From positions 219,475 to 283,474 of the forward strand of contig NZ_RSCL01000007.1 in assembly GCF_003991905.1 (NCBI RefSeq): a DNA stretch of 64,000 bases, in the 5' to 3' direction. This document shows, piece after piece, positions 1 to 64,000 of this stretch (positions within the stretch are counted from its first letter, which is position 1; every line of letters begins with the position of its first letter). Made by a program: the position numbers and the translations under genes. The notes beneath the pieces are model-generated. The model was not told where the DNA came from. It searched no databases and saw nothing but the letters and a program-made list of their open reading frames with translations. The DNA comes from Dulcicalothrix desertica PCC 7102. Lineage in GTDB: Bacteria; Cyanobacteriota; Cyanobacteriia; Cyanobacteriales; Nostocaceae.

Positions 1-188
1 AAATTTCCTACTCCCCAAAACTTATGACATGGACCACTAGAACACCTGTAGACCTGTAGATATTGAAAGCTTAAAAAACCTGGTTTTGTTTCTATTTGAC
101 TCAAATTTACCTTTATCAGCTTAAATTCTGCGAATCGAACTGGGAATACTAGGTAGGTAGGACGATAGTTCGGGAATATAGTCGAAAA

Positions 189-3100
189 ATGAATATAGCA
201 AGTGTTTCTAGTTCAGAATCTTTTCAAAGCTGTTCTGGCACTGAGGTTAGTACCTCGCTGTCAGGTTCTGACCTAGAAAGCGTTATTAAAACTTTACATA
301 AACTTTCGAGTTATGTTCAACTCGACCAATTGGTTGACTGTTTAGCTGAGGCAGTTGTTCAACATACAGGCGCCAACCGATGTATTTTACTATTGAACAA
401 TCCTGTTCAAGAATTACAAGTTGCTGGATTCTATCCACCACATCAAGCTGACTCTGATTTCAATAAAAATAATAAAATATTTCCTGCTGCTGTAATTAGC
501 CAAGTTGAGTGTAATTTAAAATCTTTTGTTATCAATAATATTGATAGTGCTTTTTGTGATGATGCTTACTTTTCACAGTATAAAGCAAAGAGTTTTTTGT
601 GTATACCTATAACTAATTTAACTAACTGCGGCGCCCTTGTTGGTGTTATTTATTTAGAAAGTGATTTAATAAATGTATTCACTAATACAATGATACAAAT
701 ATTAAATATACTTTGCATTCAAGCTGCTATATTACTTCACAATGCTTATAAATTTCAACAGTTAGAAGAATCGTTACAAGATTTACAGCAAGTTCAGTCA
801 CAATTACTCGAACGTACAAAACAACTGCGAATTAGTGAAGCACGGTTTCAACGTGTTGCCGATAATATACCTGGAGTAATTTATCAATTTCGTCGTGAGC
901 AAGATGGTTTTGTGTCTCTTCCTTATGTGAGTTCGGGATGTCGTGAGTTATTTGAAACAACTCCCGAAGAAGCAGTACAAGATGCACTATTATTGTTTCC
1001 TAGGCTGCATCCAGATGACCGTCAAAGCTATCAAGAATCAATAGAGGTTTCTGCCCAAACTTTACAACCTTGGACATGGGAAGGACGATTTAATTTACCT
1101 TCAGGAAAACAAAAGTGGGTGCAAGCGATATCTCGTCCCGAACTTCAAGCTGATGGGTCAATTATTTGGGATGGAGTAATCATTGATATTACAGCACGTA
1201 AAGTAGCTGAGGAAGCTTTGCGAACTAGTGAAGAACGGTTACGAACTGTAATTAATTCGGCGCCAATTATTCTTTACGCTTTAGATAAAGATGGTAGATT
1301 TACTTTTGCTGAAGGTCAAGGTTTGGAAACATTAGGACTGAAGCAGGGTGAAGTCACAGGGCAATTAGTAGACGGGTTTTTCAGCAACTATCCAGATGTG
1401 ATTGAAAATACTAAGCGAGTATTGAAGGGTGAAGCATTAAGTTATAAAACAAATTTTGAAGGAGTATTTTTTGAGATTCGCAACACACCAATTCAAAATA
1501 ATCTGGGTACAGTTGAAGGTTTGATTGGTGTTGCAATAGACATTAGTGACCGTAAATTTGCCGAAGCTGCATTGGTTGCGAGTCTCGAACAAATTGAGTA
1601 TCAGGCAAATTTATTACGTAGCGTAATCGATGCAACATCAAATTGGATTTCTGTCAAAGACCGTAACTTCCGCTATATTCTTGCCAATCGAGGTTTTGCT
1701 GATAGTCTTGGCAAGTCTTCTGGAGATATTCTTGGTAAGCATGACCTAGAGATTGGTTTTTCTGAAGAGTTAGTTTTTGGTAATTTAAGTAAAAAAATTA
1801 GCGGTTGGCGTTGTGATGATACTAAAGTACTGCTTGGTGAAACGATTAATAATCACTATGACGTAATGACGGTAGCTGACGGTTCACGACGCATTTACGA
1901 TACGCAAAAAGTCCCATTGCGTAATAGCGAAGGTAGTATTATTGGTATTGTAAGTATTGGGATTGATGTTACTGAACGGCGCCTAGAAAAACTTCAGTTA
2001 CGTGAATCGCAGCAATTTTTGAAGCTAATTTTAGATACAATTCCTTTACATGTTTATTGGAAAGATCGTAACTCGGTTTTTTTAGGTTGTAATACTAACT
2101 TTGCTCAAGTCGCTGGAATTACTTCACCAGAAGATATTGTTGGCAAAAATTATTGTGATTTACCGTGGGAAATACAAGAAGCCGAATATTATCGTCAGTG
2201 CGACCGTATTGTTGTAGACTCAGGTAAATCAATACTAGGAATTGTTGAATCACAACTTCAAGCTTCGGGTAATCGCGCGTGGATGGAAACGAGCAAAGTA
2301 CCACTGCACGATGCTGAGGGTAACATAATTGGGATACTCAGCACTTCTCAAGACATAACATTGCGTAAAAAAGCTGAGTTAGCACTACAACAAGTCAATG
2401 AAAAACTTGAGCAGCGTGTAGAGCAACGCACAGCAGAACTTCGCACAGCTAAGGAACTTGCAGACAGTGCCAACCGTGCAAAAACCGAATTCTTGGCGAA
2501 CATGAGCCATGAGCTTCGCACGCCATTAAATGGTATTTTAGGTTACGCACAAATTCTTCAGCGTGATAGCAATCTCTCTCATGCGTATAAGCAAAAAATC
2601 AATACGATCCATCAGTGTGGTTCACACTTATTAACTTTAATCAATGATATTCTTGACCTTTCTAAAATTGAAGCTCAAAAGTTTGATTTATACTACAGTG
2701 ATTTTGACCTTCGCTCATTCCTTGATAGCATTGTTGAGATATGCTTTATTCGCGCGCAGCAAAAAAATATCAGCTTTATTTACGTTGGAACTAAACAGGT
2801 GAATTTGGTAGTGCATACCGATGAAAAGCGTTTGCGGCAAGTGCTAATAAATTTACTGGGAAATGCGATTAAGTTTACTGATAAAGGTCAGGTAGTTTTT
2901 AAATTTGAGGTAATAGATAATGGCAACACAATGGAACTCCCAGTTCCCATTTGTAAAATCCGTTTTCACATACAAGATACTGGTATTGGTATTAAACAAG
3001 AAGAATTGGAAAAAATCTTTCTCCCATTTGAACAAGTTGGCAGTAAGCGTCATTCTATAGAAGGAACTGGGCTAGGACTCGCAATTAGCCAGCGAATTAT

Positions 3101-3926
3101 ACATATGATGGGTAGTAAAATTCAAGTTACCAGTTCTTTGGGTGAAGGCAGTACTTTTTGGTTTGATGTTGATCTACTATGTGTTTGCGGTGATGTTGAT
3201 AGTAGCCTACACACAAGTACTATTATTGGTTATAAAGGAATTAGGCGCCGAATATTGGTAGTAGATGACCGTTGGGATAACCGTTCGGTGATTGTAAGTA
3301 TGCTCGAACCACTGGGTTTTGAATGTATCGAAGCGTCTGATGGACAAGATGGACTCAATAAAGCTTTGTTATTTCAGCCCGATTTGATTATTACCGACTT
3401 AGCAATGCCTGTTTTAGATGGACTTTCTTTAACACGGCAGTTACGAGAACAAGAAAAGCATATTATTTGCAAGGGCGCCAATTGCCCAAACTATGTAATT
3501 ATTGTTTCATCTGCGAGCGTATTTAATAGTGACCGTGCTGAAAGTCTTGCCGCTGGTGCGAATGATTTTCTTACAAAACCAGTTGACGTAGACGAGTTAC
3601 TAAGGCAAGTTGGTCGATATTTACATTTATCTTGGCTTTACGACACAGAGCAAAAAATAGAGCAAGAAACAGAGAAACAACCACAACAGCAGATAATTGA
3701 CATTTCGGCAATGTTTAAGATACCACCGAAACGAGAATTAAAATCACTGCTAAATAGTGCGCGCATCGGTGATATTGAAGCGGTCGAGATGGAAGCATAT
3801 AGAATTCAGCAATTAAATATAAATTATCAAGAATTTACCAACAAGTTGTTACAACTTGTTTCTGAGATGAACGAAGCAGCGATTCTTAAATTAGTTGAAG
3901 TTTGCGTAAAGGAAGGTCATGAATAA
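189..3926 (+). CDS. GAF/multi-PAS hybrid sensor histidine kinase
   Basis: A 1,245-residue cytoplasmic hybrid kinase without obvious membrane segments. Reading order: GAF domain (about 30-185), a short coiled coil (190-215), four PAS domains (about 214-340, 347-455, 470-595, 605-735), a coiled coil, HisKA with the H-box MSHELRTPLNG (phospho-accepting His774), HATPase with N-box NAIKF and G-boxes near 980-1000, and a receiver from about 1020 with phosphorylatable Asp1070 in TDLAMP. The tail after the receiver is helical and of no clear family. It overlaps the next kinase gene by 8 bases, so the two are co-translated and the second is a likely phosphotransfer partner. The signal is unknown; GAF and PAS domains in such proteins commonly bind small ligands or chromophores, but I see no tetrapyrrole-attachment motif that I can defend. 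Domain calls are firm, the physiological role is not. Confidence 0.93.
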   Translation: MNIASVSSSESFQSCSGTEVSTSLSGSDLESVIKTLHKLSSYVQLDQLVDCLAEAVVQHTGANRCILLLNNPVQELQVAGFYPPHQADSDFNKNNKIFPAAVISQVECNLKSFVINNIDSAFCDDAYFSQYKAKSFLCIPITNLTNCGALVGVIYLESDLINVFTNTMIQILNILCIQAAILLHNAYKFQQLEESLQDLQQVQSQLLERTKQLRISEARFQRVADNIPGVIYQFRREQDGFVSLPYVSSGCRELFETTPEEAVQDALLLFPRLHPDDRQSYQESIEVSAQTLQPWTWEGRFNLPSGKQKWVQAISRPELQADGSIIWDGVIIDITARKVAEEALRTSEERLRTVINSAPIILYALDKDGRFTFAEGQGLETLGLKQGEVTGQLVDGFFSNYPDVIENTKRVLKGEALSYKTNFEGVFFEIRNTPIQNNLGTVEGLIGVAIDISDRKFAEAALVASLEQIEYQANLLRSVIDATSNWISVKDRNFRYILANRGFADSLGKSSGDILGKHDLEIGFSEELVFGNLSKKISGWRCDDTKVLLGETINNHYDVMTVADGSRRIYDTQKVPLRNSEGSIIGIVSIGIDVTERRLEKLQLRESQQFLKLILDTIPLHVYWKDRNSVFLGCNTNFAQVAGITSPEDIVGKNYCDLPWEIQEAEYYRQCDRIVVDSGKSILGIVESQLQASGNRAWMETSKVPLHDAEGNIIGILSTSQDITLRKKAELALQQVNEKLEQRVEQRTAELRTAKELADSANRAKTEFLANMSHELRTPLNGILGYAQILQRDSNLSHAYKQKINTIHQCGSHLLTLINDILDLSKIEAQKFDLYYSDFDLRSFLDSIVEICFIRAQQKNISFIYVGTKQVNLVVHTDEKRLRQVLINLLGNAIKFTDKGQVVFKFEVIDNGNTMELPVPICKIRFHIQDTGIGIKQEELEKIFLPFEQVGSKRHSIEGTGLGLAISQRIIHMMGSKIQVTSSLGEGSTFWFDVDLLCVCGDVDSSLHTSTIIGYKGIRRRILVVDDRWDNRSVIVSMLEPLGFECIEASDGQDGLNKALLFQPDLIITDLAMPVLDGLSLTRQLREQEKHIICKGANCPNYVIIVSSASVFNSDRAESLAAGANDFLTKPVDVDELLRQVGRYLHLSWLYDTEQKIEQETEKQPQQQIIDISAMFKIPPKRELKSLLNSARIGDIEAVEMEAYRIQQLNINYQEFTNKLLQLVSEMNEAAILKLVEVCVKEGHE

Positions 3927-5205
3927 CACCGTACAAAACTTAATTTTAATTGTCGATGATAACCCGACTAATGTAAAGGTGTTGTTTGAGTGCTTGAAAT
4001 CAGCTGGTCATCGCGTCCTTGTTGCTCAAACAGGAGAAAGTGCCTTAGAAAAAGTCCAACTTGTTTCACCTGATTTAATTTTGCTCGATGTAATGATGCC
4101 TGGAATTAACGGTTTTGAAACTTGTCAGCACCTCAAAGCTTCTCAGTCAACTCAAGATATTCCAGTTGTTTTTATGACTGCACTGTCTGACACCGAAGAG
4201 AAAGTTAAGGGTTTTTCTGTTGGCGCCGTAGATTATATTACCAAGCCATTCCAACGAGAAGAAGTTTTAGCGCGCGTAAATACCCACTTACAACTTCGTA
4301 ATTTAACTCGAAAACTAGAACAACTTGTTAGCGAACGTACATATGAATTAACGGCAACATTAGAAAAATTACAAGATTCTCAACTGCAATTAATTCAAAA
4401 TGAGAAAATGTCAAGTTTGGGTAACTTAGTTGCAGGAGTTGCACATGAAATTAATAACCCCATTGGCTTTATTTCAGGGAATCTTGACCAAGCTTTAATT
4501 GCAGTTCAAGACGTGATTGAATGTTTACGACTTTACCAACAAGAAGTTCCTGTACGCGAAACGATTCAAAAGAAAATCACCGAAGTTGATTTAGAATATT
4601 TAATTGAAGACCTACCGAAAATGCTAAATTCCATGAAAATTGGTTGCGACCGCATTCGTGAAATTAGTACATCACTACGCACTTTTTCTCGCAGCGATAC
4701 TGATGACAAGGTAAGCGCTGATATTCATGAAGGCATTGATAGCACCTTGATGATTTTATCTCATCGCCTCAAAGCCAACGAAACTCGTCCAGAAATCCAA
4801 ATAATAAAAAATTACTGTAGTATTCCTAAAGTTCCTTGCTATCTTGGTCAATTGAACCAAGTATTTATGAATATTCTAGCTAATGCTATTGATAGTTTTG
4901 AAGAAGCAAACCAGAACAGTACATATTCTGAAATTGTCGAAAACCCGAATGTAATCACTATTTCAACGGCAACAAACCATCAGCAAATGATTATCTCTAT
5001 CAAAGATAATGGTTATGGAATGGCGCCTGGTATCAAAAAGCGTATATTTGACCATTTATATACAACAAAACCAATTGGCCAAGGAACTGGGTTAGGTTTA
5101 TCGATATGTAAGCAGATAATTGAGTCAAAGCATCAAGGTCAGCTGACTGTAGAATCTGAACTGGGTAAAGGAAGTTTATTTACTATTATTTTACCGATAG
5201 TGTAA
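3919..5205 (+). CDS. Receiver-linked histidine kinase (REC-HisKA-HATPase)
   Basis: 428 residues: an N-terminal receiver (1-125, Asp57 in LLDVMMPG, Lys in YITKPF), a linker coiled coil, then a HisKA/HATPase module with the H-box [12 protein letters not shown] (His176) and G-boxes GYGMAPG and GTGLGLSI. This REC-first architecture suits a protein that receives phosphate or a signal through its own receiver. Its start codon lies inside the last codons of the preceding hybrid kinase, which indicates translational coupling. The kinase module belongs to the same subfamily (HEINNPI type) as the C-terminal kinase of the large fusion protein at 12.4-18 kb. The gene is followed directly by a repeat array. 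Confidence 0.92.
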   Translation: MNNTVQNLILIVDDNPTNVKVLFECLKSAGHRVLVAQTGESALEKVQLVSPDLILLDVMMPGINGFETCQHLKASQSTQDIPVVFMTALSDTEEKVKGFSVGAVDYITKPFQREEVLARVNTHLQLRNLTRKLEQLVSERTYELTATLEKLQDSQLQLIQNEKMSSLGNLVAGVAHEINNPIGFISGNLDQALIAVQDVIECLRLYQQEVPVRETIQKKITEVDLEYLIEDLPKMLNSMKIGCDRIREISTSLRTFSRSDTDDKVSADIHEGIDSTLMILSHRLKANETRPEIQIIKNYCSIPKVPCYLGQLNQVFMNILANAIDSFEEANQNSTYSEIVENPNVITISTATNHQQMIISIKDNGYGMAPGIKKRIFDHLYTTKPIGQGTGLGLSICKQIIESKHQGQLTVESELGKGSLFTIILPIV

Positions 5206-5216
5206 AAATTCGCTCA

Positions 5217-5434
5217 GAAACCGGGTTTCTATGCAAAATCGTTATTTATATCGCAAGATTTCAATCAGAAACCCGGTTTCTACGCAAAATCGTTATTTAT
5301 ATTGCCAGATTTCAATCAGAAACCCGGTTTCTACGCAAAATCGTTATTTATATCGCAAGATTTCAATCAGAAACCGGGTTTCTACGCAAAATCGTTATTT
5401 ATATCGCAAGATTTCAATCAGAAACCCGGTTTCT
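5217..5434. repeat. Tandem array: five GAAACC(C)GGTTTC palindromes at 51-bp period
   Basis: The 14-base near-palindrome GAAACCCGGTTTCT (or GAAACCGGGTTTCT) starts at 5217, 5268, 5319, 5370 and 5421, exactly 51 bases apart. The four 37-base spacers are almost identical to each other. Because 51 is a multiple of three, one frame stays open for 74 codons with a 17-residue repeat; there is no reason to think it is translated. The palindrome is the same one that recurs singly or as paired hairpin arms elsewhere in the window. It directly follows the kinase operon and could stop transcription. Confidence 0.9.
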
Positions 5435-5548
5435 ATGCATAAGCCATGTAATTAATATTTGGATTGATACCCTAGCTTCAGGTAGTAACATAGTGTTAGT
5501 AACACTCTCAATCCATATTAAACAAGTTTAGAGGCGCGATTTAAGAAA

Positions 5549-6736
5549 ATGCAAGTAGAATTGGTGAACGGCAAGGATAATAATATTTTTAAGCCTGCGT
5601 CAATCTTGTGTGTAGGTGCTGGTTGGTTTCCCAAATCACCGGGAGGGTTGGAGAGGTATGTCTATGAGCTAACACACAAGTTGGCAGAAAAAGACACTAT
5701 TGAACTTTGCGGTGTTGGGTTGCCCTCAAACGACAATAATTTACCGATAAAGTTAACAAACTTAGCTTCTCCAGATGCACAAATTTGGAACCGTATGTGG
5801 ACTTGTCGCTCAAATTTTCGAGCATCACGCACTTTTACACCCGATGCCATCAATTTACATTTTGCTTTGTACAGCTTTCCAATATTAGACTTACTCCCAA
5901 AACAAGTTCCAATTACATTTAACTTTCATGGCCCCTGGACATCAGAAAGCGTAGAGGAATCTGGGGGGAATAAAATTAGCCTTTTACTTAAGAAATGGTT
6001 AATTGAGCAGAGAACATATAATCGTTGCGACAAATTTATTGTTCTTTCAAAAGCATTTGGTAATATATTACACCAGAAGTATCAAATTCCTTGGAATAAA
6101 ATTTATGTAATTCCTGGTGGAGTTAATATTGAAAAATTCCAGCCTAATTTATCTCCTACACAAGCACGAGAAATGCTAGGCTGGCCCCAAGACCGTCAAA
6201 TTCTTTTTACATCACGTCGCTTAGTGCATCGTGTTGGTATAGATAAATTATTAGAAGCGGTAGCTGCAATAAAATCTAAAAATCCTGATATTTGGCTAGC
6301 AGTAGGGGGGAGAGGTCCTTTACTAGATACTTTAGTTTCTCAAGCAACCGAACTTGGGCTTGATAACCACGTTCAATTTATTGGATTTTTAAAAGATGAG
6401 TTACTGCCAGTAGCATATCAAGCCGCAGACCTGAGTGTAATGCCCAGTCAATCATTTGAAGGTTTCGGATTATCATTAATTGAATCATTAGCTTGTGGAA
6501 CTCCGGTTGTTTGCACACCAGTTGGTGGAATGCCAGAAATATTACAATCATTCTCACCTAACTTAATTTGTGCCTCGACAAGTAGTAACGCAATAGCAGA
6601 AACTTTAGAACAAGCATTATTGAAAAAAATTGCAGTTCCATCACGTCATGAATGTCGCGAATATGCAACTGCCAACTTCGACTGGTCAAAAATTGCGAAA
6701 CTTGTACGCGCGGTGATGTTAGGAGGGGCGGGTTAA
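5549..6736 (+). CDS. Glycosyltransferase family 4 (group 1) protein
   Basis: 395 residues with the two-Rossmann GT-B layout. The N-terminal domain has the typical glycine-rich loop after the first strand (GWFPKSPGGLERY). The C-terminal domain carries the retaining GT4 signature with the donor-binding E-x7-E motif, seen as SFEGFGLSLIES followed by CGTPVV and GGMPE. It should transfer a sugar from a nucleotide-sugar to a glycan or lipid acceptor at the cytoplasmic face of the membrane; acceptor and donor cannot be read from sequence. It stands alone between a repeat array and a convergent gene, not in the polysaccharide locus at 55-63 kb. Its last codons (GGAG, stop) lie inside a dispersed GGGGCGGGTTAA palindrome arm, so the native C-terminus may have been replaced by the repeat. 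Confidence 0.88.
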   Translation: MQVELVNGKDNNIFKPASILCVGAGWFPKSPGGLERYVYELTHKLAEKDTIELCGVGLPSNDNNLPIKLTNLASPDAQIWNRMWTCRSNFRASRTFTPDAINLHFALYSFPILDLLPKQVPITFNFHGPWTSESVEESGGNKISLLLKKWLIEQRTYNRCDKFIVLSKAFGNILHQKYQIPWNKIYVIPGGVNIEKFQPNLSPTQAREMLGWPQDRQILFTSRRLVHRVGIDKLLEAVAAIKSKNPDIWLAVGGRGPLLDTLVSQATELGLDNHVQFIGFLKDELLPVAYQAADLSVMPSQSFEGFGLSLIESLACGTPVVCTPVGGMPEILQSFSPNLICASTSSNAIAETLEQALLKKIAVPSRHECREYATANFDWSKIAKLVRAVMLGGAG

Positions 6737-6782
6737 CTTAGATTTTACACTCATTAAGCAGGATATCACTGAACCCGCCCGT
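6724..6782. repeat. GGGGCGGGTT hairpin repeat between convergent genes
   Basis: AGGGGCGGGTTAA at 6724 and its partner GAACCCGCCC near 6772 form a long-loop inverted repeat. The left arm contains the stop codon of the glycosyltransferase. A second copy of the family lies at 54,888-54,949. It sits between convergent genes and may terminate both. Confidence 0.7.
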
Positions 6783-6805
6783 ACAGTAGGCGCGGAGTTA
6801 GCATT

Positions 6806-7564
6806 TTAATCAAGCGTTTCCTTTGTAATATAAGTAACATTAAGCTCTGATTCAAATTGCTTCAATTCCTCCCAAAACTCCTTTTCTAAAGGCTCTGGTA
6901 GTATTAAGGCTTTGTCAATAAATTTATACAGGTTACGGATATCTTGCTCCTCTAGTCCTTTTTCATAAAGTCGATGAGTTAACTTGGTTTTCCAAATTTT
7001 TCGCTGTTGAGGCGCCTGTAAAGTTTCTAAAGCTTTCAAATGTGCCATAATGACATTGGCAAAAAGGTTATCGGACTTTTCTAACTCTTGCCATCGCGAG
7101 CTTGAGTTAAAATCTAAAAGCTTCAAGTTTCCGAAGCGAAATCTTAAGACAGTACCGAAGGCTTCATGACCATGAGAAAATTCGTCTGGGCGCCAATTTT
7201 TATCCTCATCGCATAAAATGACTATAGTCAAAGAGTGCTGCTTAAAATGCTGAAAAATTCGACCACTATGGATAAACATCTTTCCGGGCAAATCTTCAAA
7301 GTATTCTGCTTGGACATGGAGATGTAGCAATATCCAATCTTCTTTTTCTTGATTAAGCCACACTCTAACTAACTTACTCGTGTACTCTCCAATCATTTCA
7401 ATATCGCGCCTAATTTCTTGAAAATCTTGATTCAAGAACTCATAAGGAAGCTCTACATCAATTTCTTTATAAACATCAGGCATATACTTGATTATATCGA
7501 TAAAACATGCTTCTATAACATCATTCCACGCACTTACGTAATTCGCGCGCTCACTATTATTCAT
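6806..7564 (-). CDS. Rpn/PD-(D/E)XK-family protein with altered catalytic residues
   Basis: 252 residues resembling the cyanobacterial Rpn/YhgA-like putative transposase-nuclease family: the family's central block is recognisable as SKLVRVWL...DWILLHLHVQAEY, followed by the LRFRFGNLKLLDF strand and the C-terminal helical block with GLEEQDIRNLYKFID. In active members as I recall them the first element is a DK/DLLV motif and the second ExQ. Here Asp is replaced by Ser (TSKLV) and Glu by His (HVQ), so nuclease activity is doubtful. The DUF4351 tail common in the family is absent. A truncated relative lies nearby at 8,688-9,143. Family assignment is from memory of the motifs. Confidence 0.6.
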   Translation of the reverse strand: MNNSERANYVSAWNDVIEACFIDIIKYMPDVYKEIDVELPYEFLNQDFQEIRRDIEMIGEYTSKLVRVWLNQEKEDWILLHLHVQAEYFEDLPGKMFIHSGRIFQHFKQHSLTIVILCDEDKNWRPDEFSHGHEAFGTVLRFRFGNLKLLDFNSSSRWQELEKSDNLFANVIMAHLKALETLQAPQQRKIWKTKLTHRLYEKGLEEQDIRNLYKFIDKALILPEPLEKEFWEELKQFESELNVTYITKETLD

Positions 7565-7716
7565 AAAACAAGCTTATTATTTTTGGTATTTTTAGTTTAT
7601 ATTATAACCAGATAATCAACAGGGTTCTACCCATTCATTGTCGCAGACAAATTGTCATTTATATTATAATATATCAATGGAGAAACTCGGTTTCTAGTAT
7701 TTTCAAGTAAACTTAT

Positions 7717-8628
7717 ATGAATTTAGATTATAATCAAATTTTGGCTGAATCTTCTTGCATAACAACTCATTCCCAAAGATTAGATGAAATATATAACTCA
7801 TTGAAAGATTTTCCGAAAGCTAGAAAAAATCAAATAGTTGAAGCAATTGGCTTAAATCCCAACACAAACCCTGATACAATAAAAAGTATTTTCCAAAGAT
7901 ATGGAGGAATGGCAGATCAAATAATTCAGCACAACCCATTTATACCTTTACTACAACTATCAAAACCAGAGATATTTAAAGATTGGATACTAGAAAGAAG
8001 CCATCCAATATTTTATAATGTAAAAACTTCACTATTGCTTCAAGAAATTGCACTATCCACTAAAAATACAACAGTAAATGCAAACCTAGCTAATTCTAAA
8101 GATGTAGACGAAAAAATTATCAAAGCCATCGCAAAAAAAACAAGTTTTTCAGCAAATATTAAATACGAGAAAGAAGAGTTACGGTTAAGACAAGAGCTAA
8201 TAAAAAATCAGCATACTCCCGTCAAAATACTATTAAATATAGTACAAAAACAGAACGAAACTCAATTTCACGAAAACGCCTGGATAAATATTAACTCTTT
8301 TCAGCACAAAAAACAAGAAGTCATTAATTACTTTAAATCCTTAAATACTCCCAAAAAAACCTGGGCTGAAAACTTAGTAGGAAAAATAGAAGCTTTACTT
8401 GAAAAAGCTAAACTTGAAGGCGCCCTTGATAAGGGTAAAGACGGGTATCAAAGTTTTGTGTATGAAGAATACATAATTGAAACATTACCACTAGCTGGAA
8501 TTAAAGTTTTATATAACAACACTTACTATAACAAAAAACTTATCTTTAACTATGACATCGAATCACTCCAAGTATTTGTCAGCGTACCTAGCGACGATGA
8601 AATAGAATTTTGGAATAACGTATCGTAG
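7717..8628 (+). CDS. Uncharacterised protein with leucine-rich-variant-like helical repeats
   Basis: 303 residues, no signal peptide or membrane segment. Phrases such as GLNPNTNPDTI, ANLANSKDVDEKII and KNQHTPVKILLNI resemble the alpha-helical leucine-rich-variant (LRV) repeat (N-P-x-T-P-x-x-x-L), suggesting a solenoid protein; the C-terminal third is not repetitive. I do not recognise a catalytic motif. It is AT-rich and Lys/Asn-rich. The stop codon TAG sits in the first arm of a dispersed palindrome (8,625-8,693), so the C-terminus may have been created by the repeat. No function can be assigned. Confidence 0.75.
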   Translation: MNLDYNQILAESSCITTHSQRLDEIYNSLKDFPKARKNQIVEAIGLNPNTNPDTIKSIFQRYGGMADQIIQHNPFIPLLQLSKPEIFKDWILERSHPIFYNVKTSLLLQEIALSTKNTTVNANLANSKDVDEKIIKAIAKKTSFSANIKYEKEELRLRQELIKNQHTPVKILLNIVQKQNETQFHENAWININSFQHKKQEVINYFKSLNTPKKTWAENLVGKIEALLEKAKLEGALDKGKDGYQSFVYEEYIIETLPLAGIKVLYNNTYYNKKLIFNYDIESLQVFVSVPSDDEIEFWNNVS

Positions 8629-8693
8629 GTTGGGTGTAACCCAACATGGACGTTGAGTACGTTGGGTTACTCGGTGCTACAGCCAACCTACGA
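8625..8693. repeat. CGTAGGTTGGGT palindromic repeat giving stop codons to both flanking genes
   Basis: CGTAGGTTGGGTGTAACCCA at the left and TGGGTTACTC...CAGCCAACCTACGA at the right form an inverted repeat. On the + strand TCGTAG ends the 303-residue protein; on the - strand the mirror TCGTAG ends the DUF4351 remnant. Confidence 0.8.
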
Positions 8694-9143
8694 TTGATTT
8701 TGCTGTAACCACCGAGATAAATCGTCGGCGCCTGTAAAATCAAGTAAAGCTTCGCCAAGTGCCTCTATTTGATCAAGCGTTAAAGACTCAATTTGCGCGC
8801 GTAATGTTGGTGACAGTTGCCCTAAGCGCTTTTGCAGAAGTCGTAGAACCATTGATAGTTCTCCTTCAACTAGTCCTTAAAGTTTACCACGATCAAAGCC
8901 AATGCGTTCACCAGTTGTCATGTAAGGCATATTACGCTCCTGTTCAAATTGCTTAAAATCTTCCCAAAACTCATTTTCTAACCCTAATGGTAATATCATA
9001 ACCCAATCTATAAATCTATATAGGTTACGAATATCTTGTTCATCTAGTCCTTTATCGTAAAGCCTACGAATACGAGAAAACTTCCAGTATTTACGCTGTT
9101 CTGGATTTTTCTCTGTCTGCTGCGTTTTCAAATACTCATACAC
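8688..9143 (-). pseudogene. Truncated Rpn/DUF4351 gene with in-frame nonsense codon
   Basis: The fragment reads KYWKFSRIRRLYDKGL, then DEQDIRNLYRFIDWVMILP, closely related to the C-terminal block of the intact relative at 6.8-7.6 kb. It then meets a TAA at 8,877-8,879 and, in the same frame, resumes as GLVEGELSMVLRLLQKRLG and a DUF4351 tail ending DDLSRWLQQNQS. The nuclease core upstream of position 9,143 is missing. Thus it is a 5'-truncated remnant carrying one nonsense mutation (probably GAA to TAA). The reading as one decayed gene rather than two small genes is firm because both parts are in frame and collinear with the family. Confidence 0.8.
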
Positions 9144-9261
9144 CTTTACTAGTAGTGCAGATGTTCGGAGTTTATAATATTAGGCACCAGGTATGGAAGT
9201 ATGCTTATGTATTGATTTATAAAGGGTTTTGAGTATTATTTTTTACATTGATGGTATATGG

Positions 9262-9288
9262 GACAGGCAGGATGCCTGTTCCACAAGA
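9262..9288. repeat. GGCATCCTGCC-family intergenic palindrome
   Basis: GACAGGCAGGATGCCTGTTC followed by CACAAGA; a palindrome of the family also seen near 23.8, 28.1, 33.7, 37.8, 42.2 and 60.3 kb. The surrounding 9,144-9,437 holds no gene; TACAAT near 9,385 may be the -10 element for the following operon. Confidence 0.7.
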
Positions 9289-9437
9289 GATTTGAGTTAC
9301 AAATATAGTTATTACAAATATAGTTATGAGCTTGTTGACTTAAGTATCAACTATGAAATTTCATAAAAATCTGATTTTTACCTGGTACAATAGTGTTACT
9401 TCGCAGGTAGTGTAAGTGATTGGTGAGGTAGAGAAGC

Positions 9438-10337
9438 ATGTCACGTTATTGCTTAAAAACAATTAAATCTTTTGGATTTACTCAAAAAATGATTGACCAA
9501 TATTTAGGTCAACCGATAATTGCTAGCAACCCTCACTACAAATGCGCGGCGCCGATGAAGCTCTGGGAGCGTGACTTAGTAGATAAAGTACGAGAAGAGA
9601 AAAAAGATGAGTTAGAAACAAATTTGGCAAAACGTGCCAAAATGTTAGAAGCAAAGAATAAAAGAAAATCTGCAAAGCGTTCTTTATTAGGGTTTTATCT
9701 GGAAAATTACAGCTATTCACTTAATGAATATAATACATGTAGACTAATTGAAATAGCATTTAAAACTGGAGCAATTTCCATGTCAGCATTTAAATCTGAT
9801 GATTTAACCTTAAATTTAATTGCTGGATATTTGGCTGATGACGAAGAAGCACGCATCCGAAAAGAATTTGCAGCTTCGGATAAGGTTTATTCAATAGTTT
9901 ATACTCAGGTTAGAAAAGCTTTAATAGCATCTGACATCGTGTTTCAGTGTATTAGAAACGTACAAACTATTATTGAAGATTGGGAACGCGAAGAACAAGA
10001 GAAAGCTGAAAAAGAAAAACTTGAACGCTTACGTACAAAACTTATACAGCAGTCTTTCTTTGAGTACATACAACAAAATTTTGACACATTTCTACAAAAT
10101 GCAAGCATTAATAAAAATGCGATTCAAGAGCCTAGTATTAATGCTTCTAAAAAGAAGAAAAGTAAACACGCAAAACGCAATGTTAACTATGTGTGGTCAA
10201 GGATTCAAACTTATGCCAGAAGCCAAAATCCTAATTTTGCTGATACTCCTACCATTGCAAGTTGCGGTAAGTTTCACCAACGAATTGTAACATATATTAA
10301 TACAGTTTTACAAGAAAAGCAGTCAATAATTAAATAG
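9438..10337 (+). CDS. Uncharacterised protein in Thg1-like/kinase operon
   Basis: 299 residues, strongly basic, no membrane segment. N-terminal block FTQKMIDQYLGQPIIASNPH then YKCAAPMKL looks like a compact motif-bearing domain, followed by charged helices (50-80 and 180-205 are nearly all Lys/Glu/Arg/Ala and could form a coiled coil) and a Lys-rich segment (SKKKKSKHAKRN) near the C-terminus suited to nucleic-acid binding. I do not recognise the family. A GAGGTAGAG ribosome site precedes the ATG. It ends 6 bases before the P-loop kinase gene, which itself overlaps the Thg1-like gene, so it is the first gene of a three-gene operon and a plausible RNA-binding or substrate-recognition partner. 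That role is inference from position and charge only. Confidence 0.8.
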   Translation: MSRYCLKTIKSFGFTQKMIDQYLGQPIIASNPHYKCAAPMKLWERDLVDKVREEKKDELETNLAKRAKMLEAKNKRKSAKRSLLGFYLENYSYSLNEYNTCRLIEIAFKTGAISMSAFKSDDLTLNLIAGYLADDEEARIRKEFAASDKVYSIVYTQVRKALIASDIVFQCIRNVQTIIEDWEREEQEKAEKEKLERLRTKLIQQSFFEYIQQNFDTFLQNASINKNAIQEPSINASKKKKSKHAKRNVNYVWSRIQTYARSQNPNFADTPTIASCGKFHQRIVTYINTVLQEKQSIIK

Positions 10338-10343
10338 GCAATT

Positions 10344-10793
10344 ATGGAGGCAATTATATTTATAGGACTTCAAGGCGCCGGAAAATCAACTTTTTATCGT
10401 GAACGGTTATTAAATACCCACATGCGTATTAATTTGGATATGCTTAAAACAAGACACAGAGAACAAATATTTCTCAAAGCTTGTTTAGAAGCAAAACAAT
10501 CGTTCGTTATTGATAATACTAACCCAACGCTTGAAGAAAGAAGTCGTTATATATTGCCAGCCAAAAAAAATAGATTTAGAGTTGTAGCTTATTATTTTGA
10601 TTCTCATTTAGAAGAGTGTAAGCAACGAAATAACGAGCGTACAGGAAAAGAAATCATTCCTCTTGTTGGAATACTAAGTACATATAAAAGGTTAGTTTTA
10701 CCAACATGGGAAGAAGGATTTGATGCAATATACTCAATTAAAACAGTTAATAATTACTCGTTTATAGTAAAGGAATGCTTCCGTGAAATTTGA
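10344..10793 (+). CDS. P-loop polynucleotide-kinase-like protein
   Basis: 149 residues forming a minimal AAA_33-type kinase: Walker A GLQGAGKST (residues 8-16), NLDML after strand 2 and VIDNTNPTLEERSRY, the pattern found in polynucleotide kinases and related small P-loop kinases, followed by a lid helix with Arg residues (CKQRNNERTGKE). No phosphatase or ligase domain is attached. It most likely moves the ATP gamma-phosphate to a 5'-OH of RNA, although other small-molecule or zeta-toxin-like roles are possible for this fold. The stop overlaps the GTG start of the Thg1-like gene by 11 bases, implying coupled translation and shared function. It resembles, but is much shorter than, the kinase domain of the Pnkp protein at 25.5 kb. 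Confidence 0.85.
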   Translation: MEAIIFIGLQGAGKSTFYRERLLNTHMRINLDMLKTRHREQIFLKACLEAKQSFVIDNTNPTLEERSRYILPAKKNRFRVVAYYFDSHLEECKQRNNERTGKEIIPLVGILSTYKRLVLPTWEEGFDAIYSIKTVNNYSFIVKECFREI

Positions 10794-11538
10794 TGAACTC
10801 GATACAAGGATGCGCGTTTTTGAAACCGCACACGACCATTGTGTTCTACCAGGTATTTATATAGTTGCTCGGTTAGATGGACGCAGTTTTACTCGGTTAA
10901 CAAAAGAAGTACATAAATTTGAGGCGCCGTTCGACGAGAAAGTTCGCGATATGATGTTGGCAACAGTCGAGCATTTAATGAACTGTGGTATAGATATTAT
11001 TTACGGTTATACAGAAAGCGATGAAATATCTTTATTATTTGCATATGATGAAGTAAGCTTTGGACGCAAAACACGCAAGCTCAACTCAGTATTGGCAGGA
11101 GAAGCAAGCGCGCGGTTCTCATTGCTTTTAGGAGATATAGCTTGCTTTGATTGTCGCATATCACAACTACCTAATATTACCGAAGTCGTTAACTACTTTC
11201 GCTGGCGTAACGAAGACGCACATCGTAACGCACTCAACGCACATTGTTATTGGTGCTTACGTCGTGACGGTAAAAGCGCTAGACTCGCAACCAGCATGAT
11301 GGATGGATTATCAGTTGCAGATAAAAACGAACTCTTGTTTCAACATGGTATTAACTTTAATAACCTTCCCAACTGGCAAAAACGAGGAGTAGGACTTTAC
11401 TGGGAAGAATATCAAAAAGAAGGATATAACCCTAAAACAGGCGAAACAGTTACTGCAACCAGGCGCCGAATTAAGCGAGATTTAGAATTACCCATGAGAG
11501 ATGAGTATAGTAATTTTATTCAGAAGCTTACTAGCTAA
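10783..11538 (+). CDS. Thg1-like protein (3'-5' RNA polymerase / tRNA-His guanylyltransferase family)
   Basis: 251 residues. The Thg1 palm-domain metal-binding motifs are present: RLDGRSF (Asp32, Gly33) and YTESDEISLLF (Asp80, Glu81), with about 48 residues between the aspartates as in known Thg1 enzymes. NEDAHRNALNAHCYW and the Lys/Arg-rich C-terminal half also fit the family. Bacterial Thg1-like proteins add nucleotides to 5' ends in the 3'-to-5' direction, using the opposite strand as template, and repair 5'-truncated tRNAs. Translation starts at GTG (10,783) with AGGA eight bases upstream, inside the last codons of the P-loop kinase gene. Linkage to a kinase able to provide 5'-phosphates supports RNA 5'-end repair rather than tRNA-His maturation. 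Family call is secure, substrate is inferred. Confidence 0.92.
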   Translation: MKFDELDTRMRVFETAHDHCVLPGIYIVARLDGRSFTRLTKEVHKFEAPFDEKVRDMMLATVEHLMNCGIDIIYGYTESDEISLLFAYDEVSFGRKTRKLNSVLAGEASARFSLLLGDIACFDCRISQLPNITEVVNYFRWRNEDAHRNALNAHCYWCLRRDGKSARLATSMMDGLSVADKNELLFQHGINFNNLPNWQKRGVGLYWEEYQKEGYNPKTGETVTATRRRIKRDLELPMRDEYSNFIQKLTS

Positions 11539-11679
11539 TTGTAGCACAGCCCGAAAAGCCTGTGCAGTGAGGTCGTTTTGTTTACCACAGGCACTTCACA
11601 GCTTGAGCTTGATTTTTTGTTACGGCGCCGTAAATGACTATAATATAAATGCATTATATATAAAAGTAGTATATTTTGT

Positions 11680-11976
11680 ATGAGCGACATAAACATCACA
11701 GTTCCAGATCTTGCTTCTCAATGGGAAAGTGAAGTAGAAGGAATGTCTTCTACTGTTCAAATGTCTCAGCATCCCGCTTACCAAGAAATTATTAGTATGG
11801 GGAATCAAATATTAGCATTATTGCTGAGAGAGTTAAAAAATAACCCTCTTTACTGGTTATCAGCATTATCTCAAATTACAGGTGAAAATCCTATAAAACC
11901 TGAACAACGAGGAAAAATAAAACAGATGGCCTCCGCTTGGCTGGAATGGGGTAAAAATCAAGTTTACATAATTTAA
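11680..11976 (+). CDS. Small conserved protein of unknown function
   Basis: 98 residues. The pattern HPAYQEIISMGNQILALLL, then NNPLYWLSALSQITGENP and a closing AWLEWGKN is a compact all-helical domain that I recall as widespread among cyanobacterial and other bacterial hypothetical proteins, sometimes next to toxin-like genes; no enzyme motif is visible. The 5' region 11,630-11,680 is AT-rich with TATAAT at about 11,640, a plausible promoter. There is no second gene before the kinase at 12.4 kb, so any partner is absent here. Confidence 0.75.
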   Translation: MSDINITVPDLASQWESEVEGMSSTVQMSQHPAYQEIISMGNQILALLLRELKNNPLYWLSALSQITGENPIKPEQRGKIKQMASAWLEWGKNQVYII

Positions 11977-12385
11977 TCTAATGTATAAGTGACTTTCACC
12001 GATGAACGGCGCCTGATATCCATGACACTATGTAGTACTTTGTTATTATATTTTAACTAGAGAAAATTTAAAACTCCAATTTTCCGTACTTAATCAAACT
12101 TATGATTTATTGACTTAGATATGGGAATAAGGTTTTAAGGTTAGGGTATTATTTTCTGTCGTTAAAGGCGAAAAAAAGCGAAAAAGAAGCAAAATATACA
12201 AAAAAAACAGGTTTTATTGTGTAACCTGACTTACACGTGGAAGAAATATGTAGGCGCCTACTCTCAAATTTGTTTACATTGTTTGAGATGATACTACAAC
12301 ATCATAAAATTTGTTGAAACTGCTGATAATCGCAGCCTTTTAATGGGAATACTTAACTTATAGAAGAGTATAAGTATAAGTTACT
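11977..12385. other. Intergenic region without a gene
   Basis: 409 bases, AT-rich, no open frame worth calling. It holds two GGCGCC palindromes (about 12,009 and 12,254) and a purine-rich tract with repeated GCGAAAAA near 12,170. Presumably it carries the promoter of the large kinase gene, but I see no clear -35/-10 pair. Confidence 0.5.
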
Positions 12386-15300
12386 ATGACAAAATTATTA
12401 GATATAAAAGATAAAGTGATTGGCTATCACATTACAGAAAAAATCTACTCAGGTAGCAAAACCTTAGTTTATCGAGGTATTAGAGAAAAAGATCGACAAT
12501 CGGTCATTCTTAAACTAATGGCGACTGAATACCCTACCTTCAGTGAAATTACCCAGTTCCGCAATCAATACACCATAGCTAAAAGCCTCGACCTTCCTGG
12601 CATAGTCAAACCTTTAAGTATAGAAAATTATCGCAATGGCTATGCCCTAGTCATGGAAGACTTTGGTGGCATTTCCCTCGCAGATTGGCAACTGCAAGAT
12701 CAGGGAATGGAGAATAATGCTATTTCTTTAAGTCAATTTTTTCCCATTGCCATTGAAATTGTCTCTATTTTGGAGGGACTGCACCGTTATCGAGTCATCC
12801 ATAAAGACATTAAACCCGCCAATATTCTAATTAACCCAAGCACTGGTGAGGTAAAAATCATTGACTTTAGTCTTGCCACCCTATTACCGAGAGAAATTCA
12901 ATTCCTCACTAATCCTAACGTTTTAGAAGGGACGCTCGCTTACATTTCCCCCGAACAAACGGGTCGGATGAATCGAGGTATCGACTATCGCAGCGACTTT
13001 TATTCTTTGGGTGTTACCTTTTTTGAACTCCTGACAGGGCAGTTACCCTTCACCGCTACTGACCCAATAGAATTAGTTTATTCTCATATTGCAAAACGAC
13101 CACTAAAAGCTAGCGATATTAACGCCAATATTCCCCCGGTTTTGTCTGACATTGTTACCAAGTTGATGGCAAAAAATGCCGAAGACCGTTATCAAAGTAC
13201 ACATGGCTTAAAGTATGACTTGTCCATGTGCCGTGACCAATGGCAAACTGTGAACAAAACTGGGAACATTGGCGCCTTTGAGTTGGGAGTACGAGATGTA
13301 TCAGACCGTTTCCTGATTCCTGAAAAACTTTATGGGCGCCAACATGAAGTTGAAACCCTACTTGCTGCTTTCGAGCGTGTAACAGGTGGGACAACAGAAA
13401 TGATGTTAGTTGCGGGTTTCTCTGGAATTGGTAAAACTGCCGTGGTCAACGAAGTCCATAAACCCATCGCGCGGCAGCGTAGTTACTTCATTAAAGGAAA
13501 ATTCGACCAGTTCCAGCGTGATATTCCCTTATCCGCGTTAGTACAAGCGCTTCGGGATTTAATTGGGCAATTGCTCAGTGAAACTGATACCCAAATTCAA
13601 CATTGGAAAACTAAAATTTTGTCGGCATTGGGAGAACAAGCGGCTGTAATTACTGATATTTTGCCCGAACTTGAACAGATTATTGGTAAACAACCAGAAA
13701 TTAGCGAACTTTCTGGCAGTGCGGCTCAAAATCGCTTTAACTTATTGTTTCAGAGATTTATTCAGGTTTTTACTACTAAAGAGCATCCCCTTGTTATCTT
13801 TATAGATGACTTGCAATGGGCAGACGCAGCTTCTTTAAAACTCATCGAATTATTGATGAGTCAAACCAACGAAACTGCAAGGGGTTTGTTGCTAATTGGT
13901 GCATATCGGGATAATGAAGTATCAAAAGCACATCCGCTTTATTTAACAATACAAGAAATTGAAAAAGCGGGAGCAACCATTAATCACATCACTTTAAAAC
14001 CCCTAAATCAAAGTGAATTAAATAATTTGATAGCTGATACCCTACGGTGTGAAGAAACACTTGCTGTACCTCTTACGCAAATAGTGTTTGCAAGAACCAA
14101 TGGAAATCCCTTCTTTGCTACTCAACTACTTACTTCTTTATATCAAGATGGCATTATTAGATTTAGCTTTGATGTTGGATCTTGGCAGTATGATATTGCT
14201 GAAGTACAGGCAATAGCTCTTACAGATGATGTCGTCGAGTTTATGGCAATTCAATTAAAAAAATTGCCAGAACTTACTCAACAAGTTTTAATGCTGGCAG
14301 CTTGTATTGGTAACGAATTTGACTTACAGACTCTCGCTACAGTATATAAAAAATCTGTAGTAGACACAGCATCAGATATATGGAAAGCTTTACAAGAAGG
14401 GTTAGTTGTACCTCAAACTAACATTTACAAGTTATTTCAACATGGTGATGGTCAGAAAGATAGCTTTGAAAGTAAAGACTCTAAAGAATTATCAGCAAGG
14501 AATTTGCAAACTCCTAAATACAAATTTATCCATGACCGGGTACAGCAAGCTGCCTATTCTCTGATTCCCGAAGACCAACAAAAGGCAATTCACTTAGAAA
14601 TTGGGCTATTACTGTTGAATAATACCCCGGTTGCAGAACGGGAAGAAAATATTTTTCAGATTGTTAATCATTGTAATATTGCAGTTGAATTAATTGCAGA
14701 TCAAACTAAGTATGATGAGCTAGCCCAGATGAATTTGCTAGCTGGACGTAAGGCTTTAGCATCAACAGCTTATCCCGCTGCCTTAAGGTATTTAACTACA
14801 GGAATCGAGCTACTTACTCCGGATAGTTGGGTTCAGGAATATGATTTATCTCTAGCTTTGTATGAGACAGCAGCAGAGGCAGCATACTTGGCTGGCGAAT
14901 TTGAACAAATGGAAGGATTTGTTGAAGTAGTGTTGGCTCAGGCTAAAACATTACTAGAGAAAGTAAAAGTTCATGAAGTAAAAATTCAGGCTTACGGGGC
15001 GCAAAACAAAGCACTGGAAGCTGTCAATATCGCGCTAGCATTTTTGAAGTTATTGGGTGTTGAGTTTCCTGAGAATCCTAGCCAGTCAGATATGCAGCTC
15101 GCAATGGCAGAAGTAGCATCAAACATGAATGGGAGACATATTGAGGACTTAATTAATTTGCCAAAGATGATACATGCTGACAAATTGGCAATGATGCGTA
15201 TTCTATCTAGTATTAATCCTTTTACCTATCAAGCAGTTCCTGAACTATTCTCCCTTAATGTCCTTAAACAGATTAATTTATCGTTGAGATATGGTAATGC

Positions 15301-17956
15301 TCCGTTATCTGCCCTTGCCTACGTCACCTACGGGCTAATTCTCAACGCGGTAGTAGGAGACATCGAATCTGGCTATCAATTTGGTAAGCTAGCTATAAAT
15401 CTTTTGCGTGAGTTCCAAATGAAAGAAGTTGATGTAAAGGTTATTGCAACATTTAATCCATATATCAGATCTTGGAAGGAGCATACAAAGGAAGTATTAA
15501 AACCTGTATTAGAAGCTTATTCGACTGGATTAGAAACAGGAAATTTGGAATATGCTAGCTATTGTCTTTACACCTATTGCTACGCTTCATACTTCATTGG
15601 TAGAGAGTTGATAGAACTAAAATTAACAATGGCAAGTTACAGCAGTGCTATCTCTCAGATGAATCAAGAAAGAGCATTTCATTGGAATAGTATCTATAGA
15701 CAATTAGTCTGTAACCTGCTTGGAGACGTAGAAGACCCCTGCCGTTTAATCGGTGAAGCTTATGATGAGGATAAAATGCTACCACTTCTCTTTGAAGGCA
15801 AAGATAGAGTTGGGCTTTTATATTTAAATTTCAGCAAATTACATCTGTGTTACCTATTTCAAGACTTTTCACAGGCAGTAGAACATGCTACTCAGGCAGA
15901 AAAGTATTTAGATGGCGGGATAGGAAATATTGTTGTTCCTCTTATCTATTTTTACGAATCTCTTGCTAGGCTAGCACTGTATCCTGACGCATCCCAGACT
16001 CAGCAAAATTATATTCTCAATAAAATATTAACAAATCAGGAAAAGATTCAGAAATGGGCAGATTATGCACCAATGAATTATTTACATAAATATTATCTTG
16101 TCGAAGCAGAAAAGCATCGTGTTATTGGTAAATTTTTCGAGGCTATAGAATTATATGATCGTGCTATCTCTCTCGCCAAAGAAAATGAGTATATTAATGA
16201 AGAAGCTCTCGCTAACGAACTTGCAGCTAATTTTTATCTAGAATTGGGTAAACAAAACATTGCTCAAACTTACTTAACTAATGCCTATTATTGTTACAGT
16301 CGTTGGGGAGCGAAAGCCAAAGTTACAGATTTAGCAAACCGCTATACTCAATTACTTGCTCCCATTCTTGAGCAAGAAAAACTTAGCCCCCATCCTAGCC
16401 ATAAAACTACTTCTAATAGCAAATCTCTATCCACCCTCAGCAATCACCATACTATTATTGGATCAAAGACAAGCATTTCTGACTCTCTGGATTTAGCCGC
16501 ACTCCTGAGAGTATCTCAAGCACTTTCGGGAGAAATTGAGCTTGAACAACTGGTTTCCACTTTAATAAAAGTTGTTATAGAAAATGCTTGCGCCTCTAAA
16601 TGTGCTTTAATTTTAAGCAAAGGTAATAACTCAAATTTAACAATCGCCGCAGTCAGTTCTAGTTCAACCACAAAGTTCCCTTCAATTTCCCTAGAGTTGA
16701 GCGATGATGTTCCCATTACTTTAGTGAATTACGTCAAACGCACTTTACAAATATTAGTAATCGATGATGCAAAAACTGACACATTTTTAGTAAACGATCG
16801 CTACATTATCCATCAACAACCGTGTAGCCTTTTGTGCATCCCAATTATTAATCAAGGTAAATTGCTCGGAATTTTTTACCTAGAAAATAATCTGACTACG
16901 GGAGCGTTTACAAATAATCGGCTAGAAGTACTCCAACTCCTTACCACGCAAGCTGCAATATCCTTAGAGAATGCCATTCTTTACAGAAATTTAGCTGAAG
17001 CTAATGAAAAATTAATAGGATATAACCATACCCTAGAGGAAATGGTAGAGAAGAGAACGCAAGAACTTAACGATAAAAATCAAAGTTTGCAACAAACCCT
17101 AAGAGATTTACAACGTACCCAAAGCCAATTAATTCAAAGTGAAAAAATGTCTTCTCTAGGGCAAATGGTCGCTGGCATTGCCCATGAAATCAATAATCCG
17201 ATCAACTTTATTCACGGGAATATTCAATATACTAGTAGGTATGTGCAAGATTTACTGAATTTGATAAATATTTATCAACAAGAATACCCCAACCCTTCCC
17301 CTATACTTAAAGAACAAGTTGAGGAAATTGACATTAATTTTATATTACAAGACTTGCCCAAGATTCTAGATTCCATGAATATGGGGACTTCACGCATCCG
17401 TAATATTGTATTAGGCTTACGAAACTTCTCCCGTCTTGATGAATCAGAAATGAAGCCTATAGATATTCATGAAGGAATTGACAACACCTTGATGATTTTG
17501 CAGCATCGACTGAAAAAACAAAGTGAGCGGTCTGAGATTACAGTTATTAAAAAATACGAACAACTGCCAAAAGTTAATTGCTATGCAGGTCAACTTAATC
17601 AGGCATTTATGAATATTCTTAGTAATGCAATTGATGCTTTGGAAGAGGGAATGAGGACTAAAAAATGGGGAATAGAGAATAGTCAACCTCAAACTCCTAT
17701 AATTAGGATTTGCACTAAGCTAGTAAACAACCGTACAGTGAGAATTTTAATTGCTGATAACGGTTGTGGTATGACAGAAGCAGTCCAACAGAAAATTTTT
17801 GACCCATTTTTCACTACTAAACCAGTTGGAGGAGGTACAGGCTTGGGGTTATCGATTAGCTATCAAGTTGTAGTAGATAAACATAAAGGTCAGTTAATCT
17901 GTAATTCTACGCCAGGAGCGGGAACTGAGTTTGTGATTGAAATACCTGTGCAGTAG
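12386..17956 (+). CDS. Giant Ser/Thr kinase-ATPase-GAF-histidine kinase fusion (HstK type)
   Basis: 1,856 residues. N-terminal eukaryotic-type protein kinase (about 12-280) with [10 protein letters not shown] (catalytic loop) and IIDFSLA (DFG variant); an AAA/MalT-like predicted ATPase from about 316 with Walker [10 protein letters not shown] and Walker [12 protein letters not shown]; a long helical TPR-like region (about 700-1,320); a GAF domain (about 1,370-1,530); a coiled coil; and a HisKA/HATPase module with [12 protein letters not shown] (His1600) and GTGLGLSI. Proteins with this order are a hallmark of heterocystous cyanobacteria (HstK family) and integrate Ser/Thr and His phosphorylation. 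There is no receiver domain, so a separate regulator must exist. Two GGCGCC palindromes lie in the first 950 bases and none in the remaining 4.6 kb. A 30-bp palindrome follows the stop and faces the convergent P450 gene. Confidence 0.92.
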
Positions 17957-18003
17957 TGGTTTATGTAACTAATTCCGTGCGGTTGAATAAAAATCAAAAC
18001 CTT

Positions 18004-18033
18004 TGTAGAGACGCGATAAGGAGCGTCTCTACA
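18004..18033. terminator. TGTAGAGACG...CGTCTCTACA hairpin between convergent genes
   Basis: TGTAGAGACGC and GCGTCTCTACA arms around an eight-base loop region, followed by TTT. It belongs to a family also found at 26,787, 30,603 and 36,758. Position between the converging kinase and P450 genes suggests bidirectional termination. Confidence 0.65.
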
Positions 18034-18073
18034 TTTCCTAGAATTAATAATATGAAACACTACTGTTATAAAA

Positions 18074-19456
18074 TTAATATGCGTATGTAGTTGCCATATA
18101 CAATGGAGATGCGCGCCGCCCTCTAATTACCATCTTTACTCCACTAGCAGGTGCTAAAGTAAAACCTCTACGCTGAGGCCGCTCTGGTCGATTACCAGCC
18201 AGTGCAAGTTGATAGTTTGATAGGATTGTTGCCAATACTAGCTTTATTTCAAACTGCCCTAAAGTCTCACCAATACATCGACGTACACCACCACCAAAGG
18301 GCAAAAATTCGTAGGGAGAAAATTGTCTTTCTAAAAAGCGCTCTGGTTTAAACAGTTTTGGTTCAGGATATAAATCCTTACGGTGATGAGTGAGGTAAAT
18401 ACTAGCCAGCAGTACCGTCCCTGGTTCTAAAGAATGTCCTAGTAATTCTACTGGCTCTTGCACTAACCTGGGGAACGAGAACATCAAAATTGGATGAATT
18501 CGCATCGATTCATTACATACTGCTGTGAGATATGGCAATCGATAAATGCTCATAGGGTCTGGGGAATCACCGAGTGTACTCAGTTCTTGGAGCAGTTTTT
18601 CGTGGACTAGCGGCTTTTGGTGAATCCAGTACAATGCCCAAGCTATTACCGTTGCTGTAGATTCATATCCACCAAGTAGTAAGGTCATCAACTGATCGCG
18701 CAATTCCACATCTGTCATACCTTGACCCGCTTCATCCTTCGCTAACATTAGCAAGGAAAGGATATCAATTCGATCTGGGTCAGGTTTTTCCCGACGTTCA
18801 GCAATTTCTGCGTAAAGCAATTCATCTATTTGCTGCCGACTACGCAGAAATTTTCCCCAAGGACTCCAAGCGCAGAAATCCTGTTGCAAAAATGAGAAGA
18901 AGAATAAACTAGAAGTGAGTGGAGACCTAAAATAATCTAAGAGTAAGGGCAGTAAATGCTTGAGTTGTTGATATCTTTTTCCCTCATATAAGCCAAAGAT
19001 AGCTTCTAAGATAACTTGCAGGGATATATCCTGTGTGACATTACGGCATGAAAAAACATTATTTAGTGGCAATTGCCTAAAAGTTTTTTCAGTGAGGCTA
19101 CATATTAGCTGACCGTAAGCTTTCATCCGGTCTCCGTGGAATGAGGGCATCACCAGTTGTCGTTGCCGTTTATGCCGATCGCCATCTATTGAGAGGAATG
19201 AATAGTTACCTAGAAAGGGTTTCAAAATTTTATTTAACTTACCGGCTGCTACAAACTTTTTTCTATCATTAGTGAAAATTTCCTTGATTGCTTCCGGATG
19301 GTTTACAAATACCACAGTATCCCCAAAACCAACCAACTTACCAGTAAAAATGTCGGGATATTGCTGGGCGGCGCTTTCCATATATCCAATAGGATCAGCA
19401 ACCCATTGAAACCTCTGTATCAAAGGTGAAGTTTTGAGAGGGTTAGGTAGTTTCAT
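18074..19456 (-). CDS. Cytochrome P450 (CYP110-like), partner of the sesquiterpene synthase
   Basis: 460 residues. Heme-binding loop FLPFGGGVRRCIG with axial Cys394; K-helix ExxR as NESMRIHP; I-helix LLGGYESTATVIAW in place of the usual AGxxT; ERFLERQF meander. No membrane anchor is evident, as usual for bacterial P450s. It is the second gene of a pair: the sesquiterpene synthase ends 47 bases upstream on the same strand. In Nostoc PCC 7120 a CYP110-family P450 next to a germacrene A synthase oxidises the terpene, and the arrangement here is the same, so this enzyme probably hydroxylates or otherwise oxidises the hydrocarbon made by its neighbour, using ferredoxin-type electron donors encoded elsewhere. 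The CYP110 subfamily call is by resemblance and linkage. Confidence 0.9.
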   Translation of the reverse strand: MKLPNPLKTSPLIQRFQWVADPIGYMESAAQQYPDIFTGKLVGFGDTVVFVNHPEAIKEIFTNDRKKFVAAGKLNKILKPFLGNYSFLSIDGDRHKRQRQLVMPSFHGDRMKAYGQLICSLTEKTFRQLPLNNVFSCRNVTQDISLQVILEAIFGLYEGKRYQQLKHLLPLLLDYFRSPLTSSLFFFSFLQQDFCAWSPWGKFLRSRQQIDELLYAEIAERREKPDPDRIDILSLLMLAKDEAGQGMTDVELRDQLMTLLLGGYESTATVIAWALYWIHQKPLVHEKLLQELSTLGDSPDPMSIYRLPYLTAVCNESMRIHPILMFSFPRLVQEPVELLGHSLEPGTVLLASIYLTHHRKDLYPEPKLFKPERFLERQFSPYEFLPFGGGVRRCIGETLGQFEIKLVLATILSNYQLALAGNRPERPQRRGFTLAPASGVKMVIRGRRASPLYMATTYAY

Positions 19457-19503
19457 TTGAGTTATTATTGCAAAGTTTTCCTAAAAGCGTTCTCATCTTC
19501 AAC

Positions 19504-20475
19504 TTAAGCCGCCATTAGCTCTAGCTTTTCTAAAGACTGATACCGAGCAGAATCAGCATACCAATTCAGGTTGGCACTTATCCAGGTATTTAATCCTAAT
19601 ACATACTTTTCTAGTTCAGCATCTAGCTCTTCCCCAAAATGTGGAATAGACGCTTCTAAATCTATCATCGCTTGTACCTCTTGATTGTGCATTTCTACAC
19701 AACGCTTAATTGCTTCTTCTAAAGGCAATCGCTGTTGATAGTGAAAGACCAATACTAAATTGTGAAAATCACCACTTGCCATTTCCCTAGATGCCGAGAA
19801 TATATCATTACACCAAGAAATGATATTACTTGTCATCTCTCCTAATTTGCTCACAATAGTCTGCTCTTTAACAACGTCGGGAATCGTCAAATGGTTGAAA
19901 AAATCAATCCACGCTAGAACAAGATCCCCGGCTACACTTAACCTACGCATTTTAGTATACGTATTAACATCAGGTACAATCCCCTGTAAACGGTTGAATG
20001 CTTCTAGCATACAACCGTGAAAGTAGCCCTCAAAACTGCGGACAACACGATCAAAAGATATTGGGTCACCTATTTGAAGCATACGCTTCCGTATATCACT
20101 TAAGGCATGACTAAGAGGTATGTCTTGACTCGTAGGTTCTATTCCATTGAATATTTCTAGAAATCTCTTTTGATAATCCTTTAAAATTTCAGGTTGTTTA
20201 CCTAACTCTGACATATCGCATTGATCGTCCCAAATAAACAGCCAACTCAACCAGTCATTTGCAATCTTCAGTTCTTCAAGTTGGCAATGAGGATAGGCAT
20301 ATACGGTTAGCAAAAAAAAATTTGACTTGCTAAAACGCTGATAGACTCGTGATTCATTTTCTAAAAGGTTGAAGCGAAGTACCCATTCCAACGCATATTC
20401 TTCCAGAACATCTACATGCTTATTTATCTGCGATGGAAATGGGCAGTATAAATCGGGGAAAATGATTTTTTCCAT
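19504..20475 (-). CDS. Class I sesquiterpene synthase
   Basis: 323 residues from the ATG at 20,475; an in-frame TTG at 20,490 would add MIELF but seems a poorer start. The aspartate-rich metal motif is WDDQCD (Asp83, Asp84) and the NSE triad is NDIFSASRE (Asn223, Ser227, Glu231); RRLSVAGDL and the RYQSLE C-terminal block are also typical of bacterial terpene cyclases. The protein should ionise and cyclise farnesyl diphosphate with Mg2+; the DDxxD-like motif plus length argue against geosmin synthase, which is twice as long. It is transcribed ahead of the P450 gene, the pair forming a small terpenoid pathway. Which skeleton is made cannot be read from sequence. The pair lies in a stretch almost free of GGCGCC palindromes, which hints at transfer. 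Confidence 0.9.
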   Translation of the reverse strand: MEKIIFPDLYCPFPSQINKHVDVLEEYALEWVLRFNLLENESRVYQRFSKSNFFLLTVYAYPHCQLEELKIANDWLSWLFIWDDQCDMSELGKQPEILKDYQKRFLEIFNGIEPTSQDIPLSHALSDIRKRMLQIGDPISFDRVVRSFEGYFHGCMLEAFNRLQGIVPDVNTYTKMRRLSVAGDLVLAWIDFFNHLTIPDVVKEQTIVSKLGEMTSNIISWCNDIFSASREMASGDFHNLVLVFHYQQRLPLEEAIKRCVEMHNQEVQAMIDLEASIPHFGEELDAELEKYVLGLNTWISANLNWYADSARYQSLEKLELMAA

Positions 20476-20490
20476 AAATAACTCTATCAA

Positions 20491-21120
20491 TCAATGGGAA
20501 CAGTTAGAAAGACACAAACTACAGTACACAGAAGAAGCTGACCTCTAAATCCTCATTGAGCTATTACTGATACACCAATTTTGCTACAGTGCGAGAATGA
20601 TATTTATTAACACTGCAAGTGGTATTTCAATATATCGCTTAGGCTTAAAAATTTAGTCCGTGCAAGCATTATTTTATGTTTAATTAAAATTTTTAACCGT
20701 ATTTATCAGTAATTAATCAGGTGTGTACAAGCAATTAACTACTATGTAAAAAATAATACATTTGCTTGCTTGGTTTTTTAAAGTTGTTGTATTTTAGCTA
20801 TGAGCTTACAACCTTTACTTGGATTAAGTTGAAGCAAGTTAGCTTTCCAAGTATGGACGGAAATTGCTAAACACTATACACTTTAATATTAATTTTAATA
20901 CTTTATATCAATGCTATGATTGAAATATATTTATGCTGATAACCATATTTTTATACTCAAAGCCTACGTAATTATTCTTAAATATCAAGAAATTGTGACA
21001 TTACTGAGATTATTAGGCGCCAATCATGTTATTCAAAAACTCGTATTAATCTCTGAATATGGCTTTGAGGTCTAAAAAACTAAGGTATAAGCTTTAGTAA
21101 CAAATATTACTAGTAAGCAA
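20491..21120. other. AT-rich intergenic region
   Basis: About 630 bases upstream of the terpene synthase without a supportable gene. It holds one GGCGCC palindrome at about 21,015, the only one between 13.34 and 24.20 kb, and presumably the promoter of the terpene operon. Confidence 0.45.
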
Positions 21121-21222
21121 ATAAGCCTCAAGTATCAAGCAAATATCATTCTAATAACTGATGACAAATTGACACAGTTAAAGTTTGATTTAAAGGTGAT
21201 AATAGTACAAACATACGAGTAA
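21121..21222 (+). pseudogene. Possible C-terminal remnant of a PIN-domain protein
   Basis: In one frame the sequence reads SLKYQANIILITDDKLTQL, then KFDLKVIIVQTYE and a stop at 21,220-21,222. The pattern 'A-N-I-x-L-T-(N/D)-D ... L-x-V-I-V-L' is the C-terminal strand-helix-strand of PIN nucleases. No start or N-terminal half can be joined in frame. Similarity is short, so this is tentative. Confidence 0.35.
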
Positions 21223-21327
21223 TGATTTTTAGATTGCAGCAATTGCCGTCCTAGATTTGCAATGGGCATCGCAAACCCTATTTAAATTCTGAGAAAATTT
21301 AATTTTTGGAATTCTTTTAAACTAAAA

Positions 21328-21777
21328 TTAAATATCTTGCCATTCACGGGCATCTATAAAACGAGATAAATGTCCTACATTTGTTGTTGCAATAATAACT
21401 TCATTACCCTCATTTGCAACCAGTAAAGCTTGAGCGGCTAAAATAACATCGCCATCGAGCGCATCCGGTGCTGCTGTTGGATATCCACCTTGTCGTGCAG
21501 TTGCCCACAGTTCTGCGGCTTTAAGCATTACTTCTGTAGTAATGGGAAGATATAAAACAACTGTTTTGAGTCTGTCAAGCTGCTTGATACCTTTGGTTTT
21601 GCCAGCCCGAAGTAGCTCACGGCGTAATTCATAATCTGCAATCTCAGGTATTATTGGTATACTTCCATTTGCCTTCAATAAGTTGAGCCAAAGTTTACAT
21701 TCTTGGTTCTCTGGGGTTGCTTTTGGGTTTGTTACTAAACCAAGGATACCTGTATCTAACAAAATTACTCGACTCAT
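21328..21777 (-). CDS. PIN-domain toxin (VapC-like ribonuclease)
   Basis: 149 residues. PIN core: LLDTGILGLV with Asp8, the ADYELRRELLR helix with a conserved Glu, DALDGDVILAAQAL with the third acidic residue, and IATTNVGHLSRF at the fourth site (Asn where Asp is common). PIN toxins of this sort cleave RNA, often tRNA. The likely cognate antitoxin is not immediately upstream: it is at 23,348-23,719 on the same strand, on the other side of the IscB element, and I infer that the two genes were once adjacent. The start ATG has no recognisable ribosome site, as expected if its original upstream context was displaced. Confidence 0.82.
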   Translation of the reverse strand: MSRVILLDTGILGLVTNPKATPENQECKLWLNLLKANGSIPIIPEIADYELRRELLRAGKTKGIKQLDRLKTVVLYLPITTEVMLKAAELWATARQGGYPTAAPDALDGDVILAAQALLVANEGNEVIIATTNVGHLSRFIDAREWQDI

Positions 21778-21824
21778 GGCGTGATGGGAAAACGGAGTAA
21801 TTAGGAGTAATTCTAATAATTCCG

Positions 21825-22039
21825 GGTCATGCCCAGACTCAACGTAGAACTGTTCATTTTACGTTAGGCATAAAACCCTTTTAGTCCGCTTACAGGTCAA
21901 GACTTAATGAGGTTAGCCAGCCTCAAGCGTCGATCAAGGATGAAAACGATTTTTCCCATTGTCGTTGAACCGAAGACTAACAACAAGCCTGTAAGCAGTG
22001 TCGAGGCACACTTTACCCATATGGAGACTAGTCACAACC
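21825..22039 (+). ncRNA. Putative omega RNA / HEARO RNA
   Basis: The roughly 200 bases immediately upstream of iscB have no gene but several possible helices: CGCTTACAGG (about 21,888) with CCTGTAAGC (about 21,990) closes a long-range stem; inside it GAGG-TTAGCCA-GCCTC and AACGA-x10-TCGTT form local hairpins; upstream ACGTA/TACGT and GGG-TCAT-GCCC can pair. IscB proteins use an RNA encoded just 5' of their gene, known from comparative genomics as HEARO. The guide would lie at the 5' end, near the element boundary around 21,785-21,830. Ends are approximate and the helices were found by eye. Confidence 0.55.
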
Positions 22040-23351
22040 ATGACTACTAATTTTATCTTCGTACTTGATAGTGATAAAAAACCATTAACAATGTGTACTG
22101 CCGGACTAGCAAGGAAACTCTTAGATAGTCAAAAAGCAGCACTATTTAAATGGTATCCTACAACAATCATTCTCAAAAAATCAGCTGACTTATTACCATT
22201 ACCATATTTAGAATTACGCATCGACCCGGGTTCAAAATTCACTGGCATTGCACTTGTTGACATTGAAACAGAAACAATTGTTTGGGCAATGGAAGAGCGA
22301 ACATCGTGGATTATCTATTTCTGAAAGTTTAACAGCAAGGTCTAACACTCGACACGCACGACGAAGCAGAAATACTAGGTACCGTAAAGAGCGACCAAAC
22401 CACAAAAAGCCCTCTGGTTGGTTACCTCCAAGTCTTCAACACCGAGTTGATACTACTATGACTTGGGTAAAACGTATTATTAAACTGGCACCGATAAAAA
22501 GTATTGCATTTGAACGTGTTAAATTTGACATACAGAAACTAGAAAACCCCTCTATAGAAGGCATCGAATATCAACAAGGCACTTTACAGGGATATACTTT
22601 ACGGGAAGCACTGTTAGAACATTGGGGTAGAAAATGTGCTTACTGTGATGCTGTTAATGTACCTCTAGAGATTGAACATATTCGCCCAAAATCTCAGGGT
22701 GGGTCAGACAGATTTAATAATTTAACACTATCTTGCCAACGCTGTAATCAAAATAAAAGTAATCAATCAATAGATGAATTTTTAAAAAATGACCCTGTAA
22801 GATTAGATAATATCAAAAGGCATCAAAAACAAAGCCTCCGGGATGCTGCTGCGGTTAATTCGACTAGAAATAAATTATTTGATTCATTGAAGTCTTTCAA
22901 TATTCCTGCCTATTGCGGTTCAGGTGCCTATACTAAAATGATGCGTATAAAATCAAATCTGCCCAAAACTCATTTTATTGATGCGGGATGTGTGAATGCG
23001 TTACAGGAAGTGACATTAAAAACTATTCAGCCATTACGGGTAAAATGTAATGGACATGGAAATCGTCAATTTGTGACGATGGATAAACATGGTTTCCCAC
23101 GTTCTTGTTACGCACCAAAACACGTAAGGAAGGACTGGAAAGCAGGTGATATCATCAAAGTTAAGAAAAAAGACGGTACATCAGTACTGGGACGTGTAAA
23201 GAAGGCAGCGAAAACACTGATATTTATTCCATTTAGAGGAAAAGAAACAAGCTTTAGTCCCAAAAATACCAAACCTATTCATCGTTCTGATGGATATCGG
23301 TATTCCTTTACTACTATTGACTCCGAATTACTCCAAAAAATCGCTACCTAA
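22040..23351 (+). pseudogene. iscB: IscB RNA-guided nuclease, frameshifted
   Basis: Starting at ATG 22,040 (MTTNFIFVLDSD) the PLMP region and RuvC-I (LRIDPGSKFTGIAL, catalytic Asp) read normally. Near 22,291-22,303 the frame shifts by one: the first frame ends at TGA 22,324 after MEERTSWIIYF, the second continues as SEHRGLSISESLTARS through the bridge-helix-like Arg-rich segment (RHARRSRNTRYRKERP), RuvC-II (IAFERVKFDIQ), the HNH domain (CAYCD...LEIEHIRPKSQGG...CQRCNQNKSNQ) and RuvC-III (HFIDAGCVNALQ). All catalytic elements survive but are split between two frames. It is either a recently inactivated gene, a site of recoding, or a sequencing error. The stop overlaps the convergent antitoxin gene by 4 bases. 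Confidence 0.88.
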
Positions 23352-23719
23352 TAATACGGGAACAAAGGACGATTAGAAAGTCTATCTTTATTCAAAGCTT
23401 GCTTTAAAAATTCCCAAGTTTCCTTTTGTTCTTGCTCGTCTCCTTCTTCCTCCCATGATTGTAACAGGTCGCTAAGAGCCTGTTGACGCGCGGCTTGTTG
23501 TGTAAGGTCTTGGCTATGAATTTGTTTCATAACAGCTTCCCATGCTTCAGTAGGAGACGGTTGCATTTTCAAGCTTTGCCGAAATTGGCGAATTACTTGT
23601 AATAAAGTCTCCCACTGTTCCTCTGGGGTTTGCTCAACTTCGTTAAGAATAGCTGCTAGAGTTGCCTTTCCTGAATGGTTTTTTTCTGCATTTGTATTGT
23701 CTGATCTCTTTTCTGACAT
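23348..23719 (-). CDS. Probable antitoxin of the split PIN-toxin operon
   Basis: 123 residues from ATG 23,719 (MSEKRSDN), preceded by GAGG seven bases upstream; the frame is open up to 23,815 but that extension runs into a dispersed repeat. The protein is small, acidic and helical (LNEVEQTPEEQWETLL; SDLLQSWEEEGDEQEQKE) and ends with SNRPLFPYY. I recall proteins with this SNRPLFP ending directly ahead of PIN-domain toxins beginning MSRVILLD, the sequence found here 1.57 kb downstream on the same strand. Hence it is most likely the cognate antitoxin. No DNA-binding fold is evident. The final Tyr-Tyr-stop may be derived from the inserted element. Confidence 0.65.
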   Translation of the reverse strand: MSEKRSDNTNAEKNHSGKATLAAILNEVEQTPEEQWETLLQVIRQFRQSLKMQPSPTEAWEAVMKQIHSQDLTQQAARQQALSDLLQSWEEEGDEQEQKETWEFLKQALNKDRLSNRPLFPYY

Positions 23720-23798
23720 TGCTAACCTCATGAAGTTATGTCCTGTTAGTAATATTAAGCTGTTTTTACGTTTCTTGCAGCGTTTATATTTAAAATTT

Positions 23799-23890
23799 TC
23801 TTGTGGGGTGGGCATCCCTGCCCGCCTTTAGTTTGGAACGGGCAAGGATGCCCATTCCACAACATTAGGGATGCCCATTCCACAAGATGG
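23799..23890. repeat. GGGCATCC(C)TGCCC-family palindromes
   Basis: Three related arms: TGGGGTGGGCATCCCTGCCC, GGAACGGGCAAGGATGCCCA and GGGATGCCCATTCCACAAGA. Same family as the palindromes near 9.26, 28.08, 33.66, 37.81, 42.19 and 60.27 kb. Confidence 0.75.
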
Positions 23891-24001
23891 AGAATTAAAT
23901 TTTTGAAAGTCCATAAGTAATTTTAGGGTGGTTTTCCGAAATTGGGTGGGGTTATAACTGTAGAAGTGTAAAAGACCTTTTATGAACCGTTTTGAAAGTT
24001 C

Positions 24002-25384
24002 ATGCTATTAACAATTACAACAACACATACACCAGCTACAGACCTGGGTTATTTATTGCATAAGCACCCTGACAAGTGTCAGTCGTTCTCGCTTTCTTTT
24101 GGACAAGCGCATGTTTTTTACCCAGAAGCTAGCGATACTCTCTGTACTGCTGCGCTACTGTTGGATATTGACGCTGTAAAATTGGTGCGTAGTAAAGGCG
24201 CCACTCTCGAACAGTATGTTAATGATAGACCTTATGTAGCTTCGTCGTTTTTTAGCGTTGCGATGTCGCAGGTGTTTGGGACTGCGCTTGGTGGTAGATG
24301 TAAAGACCGTCCTGAACTTGTGCAAACCCCAATACCTTTAACCGCGAAAATAAGCGTTTTACCTTGTCGTGGGGGTGAAGAGTTTCTACGCGAATTATTT
24401 GAACCGTTGGGTTATACCATTAGCGCACAAAATCACCAGCTTGATGAAAAATTTCCAGATTGGGGCGCCAGTAAATATTACACCGTAGAGTTACAGCACA
24501 CTTTGCCTTTATCTGAATTACTCAGTCATCTTTATGTACTTATTCCTGTTCTTGATGACGAAAAGCATTATTGGGTAGGAGAAGACGAAGTTGAGAAACT
24601 TCTGCGTCATGGAGAAGGTTGGTTAAGTTCGCACCCAGCAAAAGAGCAAATAACTCGTCGTTACCTGAAACGTCAAGGTCGTTTAACTCGTGCAGCTTTA
24701 GCGCAACTCGTGGAACAAGAAGACCCTGACCCAGATAGCAGCGAAGAAGAACACGCACAAGAAGAAGCAGCAGTAGAGAAACCGCTTTCCCTCAATAAAC
24801 AGCGAATGTTAACTGTTGTTGATACCCTTAAACAAAACAACCTCAAAACCGTCATAGACTTGGGTTGCGGAGAGGGAACTTTGCTGAGATATTTAATTAA
24901 AGATGCCTTTTTCGACAAAATCACAGGTGTTGATGTATCGTATCGCGCATTAGGCATCGCTAAAGAACGCATCGAAAAACTGCGGTTAGCACGCAACCAA
25001 TGGGACAAAATACAACTTTTTCAAAGCGCATTAACATATCAAGACAAACGTTTCAAAGGATATGATGCAGTCACACTCATCGAAGTTATCGAGCATCTAG
25101 ACTTACCGCGTTTAAGCTCTCTATCACGGGTTGTCTTCGAGTTTACCCATCCCAAAACAGTAATAGTAACCACACCAAACATAGAATATAACGTCAAATT
25201 TGAAACATTACCCGCTGGAAAACTGCGACATAAAGACCACCGTTTTGAGTGGACAAGAGAAGAATTTCAAAGTTGGGCAAATCAAGTTGCACAAAGATTT
25301 AATTACACAGTCGAGTTTCAACCTATTGGAGATAATGACAATTTAGTTGGGGCGCCGACACAAATGGCTGTTTTTAAGTGCTGA
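24002..25384 (+). CDS. hen1: Bacterial Hen1: 3'-terminal RNA ribose 2'-O-methyltransferase
   Basis: 460 residues, close to the 465 of the Clostridium thermocellum enzyme as I recall. The N-terminal half matches the bacterial Hen1-specific domain that contacts Pnkp (TPATDLGYLLHKHPDK; SFSLSFGQAHVFYPEA); an acidic linker (about 240-262) follows; the C-terminal half is the methyltransferase with SAM motif VIDLGCGEGTLL and the Hen1 metal cluster EVIEHLD (Glu361, Glu364, His365) plus His413 in RHKDHRFEW. It methylates the 2'-OH of the 3' end of cleaved RNA before Pnkp seals the break, which protects the repaired junction from renewed cleavage by ribotoxins. The pnkp gene follows 139 bases downstream, with a repeat between them. 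Confidence 0.95.
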   Translation: MLLTITTTHTPATDLGYLLHKHPDKCQSFSLSFGQAHVFYPEASDTLCTAALLLDIDAVKLVRSKGATLEQYVNDRPYVASSFFSVAMSQVFGTALGGRCKDRPELVQTPIPLTAKISVLPCRGGEEFLRELFEPLGYTISAQNHQLDEKFPDWGASKYYTVELQHTLPLSELLSHLYVLIPVLDDEKHYWVGEDEVEKLLRHGEGWLSSHPAKEQITRRYLKRQGRLTRAALAQLVEQEDPDPDSSEEEHAQEEAAVEKPLSLNKQRMLTVVDTLKQNNLKTVIDLGCGEGTLLRYLIKDAFFDKITGVDVSYRALGIAKERIEKLRLARNQWDKIQLFQSALTYQDKRFKGYDAVTLIEVIEHLDLPRLSSLSRVVFEFTHPKTVIVTTPNIEYNVKFETLPAGKLRHKDHRFEWTREEFQSWANQVAQRFNYTVEFQPIGDNDNLVGAPTQMAVFKC

Positions 25385-25497
25385 TCCCCCCTAACCCCCC
25401 TTGATAAGGGGGGAACAAGAGTGGGTTCTAGCCTTTAAAAAAGTAAATAAGCCAATTCTTAGCCCCCCCTTATTAAGGGGGGGTTGGGGGGATCAAC
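25385..25497. repeat. Two GATCCCCCC/CCTTATTAAGG repeat copies
   Basis: ATCCCCCCTAACCCCCCTTG at 25,384 and CCCCTTATTAAGGGGG at about 25,464 followed by TTGGGGGGATC; the two copies face each other as an inverted repeat. A third copy interrupts an SDR pseudogene at 32.2 kb. The repeat adds a spurious N-terminal extension to the pnkp frame and could attenuate hen1-pnkp read-through. Confidence 0.8.
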
Positions 25498-25523
25498 TTC
25501 GCGTTCATTACACATATATATAT

Positions 25524-28067
25524 ATGAAAATAACAATCCCTGAACTTTCACTAGTAATACTCATCGGCGCCTCTGGTTCTGGTAAATCAACCTTCGCGCG
25601 CAAAAACTTCCAGCAATACGAAATCCTCTCCTCAGACTTTTGTCGAGGACTAGTATCTGACGACGAAAACAACCAAAAAGCATCACACGACGCATTCGAC
25701 GTACTACACTACATCGCCAACAAAAGACTAGCAGCAGGGAAACTAACAGTTATAGATGCCACCAACGTCCAGCCCGAAGACCGTAAAGAATATATAAAAA
25801 TGGCAAGGGAATTTCATGTTTTACCTGTAGCCATAGTCCTCAACCTCCCCGAACAACTTTGTCACGAACGTAACCAACAGCGTCCAGACAGACAATTTGG
25901 CGCCCATGTAGTCAAGCGTCATACACTAGCATTGCGTCGAAGCTTACGCGGACTAGAAAAAGAAGGTTTTCGTTACGTTTACGTTTTAAATTCCTTAGAA
26001 GATATCAATAATATAGAAATAGAACGTCAACCATTATGGAATAACCGTAAACACGAACGTGGGCCGTTTGACATTATCGGCGATATCCACGGTTGCTGCG
26101 ATGAACTAGAACTTCTACTAGAAAAACTAGGCTATCAAAAGGGAGATAACTATTATCACCCAGAAGGACGCAAAGTAGTATTTCTTGGAGACTTAGTAGA
26201 TAGAGGCGCCCGTATTTTAGATACAGTAAACTTAGTTCGCAACATGGTTAACTCAGGTACTGCCTTATGCGTTCCAGGCAACCATGAACATAAACTACTG
26301 CGAAAACTGCGCGGTAAAAACGTTAAAGTTAATCATGGGTTAGAGCAAACCTTAGCAGAAATAGACGCATTACCCGAAGATACCCGTGAACCATATATTA
26401 AAGAACTACGGGAATTTATCGACTCATTAGTAAGTCACTATGTTTTAGATGGTGGACAATTAGTTGTTGCACATGCAGGTATGAAGCAGGCAATGCAAGG
26501 ACGAGGAAGTGGCGCCGTGCGAGAGTTTGCATTGTATGGTGAGACTACAGGGGAAATAGACGAATTTGGTTTACCAGTACGTTTCAACTGGGCAGGTGAG
26601 TATCGAGGTGATGCAATGGTTGTTTATGGGCATACACCAGTACCAGAAGCCGAATGGTTGAATAACACAATAGATATAGATACAGGTTGTGTATTCGGTG
26701 GTAAATTAACAGCTTTACGCTATCCCGAAAAAGAATTAGTTAGCGTACCTGCTGCCAAAGTTTATTGCGAACCTGTTAAACCATTGGTAGAGACGTTACA
26801 TGTAACGTCTCTACAGTCGGAAAATGATGATGTGTTGAATGTGGATGATGTGTTGGGTAAACGCATTATTAACGTGCGCTTGCAAAATAATATAACGATT
26901 CGCGAAGAAAATGCCATTGCTGCACTCGAAGTCATGAGTAGGTTTGCCGCTAACCCCAAGTGGTTAATTTACTTACCTCCTACAATGTCACCTGTAGAGA
27001 CTTCAAAGTTACCTGGATATTTGGAACATCCCCAAGAAGCTTTTGCTTATTATCAAAATCAAGGTATTTCAGAGGTAGTCTGTGAAGAAAAACATATGGG
27101 TTCGCGTGCTGTTGTCATAGTTTGTCGTGATGAAGATGCAGTAAGAAAGCGTTTTGGTCTCGTTAACGAAGGTATTGGTATTTGTTACACTCGTACAGGC
27201 AGAAAGTTTTTTAATGATGATGCTTTAGAAGCTGAGTTTATTGCCAAAATAAATCAAGCTTTATCTACAAGTAACTTTTGGGAAACATTTAATACCGACT
27301 GGGTATGTCTCGACTGTGAACTAATGCCTTGGTCAGCAAAAGCTCAAGCGTTATTACAAAATCAGTATGCTCCCGTTGGTGTATCATCACGCACCGGACT
27401 TGGTAATGCCGTTGCGATGTTGCAAAAAGCTAGCGCGCGAGGAGTTGACGTTGGCGCCCAATTAACTGCATTTACACAGCGCGCCCAAATGGCTAATTTA
27501 TATATTGACGCTTACCGTCGCTACTGCTGGGATGTTAACGATATTTCTGATATCAAACTGGCGCCGTTTCATATCCTAGCAACAGAAGGCGCCGTACATA
27601 CCGACAAAACCCATCGTTGGCACATGGAACAAATTGCCAAAATTGCCTTATGCGACCCTATTTTATTAGCTACCCATTATAAAGTCATTGATTTGAATGA
27701 CCCTAGTAGCCAAGCTGAAGGTATTAATTGGTGGGAGCAGATGACGGGTGCAGGTGGGGAAGGTATGGTTGTTAAACCTATGGACTATATAGTTAAAGGT
27801 AATCGTGGTATTATTCAACCTGCTGTTAAATGCCGTGGACAAGAATATTTACGGATTATTTATGGCGCCGAATATACTAGTCTAGAAAACTTAAATCGTC
27901 TGCGTCAAAGAGGATTATCGCATAAACGTTCGTTAGCAATGCGCGAATTTGCACTTGGTGTAGAATCGTTAGAAAGGTTCGTCTCCCATCAACCATTACG
28001 AAGAATACACGAGTGCGTATTCGGTATTTTAGCCCTAGAAAGTGAACCCGTAGACCCCAGATTGTAA
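25524..28067 (+). CDS. pnkp: Pnkp: polynucleotide kinase-phosphatase-ligase for RNA repair
   Basis: 847 residues from ATG 25,524; the frame opens further upstream but that part is a dispersed repeat, and starting at MKITIPEL puts the Walker A lysine and serine at residues 21-22, the same numbers as in the C. thermocellum enzyme. Domains: 5'-kinase (1-165, GASGSGKST; IDATNVQPEDR), metallophosphatase (about 175-395, GDIHGC, GDLVDRG, GNHEHKL, GHTPVP) and adenylyltransferase/ligase (about 455-847, nucleophile Lys523 in EEKHMGSR). It heals 5'-OH and 2',3'-cyclic-phosphate ends and, bound to Hen1, seals them. Residues 422-431, between phosphatase and ligase, are encoded by an inserted 28-bp palindrome that keeps the frame. 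Three to four GGCGCC sites per kb mark it as native. Confidence 0.95.
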   Translation: MKITIPELSLVILIGASGSGKSTFARKNFQQYEILSSDFCRGLVSDDENNQKASHDAFDVLHYIANKRLAAGKLTVIDATNVQPEDRKEYIKMAREFHVLPVAIVLNLPEQLCHERNQQRPDRQFGAHVVKRHTLALRRSLRGLEKEGFRYVYVLNSLEDINNIEIERQPLWNNRKHERGPFDIIGDIHGCCDELELLLEKLGYQKGDNYYHPEGRKVVFLGDLVDRGARILDTVNLVRNMVNSGTALCVPGNHEHKLLRKLRGKNVKVNHGLEQTLAEIDALPEDTREPYIKELREFIDSLVSHYVLDGGQLVVAHAGMKQAMQGRGSGAVREFALYGETTGEIDEFGLPVRFNWAGEYRGDAMVVYGHTPVPEAEWLNNTIDIDTGCVFGGKLTALRYPEKELVSVPAAKVYCEPVKPLVETLHVTSLQSENDDVLNVDDVLGKRIINVRLQNNITIREENAIAALEVMSRFAANPKWLIYLPPTMSPVETSKLPGYLEHPQEAFAYYQNQGISEVVCEEKHMGSRAVVIVCRDEDAVRKRFGLVNEGIGICYTRTGRKFFNDDALEAEFIAKINQALSTSNFWETFNTDWVCLDCELMPWSAKAQALLQNQYAPVGVSSRTGLGNAVAMLQKASARGVDVGAQLTAFTQRAQMANLYIDAYRRYCWDVNDISDIKLAPFHILATEGAVHTDKTHRWHMEQIAKIALCDPILLATHYKVIDLNDPSSQAEGINWWEQMTGAGGEGMVVKPMDYIVKGNRGIIQPAVKCRGQEYLRIIYGAEYTSLENLNRLRQRGLSHKRSLAMREFALGVESLERFVSHQPLRRIHECVFGILALESEPVDPRL
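26787..26814. repeat. Perfect 28-bp palindrome inserted in frame in pnkp
   Basis: GTAGAGACGTTACA joined to its exact reverse complement. The identical 28 bases occur intergenically at 36,758-36,785, and degenerate relatives at 18,004 and 30,603. In pnkp it reads VETLHVTSL and lies in the phosphatase-ligase linker. Confidence 0.95.
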
Positions 28068-28076
28068 TCTTGTAGA

Positions 28077-28105
28077 CTTGTGGAACAGGCATCCCTGCCT
28101 GTGCA
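28077..28105. repeat. GGCATCCCTGCC-family palindrome after pnkp
   Basis: TTGTGGAACAGGCATCCCTG then CCTGT; lies 10 bases past the pnkp stop, between convergent genes, so it may serve as terminator. Confidence 0.65.
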
Positions 28106-28156
28106 TTCATGTATTCTTATTTACCACAGAGACTATTAGTACACAGAGGACAAATT

Positions 28157-28660
28157 TTAAGGAAAGGCGCCTGCCTTTATAATTAATTCTGTAATATTGA
28201 GGTCTACTAAATCTATCAAACCGTCCGAATCATTACCTTGAGAGTAAACAAAACCTGTATATACTCTAATGTGATTTGGAAGAAATATTAGGTACATTAC
28301 CAAGATTCCAAAGCTTACCTCACATCTTGCACCAGACCTAGAAACCGGGCTTCTTGACAAAGACTTTGCCATAAAACGTTAATTTTTCGTACAGAAGCCC
28401 GGTTTCTTTAAGCTTGTTGACAATGGTGCAAGATGTAAGTTACGGTGTATTATTCTCGCAGCTTCTACTGTTTGTGCTGTTGCTACATATACAACAGGTC
28501 GAACTGGTAAAATATTATTGCTAGAAGGGCTAGTATGAATAACGTAAGTTCCTTTTACACCTGCTTTTTTCGCAGCACGATATATATGCTCTGTTGAGGG
28601 GTCATGATAAGCATTAATATCATAATAGTTTGGGGATTCAGTGTAATTAAGCATGTTCAA
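28157..28660 (-). pseudogene. Gene fragment interrupted by a MITE-like element
   Basis: The first part reads MNMLNYTESPNYYDINAYHD and ends VYVATAQTVEAARIIHRNL; after a 115-bp inverted-repeat element the sequence resumes as LWNLGNVPN and, after a further one-base frame change, IFLPNHIRVYTGF to ITELIIKAGAF, where it stops. Joining HRNL to LWNLGNVPN restores a continuous protein, which shows that this was one gene. Family unknown to me; it resembles the N-terminal region of large cyanobacterial proteins, possibly restriction-related, of which everything downstream is lost. Confidence 0.75.
28322..28436. mobile_element. MITE-like element with nested inverted repeats
   Basis: Outer arms ACATCTTGCACCA (28,322) and TGGTGCAAGATGT (28,424) are perfect 13-bp inverted repeats; inner arms AGAAACCGGGCTTCT (28,340) and AGAAGCCCGGTTTCT (28,393) are 15 bp. 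About 38 bases of AT-rich sequence lie between. No coding capacity. The inner arms belong to the GAAACCCGGTTTC family. Confidence 0.8.
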
Positions 28661-28755
28661 TAGTCGTTATAGTTGCATACACAACGCCTTTTTGGTTTAA
28701 ATAAATACTTTAAATTTTAATTCTGAAACATGCCGACTTTGTGTAGGCATAAGCT

Positions 28756-29160
28756 TTAAGCTAAAAATACGCTTGCTGGAATATTAAAACGCTCGCCAAG
28801 TTTTTTCGCGTGAGTTTTGCTTATCTCACGTTTGCCATTTATGACCTCAGAAGCAATACCACTTGAGCCAAACACGTCTAATAAATCAGTTTGCTTTAAA
28901 TTATTAGCTTCCATTAAATGCAGTAACCGACTGTGAGGAGTAGATAAATTTTGCAGCGGATAATTTTCCGCTTCAAATTTTTCAATTAATACTATAAACA
29001 AGTCATAAATCTGGTCTTCTTCAGGTGTTAAACTCTTTTTGTACATTAAATCTTCAATAATGGAAAGCGCTCGTTCGTATTCCGAAGTAGTTTTAATTGC
29101 TTGTGGCAAGGCTGATGTTAAAAGATTAGCGTAAACTTCGTGATTAAAAGTGAGGGTCAT
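28756..29160 (-). CDS. higA: HigA-type XRE-family antitoxin
   Basis: 134 residues. The C-terminal half is a Xre helix-turn-helix (LLHLMEANNLKQTDLLDVFG, then SEVINGKREISKTHAKKLGE and RFNIPASVFLA), the N-terminal half an acidic toxin-binding region (YERALSIIEDLMYKK; EEDQIYDLFIVLIEKFEAE). This matches HigA antitoxins that neutralise the RelE-like mRNA interferase HigB and repress their own promoter. The toxin gene precedes it and overlaps by 17 bases, in the toxin-first order typical of hig loci, but the toxin is truncated (see the next entry). The antitoxin itself appears intact. Confidence 0.85.
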   Translation of the reverse strand: MTLTFNHEVYANLLTSALPQAIKTTSEYERALSIIEDLMYKKSLTPEEDQIYDLFIVLIEKFEAENYPLQNLSTPHSRLLHLMEANNLKQTDLLDVFGSSGIASEVINGKREISKTHAKKLGERFNIPASVFLA

Positions 29161-29332
29161 TTTTCCAATTATCCTTGTCGTACTCAGCGTGGGTCAAAAA
29201 ATATTTGAAGTAAATTGTCTGTTTTACATAGTTTATACTGACTATTAAACGATAGCGGTAAAAATACCTTTTCGTCCGTGATAGTACATTCCCTTTGGAA
29301 CCAAAGACTGTAGAGGAGTATTGTTTTGTCAT
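29144..29332 (-). pseudogene. higB: HigB toxin remnant lacking the N-terminal third
   Basis: 62 codons whose C-terminal part, FYRYRLIVSINYVKQTIYFK followed by YFLTHAEYDKDNW, matches HigB mRNA interferases (YRL-x-V-x-I-NY; THAEYDK). HigB proteins are usually about 95-100 residues; here a TAG lies seven codons before the first ATG and no N-terminal part is found upstream. The toxin is probably inactive while HigA is retained. Confidence 0.7.
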
Positions 29333-29492
29333 ATTATAAAGATGCTTTCCCTAACTTCTGTTAGTTTTAGTTTTCCCATACAGGGACTAAAAGTAACAAG
29401 CTATTTTATACGTGTGCTTGTCTATAGGCTATTTTTACTAAAACTCGATGCTTTTATTAGCTACAATTTTTGTTAGATAATAAGAAAAAACT

Positions 29493-30467
29493 ATGGTAAA
29501 TATTGAAGGAAAAGTGGCATTAGTGACAGGCGCCACACGAGGTATAGGTAAGGGTATTGCTGTGGGACTCGGTGAAGCAGGCGCCACTGTTTATATTACA
29601 GGACGTAGCCTTGAATCAAATAGCAGTAGTAATTCTGGTAGTTTAAATGATACAAAAGTAGCAGTTGAGCAAGCTGGGGGTATATGTATTCCTGTTCAGG
29701 TAGACCATAGCAATGATGAACAAGTGCGTTTCCTGTTCGAGCGTATTCAAGATGAACAGTATGGACAGCTTGACTTACTTGTAAATAATGCTTATGCAGG
29801 TGTGAGAGCATTAACAGACGCTAACGGTAAACCTTTTTGGGATAACGAAACTAGTCTTTGGGACGCTAGTAATAACGTTGGTCTTCGTAGTCATTATATA
29901 GCAAGTGTTTTTGCCGCTCGCATGATGACCAAACGTAAACAGGGACTAATTAGCACTATTTCCTCTTGGGGTGGACTGTCGTATATTTTTGGTGCTGCTT
30001 ACGGCGCCGGTAAAGCTGCATGTGATAGGTTAGCAGCAGATATGGCTGTTGAATTAAAGCCTCATAACGTCGCTTCCATATCAATATGGCCCGGTATTGT
30101 TGGAACTGAGCATTTTTCCAGTTTAGCTGACCAATTTAATGAACAAGATAGCAGTGACCCAATGAAATCATTATTTAGTGAGCGCTATAACTGGGAAAGT
30201 CCTTTATTAACAGGACGAGTTATTGCTCAGTTAGCTGGTGAGTCATCTATTATGCGTCGTACAGGACGAGTCCAAATTGTAGCCGAACTTGCTCGCAAAT
30301 ATGGGATTGTAGATGAAGGTGGTAATAGTCCTGTTTCGCTGCGTTCTTTACGCTTTGTACTACCCTTTGGATTGCCTGGACTAAGAAAATATTCATCGCT
30401 AATACCCGATATTAAAGTACCGTGGGCGTTGTTGTTAATAGGCGCCCTCAGTTCACCGAAAATTTGA
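29493..30467 (+). CDS. Short-chain dehydrogenase/reductase (DHRS1-like)
   Basis: 324 residues. Rossmann dinucleotide motif TGATRGIGKGIA (about 13-24), NNAYAG (the NNAG equivalent), Ser in STISSW and the catalytic YGAGK (Tyr and Lys four apart). The length and C-terminal extension (about 250-324) resemble the DHRS1-type SDR subgroup more than the usual 250-residue enzymes. It should oxidise or reduce a carbonyl/alcohol with NAD(P); the substrate is unknown. The C-terminal stretch VPWALLLIGALSS is hydrophobic and might contact membrane. It stands alone, flanked by the hig locus and a YefM/YoeB operon. Two GGCGCC sites fall on the conserved TGA and GAGA segments. Confidence 0.88.
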   Translation: MVNIEGKVALVTGATRGIGKGIAVGLGEAGATVYITGRSLESNSSSNSGSLNDTKVAVEQAGGICIPVQVDHSNDEQVRFLFERIQDEQYGQLDLLVNNAYAGVRALTDANGKPFWDNETSLWDASNNVGLRSHYIASVFAARMMTKRKQGLISTISSWGGLSYIFGAAYGAGKAACDRLAADMAVELKPHNVASISIWPGIVGTEHFSSLADQFNEQDSSDPMKSLFSERYNWESPLLTGRVIAQLAGESSIMRRTGRVQIVAELARKYGIVDEGGNSPVSLRSLRFVLPFGLPGLRKYSSLIPDIKVPWALLLIGALSSPKI

Positions 30468-30602
30468 TACTTTTTGTATCTTTTTGAGCTACTGGCGATT
30501 AACAGTGCTGTTTAATTATGAATGAATAACTCTGTTTACCAGCGTTTTTATTTTTAGGCTTATGGCACTTGCAATCGTCCTCTGCACTGTAACAAATATA
30601 AA

Positions 30603-30632
30603 TGTAGAGATGTGATTAATCACGTCTCTACA
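30603..30632. repeat. TGTAGAGA-family palindrome
   Basis: TGTAGAGATGTGATTAATCA followed by CGTCTCTACA, 30 bp with one imperfect pair. It lies in the 284-base gap between the SDR gene and the yefM operator; nothing else is evident in that gap. Confidence 0.7.
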
Positions 30633-30722
30633 ATCTACAAATGAAGCGAGCGCGCGTAAACTTTGTTGCAGGCACCTTACGGTTGTTTGCTAGAGTTATT
30701 CGTAATTTATGGTGTGATCTGA

Positions 30723-30745
30723 TATAATGTACGTAAAACTGTACA
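30723..30745 (+). promoter_or_regulatory. Promoter and YefM-type operator of the yefM-yoeB operon
   Basis: TATAAT at 30,723-30,728 is a perfect -10 box. It runs into TGTACG-TAAAAC-TGTACA (30,728-30,745), two copies of the TGTAC half-sites, 12 bases apart. E. coli YefM binds TGTACA hexamers in its own promoter. The ATG follows at 30,752, so the leader is very short. Autorepression is inferred. Confidence 0.65.
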
Positions 30746-30751
30746 TCTCTT

Positions 30752-31054
30752 ATGTTATCTTACCAAATTACATCTCCAACAGAAGCTCGGAACGATTTCT
30801 TTAAATTATTAGAGACGATTGTAGAAAGTCGTCAAGTATATATAGTTAATCGTCGTGATGGTGAGAATGTAGCGTTAATTGCGGAGTCAGATTTAACAAG
30901 CTTGGTTGAAACAGTGTATCTTTTGCGTTCGCCTAAAAACGCAAGTCGATTAATGGAAGCTATTGAGGAATCTAAAACGGGCAATATAAAACCTCAAAGT
31001 ATCGAAGAATTGAAGCAGGAGTTGGGAATTGAGCAAGAAAAAAAAGAAATTTGA
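30752..31054 (+). CDS. yefM: YefM/Phd-family antitoxin
   Basis: 100 residues. The N-terminal DNA-binding fold is typical (MLSYQITSPTEARNDFFKLL, then VYIVNRRDGENVALIAESDL), followed by a flexible acidic tail (SIEELKQELG) that in this family masks the toxin. It is the first gene of a toxin-antitoxin operon; the yoeB-like reading frame begins 26 bases before its stop. Expression is probably autorepressed through the TGTAC operator immediately upstream. Confidence 0.88.
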   Translation: MLSYQITSPTEARNDFFKLLETIVESRQVYIVNRRDGENVALIAESDLTSLVETVYLLRSPKNASRLMEAIEESKTGNIKPQSIEELKQELGIEQEKKEI

Positions 31055-31361
31055 ACAAGATGATTCTCAACCAGATCAAGTAAAAATTGTTGTTACTGTT
31101 AACCGAGTTCCTTATTTTACCCTTAAATTTAAGGAAGATTTAACATGGTGGTATAGGCATGATTTCCAAAAAGCATCGAAAATAATGGATTTAATTACCG
31201 CTGTGATGCAAGACCCGTTTGAGGGGATTGGAAAACCAGAGCCATTAAAGTATATGGAAGCAGATATTTGGTCTCGGCGGATAAACTTGGAACATCGACT
31301 TACCTACCGAGTTGCAGAAGCTGAAGTATATTTCTTAACTTGTTGTTATTACTATGAGTAA
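31029..31361 (+). CDS. yoeB: YoeB-family mRNA interferase toxin with Lys-rich N-terminal extension
   Basis: 110 residues if started at TTG 31,029. The YoeB core is clear: FKEDLTWWYRHDFQKASKIM, DPFEGIGKPEPLKY, WSRRINLEHRLTYRV and the C-terminal CCYYYE with the catalytic-site aromatic/His region typical of ribosome-dependent RelE-fold RNases (the usual YHY ending is YYYE here). YoeB is normally about 84 residues; the extra N-terminal 25 are Lys/Asp-rich. No later ATG gives a full-length core, so a TTG start overlapping yefM by 26 bases seems right and implies translational coupling. The change of the terminal His to Tyr is worth noting because that residue contributes to catalysis in E. coli YoeB. 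Confidence 0.85.
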   Translation: MSKKKKKFEQDDSQPDQVKIVVTVNRVPYFTLKFKEDLTWWYRHDFQKASKIMDLITAVMQDPFEGIGKPEPLKYMEADIWSRRINLEHRLTYRVAEAEVYFLTCCYYYE

Positions 31362-31709
31362 GGTCAGTATGCGAATTTTGTAGCTTAATTTTAATAACTT
31401 ACAGTTACCGTTATGACATGCTACTAATTTTAAGTGCTGTAAAAGTTTTATTTACAAACTCTACAGAAGCAATATAAGGTTGATAACTATTTTTTAGCTG
31501 TTATCGATGCTTGTTCTTTGTTTTGTATTTCCATAAGTTGTGGAATAGCAAAAGAACTGAATCACATCCTCACAAGTAGGATAATGTAAAAATCGTTGTG
31601 TGCGGCAACTAGAAAAGCAAGCGATTATCACATTACAAAAGCATCAAGATAAAATCAGCAATTATTTAGCTACTTAAAATTTTAGTTTGTATCTGATTGA
31701 AATTATTAT
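31362..31709. other. Intergenic region with possible coding debris
   Basis: No complete gene. A short frame ending at about 31,675 reads RQLEKQAIITLQKHQDKISN and looks protein-like but has no start, so it may be debris. AT-rich otherwise. Confidence 0.35.
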
Positions 31710-32400
31710 GAGTTGTTCTCCTTACTCGCTTAAAGGTCAAAAAGCACTTGTATGTGGCGCCAATTCTGGTATTGGTGAAGCTATTGCACGCTCATATGCT
31801 GCTGCTGTAGCTATTATACTGCAAACGGGTAAAAAGTGAACTTTGTCATGCTGAGGTACGTAAACGCAGTTTTCCCGCAGGGTAGCATCTTAAAGATTTG
31901 CGTTTGCTTGAAAAGTATAGTTTTAAGCCGTTTTGAGTATAATTACCACTCCAAAGTCCAAGAAGCTGAGAAAGTCGTTGATGATATCAAAGCAGCTGAT
32001 GGTGAAGCTTTTGCTATCCGAGCTAACGTTGCCAATGAAGACGATGTTAAATCGATGTTTAGCCAGGTATTCAAAGAATTTGGCACTATAGACATTTTAG
32101 TTATTAATACGAGTATCCAAAAAGACTCGTCATTTGTCGATATGACTCTTGAGGAGTGGAATACTGTTATTGGAGTAAACCTGATACCATTTTTATATGA
32201 AGATGCGCTTTATTACTCTTACTCCCCCCTTATTAAGGGGGGCTGGGGGGGATTTAATTATTTGCAGCTTCACATTAAATTGGTATGACAGGACATTTTT
32301 TGTGCGCGCGCGAAGCAGCTAAAGAATTTTTACGTCGAGGTGTACAACCACAAGTTTCCCGTGTAATGTATCAACTCCTGCACCAGTCAAATCACAAGAT
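31710..32400 (+). pseudogene. SDR (glucose 1-dehydrogenase-like) pseudogene with two insertions
   Basis: Starts MSCSPYSLKGQKALVCGANS then GIGEAIARSYAA, a canonical SDR N-terminus. It is interrupted at about 31,818 by roughly 130 bases with a stop, resumes as HSKVQEAEKVVDDIKAADGE through VINTSIQKDSSF and EWNTVIGVNL, is interrupted again at about 32,180-32,287 by a CCCCCCTTATTAAGGGGGG-containing element, resumes as TGHFLCAREAAKEFLRRGVQ and is lost before the catalytic Tyr-Lys. Splicing out both inserts in thought restores the family sequence. Not functional. Confidence 0.82.
32180..32287. mobile_element. MITE-like insertion bounded by ATACCATTT/AAATTGGTAT
   Basis: Imperfect terminal inverted repeats ATACCATTTTTA (about 32,184) and TTAAATTGGTAT (about 32,277) enclose the palindrome CCCCCTTATTAAGGGGGG (about 32,226). 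It separates VNL from TGHFLC in the SDR pseudogene. Confidence 0.65.
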
Positions 32401-32482
32401 ACTGCACAAGCAACTATTATTAATTTGCTTCTGTAATTTTGTAGTAATTGTAATAGGAGAACTGGTAGGTGATTTATTTTAG

Positions 32483-32901
32483 GGTGCTGAAGTACTATCC
32501 TGCGACTTCAGCAAGCGGGGTGCATTGTATCTAACTATCCGCTTGCATCTCCATAGGCGACAAATTGATTCATCTTGCCACCATCAATCTGTTTCTGTTG
32601 ATAGGATTTATGCACCATATCGCCTGTTTCATCTTCAAGCGACAAAACTCATGTTTGCTTCCGATGAAGGTGTTATGGTAATAGTCGTTATTAAAAGATA
32701 AGGGCTTATCTTTTAATAACGGTGGTCGCTATTAAAAGTTAGTTTATTTTTAAGTACTAAAAACCTAATGTATAGTATTTTTTGTTACTACGTACTTAGA
32801 TTTGGATTCAGGAAGATTGGACGGAGGATGGAGTTGCAACTGATTTACCAAGGATTGCGTAGGCGCCGCAGTAGCGCTACCGTTCAGTTACCGCAACTAT
32901 A
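32483..32901. other. Degraded region without an intact gene
   Basis: About 420 bases. An inverted repeat GATAAGGGCTTATCTTTTAA around 32,697-32,720 is visible, otherwise only stop-riddled sequence; probably the decayed 5' part of the DUF4288 remnant and older debris. Confidence 0.4.
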
Positions 32902-33054
32902 GTTGAGGAAAATCCGCGCAATGTTGTTCATGTCAATATTGTTCTCGTCCGTGCAGATTCACCAGAAGAAGCTTTTGACAAAGCAGAAGAGCTTGGTCGG
33001 GAGAATGAACACACCTATTTAAATCCCAATCATAAAACAGTAACTTTCACTTAG
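32902..33054 (+). pseudogene. DUF4288-like C-terminal remnant
   Basis: In frame: VEENPRNVVHVNIVLVRADS, then PEEAFDKAEELGRENEHTY and a stop after KTVTFT. This matches the core of the small DUF4288 family (VHVN-x-VL-x-RA-x-SPEEAY-x-KA). Stops immediately upstream (TAG twice) and absence of the N- and C-terminal parts show it is a fragment. Confidence 0.6.
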
Positions 33055-33099
33055 AGTATTCCAACAAATAAATGATCCAAAATGTGTCATTGCGTAGTT

Positions 33100-33200
33100 T
33101 ACTTCCCCGAAGGGGTATGGAGCGAAGCGGAATGTTCGCGCTACTCTACGAGAAGGCGAAGCGCCTACCGCGTTCCCGAAGGGTAGTAATGGCAGGAACG
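33100..33200. repeat. GC-rich dispersed repeat
   Basis: Contains CCCCGAAGGGGTATGGAGCG, GAAGGCGAAGCGCCTACCGC and TTCCCGAAGGGTAGTAATGG, short nested palindromes (CCCCGAAGGGG; GGCGAAGCGCC; CCCGAAGGG). This base composition is unlike the surroundings and is typical of short repetitive elements of Nostocales. Confidence 0.6.
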
Positions 33201-33203
33201 TGA

Positions 33204-33657
33204 GAACAGTACCGCAAAAAAGTAGAAACATATATCCGCGAGAACCAAAACCACGTTGCTATCGCGCGTCTAAAACGCAACGTACCGTTAACTTACTCTG
33301 ATGTAACAGCACTCTCAACAATGTTATACGGTTCCGAAGTAGTAGAAAGTTTAGAGCAGTTTCAACAAGTATATGGCGCCGTTAATATCAAGAGCTTTAT
33401 ACCTCGGCTTGTAGGTTTAGACCGTTCTTCAGCAAAACAAGCATTTAACAAGTACCTACAAACTCAAAACTTTAACGCCAATCAAATACGCTTTGTGGAT
33501 ATGATAGCTGTTGACCCAACCCAAGGACAGCGAACAACATCAGGTAATGGGTTGATTGGTGGTAGTGGTCAAATACTTGCTCAACCGGATGCGAAACTTG
33601 TTGTCGCTGCGAACGGTGGTTCTGATTTGATTTATGTTCCAGACAATGATGTTGAAG
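33204..33657 (+). pseudogene. Chimera of HsdR C-terminal and phosphatase-family remnants
   Basis: From 33,204 the open frame reads YIRENQNHVAIARLKRNVPL through SLEQFQQVYGAVN, FIPRLVGLDRSSAKQAF and FNANQIRFVDMI, matching the C-terminal domain of type I restriction HsdR subunits. At about 33,507 it changes abruptly to DPTQGQRTTSGNGLIGGSGQ then LAQPDAKLVVAANGGSDLIY, a segment of the alkaline-phosphatase/nucleotide-pyrophosphatase family, which in turn ends in a dispersed repeat. Neither part is functional. Confidence 0.7.
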
Positions 33658-33735
33658 TTGTGGCACAGGCATCTTGGCTGTGCAGTACTTTTGTATGGTG
33701 GGCAATGCCCACCCTTTTTCGGCGCCTGTGCAGTA
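33658..33735. repeat. GGCATCTTGGC / GGGCAATGCCCACCC repeat pair
   Basis: GTGGCACAGGCATCTTGGCT and GGTGGGCAATGCCCACCC are two palindromes of the GGCATCCTGCC family, ending near a GGCGCC site. Confidence 0.65.
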
Positions 33736-33784
33736 AAAAAAGTTTACTATTTTACCACAGAGACGCTCTTGACACAGAAAGTAT

Positions 33785-34375
33785 TTAAGGCTCAACTTTA
33801 ACGAGTGTACCAACCTTGACTTTATCAAACAGCGCTATTACGTCTTTATTATGCATCCTTATACAACCGTGGGAGACGGCTTTTCCTATTAATTGTGGTT
33901 GATTTGTGCCGTGAAAACCTAATCTAGTTTTACCATCAGTCCAAATTCCTATCCAGCGAGGTCCTAATGGGTTTTCGGGGCCTGGTTGAATAATACGTCC
34001 TGTTTTAAAGCTTTTAAATATAGGATTAACTTCTTGCTCGAACACTCGGTAAACACCATTAGGAGTCTCCCAACCAGCTTTGCCCACAGCTATCGGATAG
34101 GTGGCAATAATTTCTAGACCGCGATATACATACACTGTTTTAGCTCTTAACTTGACTACTAAATGTATTTCATCTGCGGCAGGTTCTATTTCTACTTCTT
34201 GACCTGGTTTTTTAGGTTTATCTGTACTAACTCCAACAGGCGCCTTTTGCGAAGATGCAACTACAAGTCCATGCGCTGTATCAGACAGAATCAACGCTCC
34301 CACATTTAAAACTAAGGCAGTGCTTATTAAGGGAGTAAAAGCAATTAATCCTTTTACTAAATTCCAGCTATGCAT
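33785..34375 (-). CDS. L,D-transpeptidase (YkuD domain)
   Basis: 196 residues. The N-terminus has a hydrophobic stretch (LIAFTPLISTALVLNVGALIL) serving as signal anchor or signal peptide, then a Pro/Lys-rich linker and a YkuD domain from about 75 with GNQ-like region GFHGTNQP and active-site SHGCIRMHN (Cys171). Such enzymes form 3-3 cross-links in peptidoglycan or anchor proteins to it, in the periplasm. The catalytic His and Cys are both present. It is transcribed alone; its 3' end meets the gene debris at 33.7 kb. Confidence 0.9.
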   Translation of the reverse strand: MHSWNLVKGLIAFTPLISTALVLNVGALILSDTAHGLVVASSQKAPVGVSTDKPKKPGQEVEIEPAADEIHLVVKLRAKTVYVYRGLEIIATYPIAVGKAGWETPNGVYRVFEQEVNPIFKSFKTGRIIQPGPENPLGPRWIGIWTDGKTRLGFHGTNQPQLIGKAVSHGCIRMHNKDVIALFDKVKVGTLVKVEP

Positions 34376-34877
34376 AACAATCGCTACAGTACTATATATT
34401 GGTTGATTTCCTGGTTACACGAAAAAGCTACACTCATACTCCCGCATGTTGTGGCTATACTGATATATTTTTACACACTTTTGGTAAATTTTACTACCAG
34501 TTTTGCCGAATAATTGTTGGGGCAGGTGCAGGAGACCAGTAAAATATGTACCATCTCTCTGTATCATTAGGGAAGCTTTTTAAGATTTTTTACTTAAAAA
34601 GTTCCAAAATCTAACTATTATCGAGTCTGGAAATTAGTACTATAAAAATATATGGTTAATAAAAGATATTAATTGTAACTAGAATACAAATACGTTTAGT
34701 CATTTTGTTGCGTAAGTTCTAGAAACCTGGAATATTATCGATAATTTATAATGAAAATGATGATTTCGCGCGCGATTCCAGGTTTCTTTCGATGAATGCA
34801 TAAATATAACTTGACTTAAGTAAAGAATTATATTTAACTGTGTTTTTATATACTGCCGATACCCAGGAAAATAAATT
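34376..34877. other. Intergenic region
   Basis: 502 bases with no gene. It contains the hairpin element at 34,720-34,790 and probably the promoters of the L,D-transpeptidase (leftward) and the next gene (rightward). Confidence 0.45.
34720..34790. repeat. GAAACC(T)GG hairpin element
   Basis: CTAGAAACCTGGAAT and ATTCCAGGTTTCTTT arms enclose about 45 bases, a variant of the GAAACCCGGTTTC family with A/T in place of the central CG. The loop contains CGCGCGCG. Confidence 0.7.
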
Positions 34878-36227
34878 ATGGTGGCAATTTTGAGTAGAGG
34901 TGTAACGGTACCCGGAGTACAAGCATTCCAGGATAGCGACCGCACAACTCAGTTTGTCTACTACCCTACAACAGTTACATGCATACCCGGAGAAACACTA
35001 CAAGATTTTAAAGTTACCTATTGGGGTATTGGCAAACCGTTCTTTATGCAAAAGAACAATCGTATTGATAGCGTTGTCGGCGCCATTCTTGCAGGTAGAG
35101 CCATAATAGATATATCATCTGAGCAGCGTCAAATGCTTATTGAACAAATTCGCAAAGCATACGGTGTGCGAAATCCTGCGCTAATACCACTACCACTGCA
35201 AAATGTTCGTGTACAGCCAGTTATTGCTAATAATACTCTTAGTATAGATAAAGATGCTGATATCAAATTTCCTGAAACGATTCAACTAGGTACTGCGTTT
35301 AACTACCAAATTGGAACCGGGAATAGTTTATTTGCTCAATTCGTCGCAACTCAAGGGCAAGGTGATAAATTTATTCCAAATCCGGCATTTGGTATTAATA
35401 TTGTTGGAGAAGCAGAATTTTTAGGCGACCCTTGGACGGTTGAAGTTGAAGCAAATTTGAGCCAAGTTTGGTCATATGTTCGTAAACGTGTTTCACTCGC
35501 TATTTCATTAGGATGGTTCAAGTTTAAACTAGGCGATTACGAAAAGATTATTCAAGATTTGCAGCGTGATAAGATTATAAAATTACGTTTAGTAGAAGGC
35601 TCATTGGATAATGAAAAGTATGGACGTTACTTTTTAGAAATGGGTAAAGAAATTTTTACAGCAATTAACCAACAGGCAAATTCAGAAGTTGGTTTTTTTA
35701 AATTTGAACCCAGTCGTGATATGACTCCCTCTGCATCATTAACTTTATGGACGTGGGATGTTTCTGTAAATCTTGCTTATGGAGAACAATCGTTAAAATT
35801 TTCTCAATTGTTGAACTATAAAAATACTATCAGTTATTCTGGAAGATTGCGGCGTCTAGTTCCAGCATCAATGACTTTAGCGGTTATTTGTAACGAAAAG
35901 AGCAAAAATTTATTTCAAGACCTTGGCAATGTCACAGAACCATGCATCACACCAGCTAAAGCAGATGAATTTCAAAAAAGATTAATGGCAGAAGTAACTA
36001 AAAAACAACCTTTGCTCGACAGAATCTATAATAGTTATATTCTGGGTAGTATTTCCCAGGAACAATACGAGAGAGCAATGCTAATCATTAACGGATTATC
36101 ATTCAAAGAAACACTGATGCTTACTCCGAGTACACAAAGTTTTATGTCAAATCCAGAGGAATTTATATTGGGATTAAGTGATTCACAAATTAATCGCATC
36201 CTAGAAGAAGCAATCAAATTAGAATAG
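34878..36227 (+). CDS. Uncharacterised 449-residue protein
   Basis: No signal peptide, membrane span or known motif that I recognise. The N-terminal 110 residues (LSRGVTVPGVQAFQDSDRTT; FFMQKNNRIDSVVGAILAGR) precede a beta-rich middle (about 150-310: NYQIGTGNSLFAQF, LWTWDVSVNLAYG) and a helical C-terminal part (about 345-449: LLDRIYNSYILGSISQEQYE). The mention of repeated aromatic beta strands could fit a large soluble beta-sandwich. It precedes the HugZ-like gene by 31 bases on the same strand and may be co-transcribed with it. Function unknown. Confidence 0.8.
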   Translation: MVAILSRGVTVPGVQAFQDSDRTTQFVYYPTTVTCIPGETLQDFKVTYWGIGKPFFMQKNNRIDSVVGAILAGRAIIDISSEQRQMLIEQIRKAYGVRNPALIPLPLQNVRVQPVIANNTLSIDKDADIKFPETIQLGTAFNYQIGTGNSLFAQFVATQGQGDKFIPNPAFGINIVGEAEFLGDPWTVEVEANLSQVWSYVRKRVSLAISLGWFKFKLGDYEKIIQDLQRDKIIKLRLVEGSLDNEKYGRYFLEMGKEIFTAINQQANSEVGFFKFEPSRDMTPSASLTLWTWDVSVNLAYGEQSLKFSQLLNYKNTISYSGRLRRLVPASMTLAVICNEKSKNLFQDLGNVTEPCITPAKADEFQKRLMAEVTKKQPLLDRIYNSYILGSISQEQYERAMLIINGLSFKETLMLTPSTQSFMSNPEEFILGLSDSQINRILEEAIKLE

Positions 36228-36258
36228 ATGTAATAAATTAAATTAATCTGGTAATCAA

Positions 36259-36747
36259 ATGTCCCAATTTGAAGCAATTCAAGCAGCATATCAAACTTTT
36301 ACCGACCAGTTTCAAAGCGCTGTTATCTGCACTGTCAGTCAAGATGGACTTCCAAACGCTAGCTATGCACCGTTCGTCATGGATGATATGAAAAACATCT
36401 ATATATATGTTAGCGGTCTTTCGACTCACACACAAAACCTAAACGTTAAACCTGTAGCTAGCGTCTTGTTCATCGAAGACGAATCTAAAACCCAACAGAT
36501 GTTTGCTCGGCGCCGTTTAAGCTATGATTGTACAGCAAGTTTGGTCAATAGCAGCACTGCGACATGGATTCAAACCGTATCAAACTTTGAATCAAGATTT
36601 GGCAATATTATCCAGATGTTACGCGACTTGCCAGACTTCCGCATTTTCCAGCTTACCCCAACTTCTGGTCGATTTGTCGTTGGTTTCGGCGCCGCTTATG
36701 ATGTTGATGCGAGTGATTTAAATAAATTAATACACGTAACCTCGTGA
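36259..36747 (+). CDS. HugZ-family pyridoxamine-phosphate-oxidase-like protein
   Basis: 162 residues forming a split-barrel flavin-binding fold: FQSAVICTVSQDGLPNASYA (strand 1-2), IYIYVSGLSTHTQNLNVKP and ASVLFIEDES are the usual blocks of HugZ/PNPOx-like proteins. HugZ enzymes degrade haem to release iron; the C-terminal part needed for haem binding in Helicobacter HugZ is longer than here, so a haem-utilisation role is possible but a generic flavin or haem-binding oxidoreductase role is equally likely. It is followed by a 28-bp palindrome. Confidence 0.8.
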   Translation: MSQFEAIQAAYQTFTDQFQSAVICTVSQDGLPNASYAPFVMDDMKNIYIYVSGLSTHTQNLNVKPVASVLFIEDESKTQQMFARRRLSYDCTASLVNSSTATWIQTVSNFESRFGNIIQMLRDLPDFRIFQLTPTSGRFVVGFGAAYDVDASDLNKLIHVTS

Positions 36748-36757
36748 ACCACCAAAT

Positions 36758-36785
36758 GTAGAGACGTTACATGTAACGTCTCTAC
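36758..36785. repeat. Perfect 28-bp palindrome, identical to the one inside pnkp
   Basis: GTAGAGACGTTACA followed by its reverse complement, 11 bases after the HugZ-like stop; a probable terminator in this position. Confidence 0.9.
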
Positions 36786-36879
36786 TACCCATTTTTCTAG
36801 GTTGTTTCTAGCCAATTTTCTGATGTGGCGCCCTTATGTAATAAGCAATGATATAGAATATGTTGTGTTATATCTTTAT

Positions 36880-37803
36880 ATGTCTATATCTTCAAATGCT
36901 CCTAACTTGCTTTTATCGCTCTCTCAAAGTTTAGCTGATACTGTTGAAAGAGTTGAAGGCGCCGTTGTTTCTGTAAATGTAGGTAGAAGGTTTTCACCTA
37001 GTGGAATACACTGGCGTAATGGTATTATTGTTACTTCTGATGAGTCGCTACATAATAGCGAGGAAGTTACTGTTACTCTAAACGGTGGAAAAACTGTACC
37101 TGTTAAATTATTAGGTCGTGATGCGAGTACCGATGTTGCAGTTTTTCAAATTGACAGTCCAGATATCCCTGTTGCTAATATTGGAGATGCGGCAACTTTA
37201 AAGGTTGGTCATTTAGTGCTGGGAATGGCACTAAGTCGCGAAGGTAATATTAAAGCAGTAATGGGGAATATTAGTGTATGCTCTGGCGCCTGGAAAAGTA
37301 TGAGTGGTGGTAATATAGACCAATTCATTTGTCCTGATATTACTTTATATCCCGGTTTTGCTGGTGGGCCACTCGTAGATGCAAATGGTGATGTAGTTGG
37401 TATGAATACATCTGGACGACGTGCGACTGCTTTGACTATTCCTTCAAAAACAGTTAACCGTGTAGTTGACCAGTTAGTTGTAAAAGGAAGAATTGCCAGA
37501 GGTTATTTAGGTGTAGGAATGCAACCTGTACGTTTACCACAAAACTTGCAAACTGCACTTAATATAACAGGCGATGGTGGAGTAATTGTAGTTAATATCG
37601 AAAATAATGCACCAGCAGAACAAGCTGGTATATTGCTAGGAGATATTTTAATTACATTTAATGACGCCCGCGTTAAAGATACAAATGATGTTTTAGCATA
37701 TTTGAATCAATCACAATATGTTAATCAAACGATATCAGTACAACTTGTTCGCGGTGGTGAGTTGGTCAATTTGACAGTCACCATAGGTGAGCGACCATTT
37801 TAA
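36880..37803 (+). CDS. HtrA-like trypsin-fold/PDZ protein, catalytically inactive
   Basis: 307 residues from ATG 36,880 (MSISSNAPNLL); an upstream in-frame ATG at 36,802 gives a less plausible extension. The chymotrypsin fold is recognisable (VEGAVVSVNVG; GRDASTDVAVFQI; GGPLVDANGDVVGMNT) and is followed by a PDZ domain (about 205-300, RGYLGVGMQPV; APAEQAGILLGDIL). Of the catalytic triad only Asp (STDVAV) survives: the His position reads TSDESL instead of TADHVL, and the Ser loop reads GFAGGPL instead of GNSGGPL. It is therefore a pseudoprotease, perhaps a chaperone, scaffold or sensor. No signal peptide, so cytoplasmic. A degenerate LuxR-type regulator follows 66 bases downstream. Confidence 0.85.
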   Translation: MSISSNAPNLLLSLSQSLADTVERVEGAVVSVNVGRRFSPSGIHWRNGIIVTSDESLHNSEEVTVTLNGGKTVPVKLLGRDASTDVAVFQIDSPDIPVANIGDAATLKVGHLVLGMALSREGNIKAVMGNISVCSGAWKSMSGGNIDQFICPDITLYPGFAGGPLVDANGDVVGMNTSGRRATALTIPSKTVNRVVDQLVVKGRIARGYLGVGMQPVRLPQNLQTALNITGDGGVIVVNIENNAPAEQAGILLGDILITFNDARVKDTNDVLAYLNQSQYVNQTISVQLVRGGELVNLTVTIGERPF

Positions 37804-37808
37804 GCTAT

Positions 37809-37835
37809 CTTGTGGAACAGGCATCCTGCCTGTTT
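37809..37835. repeat. GGCATCCTGCC palindrome
   Basis: TTGTGGAACAGGCATCCTGC then CTGT, in the short gap between the pseudoprotease and the LuxR-type regulator. Confidence 0.7.
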
Positions 37836-37869
37836 ATTTTAATTTTTTGAATTCTAGTGCGGAGGTGAT

Positions 37870-38493
37870 ATGATTCGTGTATTGGTGGTTGCTGCATCAC
37901 CCATAGTTCGGGCTGGTTTAGCAACTGTTTTGGCAGAAAGTCCTAAATTTCAAGTTATCACAAGCGGCGCCTATCTAGATGTACTTACCCAAATAAACGA
38001 ACAGCAACCTGATGTATTGTTGCTTGATTGGAATGATGATAGAGAATTTTGGGATATTGTGCAATCACAAAATTCTATACCAATCATTGTAATAGCATCG
38101 AATGAACAGCTTGATTTTAACTTGATGCTACGTTCTGGTGTACGAGGTATATTATCACCCGAATCACGCGAAGCAGAGATTATTCTTGCAGTTGAAACTG
38201 TAGCAGCGGGTATGATAGTTTTTCATTCAGAAATGATTGACTATTTACTCGCTGCGTCTAGTTTGAGTACAGAAACAATACCAACTAATGTTAATCAAGT
38301 ACTAACTTCTCGCGAAATAGAAGTATTACAGTTACTTGCTTCAGGTAGTGGTAACAAAGCCATTGCTCAAAACCTACATATATCAGAACATACAGTCAAA
38401 TTTCATATTTCGTCAATTTTCCAGAAACTAAATGTCTCCACACGTACCCAAGCAGTAGCTGTGGGTATACGCTTAGGATTGGTTATGTTGTAG
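37870..38493 (+). CDS. NarL/LuxR-type regulator with atypical receiver
   Basis: 207 residues. The C-terminal helix-turn-helix is canonical (LTSREIEVLQLLASGSGNKA, then IAQNLHISEHTVKFHISSIF). The N-terminal domain is a receiver with Asp53 (LLLDWNDD), but the acidic pair at the end of strand 1 is replaced (VVAASPIV where IADDHPLV is usual) and the conserved Lys after strand 5 is missing (GILSPES). Phosphorylation-driven switching is therefore doubtful. Ribosome site GGAGGTGAT precedes the ATG. Tight linkage to the inactive protease suggests control by protein contact rather than by a kinase; this is inference. Confidence 0.88.
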   Translation: MIRVLVVAASPIVRAGLATVLAESPKFQVITSGAYLDVLTQINEQQPDVLLLDWNDDREFWDIVQSQNSIPIIVIASNEQLDFNLMLRSGVRGILSPESREAEIILAVETVAAGMIVFHSEMIDYLLAASSLSTETIPTNVNQVLTSREIEVLQLLASGSGNKAIAQNLHISEHTVKFHISSIFQKLNVSTRTQAVAVGIRLGLVML

Positions 38494-38511
38494 TATTTGT
38501 AAGTTTGTATG

Positions 38512-38661
38512 TTAGAAGCGAATTAAGCCATAGTAGCTGCTTGCAGCAATTATAAGAATAACTACAACTCCCACAATGACACTAACTGTAAGTTGGGTAG
38601 AAGCTTTTTTGTCAGCAGTTTTGTTACTTTGTAATAACTTTTGGGTTTGGTTAGGATTCAT
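38512..38661 (-). CDS. Small single-span membrane protein
   Basis: A 49-residue frame from ATG 38,661: MNPNQTQKLLQSNKTADKKA, a polar basic segment, then a clean transmembrane stretch LTVSVIVGVVVILIIAAS ending YYGLIRF. Positively charged N-terminus and helix suggest N-in topology. It converges on the LuxR-type gene with an 18-base gap. No ribosome site is strong, so coding status is probable rather than certain. Confidence 0.5.
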   Translation of the reverse strand: MNPNQTQKLLQSNKTADKKASTQLTVSVIVGVVVILIIAASSYYGLIRF

Positions 38662-39205
38662 AGCACATTTACTTACACTCACTTAATAACTAGTTTGTAG
38701 CAATTACCTATAACTACATCTAGCTTCAGAAATAAGCCATATGTTTTAAAACTGTCATAGTTGCTTATTACAATCATATTTTAATTGCAATCATATTTTA
38801 AGTAAATTTACATGTATAATAAAATACCTTAGTTTAAAAGTTAACGTATTTTTACATAAAAAGACTCATCAATAAAGTTACTGTATACAGTAATAAAAAA
38901 TTATACTTCAATCCGGAGACATACTTTTGTCTAAGTAATACTCAGTAGCACAATGAAAAATAAGGCAGGTAGTTAAATTGCTATCTTTATTTAAATGTGC
39001 GCTGTAAACCAACTTTTGAAGAATTGAACTACTGAACTTTAAGCTAATTAAATAGCTCTAATTAACCTTATTTACTGTCATATATGCGGTAATACAGGAA
39101 TTTTATGCTGTATAAAAAGCAGCTTTGAAATATTTGAGACGGCTTAATTAAAGTAGCAAATTTGACAAAAGATAATTCAGTCAAAGAAACAAAGGGAGAA
39201 TTTCA
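38662..39205. other. Intergenic region
   Basis: About 540 bases, very AT-rich, no gene seen. ACTGTATACAGTAATAAAAA near 38,880 contains a small palindrome (ACTGTATACAGT). It presumably holds the promoter and leader of the secreted protein, whose ATG is preceded by AAAGGGAGAA. Confidence 0.45.
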
Positions 39206-39604
39206 ATGAAAGTTAACGTGAAAATATCAATTGCTGTTATTGCTTTAGTAGCTAGCACTTTTGGTTTAGCCTCCAAGTCCTTTGCACAGACATCTTTAGA
39301 AAATAGTTCAATCAATACTGATTTTCAGTTAGATAATGCTGACAAATCTAATCCTGCTGCTGCTGCTGCTGTATTTTCTACAGATGCACAAGGAAATATT
39401 ACTCAAGGTGCTGTTTCTGCATCTGTTGGTTCAAAGAGTGCAGGCGCCGCAGCAGTAAGTGGCACACTTTTAAATGAAGACGGAGATGCTGTTACAAATG
39501 TTAATGCTGCTGCTGCTTTAGGTAGTGACAAAACTTCAGGTCTTAAAGTTAATCCGGAATCCGGAACTATTGACTTCACTACAACAACAGAACTAGGAGA
39601 ATAA
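39206..39604 (+). CDS. Small secreted Ala/Ser/Thr-rich protein
   Basis: 132 residues with a good Sec signal peptide (Lys-rich start, VIALVASTFGLASKSFA, cleavage before QTS). The mature part is low-complexity, rich in Ala, Ser, Asn and Asp (SNPAAAAAVFSTDAQGN), with no Cys. No family recognised. Strong ribosome site AGGGAGAA. It precedes the large outer-membrane candidate on the same strand, although a 100-bp inverted repeat lies between them. Confidence 0.78.
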   Translation: MKVNVKISIAVIALVASTFGLASKSFAQTSLENSSINTDFQLDNADKSNPAAAAAVFSTDAQGNITQGAVSASVGSKSAGAAAVSGTLLNEDGDAVTNVNAAAALGSDKTSGLKVNPESGTIDFTTTTELGE

Positions 39605-39633
39605 ACCCTAGTAGTTCGTGTCATAAGTTTTAT

Positions 39634-39735
39634 TAGCAACGGATTATGAACGGATGTAACGGATAGTTTACTTTAAATGACCAGATTTTGTTTTTAATCA
39701 TTAATTATCCGTTCCATCCGTTGTATCCGTTGCGA
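39634..39735. repeat. Long inverted repeat built of AACGGAT units
   Basis: GCAACGGATTATGAACGGAT then GTAACGGATA at the left pairs with TATCCGTTCCATCCGTTGTA then TCCGTTGC at the right over about 28-30 bp with a few mismatches; each arm holds three ACGGAT units. The loop is AT-rich. It may be a terminator or an attenuator between the two exported-protein genes. Confidence 0.75.
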
Positions 39736-39826
39736 ATTGACCCACCAAAATTAATGACAAAGACCACTAACTAAAAATATTGGTTTGTAGGCGCCACCTA
39801 TAAACCTATCAAATACTTTTTAATTT

Positions 39827-42190
39827 ATGGCTATTACTAATAAAAAAAGGAAATTTGGGCTGTTATTTACTTCAGCAACTATACTTGTTCCTAAAGTAGG
39901 TTACGCTCAAACTAACACTGATTTATCTGAACTTGATAAATTCAGTAATCAAGAAACCTCGCCTTCTATCTCGCAACCAGAATTGGCGCCACTTGAATTA
40001 TCTAAGCATGAAGGTAAAGCTGCTGATTTAATCTTAAACAATACCTTTATCCAACCTGAAACAGCATCGGCGCCAGAATTATCTACAATACAAGAAAATT
40101 CTAATTTAAAACCAATAAATGCTAACAACACTATTTCTCAAGCTTGTTCTGCTGAAAATATAGAAAAACCCGAATTTAGTCAAAGTGGTAAACAGTTTTG
40201 TAAACCAAATAATAGTAAAGATAAATTAGAAATTCAGCCAGATGTTGTTGACTTAAACACCAATAAAAATTTCACTATTCCACCACGGTCAATACAAAAT
40301 GAAAAAAATATAAGTATATTCACTACTAATATGTCATTAAATGGTACACAAATTAACCATTTAACAAAATGGCAGTTATCGACAGGTGCAAATTTTGGTG
40401 ATAAAACAAATGCTTATTTTGATGTCAATGGACTGATTAGAATCAATACCCGACTTGAAGAAAGCTTAACAAAGGATAATATTTTTACTGTAGAACAGCG
40501 TAGTAGTTATATCCAATTTCAAACCGCGCGTAAAAAGCGAGAAATTACAGTTAACAAAATTGAGCCACGAACAGTGCTTGGTACAGAAATTCAACTAAGC
40601 ATGATTGGTTCATGTTTAGATGCGAATAATAATGCTGCTAGTCAGTGTACATATCTTCCTGGTCTTGTTACTGATAAAAGTACTATTCCAGAAAGCACAT
40701 TGTTTCCTTCAAAAATCCTTGAAAACTCAAAATTTGGTGATGTTGTATCACCAGAGTCAGTAGAAGCTATGAAGCAACCGGGTTTTCAAATGGGTGCAAA
40801 CGGTGACCAATATGGAATAGATTTATATTTTCCTAACGCAGGTAGCACTTATGGTAATGCTCAATCGAATCAAACATCGGTTTCGAGAACAGAAGATATT
40901 GAAAATACACCAGTAGGTATTTACTCGACTGTTAGAAGAATTGTCAGAGCAAATCACAAAGAAGCTGTGATTGGTCGTACCGTTCGAGGATTTGGAGCAA
41001 TTGCAGGAGATAAAAATGCTCTGCTGAATTCAGCTTTCCAATTGACTGGTTTGTTATTACCCGATGCTGACCCCCAAATTGAAGGTAGTGATAAGCCTTA
41101 TAATAAAAATATTAACGTTAATTTATTTTTCGCAGCAAACAACACGCGCATCCCAACTAATAGTTATACTTTTTATCATTCAGGTATTGGCAAAGCTAAG
41201 AGTCCATACAAAGATGCCAATAATGTCAATCAAATACCTGCTGCCAGCTTTGACAGTATATGGATTGGTGTTTCCCCTGTTAAAAAATATACCTTTTCTT
41301 CCAAATCACGTTATGAATTAACAAGTCCAGCCAAGATATTGTCAGCAGCAGGCGCCGAAGGTGGATTTAATTCTAATATTAATATTGCAACTAATATCAA
41401 CGGGCAAAATTTTTCAAACTATTTGATGAAAGATTTCTACAGCCAGATTTATTTACAAGTATTTAGCCATGATGCCAATTTTCATACCACAACTAAATTT
41501 ACCGAAGAAACAAATTTCTATCCTCATATTAGTATTACTGGCAACATCACAACCCTAAACAATATCTGGAAATATTATGGTGGGATGATTGGTGGTGAAA
41601 AAATCAATGCCTACGTAGGTACAGATTTTACCCAATATACAAACGACGGTTGGACGTTTTCTGGTGGCGCCATTGGATATACAAATCCTGATAATGATTA
41701 TTATAGCCAAGTATTAGGTAATGTTTCTAAAAAAATTAGTTTGGGCAAAAACTCCAATTTAGTTTTATCAACCGGGTTTAACTACGCAATTGACCGTAAA
41801 GCAGAAATTGACAGATTTATAGTCAAGTCTCCAGGTAGTTCTGTAACATTAGGCGCCAGAGCAAATCTTGGTGACGTTTCACTCGGTTTAGTCAACTATT
41901 TTGGTGCCCTCCTCCCAAATTCTATTGCTAACACTCTACTCGCTGATGTTAGTTGGAAATTGAGTAATAACTTCTTAATTTCAGGATACTATACTCCTAT
42001 CAACGAGAGTAATAACCGCTCACGATTTGGCGCCAGTGCTAGATGGAAATTGAGTGATAAAGAAAACAGTCCGATACTTTCTTTTGGTTGGAATAACAAT
42101 GAGTATAATTTAGGTAGTGGCCCACTAGGAAATAAATTAGGCGCCACAGATAATGTATTCAGCATCATGTTCAAATTTGCAAGATTTTAA
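39827..42190 (+). CDS. Large exported protein, probable outer-membrane beta-barrel
   Basis: 787 residues. N-terminal signal peptide (KKRKFGLLFTSATILVPKVG, cleavage after YAQ), then a Ser/Pro/Glu/Asn-rich disordered segment (to about 150), a middle domain, and a C-terminal third of alternating amphipathic strands (GASARWKLSDKENSPILSFG; GATDNVFSIMFKFARF) ending in Phe, the usual BAM signal of outer-membrane barrels. No plug, SLH or TonB motif that I can name. It follows the small secreted protein at 39.2 kb. Nine or so GGCGCC palindromes fall in it, so it is long resident in the genome. Function unknown. Confidence 0.8.
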   Translation: MAITNKKRKFGLLFTSATILVPKVGYAQTNTDLSELDKFSNQETSPSISQPELAPLELSKHEGKAADLILNNTFIQPETASAPELSTIQENSNLKPINANNTISQACSAENIEKPEFSQSGKQFCKPNNSKDKLEIQPDVVDLNTNKNFTIPPRSIQNEKNISIFTTNMSLNGTQINHLTKWQLSTGANFGDKTNAYFDVNGLIRINTRLEESLTKDNIFTVEQRSSYIQFQTARKKREITVNKIEPRTVLGTEIQLSMIGSCLDANNNAASQCTYLPGLVTDKSTIPESTLFPSKILENSKFGDVVSPESVEAMKQPGFQMGANGDQYGIDLYFPNAGSTYGNAQSNQTSVSRTEDIENTPVGIYSTVRRIVRANHKEAVIGRTVRGFGAIAGDKNALLNSAFQLTGLLLPDADPQIEGSDKPYNKNINVNLFFAANNTRIPTNSYTFYHSGIGKAKSPYKDANNVNQIPAASFDSIWIGVSPVKKYTFSSKSRYELTSPAKILSAAGAEGGFNSNINIATNINGQNFSNYLMKDFYSQIYLQVFSHDANFHTTTKFTEETNFYPHISITGNITTLNNIWKYYGGMIGGEKINAYVGTDFTQYTNDGWTFSGGAIGYTNPDNDYYSQVLGNVSKKISLGKNSNLVLSTGFNYAIDRKAEIDRFIVKSPGSSVTLGARANLGDVSLGLVNYFGALLPNSIANTLLADVSWKLSNNFLISGYYTPINESNNRSRFGASARWKLSDKENSPILSFGWNNNEYNLGSGPLGNKLGATDNVFSIMFKFARF

Positions 42191-42192
42191 AC

Positions 42193-42268
42193 CTTCTTGT
42201 GGAGCGGGCATCCTTGCCCGCCCTTTACATTAAAGAGTTAAGAGACAGGCAGGGATGCCTGTTCCACA
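42193..42268. repeat. GGCATCC-family inverted repeats between convergent genes
   Basis: TTGTGGAGCGGGCATCCTTG plus CCCGCCC, and ACAGGCAGGGATGCCTGTTC plus CACAAG. The outer TTGTGG and CCACAA arms pair as well, so the whole segment can fold into one long hairpin between the two stops. Confidence 0.75.
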
Positions 42269-42271
42269 AGA

Positions 42272-44182
42272 CTATTTAATCAAGTTTTTGACTTGGTTGA
42301 TGATGCTTACTGGGTCAATACCTTGATGTGGGAACTGTTCCCAAAGTCCACCACAACCTTCTTTGTGGGTGGCAAGGTAGTTATATTTAGGAGTATAACC
42401 GCGTTCTAGTAACCAGGAACCGAAACGACTTCCTAAACCAGTGCGACGGTTGAATGCTTCTACTACCAAAACGAAAGGCGCCTTACCAATTTTCGCTATC
42501 ATTTCTTCATCGATAACGTTTAAAGTCGGTTTGTTGATTAACCCTACATCTATTCCTTCTTGCTTGAGACGTTCGACTGCATCTAGCGCGCGGTATAAAC
42601 CATCGCCAAAGCTAACGATATAACCTTGTGTTCCTTCGCGTACTACTTCATCTTTGCCAGGAACGAATTTATAGTTATCTCCAAATAACTCTTTGCCATC
42701 GTTACCTTTAATTGTCGGTACTTTAGAACGAGTTGAGAAAATAAATCGTAGTCCAGGGTCAGAGAATATTGCTTCTACACAAGCTGTCATTTGATTTGTG
42801 TCTGCTGGGAAGTATAGACGTGTTTCATGACCATCATCTAAACCGTTGTCGGCAAACATATTATTTAAACCAAAGTGGCAGGTGTTGTCTGCCATGTCAT
42901 CAATACCCGCATGAGAGAAGTGACACAACACGTTCGAGTAGTTCAACCGTGCCATTGTAATTTCGGATATACACATTTCTAAAAATGCGGAAAATGTAGC
43001 GAAAATTCCTTGCTTCCCAGCTTCCATACCAAATCCAGCAGCAGCAGAGAAGTTACCACGCTCCATAATACCCGATGGTACAAACACTTCTGGATATGCA
43101 TCGTGAATTTTCTTTAAACCGCATGACCCTTCTAAGTCACTATCGATAACTTTGACTTTTTCCTTACGTTCTGTTTCGCTCATTCGACTTAATATATTTA
43201 CCACCGCTTCACCAAAGACGTTGCGGTTGGCGCCCCATTTATCGCTAGAACCAAGAAATGTATAAGTTTGTTTGGGTTTTTCGATATTTTTGAGGTATTC
43301 GACTGCTGCACTGTGTCCGCGTGACTCTAAATATTTAATTGCTAAATCTACAGATATTACATCATGACCGTGAGTTGAGCCTTCTAACCCTTCTATTGCC
43401 GGACACATTGGACGCTTGTTAATAACAGCAATTGGTCCAGGGGTATTTACTGCTTCACACAAACGACGATATAAATCATCTATATCTTCCCCGTCTCCTT
43501 CTAATACTTTTATACTATGACCCGTTAAAGTCTTAGCAACGGTAAAACCAGGTAAATATTTAGAAGGGTGTCCAGCTATTGTTACATCATTATCATCAAT
43601 AATTAATTTCACATTCAAATGTAAAGCGGCAGCTAAACGTGCAGCTTCAGCATCGTTACCTTCTTGTTGCGAACCATCAGAACCCAAACAAAAAACGGTT
43701 TTACCTGGATGTGCCATTGCAACACCGTTGACGTAAGGCCACATGTGACCCAGGCGCCCAGAACTGAATTTTACACCAGGAGTTAAGCCAAGTTCAGGGT
43801 GTCCTGGTAATTTAGAATTTGCTTCACGATAACGTAGAAGTTGCTGTTCTGGTAAATCACCATGCAACGCTGACATTAAATATTGAGTACCAACTCTATG
43901 TCCTGCTTCATCAAAGAATATTGGTACAAATTTATCTGCTGCACCTCTAAAGAATGCATCGAGAACCATTACCTCTGGTACTGTATCGTAGGGTCCACCC
44001 GTATGACCACCTACTCCTCTTGCTGCTCCAGTCGCAGTGAAAAAAACTATCGCATCACGACAAAGTTGAATATTCGCTTTGAGTGCTTCTCTTTGCTCTG
44101 CTGTCAGTGTACCATTTGCCGGGTCGAGCGATAAATATTTGTAGGCGCCTAGATTGATTGGAAATTGAGTTGTTGTAGTCAT
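42272..44182 (-). CDS. Transketolase-type thiamine-diphosphate enzyme
   Basis: 636 residues. The ThDP-binding motif is GSDGSQQEGNDAEA with IIDDNDVTIAG; GHTGGPYDTVPEV near residue 58 is the transketolase N-terminal His motif; FGMEAGKQGIFATFSAFLEM belongs to the pyrimidine-binding domain; the C-terminal domain begins about 510. It should transfer two-carbon ketol units between sugar phosphates. The sequence is unlike the standard photosynthetic Tkt start (MVVATQSLEELCI-type), so it is probably a second, specialised transketolase. A divergently transcribed DeoR-family gene, 123 bases away, is the likely regulator and hints at sugar-phosphate-dependent expression. Confidence 0.88.
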   Translation of the reverse strand: MTTTTQFPINLGAYKYLSLDPANGTLTAEQREALKANIQLCRDAIVFFTATGAARGVGGHTGGPYDTVPEVMVLDAFFRGAADKFVPIFFDEAGHRVGTQYLMSALHGDLPEQQLLRYREANSKLPGHPELGLTPGVKFSSGRLGHMWPYVNGVAMAHPGKTVFCLGSDGSQQEGNDAEAARLAAALHLNVKLIIDDNDVTIAGHPSKYLPGFTVAKTLTGHSIKVLEGDGEDIDDLYRRLCEAVNTPGPIAVINKRPMCPAIEGLEGSTHGHDVISVDLAIKYLESRGHSAAVEYLKNIEKPKQTYTFLGSSDKWGANRNVFGEAVVNILSRMSETERKEKVKVIDSDLEGSCGLKKIHDAYPEVFVPSGIMERGNFSAAAGFGMEAGKQGIFATFSAFLEMCISEITMARLNYSNVLCHFSHAGIDDMADNTCHFGLNNMFADNGLDDGHETRLYFPADTNQMTACVEAIFSDPGLRFIFSTRSKVPTIKGNDGKELFGDNYKFVPGKDEVVREGTQGYIVSFGDGLYRALDAVERLKQEGIDVGLINKPTLNVIDEEMIAKIGKAPFVLVVEAFNRRTGLGSRFGSWLLERGYTPKYNYLATHKEGCGGLWEQFPHQGIDPVSIINQVKNLIK

Positions 44183-44305
44183 GATTTGTCAACGGGTTGA
44201 AGAACACGAAAATGTTTGCTATGAACTTTTTGAGGTTATACAATGAGTATAAACTCACAAACGTGCAATTTCAAGAAAAAAAACGCAACTTCCGGAAAAT
44301 TAATT

Positions 44306-45121
44306 ATGTTGACTGCCGAACGACGACAATTCATCCTAGAAATTCTTCGTCGTGACAAAAAGGTGCTTTCTTCCGAACTCAGCGCTGTTCTCAAAGTTTC
44401 AGAAGATACGATACGTCGCGATTTAAGAGAATTAGCTGAAACAGGTTTATTGCAGCGTGTGCATGGAGGCGCCTTATTAAGTTCTCCCGCAACAGCGAGT
44501 TATGCCGATAGAATACAGCAGGCGCCAATAGAAAAAGAAGCAATAGCACGTGCAGCAGCGAAATTAGTACTTCCAGGTCAAGTCGTAATTTTAGATGGTG
44601 GTACAACAACACTTCAGGTTGCGCGGCATTTACCTATAGATTTACAAGCCACAGTTATAACAAATAGTCCACCAATTGCCGTAGCTTTGGCAGAACATCC
44701 TCATATTGAAGTTGTGATGTTAGGTGGGCAACTTTATAAAAAGGCTTTAGTTAATATTGGCGCCGCAACAGTTGAAGCCTTACGGATGATACGGGCAGAT
44801 TTGTGTATGTTAGGGGTATGTAGTTTACATCCAGAGGTTGGAATAAGTGTTACAAATTTGAATGAAGCCCATGTAAAACAAGCAATGATAAAGAGTGCTG
44901 CGGAGGTAGTAGGATTAGTAACTGCGGCAAAGCTTGATACTGCGGCGCCTTATGTTGTTGCCTCGATTCATGCGTTAAGCTATTTGGTAACGGCGCCTGT
45001 TGTACCATTGGAGGTACTAACTTCCTACAAAGATTTGGGATTAACGATAATTCGTGAAGATATAGATTCAGCAACTATAATCGATTCCGAGGCGCCTGTG
45101 TATAAGTCAATAATCGACTAA
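44306..45121 (+). CDS. DeoR-family transcriptional regulator
   Basis: 271 residues from ATG 44,306 (MLTAERRQFILEIL), the usual DeoR start; an upstream in-frame ATG at 44,243 would add 21 unlikely residues. N-terminal winged helix (LSSELSAVLKVSEDTIRRDL; VHGGALL) and C-terminal sugar-phosphate sensor (about 75-245: VILDGGTTTLQVARHL; ADLCMLGVCSLHPEVGIS) are both canonical. It is divergent from the transketolase gene and most likely controls it and itself from the shared 123-base promoter region in response to a phosphorylated sugar. Seven GGCGCC sites in 0.8 kb is the highest density of the window. Confidence 0.92.
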   Translation: MLTAERRQFILEILRRDKKVLSSELSAVLKVSEDTIRRDLRELAETGLLQRVHGGALLSSPATASYADRIQQAPIEKEAIARAAAKLVLPGQVVILDGGTTTLQVARHLPIDLQATVITNSPPIAVALAEHPHIEVVMLGGQLYKKALVNIGAATVEALRMIRADLCMLGVCSLHPEVGISVTNLNEAHVKQAMIKSAAEVVGLVTAAKLDTAAPYVVASIHALSYLVTAPVVPLEVLTSYKDLGLTIIREDIDSATIIDSEAPVYKSIID

Positions 45122-45251
45122 AAGTCAAGATATTGTAACTAATCTTCAACTAACTTGAAATTAAACTTTACAAAAATATAGCTTTTAGTATAATTTTTCA
45201 AAAAGAAAATAATTATACTCATAATTAATAAACACTTTTGTAGGTATATCT

Positions 45252-45992
45252 ATGGACTTGAATTTAGATTTCACAGCAGAAGAAAGAAAGATATTGCTAG
45301 AAGAAATTCAACTCCTTGAACATAACATTAGTATTTATTCTTGGGGTTTACGAGGTTTTAGAACTTATGTAAGTGGTGCTTTTACGTTACCACTTACAAA
45401 TTTTATGCAGACTATTGGTTATAATAAAAAAGTTCTTAATTTAAAAAAATCGGACACAGTAATTCTTAATATTGGCTGTAGGGATGATACAGATAATGAT
45501 TACATTAACGCCGAACTATTTCCTTCGCTAGGAGAGATGTGGAGAATTATAAGGGGCAAGCAGAAGATAAACTATGATTTATTTTTGAATATCTGTAATG
45601 AAGATAAAAATCTTTTAGAAGTCGCTGATGGAATTATTTTAAGTCATGTATTAGAACATATACCTTTGAATTTAGCGCTTGTTGCTTTAAAAAATTGTTT
45701 TAGGTATTTAAAAAAGAATGGATGTATACGTATTTGTGTTCCATATTTAGGAAAATACCAACAACCACCAAATATACCTTATGAAAAAGCAAAGAATATG
45801 TTAGCAATAAACACTGTAATTTATTGTTATGGTCACAAAGTAATGTATAATGCGGAACTGCTGAAATTGCTAATGGCAGAAGCTGGATTTAGCCAAATTG
45901 AAGAAGTTAATTTTGGAGAAGGTTTGCTTAGGGTGTCAGACCTTCCTGAACGTGAATCAGAATCAATATATTTAACTGGTGTCAAAATTTGA
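45252..45992 (+). CDS. SAM-dependent methyltransferase-like protein
   Basis: 246 residues. A Rossmann methyltransferase: VILNIGCRDDTDNDYINAEL (motif I with first acidic residues), ADGIILSHVLEHIPL (motif IV) and LKKNGCIRICVPYL (motif V), the pattern of small-molecule or lipid/sugar methyltransferases rather than nucleic-acid ones. Motif I is GCRDD instead of GCGxG, so SAM binding may be altered. It stands before a convergent glycosyltransferase, which could make it part of a glycan-modification pair, but nothing proves it. Confidence 0.78.
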   Translation: MDLNLDFTAEERKILLEEIQLLEHNISIYSWGLRGFRTYVSGAFTLPLTNFMQTIGYNKKVLNLKKSDTVILNIGCRDDTDNDYINAELFPSLGEMWRIIRGKQKINYDLFLNICNEDKNLLEVADGIILSHVLEHIPLNLALVALKNCFRYLKKNGCIRICVPYLGKYQQPPNIPYEKAKNMLAINTVIYCYGHKVMYNAELLKLLMAEAGFSQIEEVNFGEGLLRVSDLPERESESIYLTGVKI

Positions 45993-46020
45993 TTTTAGAA
46001 GCTCAACAGAAGGCAGGGTG

Positions 46021-47640
46021 TTATGGGTTTTCTATTACTTGCACCAAACTATACCCTTTTACTGTACCGATTGCACGATATGGTACATGAGAATTTATTG
46101 GTTCATTTATTTTACTTTCTTCAATCCAGGCATAATTATTTGGTGATACTTCCTTAAGTGTATTAACTCTTGCAGCAATGTTTTTAGTATAAAAATTAAT
46201 TAAAACTCCTGTTTTGCCACCGACATCAACTAAACTAATGGGAGATGATTGGATAATTGGCGCCACTGTTTCATTTTCAATAAATTTGCGGAACTCTGGG
46301 TTATAGTCATTAAAGGCGCCAATATATCCCAGTACAGCTAAACCAAACCAAACTGGTATCAACCATCCTGCTAACCAGTATTGATAAAATGCATGTGTAT
46401 CGAATCTATGACGCTGTATCCATACAATAGGTAAAATCAACCATCCGGCGCCTAATACTATAATCAAAGTTGTATATTTATGGATTTCTAAATCATCTAT
46501 AAATAATGTAATTATACCTGCAAATAGTAATAATATACCTATAATACCAAAACTATAACTTACATAACCCTTAATTATTTTAACTTGAGTAAGGGCATCG
46601 AGTCCAACTGCTGCAAGTAACGCAATAAAAGGAAATAGACAAAGACTGTAGTGAGATAAACGAGTTGAAATTAAGCTTAGTTCTATAAATAAAATCACTG
46701 GGAACCCAACTAATATTGATTTATATTTCGCTTGCGGGCGCCTAATTATTAGGAATAAACCAAACAGGGCAAAAAAGAACCAAGGAAAGGATTTAGCGGG
46801 AACGTTCCACATGTAAAAAATAATTCCATTTCCATGCCGTTCTGTTGAACCGACTTGAAAGACAAAATCTAATAGTTGAAAAATACTTCCGTTTCCGTAG
46901 TGTAAGTAACTTAGCCAAAGCCAAATGACAGTTGGAATTAAACCAACTATAAAACCTATATATAAATATGGATTCTTTAATAAACTATGTTGCCTTTGTA
47001 AGGAGATTAAAAATGGTATTAAAGCAATAATCGGTAAAATAATCATGAAACTGCGGACTAGTAAACCTAAGCCAAAACAGATTCCGCTTAAAAAGCATAA
47101 GAGATTATATGTCAAGTATCGTTTGGAATATTGCTTAGGGTATAGCTCTGCTTTTAATAAAAGTAAGATTCCCGAAAGTACCAAAAAAACCATGCTGACA
47201 TCGGGAGTTCCCAAACGACAATATTGTAACCAAAGGAATTCTACGCTAAATATAGCAGCAGCTAGCCATGCTATTTTTCGATCTAATATAATTTTGCCTA
47301 TTTCATATAAAATAAATATAGAGAGCGTGCCTAAAATCATGCTTGGGAGACGAACACTCAACTCGTTGACACCGAATAACTTGTAGAAAAGTGCAATTAT
47401 CCAGTAAATGCCAGGTGTTTTGTGATGTGGACTATTCCAAGGATGTATCCATTCGCCAGAGTCGAACATGAAACGTGCGCGAGTTGCGTAAAGTCCTTCA
47501 TCATGAGCCATCAAGCTGTTATTGCCAGAACTAAATAGTAATAAAGGTAGTATCAAAAATAACAAACTCACATACGAAAATACTTGTGAGTATTGAAATT
47601 TTAACCAAAGGGAATGAATATTTTTTTTTAGGTGCAACAT
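46021..47640 (-). CDS. GT39 (ArnT/PMT-like) polyprenyl-phosphate-sugar glycosyltransferase
   Basis: 539 residues from ATG 47,640 (MLHLKKNIHSLW); the frame continues upstream into a dispersed hairpin repeat, so the longer form is not credible. About a dozen hydrophobic spans; the first periplasmic loop has the signature HDEGLYATRARFMFDSGEWI then HHKTPGIYW, with the catalytic Asp-Glu pair of the ArnT/PMT superfamily, and RLPSMILGTLSIF. It uses a lipid-phosphate sugar on the outer face of the membrane to glycosylate lipid or protein. The acceptor is unknown. It converges on the methyltransferase gene with a 28-base gap. Confidence 0.88.
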   Translation of the reverse strand: MLHLKKNIHSLWLKFQYSQVFSYVSLLFLILPLLLFSSGNNSLMAHDEGLYATRARFMFDSGEWIHPWNSPHHKTPGIYWIIALFYKLFGVNELSVRLPSMILGTLSIFILYEIGKIILDRKIAWLAAAIFSVEFLWLQYCRLGTPDVSMVFLVLSGILLLLKAELYPKQYSKRYLTYNLLCFLSGICFGLGLLVRSFMIILPIIALIPFLISLQRQHSLLKNPYLYIGFIVGLIPTVIWLWLSYLHYGNGSIFQLLDFVFQVGSTERHGNGIIFYMWNVPAKSFPWFFFALFGLFLIIRRPQAKYKSILVGFPVILFIELSLISTRLSHYSLCLFPFIALLAAVGLDALTQVKIIKGYVSYSFGIIGILLLFAGIITLFIDDLEIHKYTTLIIVLGAGWLILPIVWIQRHRFDTHAFYQYWLAGWLIPVWFGLAVLGYIGAFNDYNPEFRKFIENETVAPIIQSSPISLVDVGGKTGVLINFYTKNIAARVNTLKEVSPNNYAWIEESKINEPINSHVPYRAIGTVKGYSLVQVIENP

Positions 47641-47677
47641 GAAAGCATTGTATGCGAAAAATTTAATTGACACCCAA

Positions 47678-47746
47678 GAAACCGGGTTTTTCAGCAAAAT
47701 CGTTGTTTCATTGCAAAATATTAACAAACAAACCCGGTTTCTAACA
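47678..47746. repeat. GAAACCGGGTTT hairpin element
   Basis: AGAAACCGGGTTTTTCAGCA on the left and AAACAAACCCGGTTTCTAAC on the right enclose GTTGTTTCATTGCAAAATAT. The loop shares GCAAAATCGTT with the 51-bp array at 5.2 kb, showing that the two are the same family. Confidence 0.8.
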
Positions 47747-47898
47747 GGTTTATTTTCTTGTCTTTTTTAATTGTGTTTTTTAAAATATATGAGGTACTAA
47801 AACGTATCACACACATTTAATTGTGATAAAAGACAATATCATATTTTTGCTTTTTTGCCAAAGAAATCTTGAAAACGTAAACGAAACCCAAGATATTT

Positions 47899-48543
47899 AT
47901 GCTCCTTAGACCAAATCAACGTACTAAGCTAGACGACAGCAACGACAAATTGTTCTATTCTGAACCACGCTTTGTCACCCATGTAGACGAAGGATTTATT
48001 CAACAGGTTACAGATTTGTATCGCCAACTGTTAAAACCGAATACGCGCATTTTAGACATGATGAGTAGTTGGGTTTCGCATCTACCAGAAGAAATAGAAT
48101 TTTCTCATGTCGAGGGACACGGACTTAATGAAAAAGAACTCGCACGAAACCCTACGTTGAACCACTATTTCGTTCAAAACCTGAATGAAAACCCAAAGTT
48201 TCCGTTGCTTGACCAAGATTTTGATGCCGTTATCAACTGTGTCTCTGTACAATATATACAGTATCCAGAAGCAGTATTTTCAGAAATACACAGAATTTTA
48301 AAACCTGGTGGCGTAGCAATATTTAGCTTTTCTAACCGCATGTTCTTCCAAAAAGCCATTGAAGCTTGGCGTGAAAATTCCGAGAAAGGTCGAGTTGAAT
48401 TAGTCAAAAGCTACTTTAATAGTGTACCTGGCTTTACTTCTCCCGAAGTTATCGCCCGCCAATCCCAAGTTCCGAATTTACTACAATGGTTAGGTGCCGG
48501 TGGTGGTGACCCCTTTTACGCTGTAGTCGCTTATAAACAATAG
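47899..48543 (+). CDS. SAM-dependent methyltransferase (type 11-like)
   Basis: 214 residues. NTRILDMMSSWVSHLPEEIE, a diverged motif I, is followed by FDAVINCVSVQYIQYPEAVF (motif IV/V) and EIHRILKPGGVAIFSFSNRM, the classical type 11 block. The glycine-rich loop of motif I is missing, as in a known set of cyanobacterial and plant proteins of this sort. Substrate unknown. No partner gene is close on the same strand except the lipoprotein gene 116 bases downstream. Confidence 0.82.
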   Translation: MLLRPNQRTKLDDSNDKLFYSEPRFVTHVDEGFIQQVTDLYRQLLKPNTRILDMMSSWVSHLPEEIEFSHVEGHGLNEKELARNPTLNHYFVQNLNENPKFPLLDQDFDAVINCVSVQYIQYPEAVFSEIHRILKPGGVAIFSFSNRMFFQKAIEAWRENSEKGRVELVKSYFNSVPGFTSPEVIARQSQVPNLLQWLGAGGGDPFYAVVAYKQ

Positions 48544-48659
48544 TCCTCATCACTCATGATTATTGTTTATATTTTCATGACATTAGCCACCATTAAGGTT
48601 AAATTCGAGGTAAAGCTTTAGTGACATCCGCTTTATGTGCAGTTCAAGGAGATAATACA

Positions 48660-49175
48660 ATGTCTTTTCCCCGTATACGTAGAATATTAGCAGCCTTACT
48701 GCTATCTGTTATATTGATAACGTCCACAACTGCTTGTGCAACAAAGGCGCCAGGAAGATTTGATGCCGTACAGCAAGAAAGCAGCCAAAAGCGTAGCGGT
48801 CAAGCCGTTGCGAAGAATGCGACTCAAGGTAGCGAATTTAACAAACTGTTCCCTTCAGATGGCGGTGGTTTTGACGTAGTATTCACTCAAGAGAAAAAAG
48901 GTTTCGCAGAAGCGAATTTAAAAGAAGGCGGTAAAGTAGTAGCACAATTAGCAATTTCCGATACTACCAGCACACCCGCAACTGCTGCTGGCTATAAGAC
49001 TAGTACAAAACAGGTTGGTGGATATCCTGCAAAAACTTTGGGTAAAACTAAAACATCGATTTTAGTTGGTAAGTACCAAGTTTCTGCTATATCCAAAGAC
49101 CCATCGTTTACCGAAACCGACAGAGAAGCTTGGCTTCAGAAATTTAACCTTACAAGGTTGTCAAAACTGCAATAA
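48660..49175 (+). CDS. Lipoprotein related to PsbP-like proteins
   Basis: 171 residues from ATG 48,660, which follows AAGGAGATAATACA. Signal sequence RRILAALLLSVILITSTTAC gives a lipobox with Cys at about residue 26. The mature domain (GGGFDVVFTQEKKGFAEANL; YQVSAISKDPSFTETDREAW) has the length and alternating pattern of the PsbP/MOG1-like fold found in thylakoid-lumen and periplasmic lipoproteins. The PsbP relation is a tentative structural guess; the lipoprotein call is firm. Confidence 0.75.
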   Translation: MSFPRIRRILAALLLSVILITSTTACATKAPGRFDAVQQESSQKRSGQAVAKNATQGSEFNKLFPSDGGGFDVVFTQEKKGFAEANLKEGGKVVAQLAISDTTSTPATAAGYKTSTKQVGGYPAKTLGKTKTSILVGKYQVSAISKDPSFTETDREAWLQKFNLTRLSKLQ

Positions 49176-49230
49176 TTTGCCTCTCCATTGACGATGCAAT
49201 AAGTTAAACGAACTCTAAACGGGATTAATA

Positions 49231-50118
49231 ATGAGTAAACCAATTCAAGATTTAGTTGACGGATTACCAACTGGTGGCTTGACAATTTCAATGTTAAATG
49301 CATTAGATTTTGCGGCGCCTGGTCAGTGGCAAAACATAACTGGTTTTGTCAACACAATTCAGCATGTTACAGGAGAAACAGACGACGATGTAGTTCAGCA
49401 GATTGGCGAACGCGCGATATATTTATATAACGACCGTTCACAAGGATACCAAACTGCGATGTGGCTGTATCAAACTGTTGATGGTACAGATAAAGCATTA
49501 GGCGCCGCAGCGTTAGCGAATAAAGTTGGCGAAACATTTTCGTTTTTGGGTTTTCTCGATAAAGTCACACCCAAACCCGACAAAGCTCAAACAATCGACT
49601 TATCTTTAAAACTTGTAACTGAGTTAGTTGCATTTTGCCAAATTAACGGTATTCCTGGTGATAGCATTGGTGACTTCGTAGCTGCACTAGGAGAATATAG
49701 CGGTGAGTCATCTATCCGCATGGCAGCTTTGGTTTGCGTCGATGCTTTACTACCTTTAGGCCCCGACTTTATTCAGAAGGTAACATCGAGTCTTGGGGCA
49801 ATGACACCGCAAGACTTAGAGCAAAATTCGACTTTCAACAACATCAAAGATACTATTCCTGGTCAAAATTCAGGAGGTAAACTTGATTTTATTGGTCAAA
49901 GCTTTGACTCAGTAAAAGGCTGGATGAGTGACTTAGTTGTTTCTCGTGGTCTAACACCTCAAAAGGTTTTAAACAACCTCAACAACTTCATGCAAATTGC
50001 AGACGATAAGTTAGATTACGTCGCAGCGTTTATCGATGTGTCCACAAATTATTATGAACACACTGGTACACAAACTCTAGCACGGCGCCTAATTGAACGC
50101 GCATTTGCAGAACTATAG
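49231..50118 (+). CDS. Conserved helical protein of unknown function
   Basis: 295 residues, no signal peptide, predicted mostly alpha-helical (VQQIGERAIYLYNDRSQGYQ; LTPQKVLNNLNNFMQIADDK). No motif that I can name; the pattern is of conserved cyanobacterial hypothetical proteins. It lies 55 bases after the lipoprotein gene, so both may be in one transcript, which ends at a hairpin directly downstream. Confidence 0.75.
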   Translation: MSKPIQDLVDGLPTGGLTISMLNALDFAAPGQWQNITGFVNTIQHVTGETDDDVVQQIGERAIYLYNDRSQGYQTAMWLYQTVDGTDKALGAAALANKVGETFSFLGFLDKVTPKPDKAQTIDLSLKLVTELVAFCQINGIPGDSIGDFVAALGEYSGESSIRMAALVCVDALLPLGPDFIQKVTSSLGAMTPQDLEQNSTFNNIKDTIPGQNSGGKLDFIGQSFDSVKGWMSDLVVSRGLTPQKVLNNLNNFMQIADDKLDYVAAFIDVSTNYYEHTGTQTLARRLIERAFAEL

Positions 50119-50123
50119 ATATA

Positions 50124-50157
50124 GAAACCCGGTTTCGTAGAAGTTACCGGGTTTCTT
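50124..50157. terminator. Bidirectional hairpin terminator
   Basis: AGAAACCCGGTTTCGTAGAA then GTTACCGGGTTTCTTTT: the arms GAAACCCGGT and ACCGGGTTTC pair perfectly around a short loop and are followed by TTTT. It sits in the 39-base gap between convergent stops. Confidence 0.8.
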
Positions 50158-50922
50158 TTAAGGTAACTTTAAATTAGAAGCAATTTCGCTCAAAAACGGC
50201 TCAAACACTGCCAGATTTTCGTACTTCTCAAATTTTGCGCTTACCCTGGCAGGGTCATACGCTGTATTAATTACATATAGTGAAGTTCCATCGAATGCTA
50301 CATATTTAAGATGTTGCTCACTAACTCCACCTTCGCGTTTAAGACCAGTGAAACCGTAGCGTACACCTTGGAGTTGTCCAATATTCACGAGTTGCGGTGG
50401 ATAACCTGAAAAATTAACTTTATTTTTGTAACTTTTTTGACGCTCTTTAGAATTAACTGCGTATTCGTCTGTAACCCAAGCATCGAGCGCTTCTTTTATT
50501 TTCCCTTTGTAATTGGGATTTTGATAGTCAATTTTAGCATCAGCAGGAATACCCGCATTAATTAGCATTTTTTGAAACTTCGGTTGTTGAGAAAGTGGGT
50601 AAATTTCCATTTTGACGGAACCCAAGTTTTTACCATTAGAGGAAATGCATAATAATGGTGCGTCCCCATTACATGGTGCAACATTCCAACCAACAGGCGC
50701 CGTTTTTGTTTTTAAGACACTGTTCCAAACGTTAGTAGATGCTTGGGATGGTTGTACTGTTACAGCAGATGCAGGAGAAGCTGTTACAGTTGGCGTTATG
50801 CTAGGCGGTGTTGGTTGCGGTGGTACATTGTTATTATTACTTGTATTTTTAAATACCGAGTTCAATATGAATGGTGATAGGGCAAGTAAAATAAGACCGA
50901 TTAATAGATGATAGACTCGCAA
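50158..50922 (-). CDS. Membrane-anchored protein of unknown function
   Basis: 254 residues starting at TTG 50,922, which is supported by AAGGAG nine bases upstream. The N-terminus is a signal anchor (YHLLIGLILLALSPFIL) followed by a Pro/Thr/Ser-rich linker (QPTPPSITPTVTASPASAVT) and a globular domain from about 75 with two Cys (PCNGDAPLLC) probably forming a disulphide outside the cytoplasm. No family recognised. It is separated from rpsU by a terminator hairpin. Confidence 0.75.
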   Translation of the reverse strand: MRVYHLLIGLILLALSPFILNSVFKNTSNNNNVPPQPTPPSITPTVTASPASAVTVQPSQASTNVWNSVLKTKTAPVGWNVAPCNGDAPLLCISSNGKNLGSVKMEIYPLSQQPKFQKMLINAGIPADAKIDYQNPNYKGKIKEALDAWVTDEYAVNSKERQKSYKNKVNFSGYPPQLVNIGQLQGVRYGFTGLKREGGVSEQHLKYVAFDGTSLYVINTAYDPARVSAKFEKYENLAVFEPFLSEIASNLKLP

Positions 50923-51028
50923 AAATTTGCTCCTTCGGTGTTTTGGTACCTAATTGTTGGTTGCAGTGAGTGTTTGTTGTATTTATAACACTGCAACATT
51001 AAATAAAGATACATAATAACCCACACAT

Positions 51029-51064
51029 AAAGAAACCGGGCTTCTTGTAAAAGCCCGGTTTCTG
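51029..51064 (-). terminator. Hairpin terminator after rpsU
   Basis: AAGAAACCGGGCTTCTTGTA then AAAGCCCGGTTTCT. Read on the - strand, the arms AGAAACCGGGCTTT and AAGCCCGGTTTCTTT form a stable stem followed by a T-rich run 18 bases past the rpsU stop. Same palindrome family as the repeats at 5.2, 28.3 and 47.7 kb. Confidence 0.78.
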
Positions 51065-51081
51065 TTGGAGATGATATGCGC

Positions 51082-51276
51082 TTACTTAAAATGCTGGCGC
51101 ATTCTGCGATTTTGCTTTCTGCGTGCAACAGCTTTACGCTTATGTTTTTGCAAGGGAGTCTCAAAGTGACGCTTGGTTCTAACATCTTGGAGAATACCCG
51201 CTTGCGAAACTTGACGTTTAAATCTCCGTAAAGCGGACTCTATTCCTTCATTTTCGCCTAAAACTACTTGCGTCAT
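51082..51276 (-). CDS. rpsU: 30S ribosomal protein bS21
   Basis: 64 residues with the entire bS21 pattern: [20 protein letters not shown], the basic middle ([12 protein letters not shown]) and a very basic C-terminus ([12 protein letters not shown]). A strong AAGGAG precedes the ATG. It lies 136 bases after an RRM-protein gene on the same strand, an rbp-rpsU arrangement known from Anabaena, where the pair is cold-regulated. It ends at a hairpin terminator. Confidence 0.97.
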
Positions 51277-51412
51277 TAGTACAACTCCTTATATTTGTGA
51301 ATATTTTAACTCAAGTGTGAACAGTAAAAACCAGCAGTTGAAGAGCGATGAAAGCTTATAACTGCTGGGAGAGTAATGAAATCAAAACTTGTGAAATCTT
51401 TGTGTTATAAGC

Positions 51413-51718
51413 TTAGTAACGACGACCACCACCTCGGTTGCCGCCACCCCAACCTTCGCGTGATGGACTTCTTTCCTCGCGAGGTCTTGCTTTATTAACT
51501 TTTAAATCACGTCCCATCCATTCCGCTCCATCCAGAGCTTCAATCGCTGCATCTTCTTGCGAGCTGCTTTCCATCTCAACAAATGCAAATCCGCGCATCC
51601 GACCTGTCTCACGGTCGGTGGGTACCTTGACACTACTGACTTTACCGTATTCTGCAAAAACACGCTTCAGATCATCTTCCGTAACTTGATAGGATAAGTT
51701 ACCTACATAAATAGACAT
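51413..51718 (-). CDS. rbp: RRM-type RNA-binding protein (Rbp, cold-inducible type)
   Basis: 101 residues from ATG 51,718, six bases after GGAG. One RRM: RNP2 SIYVGNLSY (2-10) and RNP1 RGFAFVEM (about 43-50), then a short Gly/Arg tail (GWGGGNRGGGRRY) as in the Rbp proteins of Anabaena. These single-RRM proteins accumulate in the cold and bind poly(U)/poly(G)-like RNA. The gene leads into rpsU. The 5' side (51,719-51,870) is non-coding and in Anabaena relatives the long leader mediates cold control; I cannot see a specific element here. Confidence 0.94.
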   Translation of the reverse strand: MSIYVGNLSYQVTEDDLKRVFAEYGKVSSVKVPTDRETGRMRGFAFVEMESSSQEDAAIEALDGAEWMGRDLKVNKARPREERSPSREGWGGGNRGGGRRY

Positions 51719-51993
51719 TGGGATCTCCAAAATCGGGACACGTAGAGAATTAGATTCGGAGAAACCGTTTTAAAAGCTAAAATGATTTTCACAACCGAAT
51801 ATAAATCTTAGATAGCCAGTATAGCAGATTATTCTAGCATGGGGGTCGGTTTTGAAGCAAACGTTAACCTTCGTATTCAAGGGTTTGACACGTTAGTTGA
51901 CGGCGCCTCAACCCGTCTTTATTATATTGGTCTACACAATTATAGGGGCACTGTTGAAAGGCGCCCCTACGTGATTTAATAAGGTAGATATAA

Positions 51994-52803
51994 TTACGCT
52001 TCTTCCCAGAGTTTACGAACATAGTCAGGTAGCCAACTAGCTATTTCCTGAATACGTTCTTGTGAAAGTTCTTCCTTGGTAGCGGAAAATACAGCCTTTA
52101 CGACTTGTTCACGGTCTACTTCGTGCGAAAAACTGCTCTCGTTAGCAACCCGGAATAAGAAACGGTCGGAATCGATTTTAAAGATTCCGGGGCCTTGCCA
52201 CGGTGGACGAACGCGACTCAGAAAGCCTACAATTGGGTTTGTATCGTGCCATAAATCGGCAATTTCCATTTGCAGCGATTTATCTTCTGCTGGTAGTGCT
52301 TCTTTGTGGAGTTCTGCTTCAACTCGGTCAGCAGCTTCGGTTGTCATTAAGTCACGCATGACTCGGAAGACAACCTCGGTTACATCTCTAGCATCAAAAA
52401 TATCTTCTAAACCACTTCTGAGCAACACTTTTTCTAAAAATGGCAAATCTTTAGAAGCGATATTAACTTCTGCCCCCCCTGATGCCTTTGATAACTCAGT
52501 TTCAATTTTATTAAGTAATTTGCGCCCTTTCTCAGTAATTTCGCCTCCCTCAAACTCTATTTTTTCTGGGTGCAAAATTTCTTCAGCTAATTTTGCTGGT
52601 TCTGCATACGCATTTCCAGAGAATTTAGCTTTGATAAAGTGATTTTGATTAAGATAATCTAAATGTCCTAAAAGGTCAGCTTCGGTGACATTCAACCCTG
52701 CTAAATCAGCATCTTCAAATTTAACTTCATGCATTTCTTGCCCACTATCGCTAATTTTTTTTAGAATAGTGTAGGCAATATCTTTCCGAATTGTAATCGG
52801 CAT
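51994..52803 (-). CDS. DUF2267-type protein with two repeats of the domain
   Basis: 269 residues. After an N-terminal winged-helix-like part (YTILKKISDSGQEMHEVKF; EGGEITEKGRKLLNKIET), two segments follow the DUF2267 pattern: FLEKVLLRSGLEDIFDARDV...MTTEAADRVEAELHKEAL and FLSRVRPPW...DREQVVKAVFSATKEELSQE then RIQEIASWLPDYVRKLWEE. Ribosome site GGAGGGTAGA. The N-terminal region may bind DNA. DUF2267 proteins are of unknown biochemical function. A GGCGCC-containing IR lies 5' of the downstream region at 51.9 kb. Assignment of the domain is by pattern memory. Confidence 0.75.
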   Translation of the reverse strand: MPITIRKDIAYTILKKISDSGQEMHEVKFEDADLAGLNVTEADLLGHLDYLNQNHFIKAKFSGNAYAEPAKLAEEILHPEKIEFEGGEITEKGRKLLNKIETELSKASGGAEVNIASKDLPFLEKVLLRSGLEDIFDARDVTEVVFRVMRDLMTTEAADRVEAELHKEALPAEDKSLQMEIADLWHDTNPIVGFLSRVRPPWQGPGIFKIDSDRFLFRVANESSFSHEVDREQVVKAVFSATKEELSQERIQEIASWLPDYVRKLWEEA

Positions 52804-52962
52804 TCTACCCTCCGCAAATTATTTAATTAATACTTGAATGATTAAATGACACGAACAGCAAATTGCTAAATCTTAGCTAAAATACTCAAGTATGACTGTC
52901 TAAGTTATTAAATTATTAAAAAAAACATGTATTAACATCTATCAGTAGTAACACTGTTGTAT

Positions 52963-53157
52963 CTACCGATAGTTTGAGAAACCGGGTTTATATGTAAAAT
53001 TGTTGTTTTCTACAAGATATTGACAAGAAACCCGGTTTCTAAGGTTCGTCAGTTCTCATCTCTACCGATAGTTTGAGAAACCGGGTTTATATGTAAAATT
53101 GTTGTTTTCTTACAAGATATTGACAAGAAACCCGGTTTCTAAGATTCGTCAGTTCCT
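52963..53157. repeat. Two-copy 99-bp tandem duplication containing GAAACCGGGTTT hairpins
   Basis: CTACCGATAGTTTGAGAAAC starts at 52,963 and again at 53,062. Each copy contains AAACCGGGTTTATATG, GTTGTTTTCT and GAAACCCGGTTTCTAAG, and the copy ends TTCGTCAGTTC. The second copy differs by one extra T and a few substitutions. The right copy covers the last codons of the ABC transporter. Confidence 0.85.
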
Positions 53158-54881
53158 AGTTGCAAAGCATAGAGATTTGCATAAACTCCATTTAAAGCAA
53201 TAAGTTCAGTATGGGTTCCCTGTTCTAGAATTTGCCCTTGTTGAATTACCATAACTTTATCGGCTTGCGTTACAGTACTAAGGCGATGGGCAATAACAAA
53301 GCTGGTGCGATTTTGGAGAATTTTGGCTATTGCGTCTTGTACTAACTCTTCGGTGCGAGTATCGATGCTGCTAGTTGCTTCATCTAAAATTAAAATTCTT
53401 GGGTTGACCAAAACTGCCCGTGCAATACTAACGAGTTGTCTTTGTCCTTGGCTTAGGGTTACACCACGGGCGCCAACAAGAGTATCATAACCTTGTGGCA
53501 ACGTCATAATAAATTCATGAACGTTAGCTACTTTAGCAGCAGTTTCAATTTCTGTAGTTGTTGCATCTGGGCACCCAAAAGCGATATTCTCGGCAATGCT
53601 ACCGCTAAACAGTATCATGTCCTGAAGCACAATCCCAATTTGAGAACGTAGACTCGCTTGTGTAACAGAGCGAACATCTATACCATCGACTTTAACGGCG
53701 CCGCTAGTAACATCGTAAAAGCGTAATATCAAGTTAATAATAGTACTTTTACCTGCCCCAGTGGCGCCGACAAGGGCTATCATTTGTCCTGGTGCAGTGC
53801 AAAAAGAGACATTTTTCAGCACAGTTTGATTAGCTTTATACCCAAACGAAACATTTTCAAAACTAACTCCACCTTGAATTGGTGGCATTTCTCTAGCATC
53901 AAAAGCATCGAACAACTGTGACGGTTCGTCTAAAAGCAAAAAAATGCGCTCAAGTCCAGCAATTGCTGATTGCGCTTGCGTGTAAAATTGGCTTAATATT
54001 TGAATAGGTTGGAAAAACTGCTGAACGTAAAGAAGAAATGCCGTTACAGTTCCCACCGTCATTTTACCTGCCACCGCAAGATAACCACCATACGCTAATA
54101 CACCCCCAAGCGAAAGCGTATTTAAAACATCGATAGTCGGTAAAAATGCTGCTGTTATTGCCGTTGCCTGAATATTCGCATCTCGATTTATCGCATTCAA
54201 ACGGCGAAAATCATTTATATTGCGCTCAATTCGATTAAAAGCTTGTGCTTCTCTAACGCTACTTAAATCTTCCTCTAATCTACTAGATAATTCACCTATA
54301 CTAGTACGAGTCAAACGGAATTTAGCACGCGCCCATCCTCCAAACAAAGTAGTAATAATAATTACTAATGGAACTAATATATTACTTAGTAGTCCTAATT
54401 GTAAATTTACAGCGAGCATAGCTAAAGCAATACCGACCAAGCTAAACGAACTGCTAACAATTTGAGAAATAGCGAGTCCAAATACTTGGTTTACAGTACT
54501 AACATCATTAAGCAAACGACTCATTAAGTCACCGGCTGAACTCGTATCAAAGAACGAAAGAGGTAAAGTTTGTATTTTTGTAAAAATATCTTGACGAAGT
54601 TGCGCGAGTACATTTTGAGTAATCCAGTTAGTGCGAAGAATATGTCCGCGAAACGCCGAAAATCCGATTAAATACACAGCTAGTACAACAACTAGCATTT
54701 GCATCAATCCAGAGAAATTACCCTTACCAATTAAATTATCTATCGACCAACCAATCAAAAAAGGCGCCACACCTTGCGAAAAGGCGCCGATAGAAACAAA
54801 TAAAACCGCCACAGGAATTTGTTGACGATAAGGAATAAGATATTGAGCAAAACGTCGCAGAGTAGAAGGTTGAGAATCCAT
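53139..54881 (-). CDS. ABC exporter, fused permease and ATPase (MsbA-like)
   Basis: 580 residues: six hydrophobic spans (20-300), then the ATPase domain (340-575) with Walker A VGATGAGKSTI, Q-loop LQDMILF, signature TLSQGQRQL, Walker B ILILDEATSSID and H-loop AHRLST. A half-transporter working as a homodimer and exporting lipid, glycolipid or drug-like compounds. It stands alone, upstream of the polysaccharide locus but divergent from it. The C-terminal residues GTDES and the stop come from the right copy of a tandem repeat. Confidence 0.93.
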   Translation of the reverse strand: MDSQPSTLRRFAQYLIPYRQQIPVAVLFVSIGAFSQGVAPFLIGWSIDNLIGKGNFSGLMQMLVVVLAVYLIGFSAFRGHILRTNWITQNVLAQLRQDIFTKIQTLPLSFFDTSSAGDLMSRLLNDVSTVNQVFGLAISQIVSSSFSLVGIALAMLAVNLQLGLLSNILVPLVIIITTLFGGWARAKFRLTRTSIGELSSRLEEDLSSVREAQAFNRIERNINDFRRLNAINRDANIQATAITAAFLPTIDVLNTLSLGGVLAYGGYLAVAGKMTVGTVTAFLLYVQQFFQPIQILSQFYTQAQSAIAGLERIFLLLDEPSQLFDAFDAREMPPIQGGVSFENVSFGYKANQTVLKNVSFCTAPGQMIALVGATGAGKSTIINLILRFYDVTSGAVKVDGIDVRSVTQASLRSQIGIVLQDMILFSGSIAENIAFGCPDATTTEIETAAKVANVHEFIMTLPQGYDTLVGARGVTLSQGQRQLVSIARAVLVNPRILILDEATSSIDTRTEELVQDAIAKILQNRTSFVIAHRLSTVTQADKVMVIQQGQILEQGTHTELIALNGVYANLYALQLGTDES

Positions 54882-54887
54882 GTACGT

Positions 54888-54949
54888 AGGGGCGGGTTAA
54901 CAGACTATCCTAATTGTGAACGAAAAATCAACTAAACCCGCCCCCTAAA
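54888..54949. repeat. GGGGCGGGTTAA hairpin repeat
   Basis: TAGGGGCGGGTTAACAGACT on the left and ACTAAACCCGCCCCCTAAAC on the right; same family as 6,724-6,782. It lies in the promoter region between the divergent ABC exporter and the polysaccharide locus. The rest of 54,950-55,277 holds no gene. Confidence 0.7.
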
Positions 54950-55277
54950 CCCACCCCCCCATAGTCACATTTTATTTGCCATGAAAACAAGTAAGCGCGC
55001 GGAGATAAAAGCCGAGTAATAGCATTTAACCGCATGATTAAGGTGTGGATATCTAAGTGGATAATTTTATTTCTCCGATAGGATACTGTCTGCATTTCCC
55101 GTGATTTTAGCCATCAGATAGTGTTTCCTATCACTGTTTTGGGAGGAAACTATACTGAGATTTGCATATAAAATTTATGTCACCAATAGCATTAACATAG
55201 CAGAATGTCAAGTGATTGCATGGTGCCGTGTGGGCTTTGTAATTTCGTTTAAGTTTGACTTTAGAGGATTTTTTGTA

Positions 55278-56675
55278 ATGGCCTATATACAAATCTCTGC
55301 TGGATATTCTGGCAAATCAGCTTCTTTTGGACGTTGGCTAGGTTACTTGCTTTTAGGTCTAACCACTAATGTAGCTTTTTGGGTTTCAGCTTTTCTCTAT
55401 CTAAAGGTTACACCATCAACTTACACCAGCTATTCGGCTGTTAATTTGCCAGGAGCAAGTTCAAATGCGAGTGTAAGTTTACCAGGCATTGGTCAAGCTT
55501 CCTATGAAAATGCCTCTCCTTATGCTTCTAGTTCTTCTCAAGACCCAAGAGAAAATTATAAATTCATAGCACAGAGCGAACCTGTACTAAAAGCTGCTGC
55601 TGCTAGTTTGAATATGTCCCTAGGAGAGTTTGGCAACCCACGGGTTAAAGTAGTAGATAACACCACTGTGATGACCATTGAGTTCAAAGGCGCCAGTCCC
55701 CACGAAGCGAAAAATAAATCTTTAGCTTTTTATAAAGCCTTTGAAACAAGACTTAATCAGTTGAGAACTCAAGAAGCTGTTCGACGAGACGTAGGTTTCC
55801 AAACAGGTCTTGATTCCTCGCAGAAAAAACTGCAAATAGCTCAGAAGAATCTTTCTGATTACAAAGCAAGTTCAGGTTTAAACTCTGACGTTCAAATTAA
55901 AGACCTTACAACCAATATTGAACTGCTACGTAGACAACGAGCAGAAGTATTAGCGAGTCAGCAGCAAGCTAATGCTCGTTTGACAGAACTATCGGCTAAT
56001 TTAAAACTATCGGCGCCGCAAGCTACAGATGCTTTTGTCCTTCAAACAGACCAGATATTTCAACAGAACTTAAAAAACTATAGTGATGCTAGCACTACTG
56101 TAGTTGTTCTAGAATCAAAATATTTACCCGACCATCCAACATTAGTTGCAGAGAAAGCAAAGCTTGATGCTGCTCAATTCGCATTACTAGCGCGGAGTCA
56201 ATTGCTTTTAGGGCGCCCGGTCAACTTAGCAACTATAAAGACTCTTAACCTTACTAGCACTAACTTAGGCAGCAGTCGGGAGGTTCTTTTCCAAGAACTG
56301 ATTAAAGTTCAGGTAGACCAAAAGGGACTTACGACTCAAGCTCAAGCAATAAAGCAACAAATCAACCTACTTGAAAATAGACTTAAAAACTTAACACTTC
56401 AGGAGTCTAAATTGGATGCGCTGAAACGAGATATGCAAGTTGCTGAAGCAGTATTTTCGACTACTTTGACTAGATTAGATATTGGCAAGTCAAATACCTT
56501 TGGTTCTTATCCACTAATTCAAATTATTACAGAACCCAGCTTACCTGATAGTCCTACCGAACCGAAAAAATCATATGTTTACCTGGGCGCAGCCTCCGGT
56601 TCGCTTTTTTCAACAACTGGTTTGGTGTTGCTCGTGATGCGCGCTCGTAAACGCAAAACTTTGGTAACGCAATGA
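55278..56675 (+). CDS. Wzz/GumC-type polysaccharide chain-length determinant (no kinase domain)
   Basis: 465 residues from ATG 55,278, preceded by AGAGGA; an upstream extension is unlikely. One span near the N-terminus (LGYLLLGLTTNVAFWVSAFL), a periplasmic Wzz domain, a long coiled coil (about 165-350: QKKLQIAQKNLSDYKASSGL), the GNVR-like block (ALKRDMQVAEAVFSTTLTRL, PDSPTEPKKS) and a C-terminal span (VYLGAASGSLFSTTGLVLLV) followed by a basic tail without a tyrosine-kinase domain. It controls chain length in Wzy-dependent assembly. It is the first gene of the polysaccharide operon, with the polymerase gene 18 bases behind. Confidence 0.88.
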   Translation: MAYIQISAGYSGKSASFGRWLGYLLLGLTTNVAFWVSAFLYLKVTPSTYTSYSAVNLPGASSNASVSLPGIGQASYENASPYASSSSQDPRENYKFIAQSEPVLKAAAASLNMSLGEFGNPRVKVVDNTTVMTIEFKGASPHEAKNKSLAFYKAFETRLNQLRTQEAVRRDVGFQTGLDSSQKKLQIAQKNLSDYKASSGLNSDVQIKDLTTNIELLRRQRAEVLASQQQANARLTELSANLKLSAPQATDAFVLQTDQIFQQNLKNYSDASTTVVVLESKYLPDHPTLVAEKAKLDAAQFALLARSQLLLGRPVNLATIKTLNLTSTNLGSSREVLFQELIKVQVDQKGLTTQAQAIKQQINLLENRLKNLTLQESKLDALKRDMQVAEAVFSTTLTRLDIGKSNTFGSYPLIQIITEPSLPDSPTEPKKSYVYLGAASGSLFSTTGLVLLVMRARKRKTLVTQ

Positions 56676-56693
56676 ATTATAGCAATACTTATT

Positions 56694-57938
56694 ATGAAAC
56701 CTCAAAATTTAGAAGAAAAATTAGTTTGGTACTATTTAATAGGAACCTATGTTTTTTACTTTTTGGGAGCGCAGTACATTTTAATGTCTATAATTGCGTG
56801 GTCACTAACGCTTTACTTAGGCAAAAAACTTTGGAACCAAACTGAAAATACGCCTATTGAAGAAAAAGTGACGATTCCTTTTTCTGTATGGGTATGGATT
56901 ATTTCTATGTTGGTCATGGAAGTTGCTTTAATAATGGCTCATATAGACTTCGATTTAGGAGCGGGTAGAATAATTACTTCGTCAATAAATTGGGCTAGAA
57001 CATGGGCTTATCTGGCATTACTTCCCCTTATCGGTTGCCTGAATATTCGACCACAATTGCTTTACCGTTCTGTTTGTATAATCTGCTTACAAAGTTTAAT
57101 TTTTATTCCAATTTCTTATTTAGCATTTATATTACATTTGCCGCCTAATTTATACACTTCTCCATTATATTTAATTGGTGGCAACGATGTTAGTCTTTAT
57201 AATATAGTACTTTATGGATTTGAAGAAGAAACTAATGCAAATCGCCTACAATTATTTGCTCCTTGGCCTCCTGCGTTGGGAATGGTTGCCTGCGTTTATT
57301 TTTTCCTAGCATGTCAAGAGCCTAATAAAAAGTGGCGGTGGATTGGCATAATTGGTTCCATCGCTATGGTCATAGTAACGTTTTCACGGTTAGCAATACT
57401 AAGTATTATTGCTGTTCCAGTCATAACTTGGTTTTTAGTAAATTTTACTCGACCCAAAACACAAATTACAACAGGGGTAGTAAGTTTCTTTGCTAGCATG
57501 TTTGCCCCGGTACTACTCAATTTTTTTCAAACATTTAAAGAACAGTTTTCTAATGCTCGACCAGGCTCTTCACGAGTTAGAGCAGCTTTGGGTCGCATAG
57601 CCCTACAGCGTTGGAGTGAGGCGCCTATATGGGGTCATGGAATTGTTGAGCCAAGAGGTCCCAAAATTGTAGCATTTATGCCTATTGGCACTCACCACAC
57701 CTGGTTCGGCATTCTTTTCGAGAAAGGGCTGGTAGGTTTAATTGGATTAGCAGTCCCCTTGGTGTGGAGCTTTATAGATTTAGTTTATAAAGCTCATAAA
57801 AGCACAACTGCTAAAGCCGGGTTAAGTGTACTTTTAGTTATATTTCTCTTTACTTTTGGTGAAAAAATAGAAGGTCTTACCTACCTTTATTGGCCTGGAT
57901 TAGTGTTAATGGGTATTGCATTTAAAGAAAAAGTTTAG
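56694..57938 (+). CDS. O-antigen polymerase/ligase-like membrane protein (Wzy/WaaL)
   Basis: 414 residues, about ten transmembrane spans and a large loop with the O-antigen polymerase/ligase signature region WSEAPIWGHGIVEPRGPK, GTHHTWFGILFEKGLVGLIG. The FSRLAILSIIAVP span and loop around 300-345 are typical of the Wzy_C family. It links repeat units exported by the flippase into a chain on the periplasmic face. Stop precedes the flippase start by 55 bases. The family is too diverged to tell polymerase from ligase, but the gene order favours polymerase. Confidence 0.84.
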   Translation: MKPQNLEEKLVWYYLIGTYVFYFLGAQYILMSIIAWSLTLYLGKKLWNQTENTPIEEKVTIPFSVWVWIISMLVMEVALIMAHIDFDLGAGRIITSSINWARTWAYLALLPLIGCLNIRPQLLYRSVCIICLQSLIFIPISYLAFILHLPPNLYTSPLYLIGGNDVSLYNIVLYGFEEETNANRLQLFAPWPPALGMVACVYFFLACQEPNKKWRWIGIIGSIAMVIVTFSRLAILSIIAVPVITWFLVNFTRPKTQITTGVVSFFASMFAPVLLNFFQTFKEQFSNARPGSSRVRAALGRIALQRWSEAPIWGHGIVEPRGPKIVAFMPIGTHHTWFGILFEKGLVGLIGLAVPLVWSFIDLVYKAHKSTTAKAGLSVLLVIFLFTFGEKIEGLTYLYWPGLVLMGIAFKEKV

Positions 57939-57993
57939 GTTTCTATTCTTTTTGTATTTCTCAAATATTTTGTCAAACCAGCTTGGACTATTA

Positions 57994-59271
57994 ATGTTAA
58001 TTAATCAGCTTAAACAAAAATTATCTGGTCAATTTCTTCGTAATGTTGGCTGGTTAGGGGGAGCAGAGTTAGCCAATCGTATCTTCCGTTTAGGAACAAC
58101 AGTAACTTTAGCTAGACTGTTAAATGCTTATGATTACGGATTAGTTGCGATTGTGATGACGACTTATGAATTTACAACTGTTTTTACCTTAAGAGCAGGA
58201 ATTGGGTCTAAGATTATTCAGACTGAGGAGAAAAATTTAAATCTGATATGCGAAACATCATACTGGCTAAATTGGATTTTATCTATAGCACTTTTTTTGA
58301 TTCAGTGCATTTTGGCATTTCCGGTTGCTTGGTTTTATGGGAATGACCAAGTTATTTTACCTATTTGTGTAATGGCGTTAGTTTATTTAATGTTGCCTAT
58401 TTTCTCTGTACAGTCAGCATTAATTCAGCGAGAAAACCGTCTAAAAATTACTGCAATATGCAATGCTGTTCAGTCGTTATTAAGTAATATTATTACTATA
58501 GTTTTAGCTTTATTGGGTATGGGAATATGGGCTATTGTCTTACCGATTGTCTTGACAACCCCAGTATGGATTGTAATAAATTATATGAATCATTCCTGGC
58601 GCCCTAAGATGTCTTTCAGTCTTAACCAATGGCAAGAAATTATTAAGTTTGCTAAAAATATTCTCGGTGTTGAGTTACTAAATAAGTTAAGAGCTAATTT
58701 CGATTATTTACTTGTTGGGCGTTTTTTAGGTGTCGATGCTTTAGGAGTATATTATTTTGCTTTCAATGCAGGACTAGGAATTAGCATGAATGTGATTAAT
58801 GCCTTAACTTGGTCTTTATACCCGCATCTTTGTGCAGTTCGTGAAAACTTTAAGCTATTTAAGCAGCGTTATTTTAGCAGTCTGAAAACTATTTGTTTAA
58901 TTGTGGTTCCGCTTGTTTTGCTACAGTCAAGTTTAGCTCCGTTCTACGTACCAATTATTTTTGGGCATAAATGGGTAACAGCTATTCCCATACTTATACT
59001 TATTTGCCTTTCAGCGGCGCCACGTCCATTCGGTGATGCTGCCTCTATGCTACTAAACTCCGTAGATAAAAGTCATATCAATCTTTACTGGAACCTAATT
59101 TTTACTGTATTTTTTGCAATTTCTTTGTTACTAGCTGTAAAGTGGGGAATTTTTTGGGTAGCTGCAACCGTATTAATTACTCATGTAATAGCAATACCTA
59201 TATTTACCGTCTGGGCTAGTAATTATGCTCTACAAAATAAACCTATTAAAGAAGTTATAGGCAATTATTAA
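57994..59271 (+). CDS. Polysaccharide flippase (Wzx, MATE-like)
   Basis: 425 residues from ATG 57,994 (MLINQLKQKLSGQFL); an in-frame TTG at 57,916 overlapping the polymerase gene is less likely. Twelve or so hydrophobic spans in the MVF/PST pattern (WLGGAELANRIFRLGTTVTL; LGVDALGVYYFAFNAGLG) as in Wzx proteins, which flip undecaprenyl-linked repeat units from cytoplasm to periplasm. It lies between polymerase and GT2 genes in the operon. Confidence 0.87.
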   Translation: MLINQLKQKLSGQFLRNVGWLGGAELANRIFRLGTTVTLARLLNAYDYGLVAIVMTTYEFTTVFTLRAGIGSKIIQTEEKNLNLICETSYWLNWILSIALFLIQCILAFPVAWFYGNDQVILPICVMALVYLMLPIFSVQSALIQRENRLKITAICNAVQSLLSNIITIVLALLGMGIWAIVLPIVLTTPVWIVINYMNHSWRPKMSFSLNQWQEIIKFAKNILGVELLNKLRANFDYLLVGRFLGVDALGVYYFAFNAGLGISMNVINALTWSLYPHLCAVRENFKLFKQRYFSSLKTICLIVVPLVLLQSSLAPFYVPIIFGHKWVTAIPILILICLSAAPRPFGDAASMLLNSVDKSHINLYWNLIFTVFFAISLLLAVKWGIFWVAATVLITHVIAIPIFTVWASNYALQNKPIKEVIGNY

Positions 59272-59298
59272 TAAATTTTCTAAGGAGTACAAACTGCA

Positions 59299-60258
59299 AT
59301 GGAAACTATATCCGTCATTATTCCTGCTTACAATGCTGAACGTTTTATTTTAGAAACAATTGAATCAGTCCGTCAACAAACAGTCTCAAATATTGAGATA
59401 ATTATAATTGATGATGGCTCTACTGACCGAACTGTAGAACTGCTGAATACAGTCAAAGACTCTCGTCTTAAAATTTTTTCATACGAAAATGCTGGAGTTG
59501 CAGTTGCTCGTAATCGTGGTATTACTCATGCAACTGGTGACTACATTGCATTTCTTGATTCTGATGATTTATGGAGTTCAGACAAGTTGGAATTACAACT
59601 TGCAGCTTTACAACACCATCCAGAAGCAGGAGTTGCTTATAGTTGGACTTGCTTTATAGATGAACAAAGTAAATTTTTGTATCATCATGAAAAGTTTTTG
59701 TTTGAGGGTAATGTTTATTCCCAGTTGTTAGTTAAAAACTTTTTTGGTTGTGGTTCAATTCCGTTAGTTCGCAAACAAGCTATTGAATCGGTTGGTTCAT
59801 TTGATAGTTCTATAACACCTGTTGAAGATTGGGATTATTGGTTACGTTTAGCAGCTAAGTGGTCTTTTGTTGTAGTTCCAAAAACTCAGATTTTCTACCG
59901 CAAATCAACTAATTCATTATCTACAAAAATTGAGTTGATGAAAAAAAATTGTATTCAAGTTCATGACAATGCTTTTAAGAAAGCTGCACCAGACCTACTA
60001 GGTCTTAAAAATCAAAGCCTAGCAAACATTTATGAATATTTGACTCACATGAGTTTAGAAAATATTCCTGGTCAGCATGGAGCTAAAATAGCGAGTCAAG
60101 AGTTACAAACGGCTGTTCGATTAAATCCAAAGCTTTTGTTAAACAGAAAAGTTCAAAAATTAGCTACAAAATTAATATTGATGCAACTACTTTCACGTGA
60201 AAGAACTAAAGACTTTACAGGCTTTTTTCGCCTAATATTTTCAAACCCTGCAACTTAA
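59299..60258 (+). CDS. Glycosyltransferase family 2 (first of three)
   Basis: 319 residues, GT-A fold: VIIPAYNAERFI, IIDDGSTDRT, VARNRGI and the DxD-containing FLDSDDLW in the N-terminal half; C-terminal part ends KAAPDLLGL...LTHMSLENIPG without a membrane anchor. A cytoplasmic inverting transferase using a nucleotide-sugar to build the repeat unit. The ribosome site AAGGAG precedes the ATG by 11 bases. It is less similar to the two GT2 genes downstream than they are to each other. Confidence 0.9.
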   Translation: METISVIIPAYNAERFILETIESVRQQTVSNIEIIIIDDGSTDRTVELLNTVKDSRLKIFSYENAGVAVARNRGITHATGDYIAFLDSDDLWSSDKLELQLAALQHHPEAGVAYSWTCFIDEQSKFLYHHEKFLFEGNVYSQLLVKNFFGCGSIPLVRKQAIESVGSFDSSITPVEDWDYWLRLAAKWSFVVVPKTQIFYRKSTNSLSTKIELMKKNCIQVHDNAFKKAAPDLLGLKNQSLANIYEYLTHMSLENIPGQHGAKIASQELQTAVRLNPKLLLNRKVQKLATKLILMQLLSRERTKDFTGFFRLIFSNPAT

Positions 60259-60265
60259 CTAATTT

Positions 60266-60291
60266 GTAAGGTGGGCATTGCCCACCCTACT
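60266..60291. repeat. GGTGGGCATTGCCCACC palindrome
   Basis: AAGGTGGGCATTGCCCACCC then TACTT, directly after the first GT2 gene and before the oxygenase gene; the same family as 33.7 kb. May weaken read-through inside the operon. Confidence 0.75.
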
Positions 60292-60315
60292 TAAATAAAG
60301 CAAAGGTAAAGATAG

Positions 60316-61215
60316 ATGACATTTACAGAAAAGATTAAACGTGTTCCCAACAAAATCAAAAGAATTATTCTACAATTTGGAGTTATTAGAGTTGTCTCAG
60401 AATTTTTGTATCAAAGACGAATCAAAAAATATGTTAAATATTTACCAAAAATTGACTTAGAAGACTTAAAGAAAGTCGAGTTTTTAAATGAAGAAGGAGT
60501 TTTTATTACCTCTTTAGAAGAATTAGCAATTCCCTCAACATCTTTAGTTAATGCTAGCGCCAAAAAGTTATTACCAGAGTTATTAGCCGTTTCTAACGAT
60601 GAAGCTGACAATGGAAATTATGTAATTAGTTTACCTTTATTTAAATTAATGAAGTATCCAGAAATTTTTTTGTGGGGACTCGAAGAACGATTACTCAATA
60701 TTATTGAAAATTACATTGGTCTTCCTGTACTATATCACGGCGCCCATTTTCGTAGGGAGGTTGCGAATGGAAAACTAATTGGTGTTAGGCAATGGCATAT
60801 AGATATAGAAGACCATCGTATGGTTAGAATCATCATTTATTTAAATAATGTGACTTTGAATGGTGGACCATTTGAATACATTTCAAAATGTTTAAGTACA
60901 TCGTTACGTAAAACTCTTCAATATACCTCTGGTTTTATCTCTGATGAAATTATTAAAACAATTGTCCCTACATCTAATTGGAAACCTTGCCTTGGAGGTT
61001 CTGGGACAGTAATTTTTAGTGATACAGGCAACATTTTTCACCGTGCTAAACCACCTGCAAAAGTAGATAGATATTCAATCACTTATTCATACACATCTAG
61101 ACGACCCATAACAATTTTTAACAAAGCTGTATTGACTAGAAATGAGTTATTAGAACTTTCTAGTAAACTATCACTACGTCAGAGACAGTGTATTTTAGGT
61201 TACAGCAATTTTTAG
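60316..61215 (+). CDS. Putative 2-oxoglutarate/Fe(II)-dependent oxygenase in the polysaccharide locus
   Basis: 299 residues, no signal peptide. A PhyH-type facial triad is visible: WHIDIEDHRMV (His161, Asp163) and NIFHRAKPP (His242), with the Arg of DRYSITYS as candidate 2-oxoglutarate ligand. The N-terminal part (1-100) is helical and basic; YLNNVTLNGGPFEYIS is the strand pair beside the active site. The enzyme presumably oxidises a sugar, lipid-linked intermediate or other small molecule that becomes part of the polymer. It is placed between two GT2 genes; homologues with this triad exist in glycan loci as I recall, but the substrate is unknown. Confidence 0.72.
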   Translation: MTFTEKIKRVPNKIKRIILQFGVIRVVSEFLYQRRIKKYVKYLPKIDLEDLKKVEFLNEEGVFITSLEELAIPSTSLVNASAKKLLPELLAVSNDEADNGNYVISLPLFKLMKYPEIFLWGLEERLLNIIENYIGLPVLYHGAHFRREVANGKLIGVRQWHIDIEDHRMVRIIIYLNNVTLNGGPFEYISKCLSTSLRKTLQYTSGFISDEIIKTIVPTSNWKPCLGGSGTVIFSDTGNIFHRAKPPAKVDRYSITYSYTSRRPITIFNKAVLTRNELLELSSKLSLRQRQCILGYSNF

Positions 61216-61282
61216 AAACCCGGTTTCTTTCTTAAAATCTTGTAATCAAAAGAAAAATTTTGCTTAGAAACCGGGTTTCTTA
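61214..61282. repeat. GAAACCCGGTTTC hairpin element
   Basis: AGAAACCCGGTTTCTTTCTT and CTTAGAAACCGGGTTTCTTA enclose TTGTAATCAAAAGAAAAATT. It follows the oxygenase stop at once and extends the reading frame of the next GT2 upstream of its real start. Confidence 0.85.
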
Positions 61283-61301
61283 TCGTTATCTTATCTTAAA
61301 T

Positions 61302-62339
61302 ATGAAAAAAGTATCTGTAATGATTCCGGTTTATGGAGTAGAGAATTATATAGCTGCGACTATACAATCTGTTCTCGCTCAAACCTATACAAATTTTGAG
61401 TTACTGATTATTAACGATGCAACTCAAGATAACAGTATAGAAATTTGTCAAAAATTTGTAGACCCTAGAATTAAAATCATTCACCAAGCAAATCGAGGAC
61501 TAGCTGGAGCTAGAAATACTGGTATTCGCCATGCAACTGGAGAATATTTAGCTTTTATCGATGGAGATGACCTGTGGTTGCCACAAAAGTTAGAAAAACA
61601 TATTGCTCACCTAGAAAATGCGCCTGATGTTGGAGTTAGTTTTAGCCGCTCTAGCTTTATCAACGAAGCTGGAAAATTAAGTACATACCTAATGCCTAAG
61701 CTGAAAGAAATCACTACACCTTATTTACTTGGTCGCAATCCTGTTGGCAATGGTTCGGCAGCAGTGGTTCGCAGTTCAGTTTTTGAAGCAATTAAATTCC
61801 AAGATAATCTTTATGGCGCCGTAGAAAACTTTTATTTTGATGAAAACTTTCGCCGTGCGGAGGACATTGAATGTTGGATACGCATTTCCATTCAGACCAA
61901 ATGGCAAATAGAAGGCATTTCTGAAGCTCTAACTTTATATCGGGTTAATACAAATGGACTTTCAGCAAATATTCTTAAACAGTTAGATTGCTGGGAACAA
62001 GTGATTGAAAAGACACGTTCCTACGCTCCACAAATAGTTACTCGTTGGGAACACCAAGCAAGAGCTTACCACTTACAGTATTTAGCTCGTAATGCAGTGC
62101 GTCTTCAATCTGGTTCAATAGCTGTGCAATTAATTAATCAAGCAATAAGTGCCAACTGGCGAATTCTTATTCTTGAACCGCGTCGCATGTTTTTGACGTT
62201 TGCTGCTGCCTATTCGCTTTGGCTTCTGCCACAGTCTATTTATAAATTAATTGAGACTCTAGGCTTAAAAATGACAGGAGCTAACCAAAAACGGCGTATT
62301 CTTCAAGACAAGCTCGATTACCAACAAAGTTGTATTTAA
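61302..62339 (+). CDS. Glycosyltransferase family 2 (second)
   Basis: 345 residues from ATG 61,302 (MKKVSVMIPVYGVE). The upstream part of the frame is the hairpin repeat and can be dismissed. GT-A motifs: MIPVYGVENYIAAT, IINDATQDNSIE (diverged from DDGS), ARNTGI, FIDGDDLW (DxD equivalent), and FRRAEDIECWIRIS, the catalytic-base region. C-terminal region has a hydrophobic stretch (FLTFAAAYSLWLLPQSIYKL) that may anchor it to membrane. About two thirds identical by eye to the next gene, a tandem duplication. Confidence 0.9.
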   Translation: MKKVSVMIPVYGVENYIAATIQSVLAQTYTNFELLIINDATQDNSIEICQKFVDPRIKIIHQANRGLAGARNTGIRHATGEYLAFIDGDDLWLPQKLEKHIAHLENAPDVGVSFSRSSFINEAGKLSTYLMPKLKEITTPYLLGRNPVGNGSAAVVRSSVFEAIKFQDNLYGAVENFYFDENFRRAEDIECWIRISIQTKWQIEGISEALTLYRVNTNGLSANILKQLDCWEQVIEKTRSYAPQIVTRWEHQARAYHLQYLARNAVRLQSGSIAVQLINQAISANWRILILEPRRMFLTFAAAYSLWLLPQSIYKLIETLGLKMTGANQKRRILQDKLDYQQSCI

Positions 62340-62354
62340 CAGGAATATATCCAA

Positions 62355-63410
62355 ATGAAAAAAGTTTCTATTATTATCCCAGTTTACAAAGCCGAGAAAT
62401 ATGTAGCTGCTACCGTGCAATCGGCTCTTGACCAAACTTACAAAAATTTTGAACTCCTAATTATTGACGATGGTTCTCCTGACCGAAGTATAGAAATTTG
62501 TCGGCAATTCACAGACCCTAGAATTAAAATTATACGTCAACAGAATCGCGGACTACCCGGAGCAAGGAACACAGGTATTCGACATGCAACTGGAGAATAT
62601 TTAACTTTTTTAGATGCTGATGACCTGTGGTTGCCTGAAAAACTCGAAAAACACGTAACTCATCTAGAAAATGCCCCAAAAGTCGGAGTTAGTTTTAGTC
62701 GCTCTGCTTTTATTGATGAAAATGGACAACCCTTGGGTATCTATCAATTACCATTACTCACGGGTATCACTCCATCTTTAGTTCTTTGCCGAAACCCAAT
62801 TAGTAATGGGTCAGCAGCGGTAATGCGTAAATCAGTTTTAGAAGCGATTAAATTTCAAGATAATCTTTACGGTACTGTAGAAGATTTTTATTTTGATGAA
62901 CATTTTCGCCGCTCAGAGGATATAGAATGTTGGATACGTATTTCTGTTCAGACTAATTGGCTTTTGGAAGGAATTCCTGAAGCGTTGACATTGTATCGAG
63001 TAACTTCAAGCGGTTTATCAGCTAATTTATTTGAACAATTAGACTCTTGGGAAAAGGTGATTTCCAAAGCTAGCTCATACGCACCAGAACTAGTTGATAA
63101 ATGGGGAACACTAGCTAGAGCATATCAGTTAAGATATTTAGCTCGCAAAGCAGTTAGTCTTCAAGATGGTTCTATGGCTGTAGAACTCGTTAATGGAGCT
63201 TTATCTACAAACTGGCGTATCATCGTTTACGAACCACGTCGTACCCTTTTAACCTTAGTCGCTGCCTACCTCATTTTTCTTCTACCTCAGTCCCTCTACA
63301 AATCAATTGAAGCTTTTGCACTCAAGAAAACAGGAGCCACCCAAAGGCGCCGCATCACCCAAGATATAATCACACAAGATGTTATCACGCAAGATGTTGT
63401 ATCAATCTAA
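62355..63410 (+). CDS. Glycosyltransferase family 2 (third, tandem paralogue)
   Basis: 351 residues; IIPVYKAEKYVAAT, IIDDGSPDRSIE, GARNTGI, FLDADDLWLP and FRRSEDIECWIRIS are the same blocks as in the second GT2. It differs in donor-site residues (IIDDGS versus IINDAT), so the donor sugar may have changed after duplication. C-terminal tail TQDIITQDVITQDVVSI is a small triple repeat of TQDxI. It is the last gene of the operon in the window, 15 bases after its paralogue. Confidence 0.9.
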   Translation: MKKVSIIIPVYKAEKYVAATVQSALDQTYKNFELLIIDDGSPDRSIEICRQFTDPRIKIIRQQNRGLPGARNTGIRHATGEYLTFLDADDLWLPEKLEKHVTHLENAPKVGVSFSRSAFIDENGQPLGIYQLPLLTGITPSLVLCRNPISNGSAAVMRKSVLEAIKFQDNLYGTVEDFYFDEHFRRSEDIECWIRISVQTNWLLEGIPEALTLYRVTSSGLSANLFEQLDSWEKVISKASSYAPELVDKWGTLARAYQLRYLARKAVSLQDGSMAVELVNGALSTNWRIIVYEPRRTLLTLVAAYLIFLLPQSLYKSIEAFALKKTGATQRRRITQDIITQDVITQDVVSI

Positions 63411-64000
63411 ATTAATGATTGTACATTACCAATCGGCGCCTTAGACTCTTTACAAAAGTGGTCAGGGTGCTTTTGGTATAGGCGAAAACTAAAATAATGC
63501 TGTTTTAGTATAAGTAATTATGATGAATAGACTTTGTTTATCTTTATAAAAAAATACCGTAACGTATCCCTGGCAAAGAGTACAGCTTCATTTTAGTTGA
63601 ATATACTTTTATCAAAAATTAATATAGATTATGAGTGTTGTTTAATACTAATAAATTATTCATCCGCAAATATAATGGTATATAATATTACATTAAACTT
63701 GGCATAAATTCGCTTATCAGGCGCCTACAGTGTTTCACAGATAAAACAAATTCGATATATTGAGTATAAATGTAGAAAAGTAAAAGAAATAGAATATTTT
63801 AATAAAAAGATAAATGGTAAATATTTATACTTATAAATCCAGATAAAAAGCGGTAGCAAGAATCTGTGTAGCTTTTGAGACCAAGGTTGACAAAAGATTT
63901 TTTACTTGCAATAGTGATATGAAGAATTTAGCAATATGTGCCAACTGTTTGATATCGCCTATGTAAGCTTACGGATTGGTAGAGTTGTGTTAATTATTAA
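63411..64000. other. AT-rich downstream region
   Basis: 590 bases with no supportable gene. Two GGCGCC palindromes at 63,435 and 63,720. AT content is high, with several A/T-rich stretches; no repeat of the known families was seen. Confidence 0.45.

What the first reader, a model, noticed from the sequence alone, without database searches (positions are those of the whole stretch)
9438..11538. Candidate RNA 5'-end repair module: unknown basic protein, P-loop polynucleotide kinase and Thg1-like polymerase in one operon
The three genes are spaced by 6 and -11 bases. The Thg1-like protein has both metal-binding motifs (RLDGRSF, YTESDE), the kinase a Walker A and the IDNTNP motif of polynucleotide kinases. 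Known: bacterial Thg1-like proteins rebuild 5' ends in the 3'-5' direction and need an activatable 5' end. Inference: the small kinase prepares 5'-OH ends for the polymerase, and the basic first protein (motif NPHYKCAAPMKL) recognises the RNA. I know of no described system with this trio.
Basis: partly seen in the sequence, partly recalled or inferred. Interest (0 to 1): 0.8.

Follow-up and report, generated by a model that had tools for sequence, protein, structure and literature searches.

The report
RNA end-repair gene pair, already predicted
A cyanobacterium carries a kinase gene and a backwards-building RNA polymerase gene locked together as a likely RNA end-repair pair, a pairing predicted in 2010; some relatives keep the pair inside a known toxin-damage repair operon, while the third gene is a local addition of unknown role.

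Summary
The three ORFs, spacings and motifs are as described. Genes 2 and 3 are a real, widely conserved unit: a small kinase, closest to polynucleotide kinases by sequence and predicted fold, overlaps a Thg1-like gene in 64 of 80 loci from many phyla, by exactly 11 bases in 52. But this pair, and the idea that the kinase makes the 5'-phosphate for Thg1, was published in 2010 (PMC2904730). Gene 1 is not a constant partner: it precedes the pair only in one Calothrix clade, and its two clear homologs in other genera lie elsewhere. In 5 of 22 relatives the order is Hen1-kinase-Thg1-Pnkp, so the pair lies inside the known Pnkp/Hen1 RNA-repair operon. The window keeps Hen1 (24002-25384) and Pnkp (25524-28067) 12.5 kb downstream, and one relative shows remnants of both genes around an intact pair. 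The pair also persists without them. Best reading: it re-phosphorylates and rebuilds 5' ends of broken RNA, often alongside Pnkp/Hen1. Biochemistry is untested.

The parts
9438..10337 (+). gene 1 ('A'): basic 299-aa protein, mostly helical in a low-confidence model, with an N-terminal ~60-aa domain (GFT...NPxYxxAAPMKLW); clade-specific neighbour, role unknown
10344..10793 (+). [quoted passage not shown]
   Evidence: Pfam AAA_33; profile hits mammalian PNKP 4e-20, C. thermocellum Pnkp kinase 2.3e-10, T4 Pnk 2.7e-5; AlphaFold model pLDDT 93.1, best PDB fold match PNKP 1yj5, E 1.4e-13
10783..11538 (+). Thg1-like protein (TLP), GTG start, 11-base overlap with the kinase gene
   Evidence: Pfam Thg1 + Thg1C; PDB Thg1/TLP hits, best 5axk 5.6e-43; D32, D80, E81 each in 79 of 80 loci; HINNLYN in 0 of 80
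12305..21189 (.). block between the pair and Hen1: 1856-aa Ser/Thr plus histidine kinase, then two ORFs that look like a P450 and a terpene synthase (read from sequence, not tested); aligns in G004, G002 and G005
24002..25384 (+). Hen1, 3'-terminal RNA ribose 2'-O-methyltransferase
   Evidence: Pfam Hen1_L 3.2e-119 plus methyltransferase; 738.5 bits against NCBIfam TIGR04074, cut-off 340
25524..28067 (+). Pnkp: kinase + metallophosphatase + RNA ligase (adenylyltransferase) domains
   Evidence: Pfam PNKP_ligase 5.4e-185, AAA_33 1.1e-27, Metallophos 2.5e-13 (translated from 25521)

Best explanation
The kinase and the Thg1-like protein form a translationally coupled 5'-end repair pair. Proposed action: the kinase phosphorylates the 5'-OH left when a ribotoxin cuts RNA. 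The Thg1-like protein activates that 5'-phosphate and adds back lost nucleotides in the 3'-to-5' direction. Where Pnkp and Hen1 are present, as here, the product is then sealed by Pnkp, with Hen1 methylating the 3' end. Here an ancestral Hen1-kinase-Thg1-Pnkp operon was probably rearranged: Hen1-Pnkp now lie 12.5 kb downstream and gene 1 has taken the place before the kinase. Shown: the genes, families, catalytic motifs, conserved overlap and context. Inferred: RNA as substrate, order of reactions, co-operation with Pnkp/Hen1, the rearrangement. Gene 1's role is unknown; a nucleic-acid-binding or regulatory part is only a guess.
For: Pair: kinase directly upstream in 16 of 22 relatives and 64 of 80 loci, overlap -11 in 52 of 64; the two sets overlap. 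Kinase is PNK-like by profile and fold. Context: Hen1-kinase-Thg1-Pnkp in that order in 5 of 22 relatives, Hen1-Thg1 without the kinase in 2 more. Of the 80 loci, 49 have at least 3 kb upstream and 4.5 kb downstream; of these, 14 have Hen1 and 14 have Pnkp within 6 kb on the same strand. Genomes with Thg1 carry Hen1 over cut-off in 16 of 22, against 16 of 78 without (by genus 11 of 17 against 15 of 73, p 7e-4). RlaP, an RNA-repair nucleotidyltransferase (two proteins of L093 tested), is within 6 kb in 5 of 80. A Deinococcus plasmid has AAA ATPase-Thg1-(2 genes)-Hen1-nucleotidyltransferase-nucleotidyltransferase (both match RlaP by tblastn). History: the window's clade nests in a supported clade (99/94) with three Hen1/Pnkp-type loci. 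In L025 an intact pair is flanked by Hen1 and Pnkp fragments. The order pair...Hen1-Pnkp is kept in G002, G003, G004 and G005, 9.6-33 kb apart; in G006 the contigs break between.
Against: The pair outlives Hen1/Pnkp: 6 of 22 Thg1 genomes lack Hen1 over the cut-off, and 34 of 49 well-flanked loci show no Hen1, Pnkp, RlaP or RtcB within 6 kb (three of the 34 are Calothrix loci of this clade, where Hen1 and Pnkp lie farther off). The kinase is missing beside Thg1 in 6 of 22 and 16 of 80, so Thg1 can do without it. Pnkp has its own kinase domain, so a second kinase needs another reason. G057 (L065) has Hen1 and the kinase but no Thg1 in the 3 kb that follow. No biochemical data.
Confidence: 0.6

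Rival explanations
1. Stand-alone tRNA 5'-end quality control: the pair repairs 5'-truncated tRNAs at the acceptor end, independent of Pnkp/Hen1; the operon context is shared mobility or convenience.
For: A bacterial TLP activates 5'-truncated tRNA in vitro (PMC3701042, passages; that TLPs then complete the repair is recalled). The pair persists without Hen1/Pnkp and stays intact where both have decayed (L025). Thg1 has the lowest dN/dS of the three.
Against: Thg1 is patchy (22 of 100 relatives), unlike a housekeeping function. Co-occurrence with Hen1 holds when counted by genus. Of 63 tRNA genes checked in the own genome 5 show an acceptor-stem mismatch; the check picks the best pairing register and can hide a mismatch at position 1, so it is weak.
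Confidence: 0.25
2. One reading: gene 1 is the RNA-recognition subunit of a three-protein complex.
For: Constant 6-base spacing to the kinase and dN/dS of 0.14-0.27 within the Calothrix clade; basic protein.
Against: Absent beside the pair in 76 of 80 loci. Its homologs in two other genera are not beside the pair. No fold or family support.
Confidence: 0.1
3. The kinase acts on a small molecule, or the Thg1-like protein serves only to adenylylate 5' ends for ligation.
For: Weaker matches to seryl-tRNA(Sec) kinase and to 6-phosphofructo-2-kinase. The 2010 paper also offers ligation through a 5'-App end.
Against: The best sequence and fold matches are polynucleotide kinases; frequent neighbours are RNA-repair genes.
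Confidence: 0.1
4. Thg1 adds G-1 to tRNA-His, as in eukaryotes.
For: Family name only.
Against: Both tRNA-His genes found have an encoded G directly before position 1. The eukaryote-specific HINNLYN motif occurs in 0 of 80 loci and not in the window protein. 78 of 100 relatives have no Thg1 match.
Confidence: 0.02

Closest known systems
Bacterial polynucleotide kinase-Thg1 operon (Anantharaman, Iyer and Aravind 2010, PMC2904730; abstract, passages)
   Same: Same two families, same adjacency, same proposed division of labour.
   Different: The passages seen name RNA ligase and MACRO neighbours, not Hen1, Pnkp or a gene-1 homolog; 'cyanobacteria' occurs 0 times in the main text, and no held paper has both Thg1 and Hen1.
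Bacterial Pnkp/Hen1 and Pnkp1-Rnl-Hen1 RNA repair (PMC4411300; abstract and passages)
   Same: Hen1 and three-domain Pnkp are in the window; in some relatives they bracket the pair.
   Different: No Thg1 or extra kinase in the passages seen. Here Hen1-Pnkp are 12.5 kb from the pair.
Modular RNA repair systems reviewed by Burroughs and Aravind 2016 (PMC5062991; not held; content recalled only)
   Same: The recalled 'syntax' of ligase, nucleotidyltransferase, kinase, methylase and scaffold fits the neighbours seen here (RlaP, RtcB, SPFH).
   Different: Could not be checked; it may already describe the Hen1-kinase-Thg1-Pnkp arrangement.
Thg1-like proteins of bacteria (PMC3701042, PMC6471195; passages)
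   Same: Same family, without the eukaryotic HINNLYN motif.
   Different: The passages seen give in vitro activity on tRNA and no settled biological role for bacterial members.

Membership tests
Thg1/TLP family | Thg1 and Thg1C domains | tested here: met
   3.2e-32 and 4.5e-16, both over cut-off
Thg1/TLP family | catalytic metal-binding acids (roles recalled) | tested here: met
   D32, D80, E81 each in 79 of 80 loci; present in the window protein
Eukaryotic-type Thg1 | HINNLYN motif | tested here: not met
   0 of 80; window has HRNALNAHC there; motif named in PMC6471195
Thg1/TLP family | 3'-5' nucleotide addition | not testable with these tools
   needs an enzyme assay
Polynucleotide kinase family | P-loop, conserved Asp and Arg set, PNK-like fold | tested here: met
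   G13, K14, S15, D32, D57, N58, R95, R99 each in at least 59 of 64 (catalytic roles recalled); fold match to PNKP
Polynucleotide kinase family | phosphorylates 5'-OH RNA | not testable with these tools
   needs an enzyme assay
Bacterial PNK-Thg1 operon (2010) | kinase gene directly beside Thg1 | tested here: met
Pnkp/Hen1 RNA repair system | Hen1 and three-domain Pnkp as neighbours | tested here: met
   window 24002-28067
Pnkp/Hen1 RNA repair system | kinase-Thg1 pair in the same operon (asked here; not a defining feature of the known system) | tested here: not met
   12.5 kb apart in the window; met in 5 of 22 relatives

The most novel reading that the evidence does not exclude
Hen1-kinase-Thg1-Pnkp is a gap-filling RNA repair operon: it restores nucleotides lost at the 5' side of a ribotoxin break by 3'-to-5' synthesis before methylation and sealing, with RlaP doing the matching 3'-side job in loci such as those of planctomycetes. 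It would be a natural role of many bacterial Thg1-like proteins. In Calothrix a new partner, gene 1, has joined the pair.
Probability: 0.3. Interest if true: 0.75.

Novelty: new member of a known kind. Interest (0 to 1): 0.4.

Why it matters
The natural job of bacterial Thg1-like proteins is unsettled in the passages read. A conserved kinase-Thg1 unit inside the Pnkp/Hen1 operon of several cyanobacteria gives a direct test: does damage repair include rebuilding of missing nucleotides? No paper in the held open-access library contains both 'Thg1' and 'Hen1', nor 'Hen1', 'Pnkp' and 'Thg1'; the key 2016 review is not held, so absence from print is not shown.

Tried and rejected
tRNA-His G-1 addition: rejected. 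RloC, which cuts out the wobble nucleotide (PMC2610378, passages) and would leave a gap of the right kind: the AAA_13 family (that it covers RloC is recalled) has weak matches in 25 of 100 relatives and passes its cut-off in 1, a genome without a Thg1 match, so there is no link. tRNA 5' editing: 5 of 63 acceptor stems with a mismatch, one of them position 1 of a tRNA-Met, no pattern; the register search can hide position-1 mismatches. An earlier count with a fixed register was unreliable and is not used. Gene 1 as a mobile-element gene: no plasmid match at E 0.01; only its N-terminal part matches one phage protein of 203 aa and one viral contig. Gene 1 fold: mean pLDDT 54 from a 6-row alignment, no PDB match under 0.001. 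More gene 1 kin in 386 cyanobacterial genomes: the own copy and two partial weak hits (an even sample that evidently left out the genus mates, which would have matched). PADLOC: no hit for the three genes or Pnkp; Hen1 hits only a MADS methyltransferase model. Kinase in phages: no match at 1e-8; Thg1 in 100 phage and 14 plasmid records, all under 60% identity. Promoter scan 9000-12400: 16 sites against 12.5 expected, uninformative.

Full report
Observation. The three ORFs lie where stated with gaps of 6 and -11 bases, and the quoted motifs are present. Pfam assigns the kinase to AAA_33 and gene 3 to Thg1 plus Thg1C; gene 1 matches nothing above cut-off. Against four Calothrix copies dN/dS is well under 1 for all three.

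What the pair is. A profile of the kinase hits solved polynucleotide kinases first: mammalian PNKP 4e-20 and C. thermocellum Pnkp kinase 2.3e-10, then two fungal P-loop kinases (3e-8, 1e-7), seryl-tRNA(Sec) kinase 1.5e-5 and T4 Pnk 2.7e-5. Its AlphaFold model (pLDDT 93.1) matches PNKP best (1yj5, 1.4e-13). Gene 3 keeps the catalytic acids and lacks the eukaryotic HINNLYN motif, so it is a Thg1-like protein. The own genome has one Thg1 match and encodes G-1 in both tRNA-His genes found, so a tRNA-His role is not needed.

How conserved. Of 100 related genomes, the own one included, 22 have Thg1; the kinase is directly upstream in 16 of these 22. A scan of named genomes gave 456 relatives, of which the best 80 were kept; the kinase is directly upstream in 64 of 80, overlapping by 11 bases in 52, 4 in 6 and 14 in 6. 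The 80 span Cyanobacteriota, Planctomycetota, Myxococcota, Acidobacteriota, Lentisphaerota, Bacteroidota, Bacillota and others, but were picked by similarity to a cyanobacterial query and overlap the 22. Sixteen of 80 lack the kinase there.

Gene 1. It stands before the pair in 6 of 22 relatives, all one genus; the seventh genome of the genus has neither Thg1 nor gene 1. It is in 4 of 80 loci, all Calothrix. Homologs in G028 (62%) and G018 (33%) are on contigs other than those of the pair. In an even sample of 386 cyanobacterial genomes only the own copy and two partial weak hits appear. Its N-terminal ~60 residues recur in a 203-aa phage protein, a viral contig protein and an unrelated cyanobacterial protein (L150). 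It has no family, PDB or fold match and models poorly. So it looks like a real gene with clade-limited linkage and unknown function.

The missed context. In 5 of 22 relatives the order is Hen1-kinase-Thg1-Pnkp; two more have Hen1-Thg1 without the kinase. The Hen1 and Pnkp of L027 score 713 and 1439 bits against their NCBIfam models. Of the 80 loci, 49 have at least 3 kb upstream and 4.5 kb downstream; within 6 kb, 14 of 49 have Hen1, 14 Pnkp, 4 RlaP, 0 RtcB, and 15 have any of these (over all 80: 19, 17, 5, 1). Two RlaP proteins beside the pair in L093 were confirmed by Pfam. A Deinococcus taeanensis plasmid carries AAA ATPase-Thg1 and, two genes on, Hen1 and two nucleotidyltransferases; a Thiodictyon plasmid has Thg1 followed by a nucleotidyltransferase, without the kinase. 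Thg1-bearing genomes carry Hen1 over cut-off more often: 16 of 22 against 16 of 78; by genus 11 of 17 against 15 of 73, p 7e-4. The Pnkp ligase domain gives 17 of 22 against 18 of 78; by genus 12 of 17 against 17 of 73, p 4e-4. Relatedness is only partly controlled by counting genera, and the ligase count includes broken or short pieces in G035, G048 and G075.

In the window, Hen1 (24002-25384) and Pnkp (25524-28067) are present with all their domains. They are 12.5 kb from Thg1, behind a block that aligns in three genus mates (12305-21189). The same order is kept in G002, G004 and G005 (about 10 kb) and G003 (about 33 kb); in G006 the contigs break between. In the Thg1 tree the gene-1 clade (100/98) nests in a supported clade (99/94) with three Hen1/Pnkp-type loci (its bootstrap had not fully settled). 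In L025 an intact pair has Hen1 fragments directly upstream and Pnkp fragments directly downstream. The simplest history is an ancestral four-gene operon, later broken up; this is inference.

Mechanism. Pnkp/Hen1 repairs ribotoxin-cleaved RNA, and Hen1's 2'-O-methylation makes it resist re-cleavage (PMC4411300, abstract and passages). PMC2904730 states that characterised Thg1 enzymes use a phosphorylated 5' end and proposes that the neighbouring kinase supplies it. Adding 3'-to-5' synthesis to that operon suggests rebuilding of lost nucleotides before sealing. Against a strict dependence, the pair persists without Hen1/Pnkp (6 of 22 genomes lack Hen1 over cut-off; 34 of 49 flanked loci show none of the repair genes within 6 kb, three of them Calothrix loci of this clade), so it probably also works alone.

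Novelty. The pair and its proposed chemistry were in print in 2010. Searches for papers with Thg1 and Hen1, and with Hen1, Pnkp and Thg1, found none, but the library is open-access only and the key 2016 review is not held. I therefore file it as a new member of a known kind, with an interesting and testable context.

Noticed in passing
L182 2091-8834 (own genome, outside the window: G000:C2 about 248591-255333): A dense array of 28 ARAGORN tRNA genes in about 6.8 kb (one with an odd anticodon), only 2 with CCA in the best register; includes one of the two tRNA-His genes found.
   Followed up: partly
window 9438-11538 against L068 and L069: Synonymous divergence of Thg1 (dS about 0.32-0.33) is 2 to 6 times that of gene 1 and the kinase (0.06-0.14) between the same genomes, a hint of recombination within the cluster.
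   Followed up: no
window 21998-23351: RRXRR plus HNH protein (IscB-like; name recalled) whose first part may lie in another frame (21998-22324 overlaps 22248-23351), so possibly broken.
   Followed up: no
L043 8876-9616 (G026): A Thg1 homolog whose RLDGRSF motif reads RLKVKNL; no kinase beside it. Probably inactive as a polymerase.
   Followed up: no
L031, upstream of the kinase (G085): An intein-bearing RtcB family protein directly upstream of a divergent kinase-Thg1 pair.
   Followed up: partly
L126 and L138, upstream of the kinase (Acaryochloris MAGs): Related proteins directly upstream of the pair in both; the L126 one is an SPFH/Band-7 protein by Pfam, the L138 one was not tested.
   Followed up: partly
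L065 8351-10501 (G057): Hen1 followed by the small kinase with no Thg1 in the next 3 kb; no Thg1 match in that genome.
   Followed up: partly
L025 7821-9710 (G035): Fragments of Hen1 and Pnkp on both sides of an intact kinase-Thg1 pair.
   Followed up: yes
window 11680-11976: 98-aa ORF after Thg1 whose 91% homolog in G003 lies about 1.1 kb before Hen1 instead, a trace of local rearrangement.
   Followed up: no
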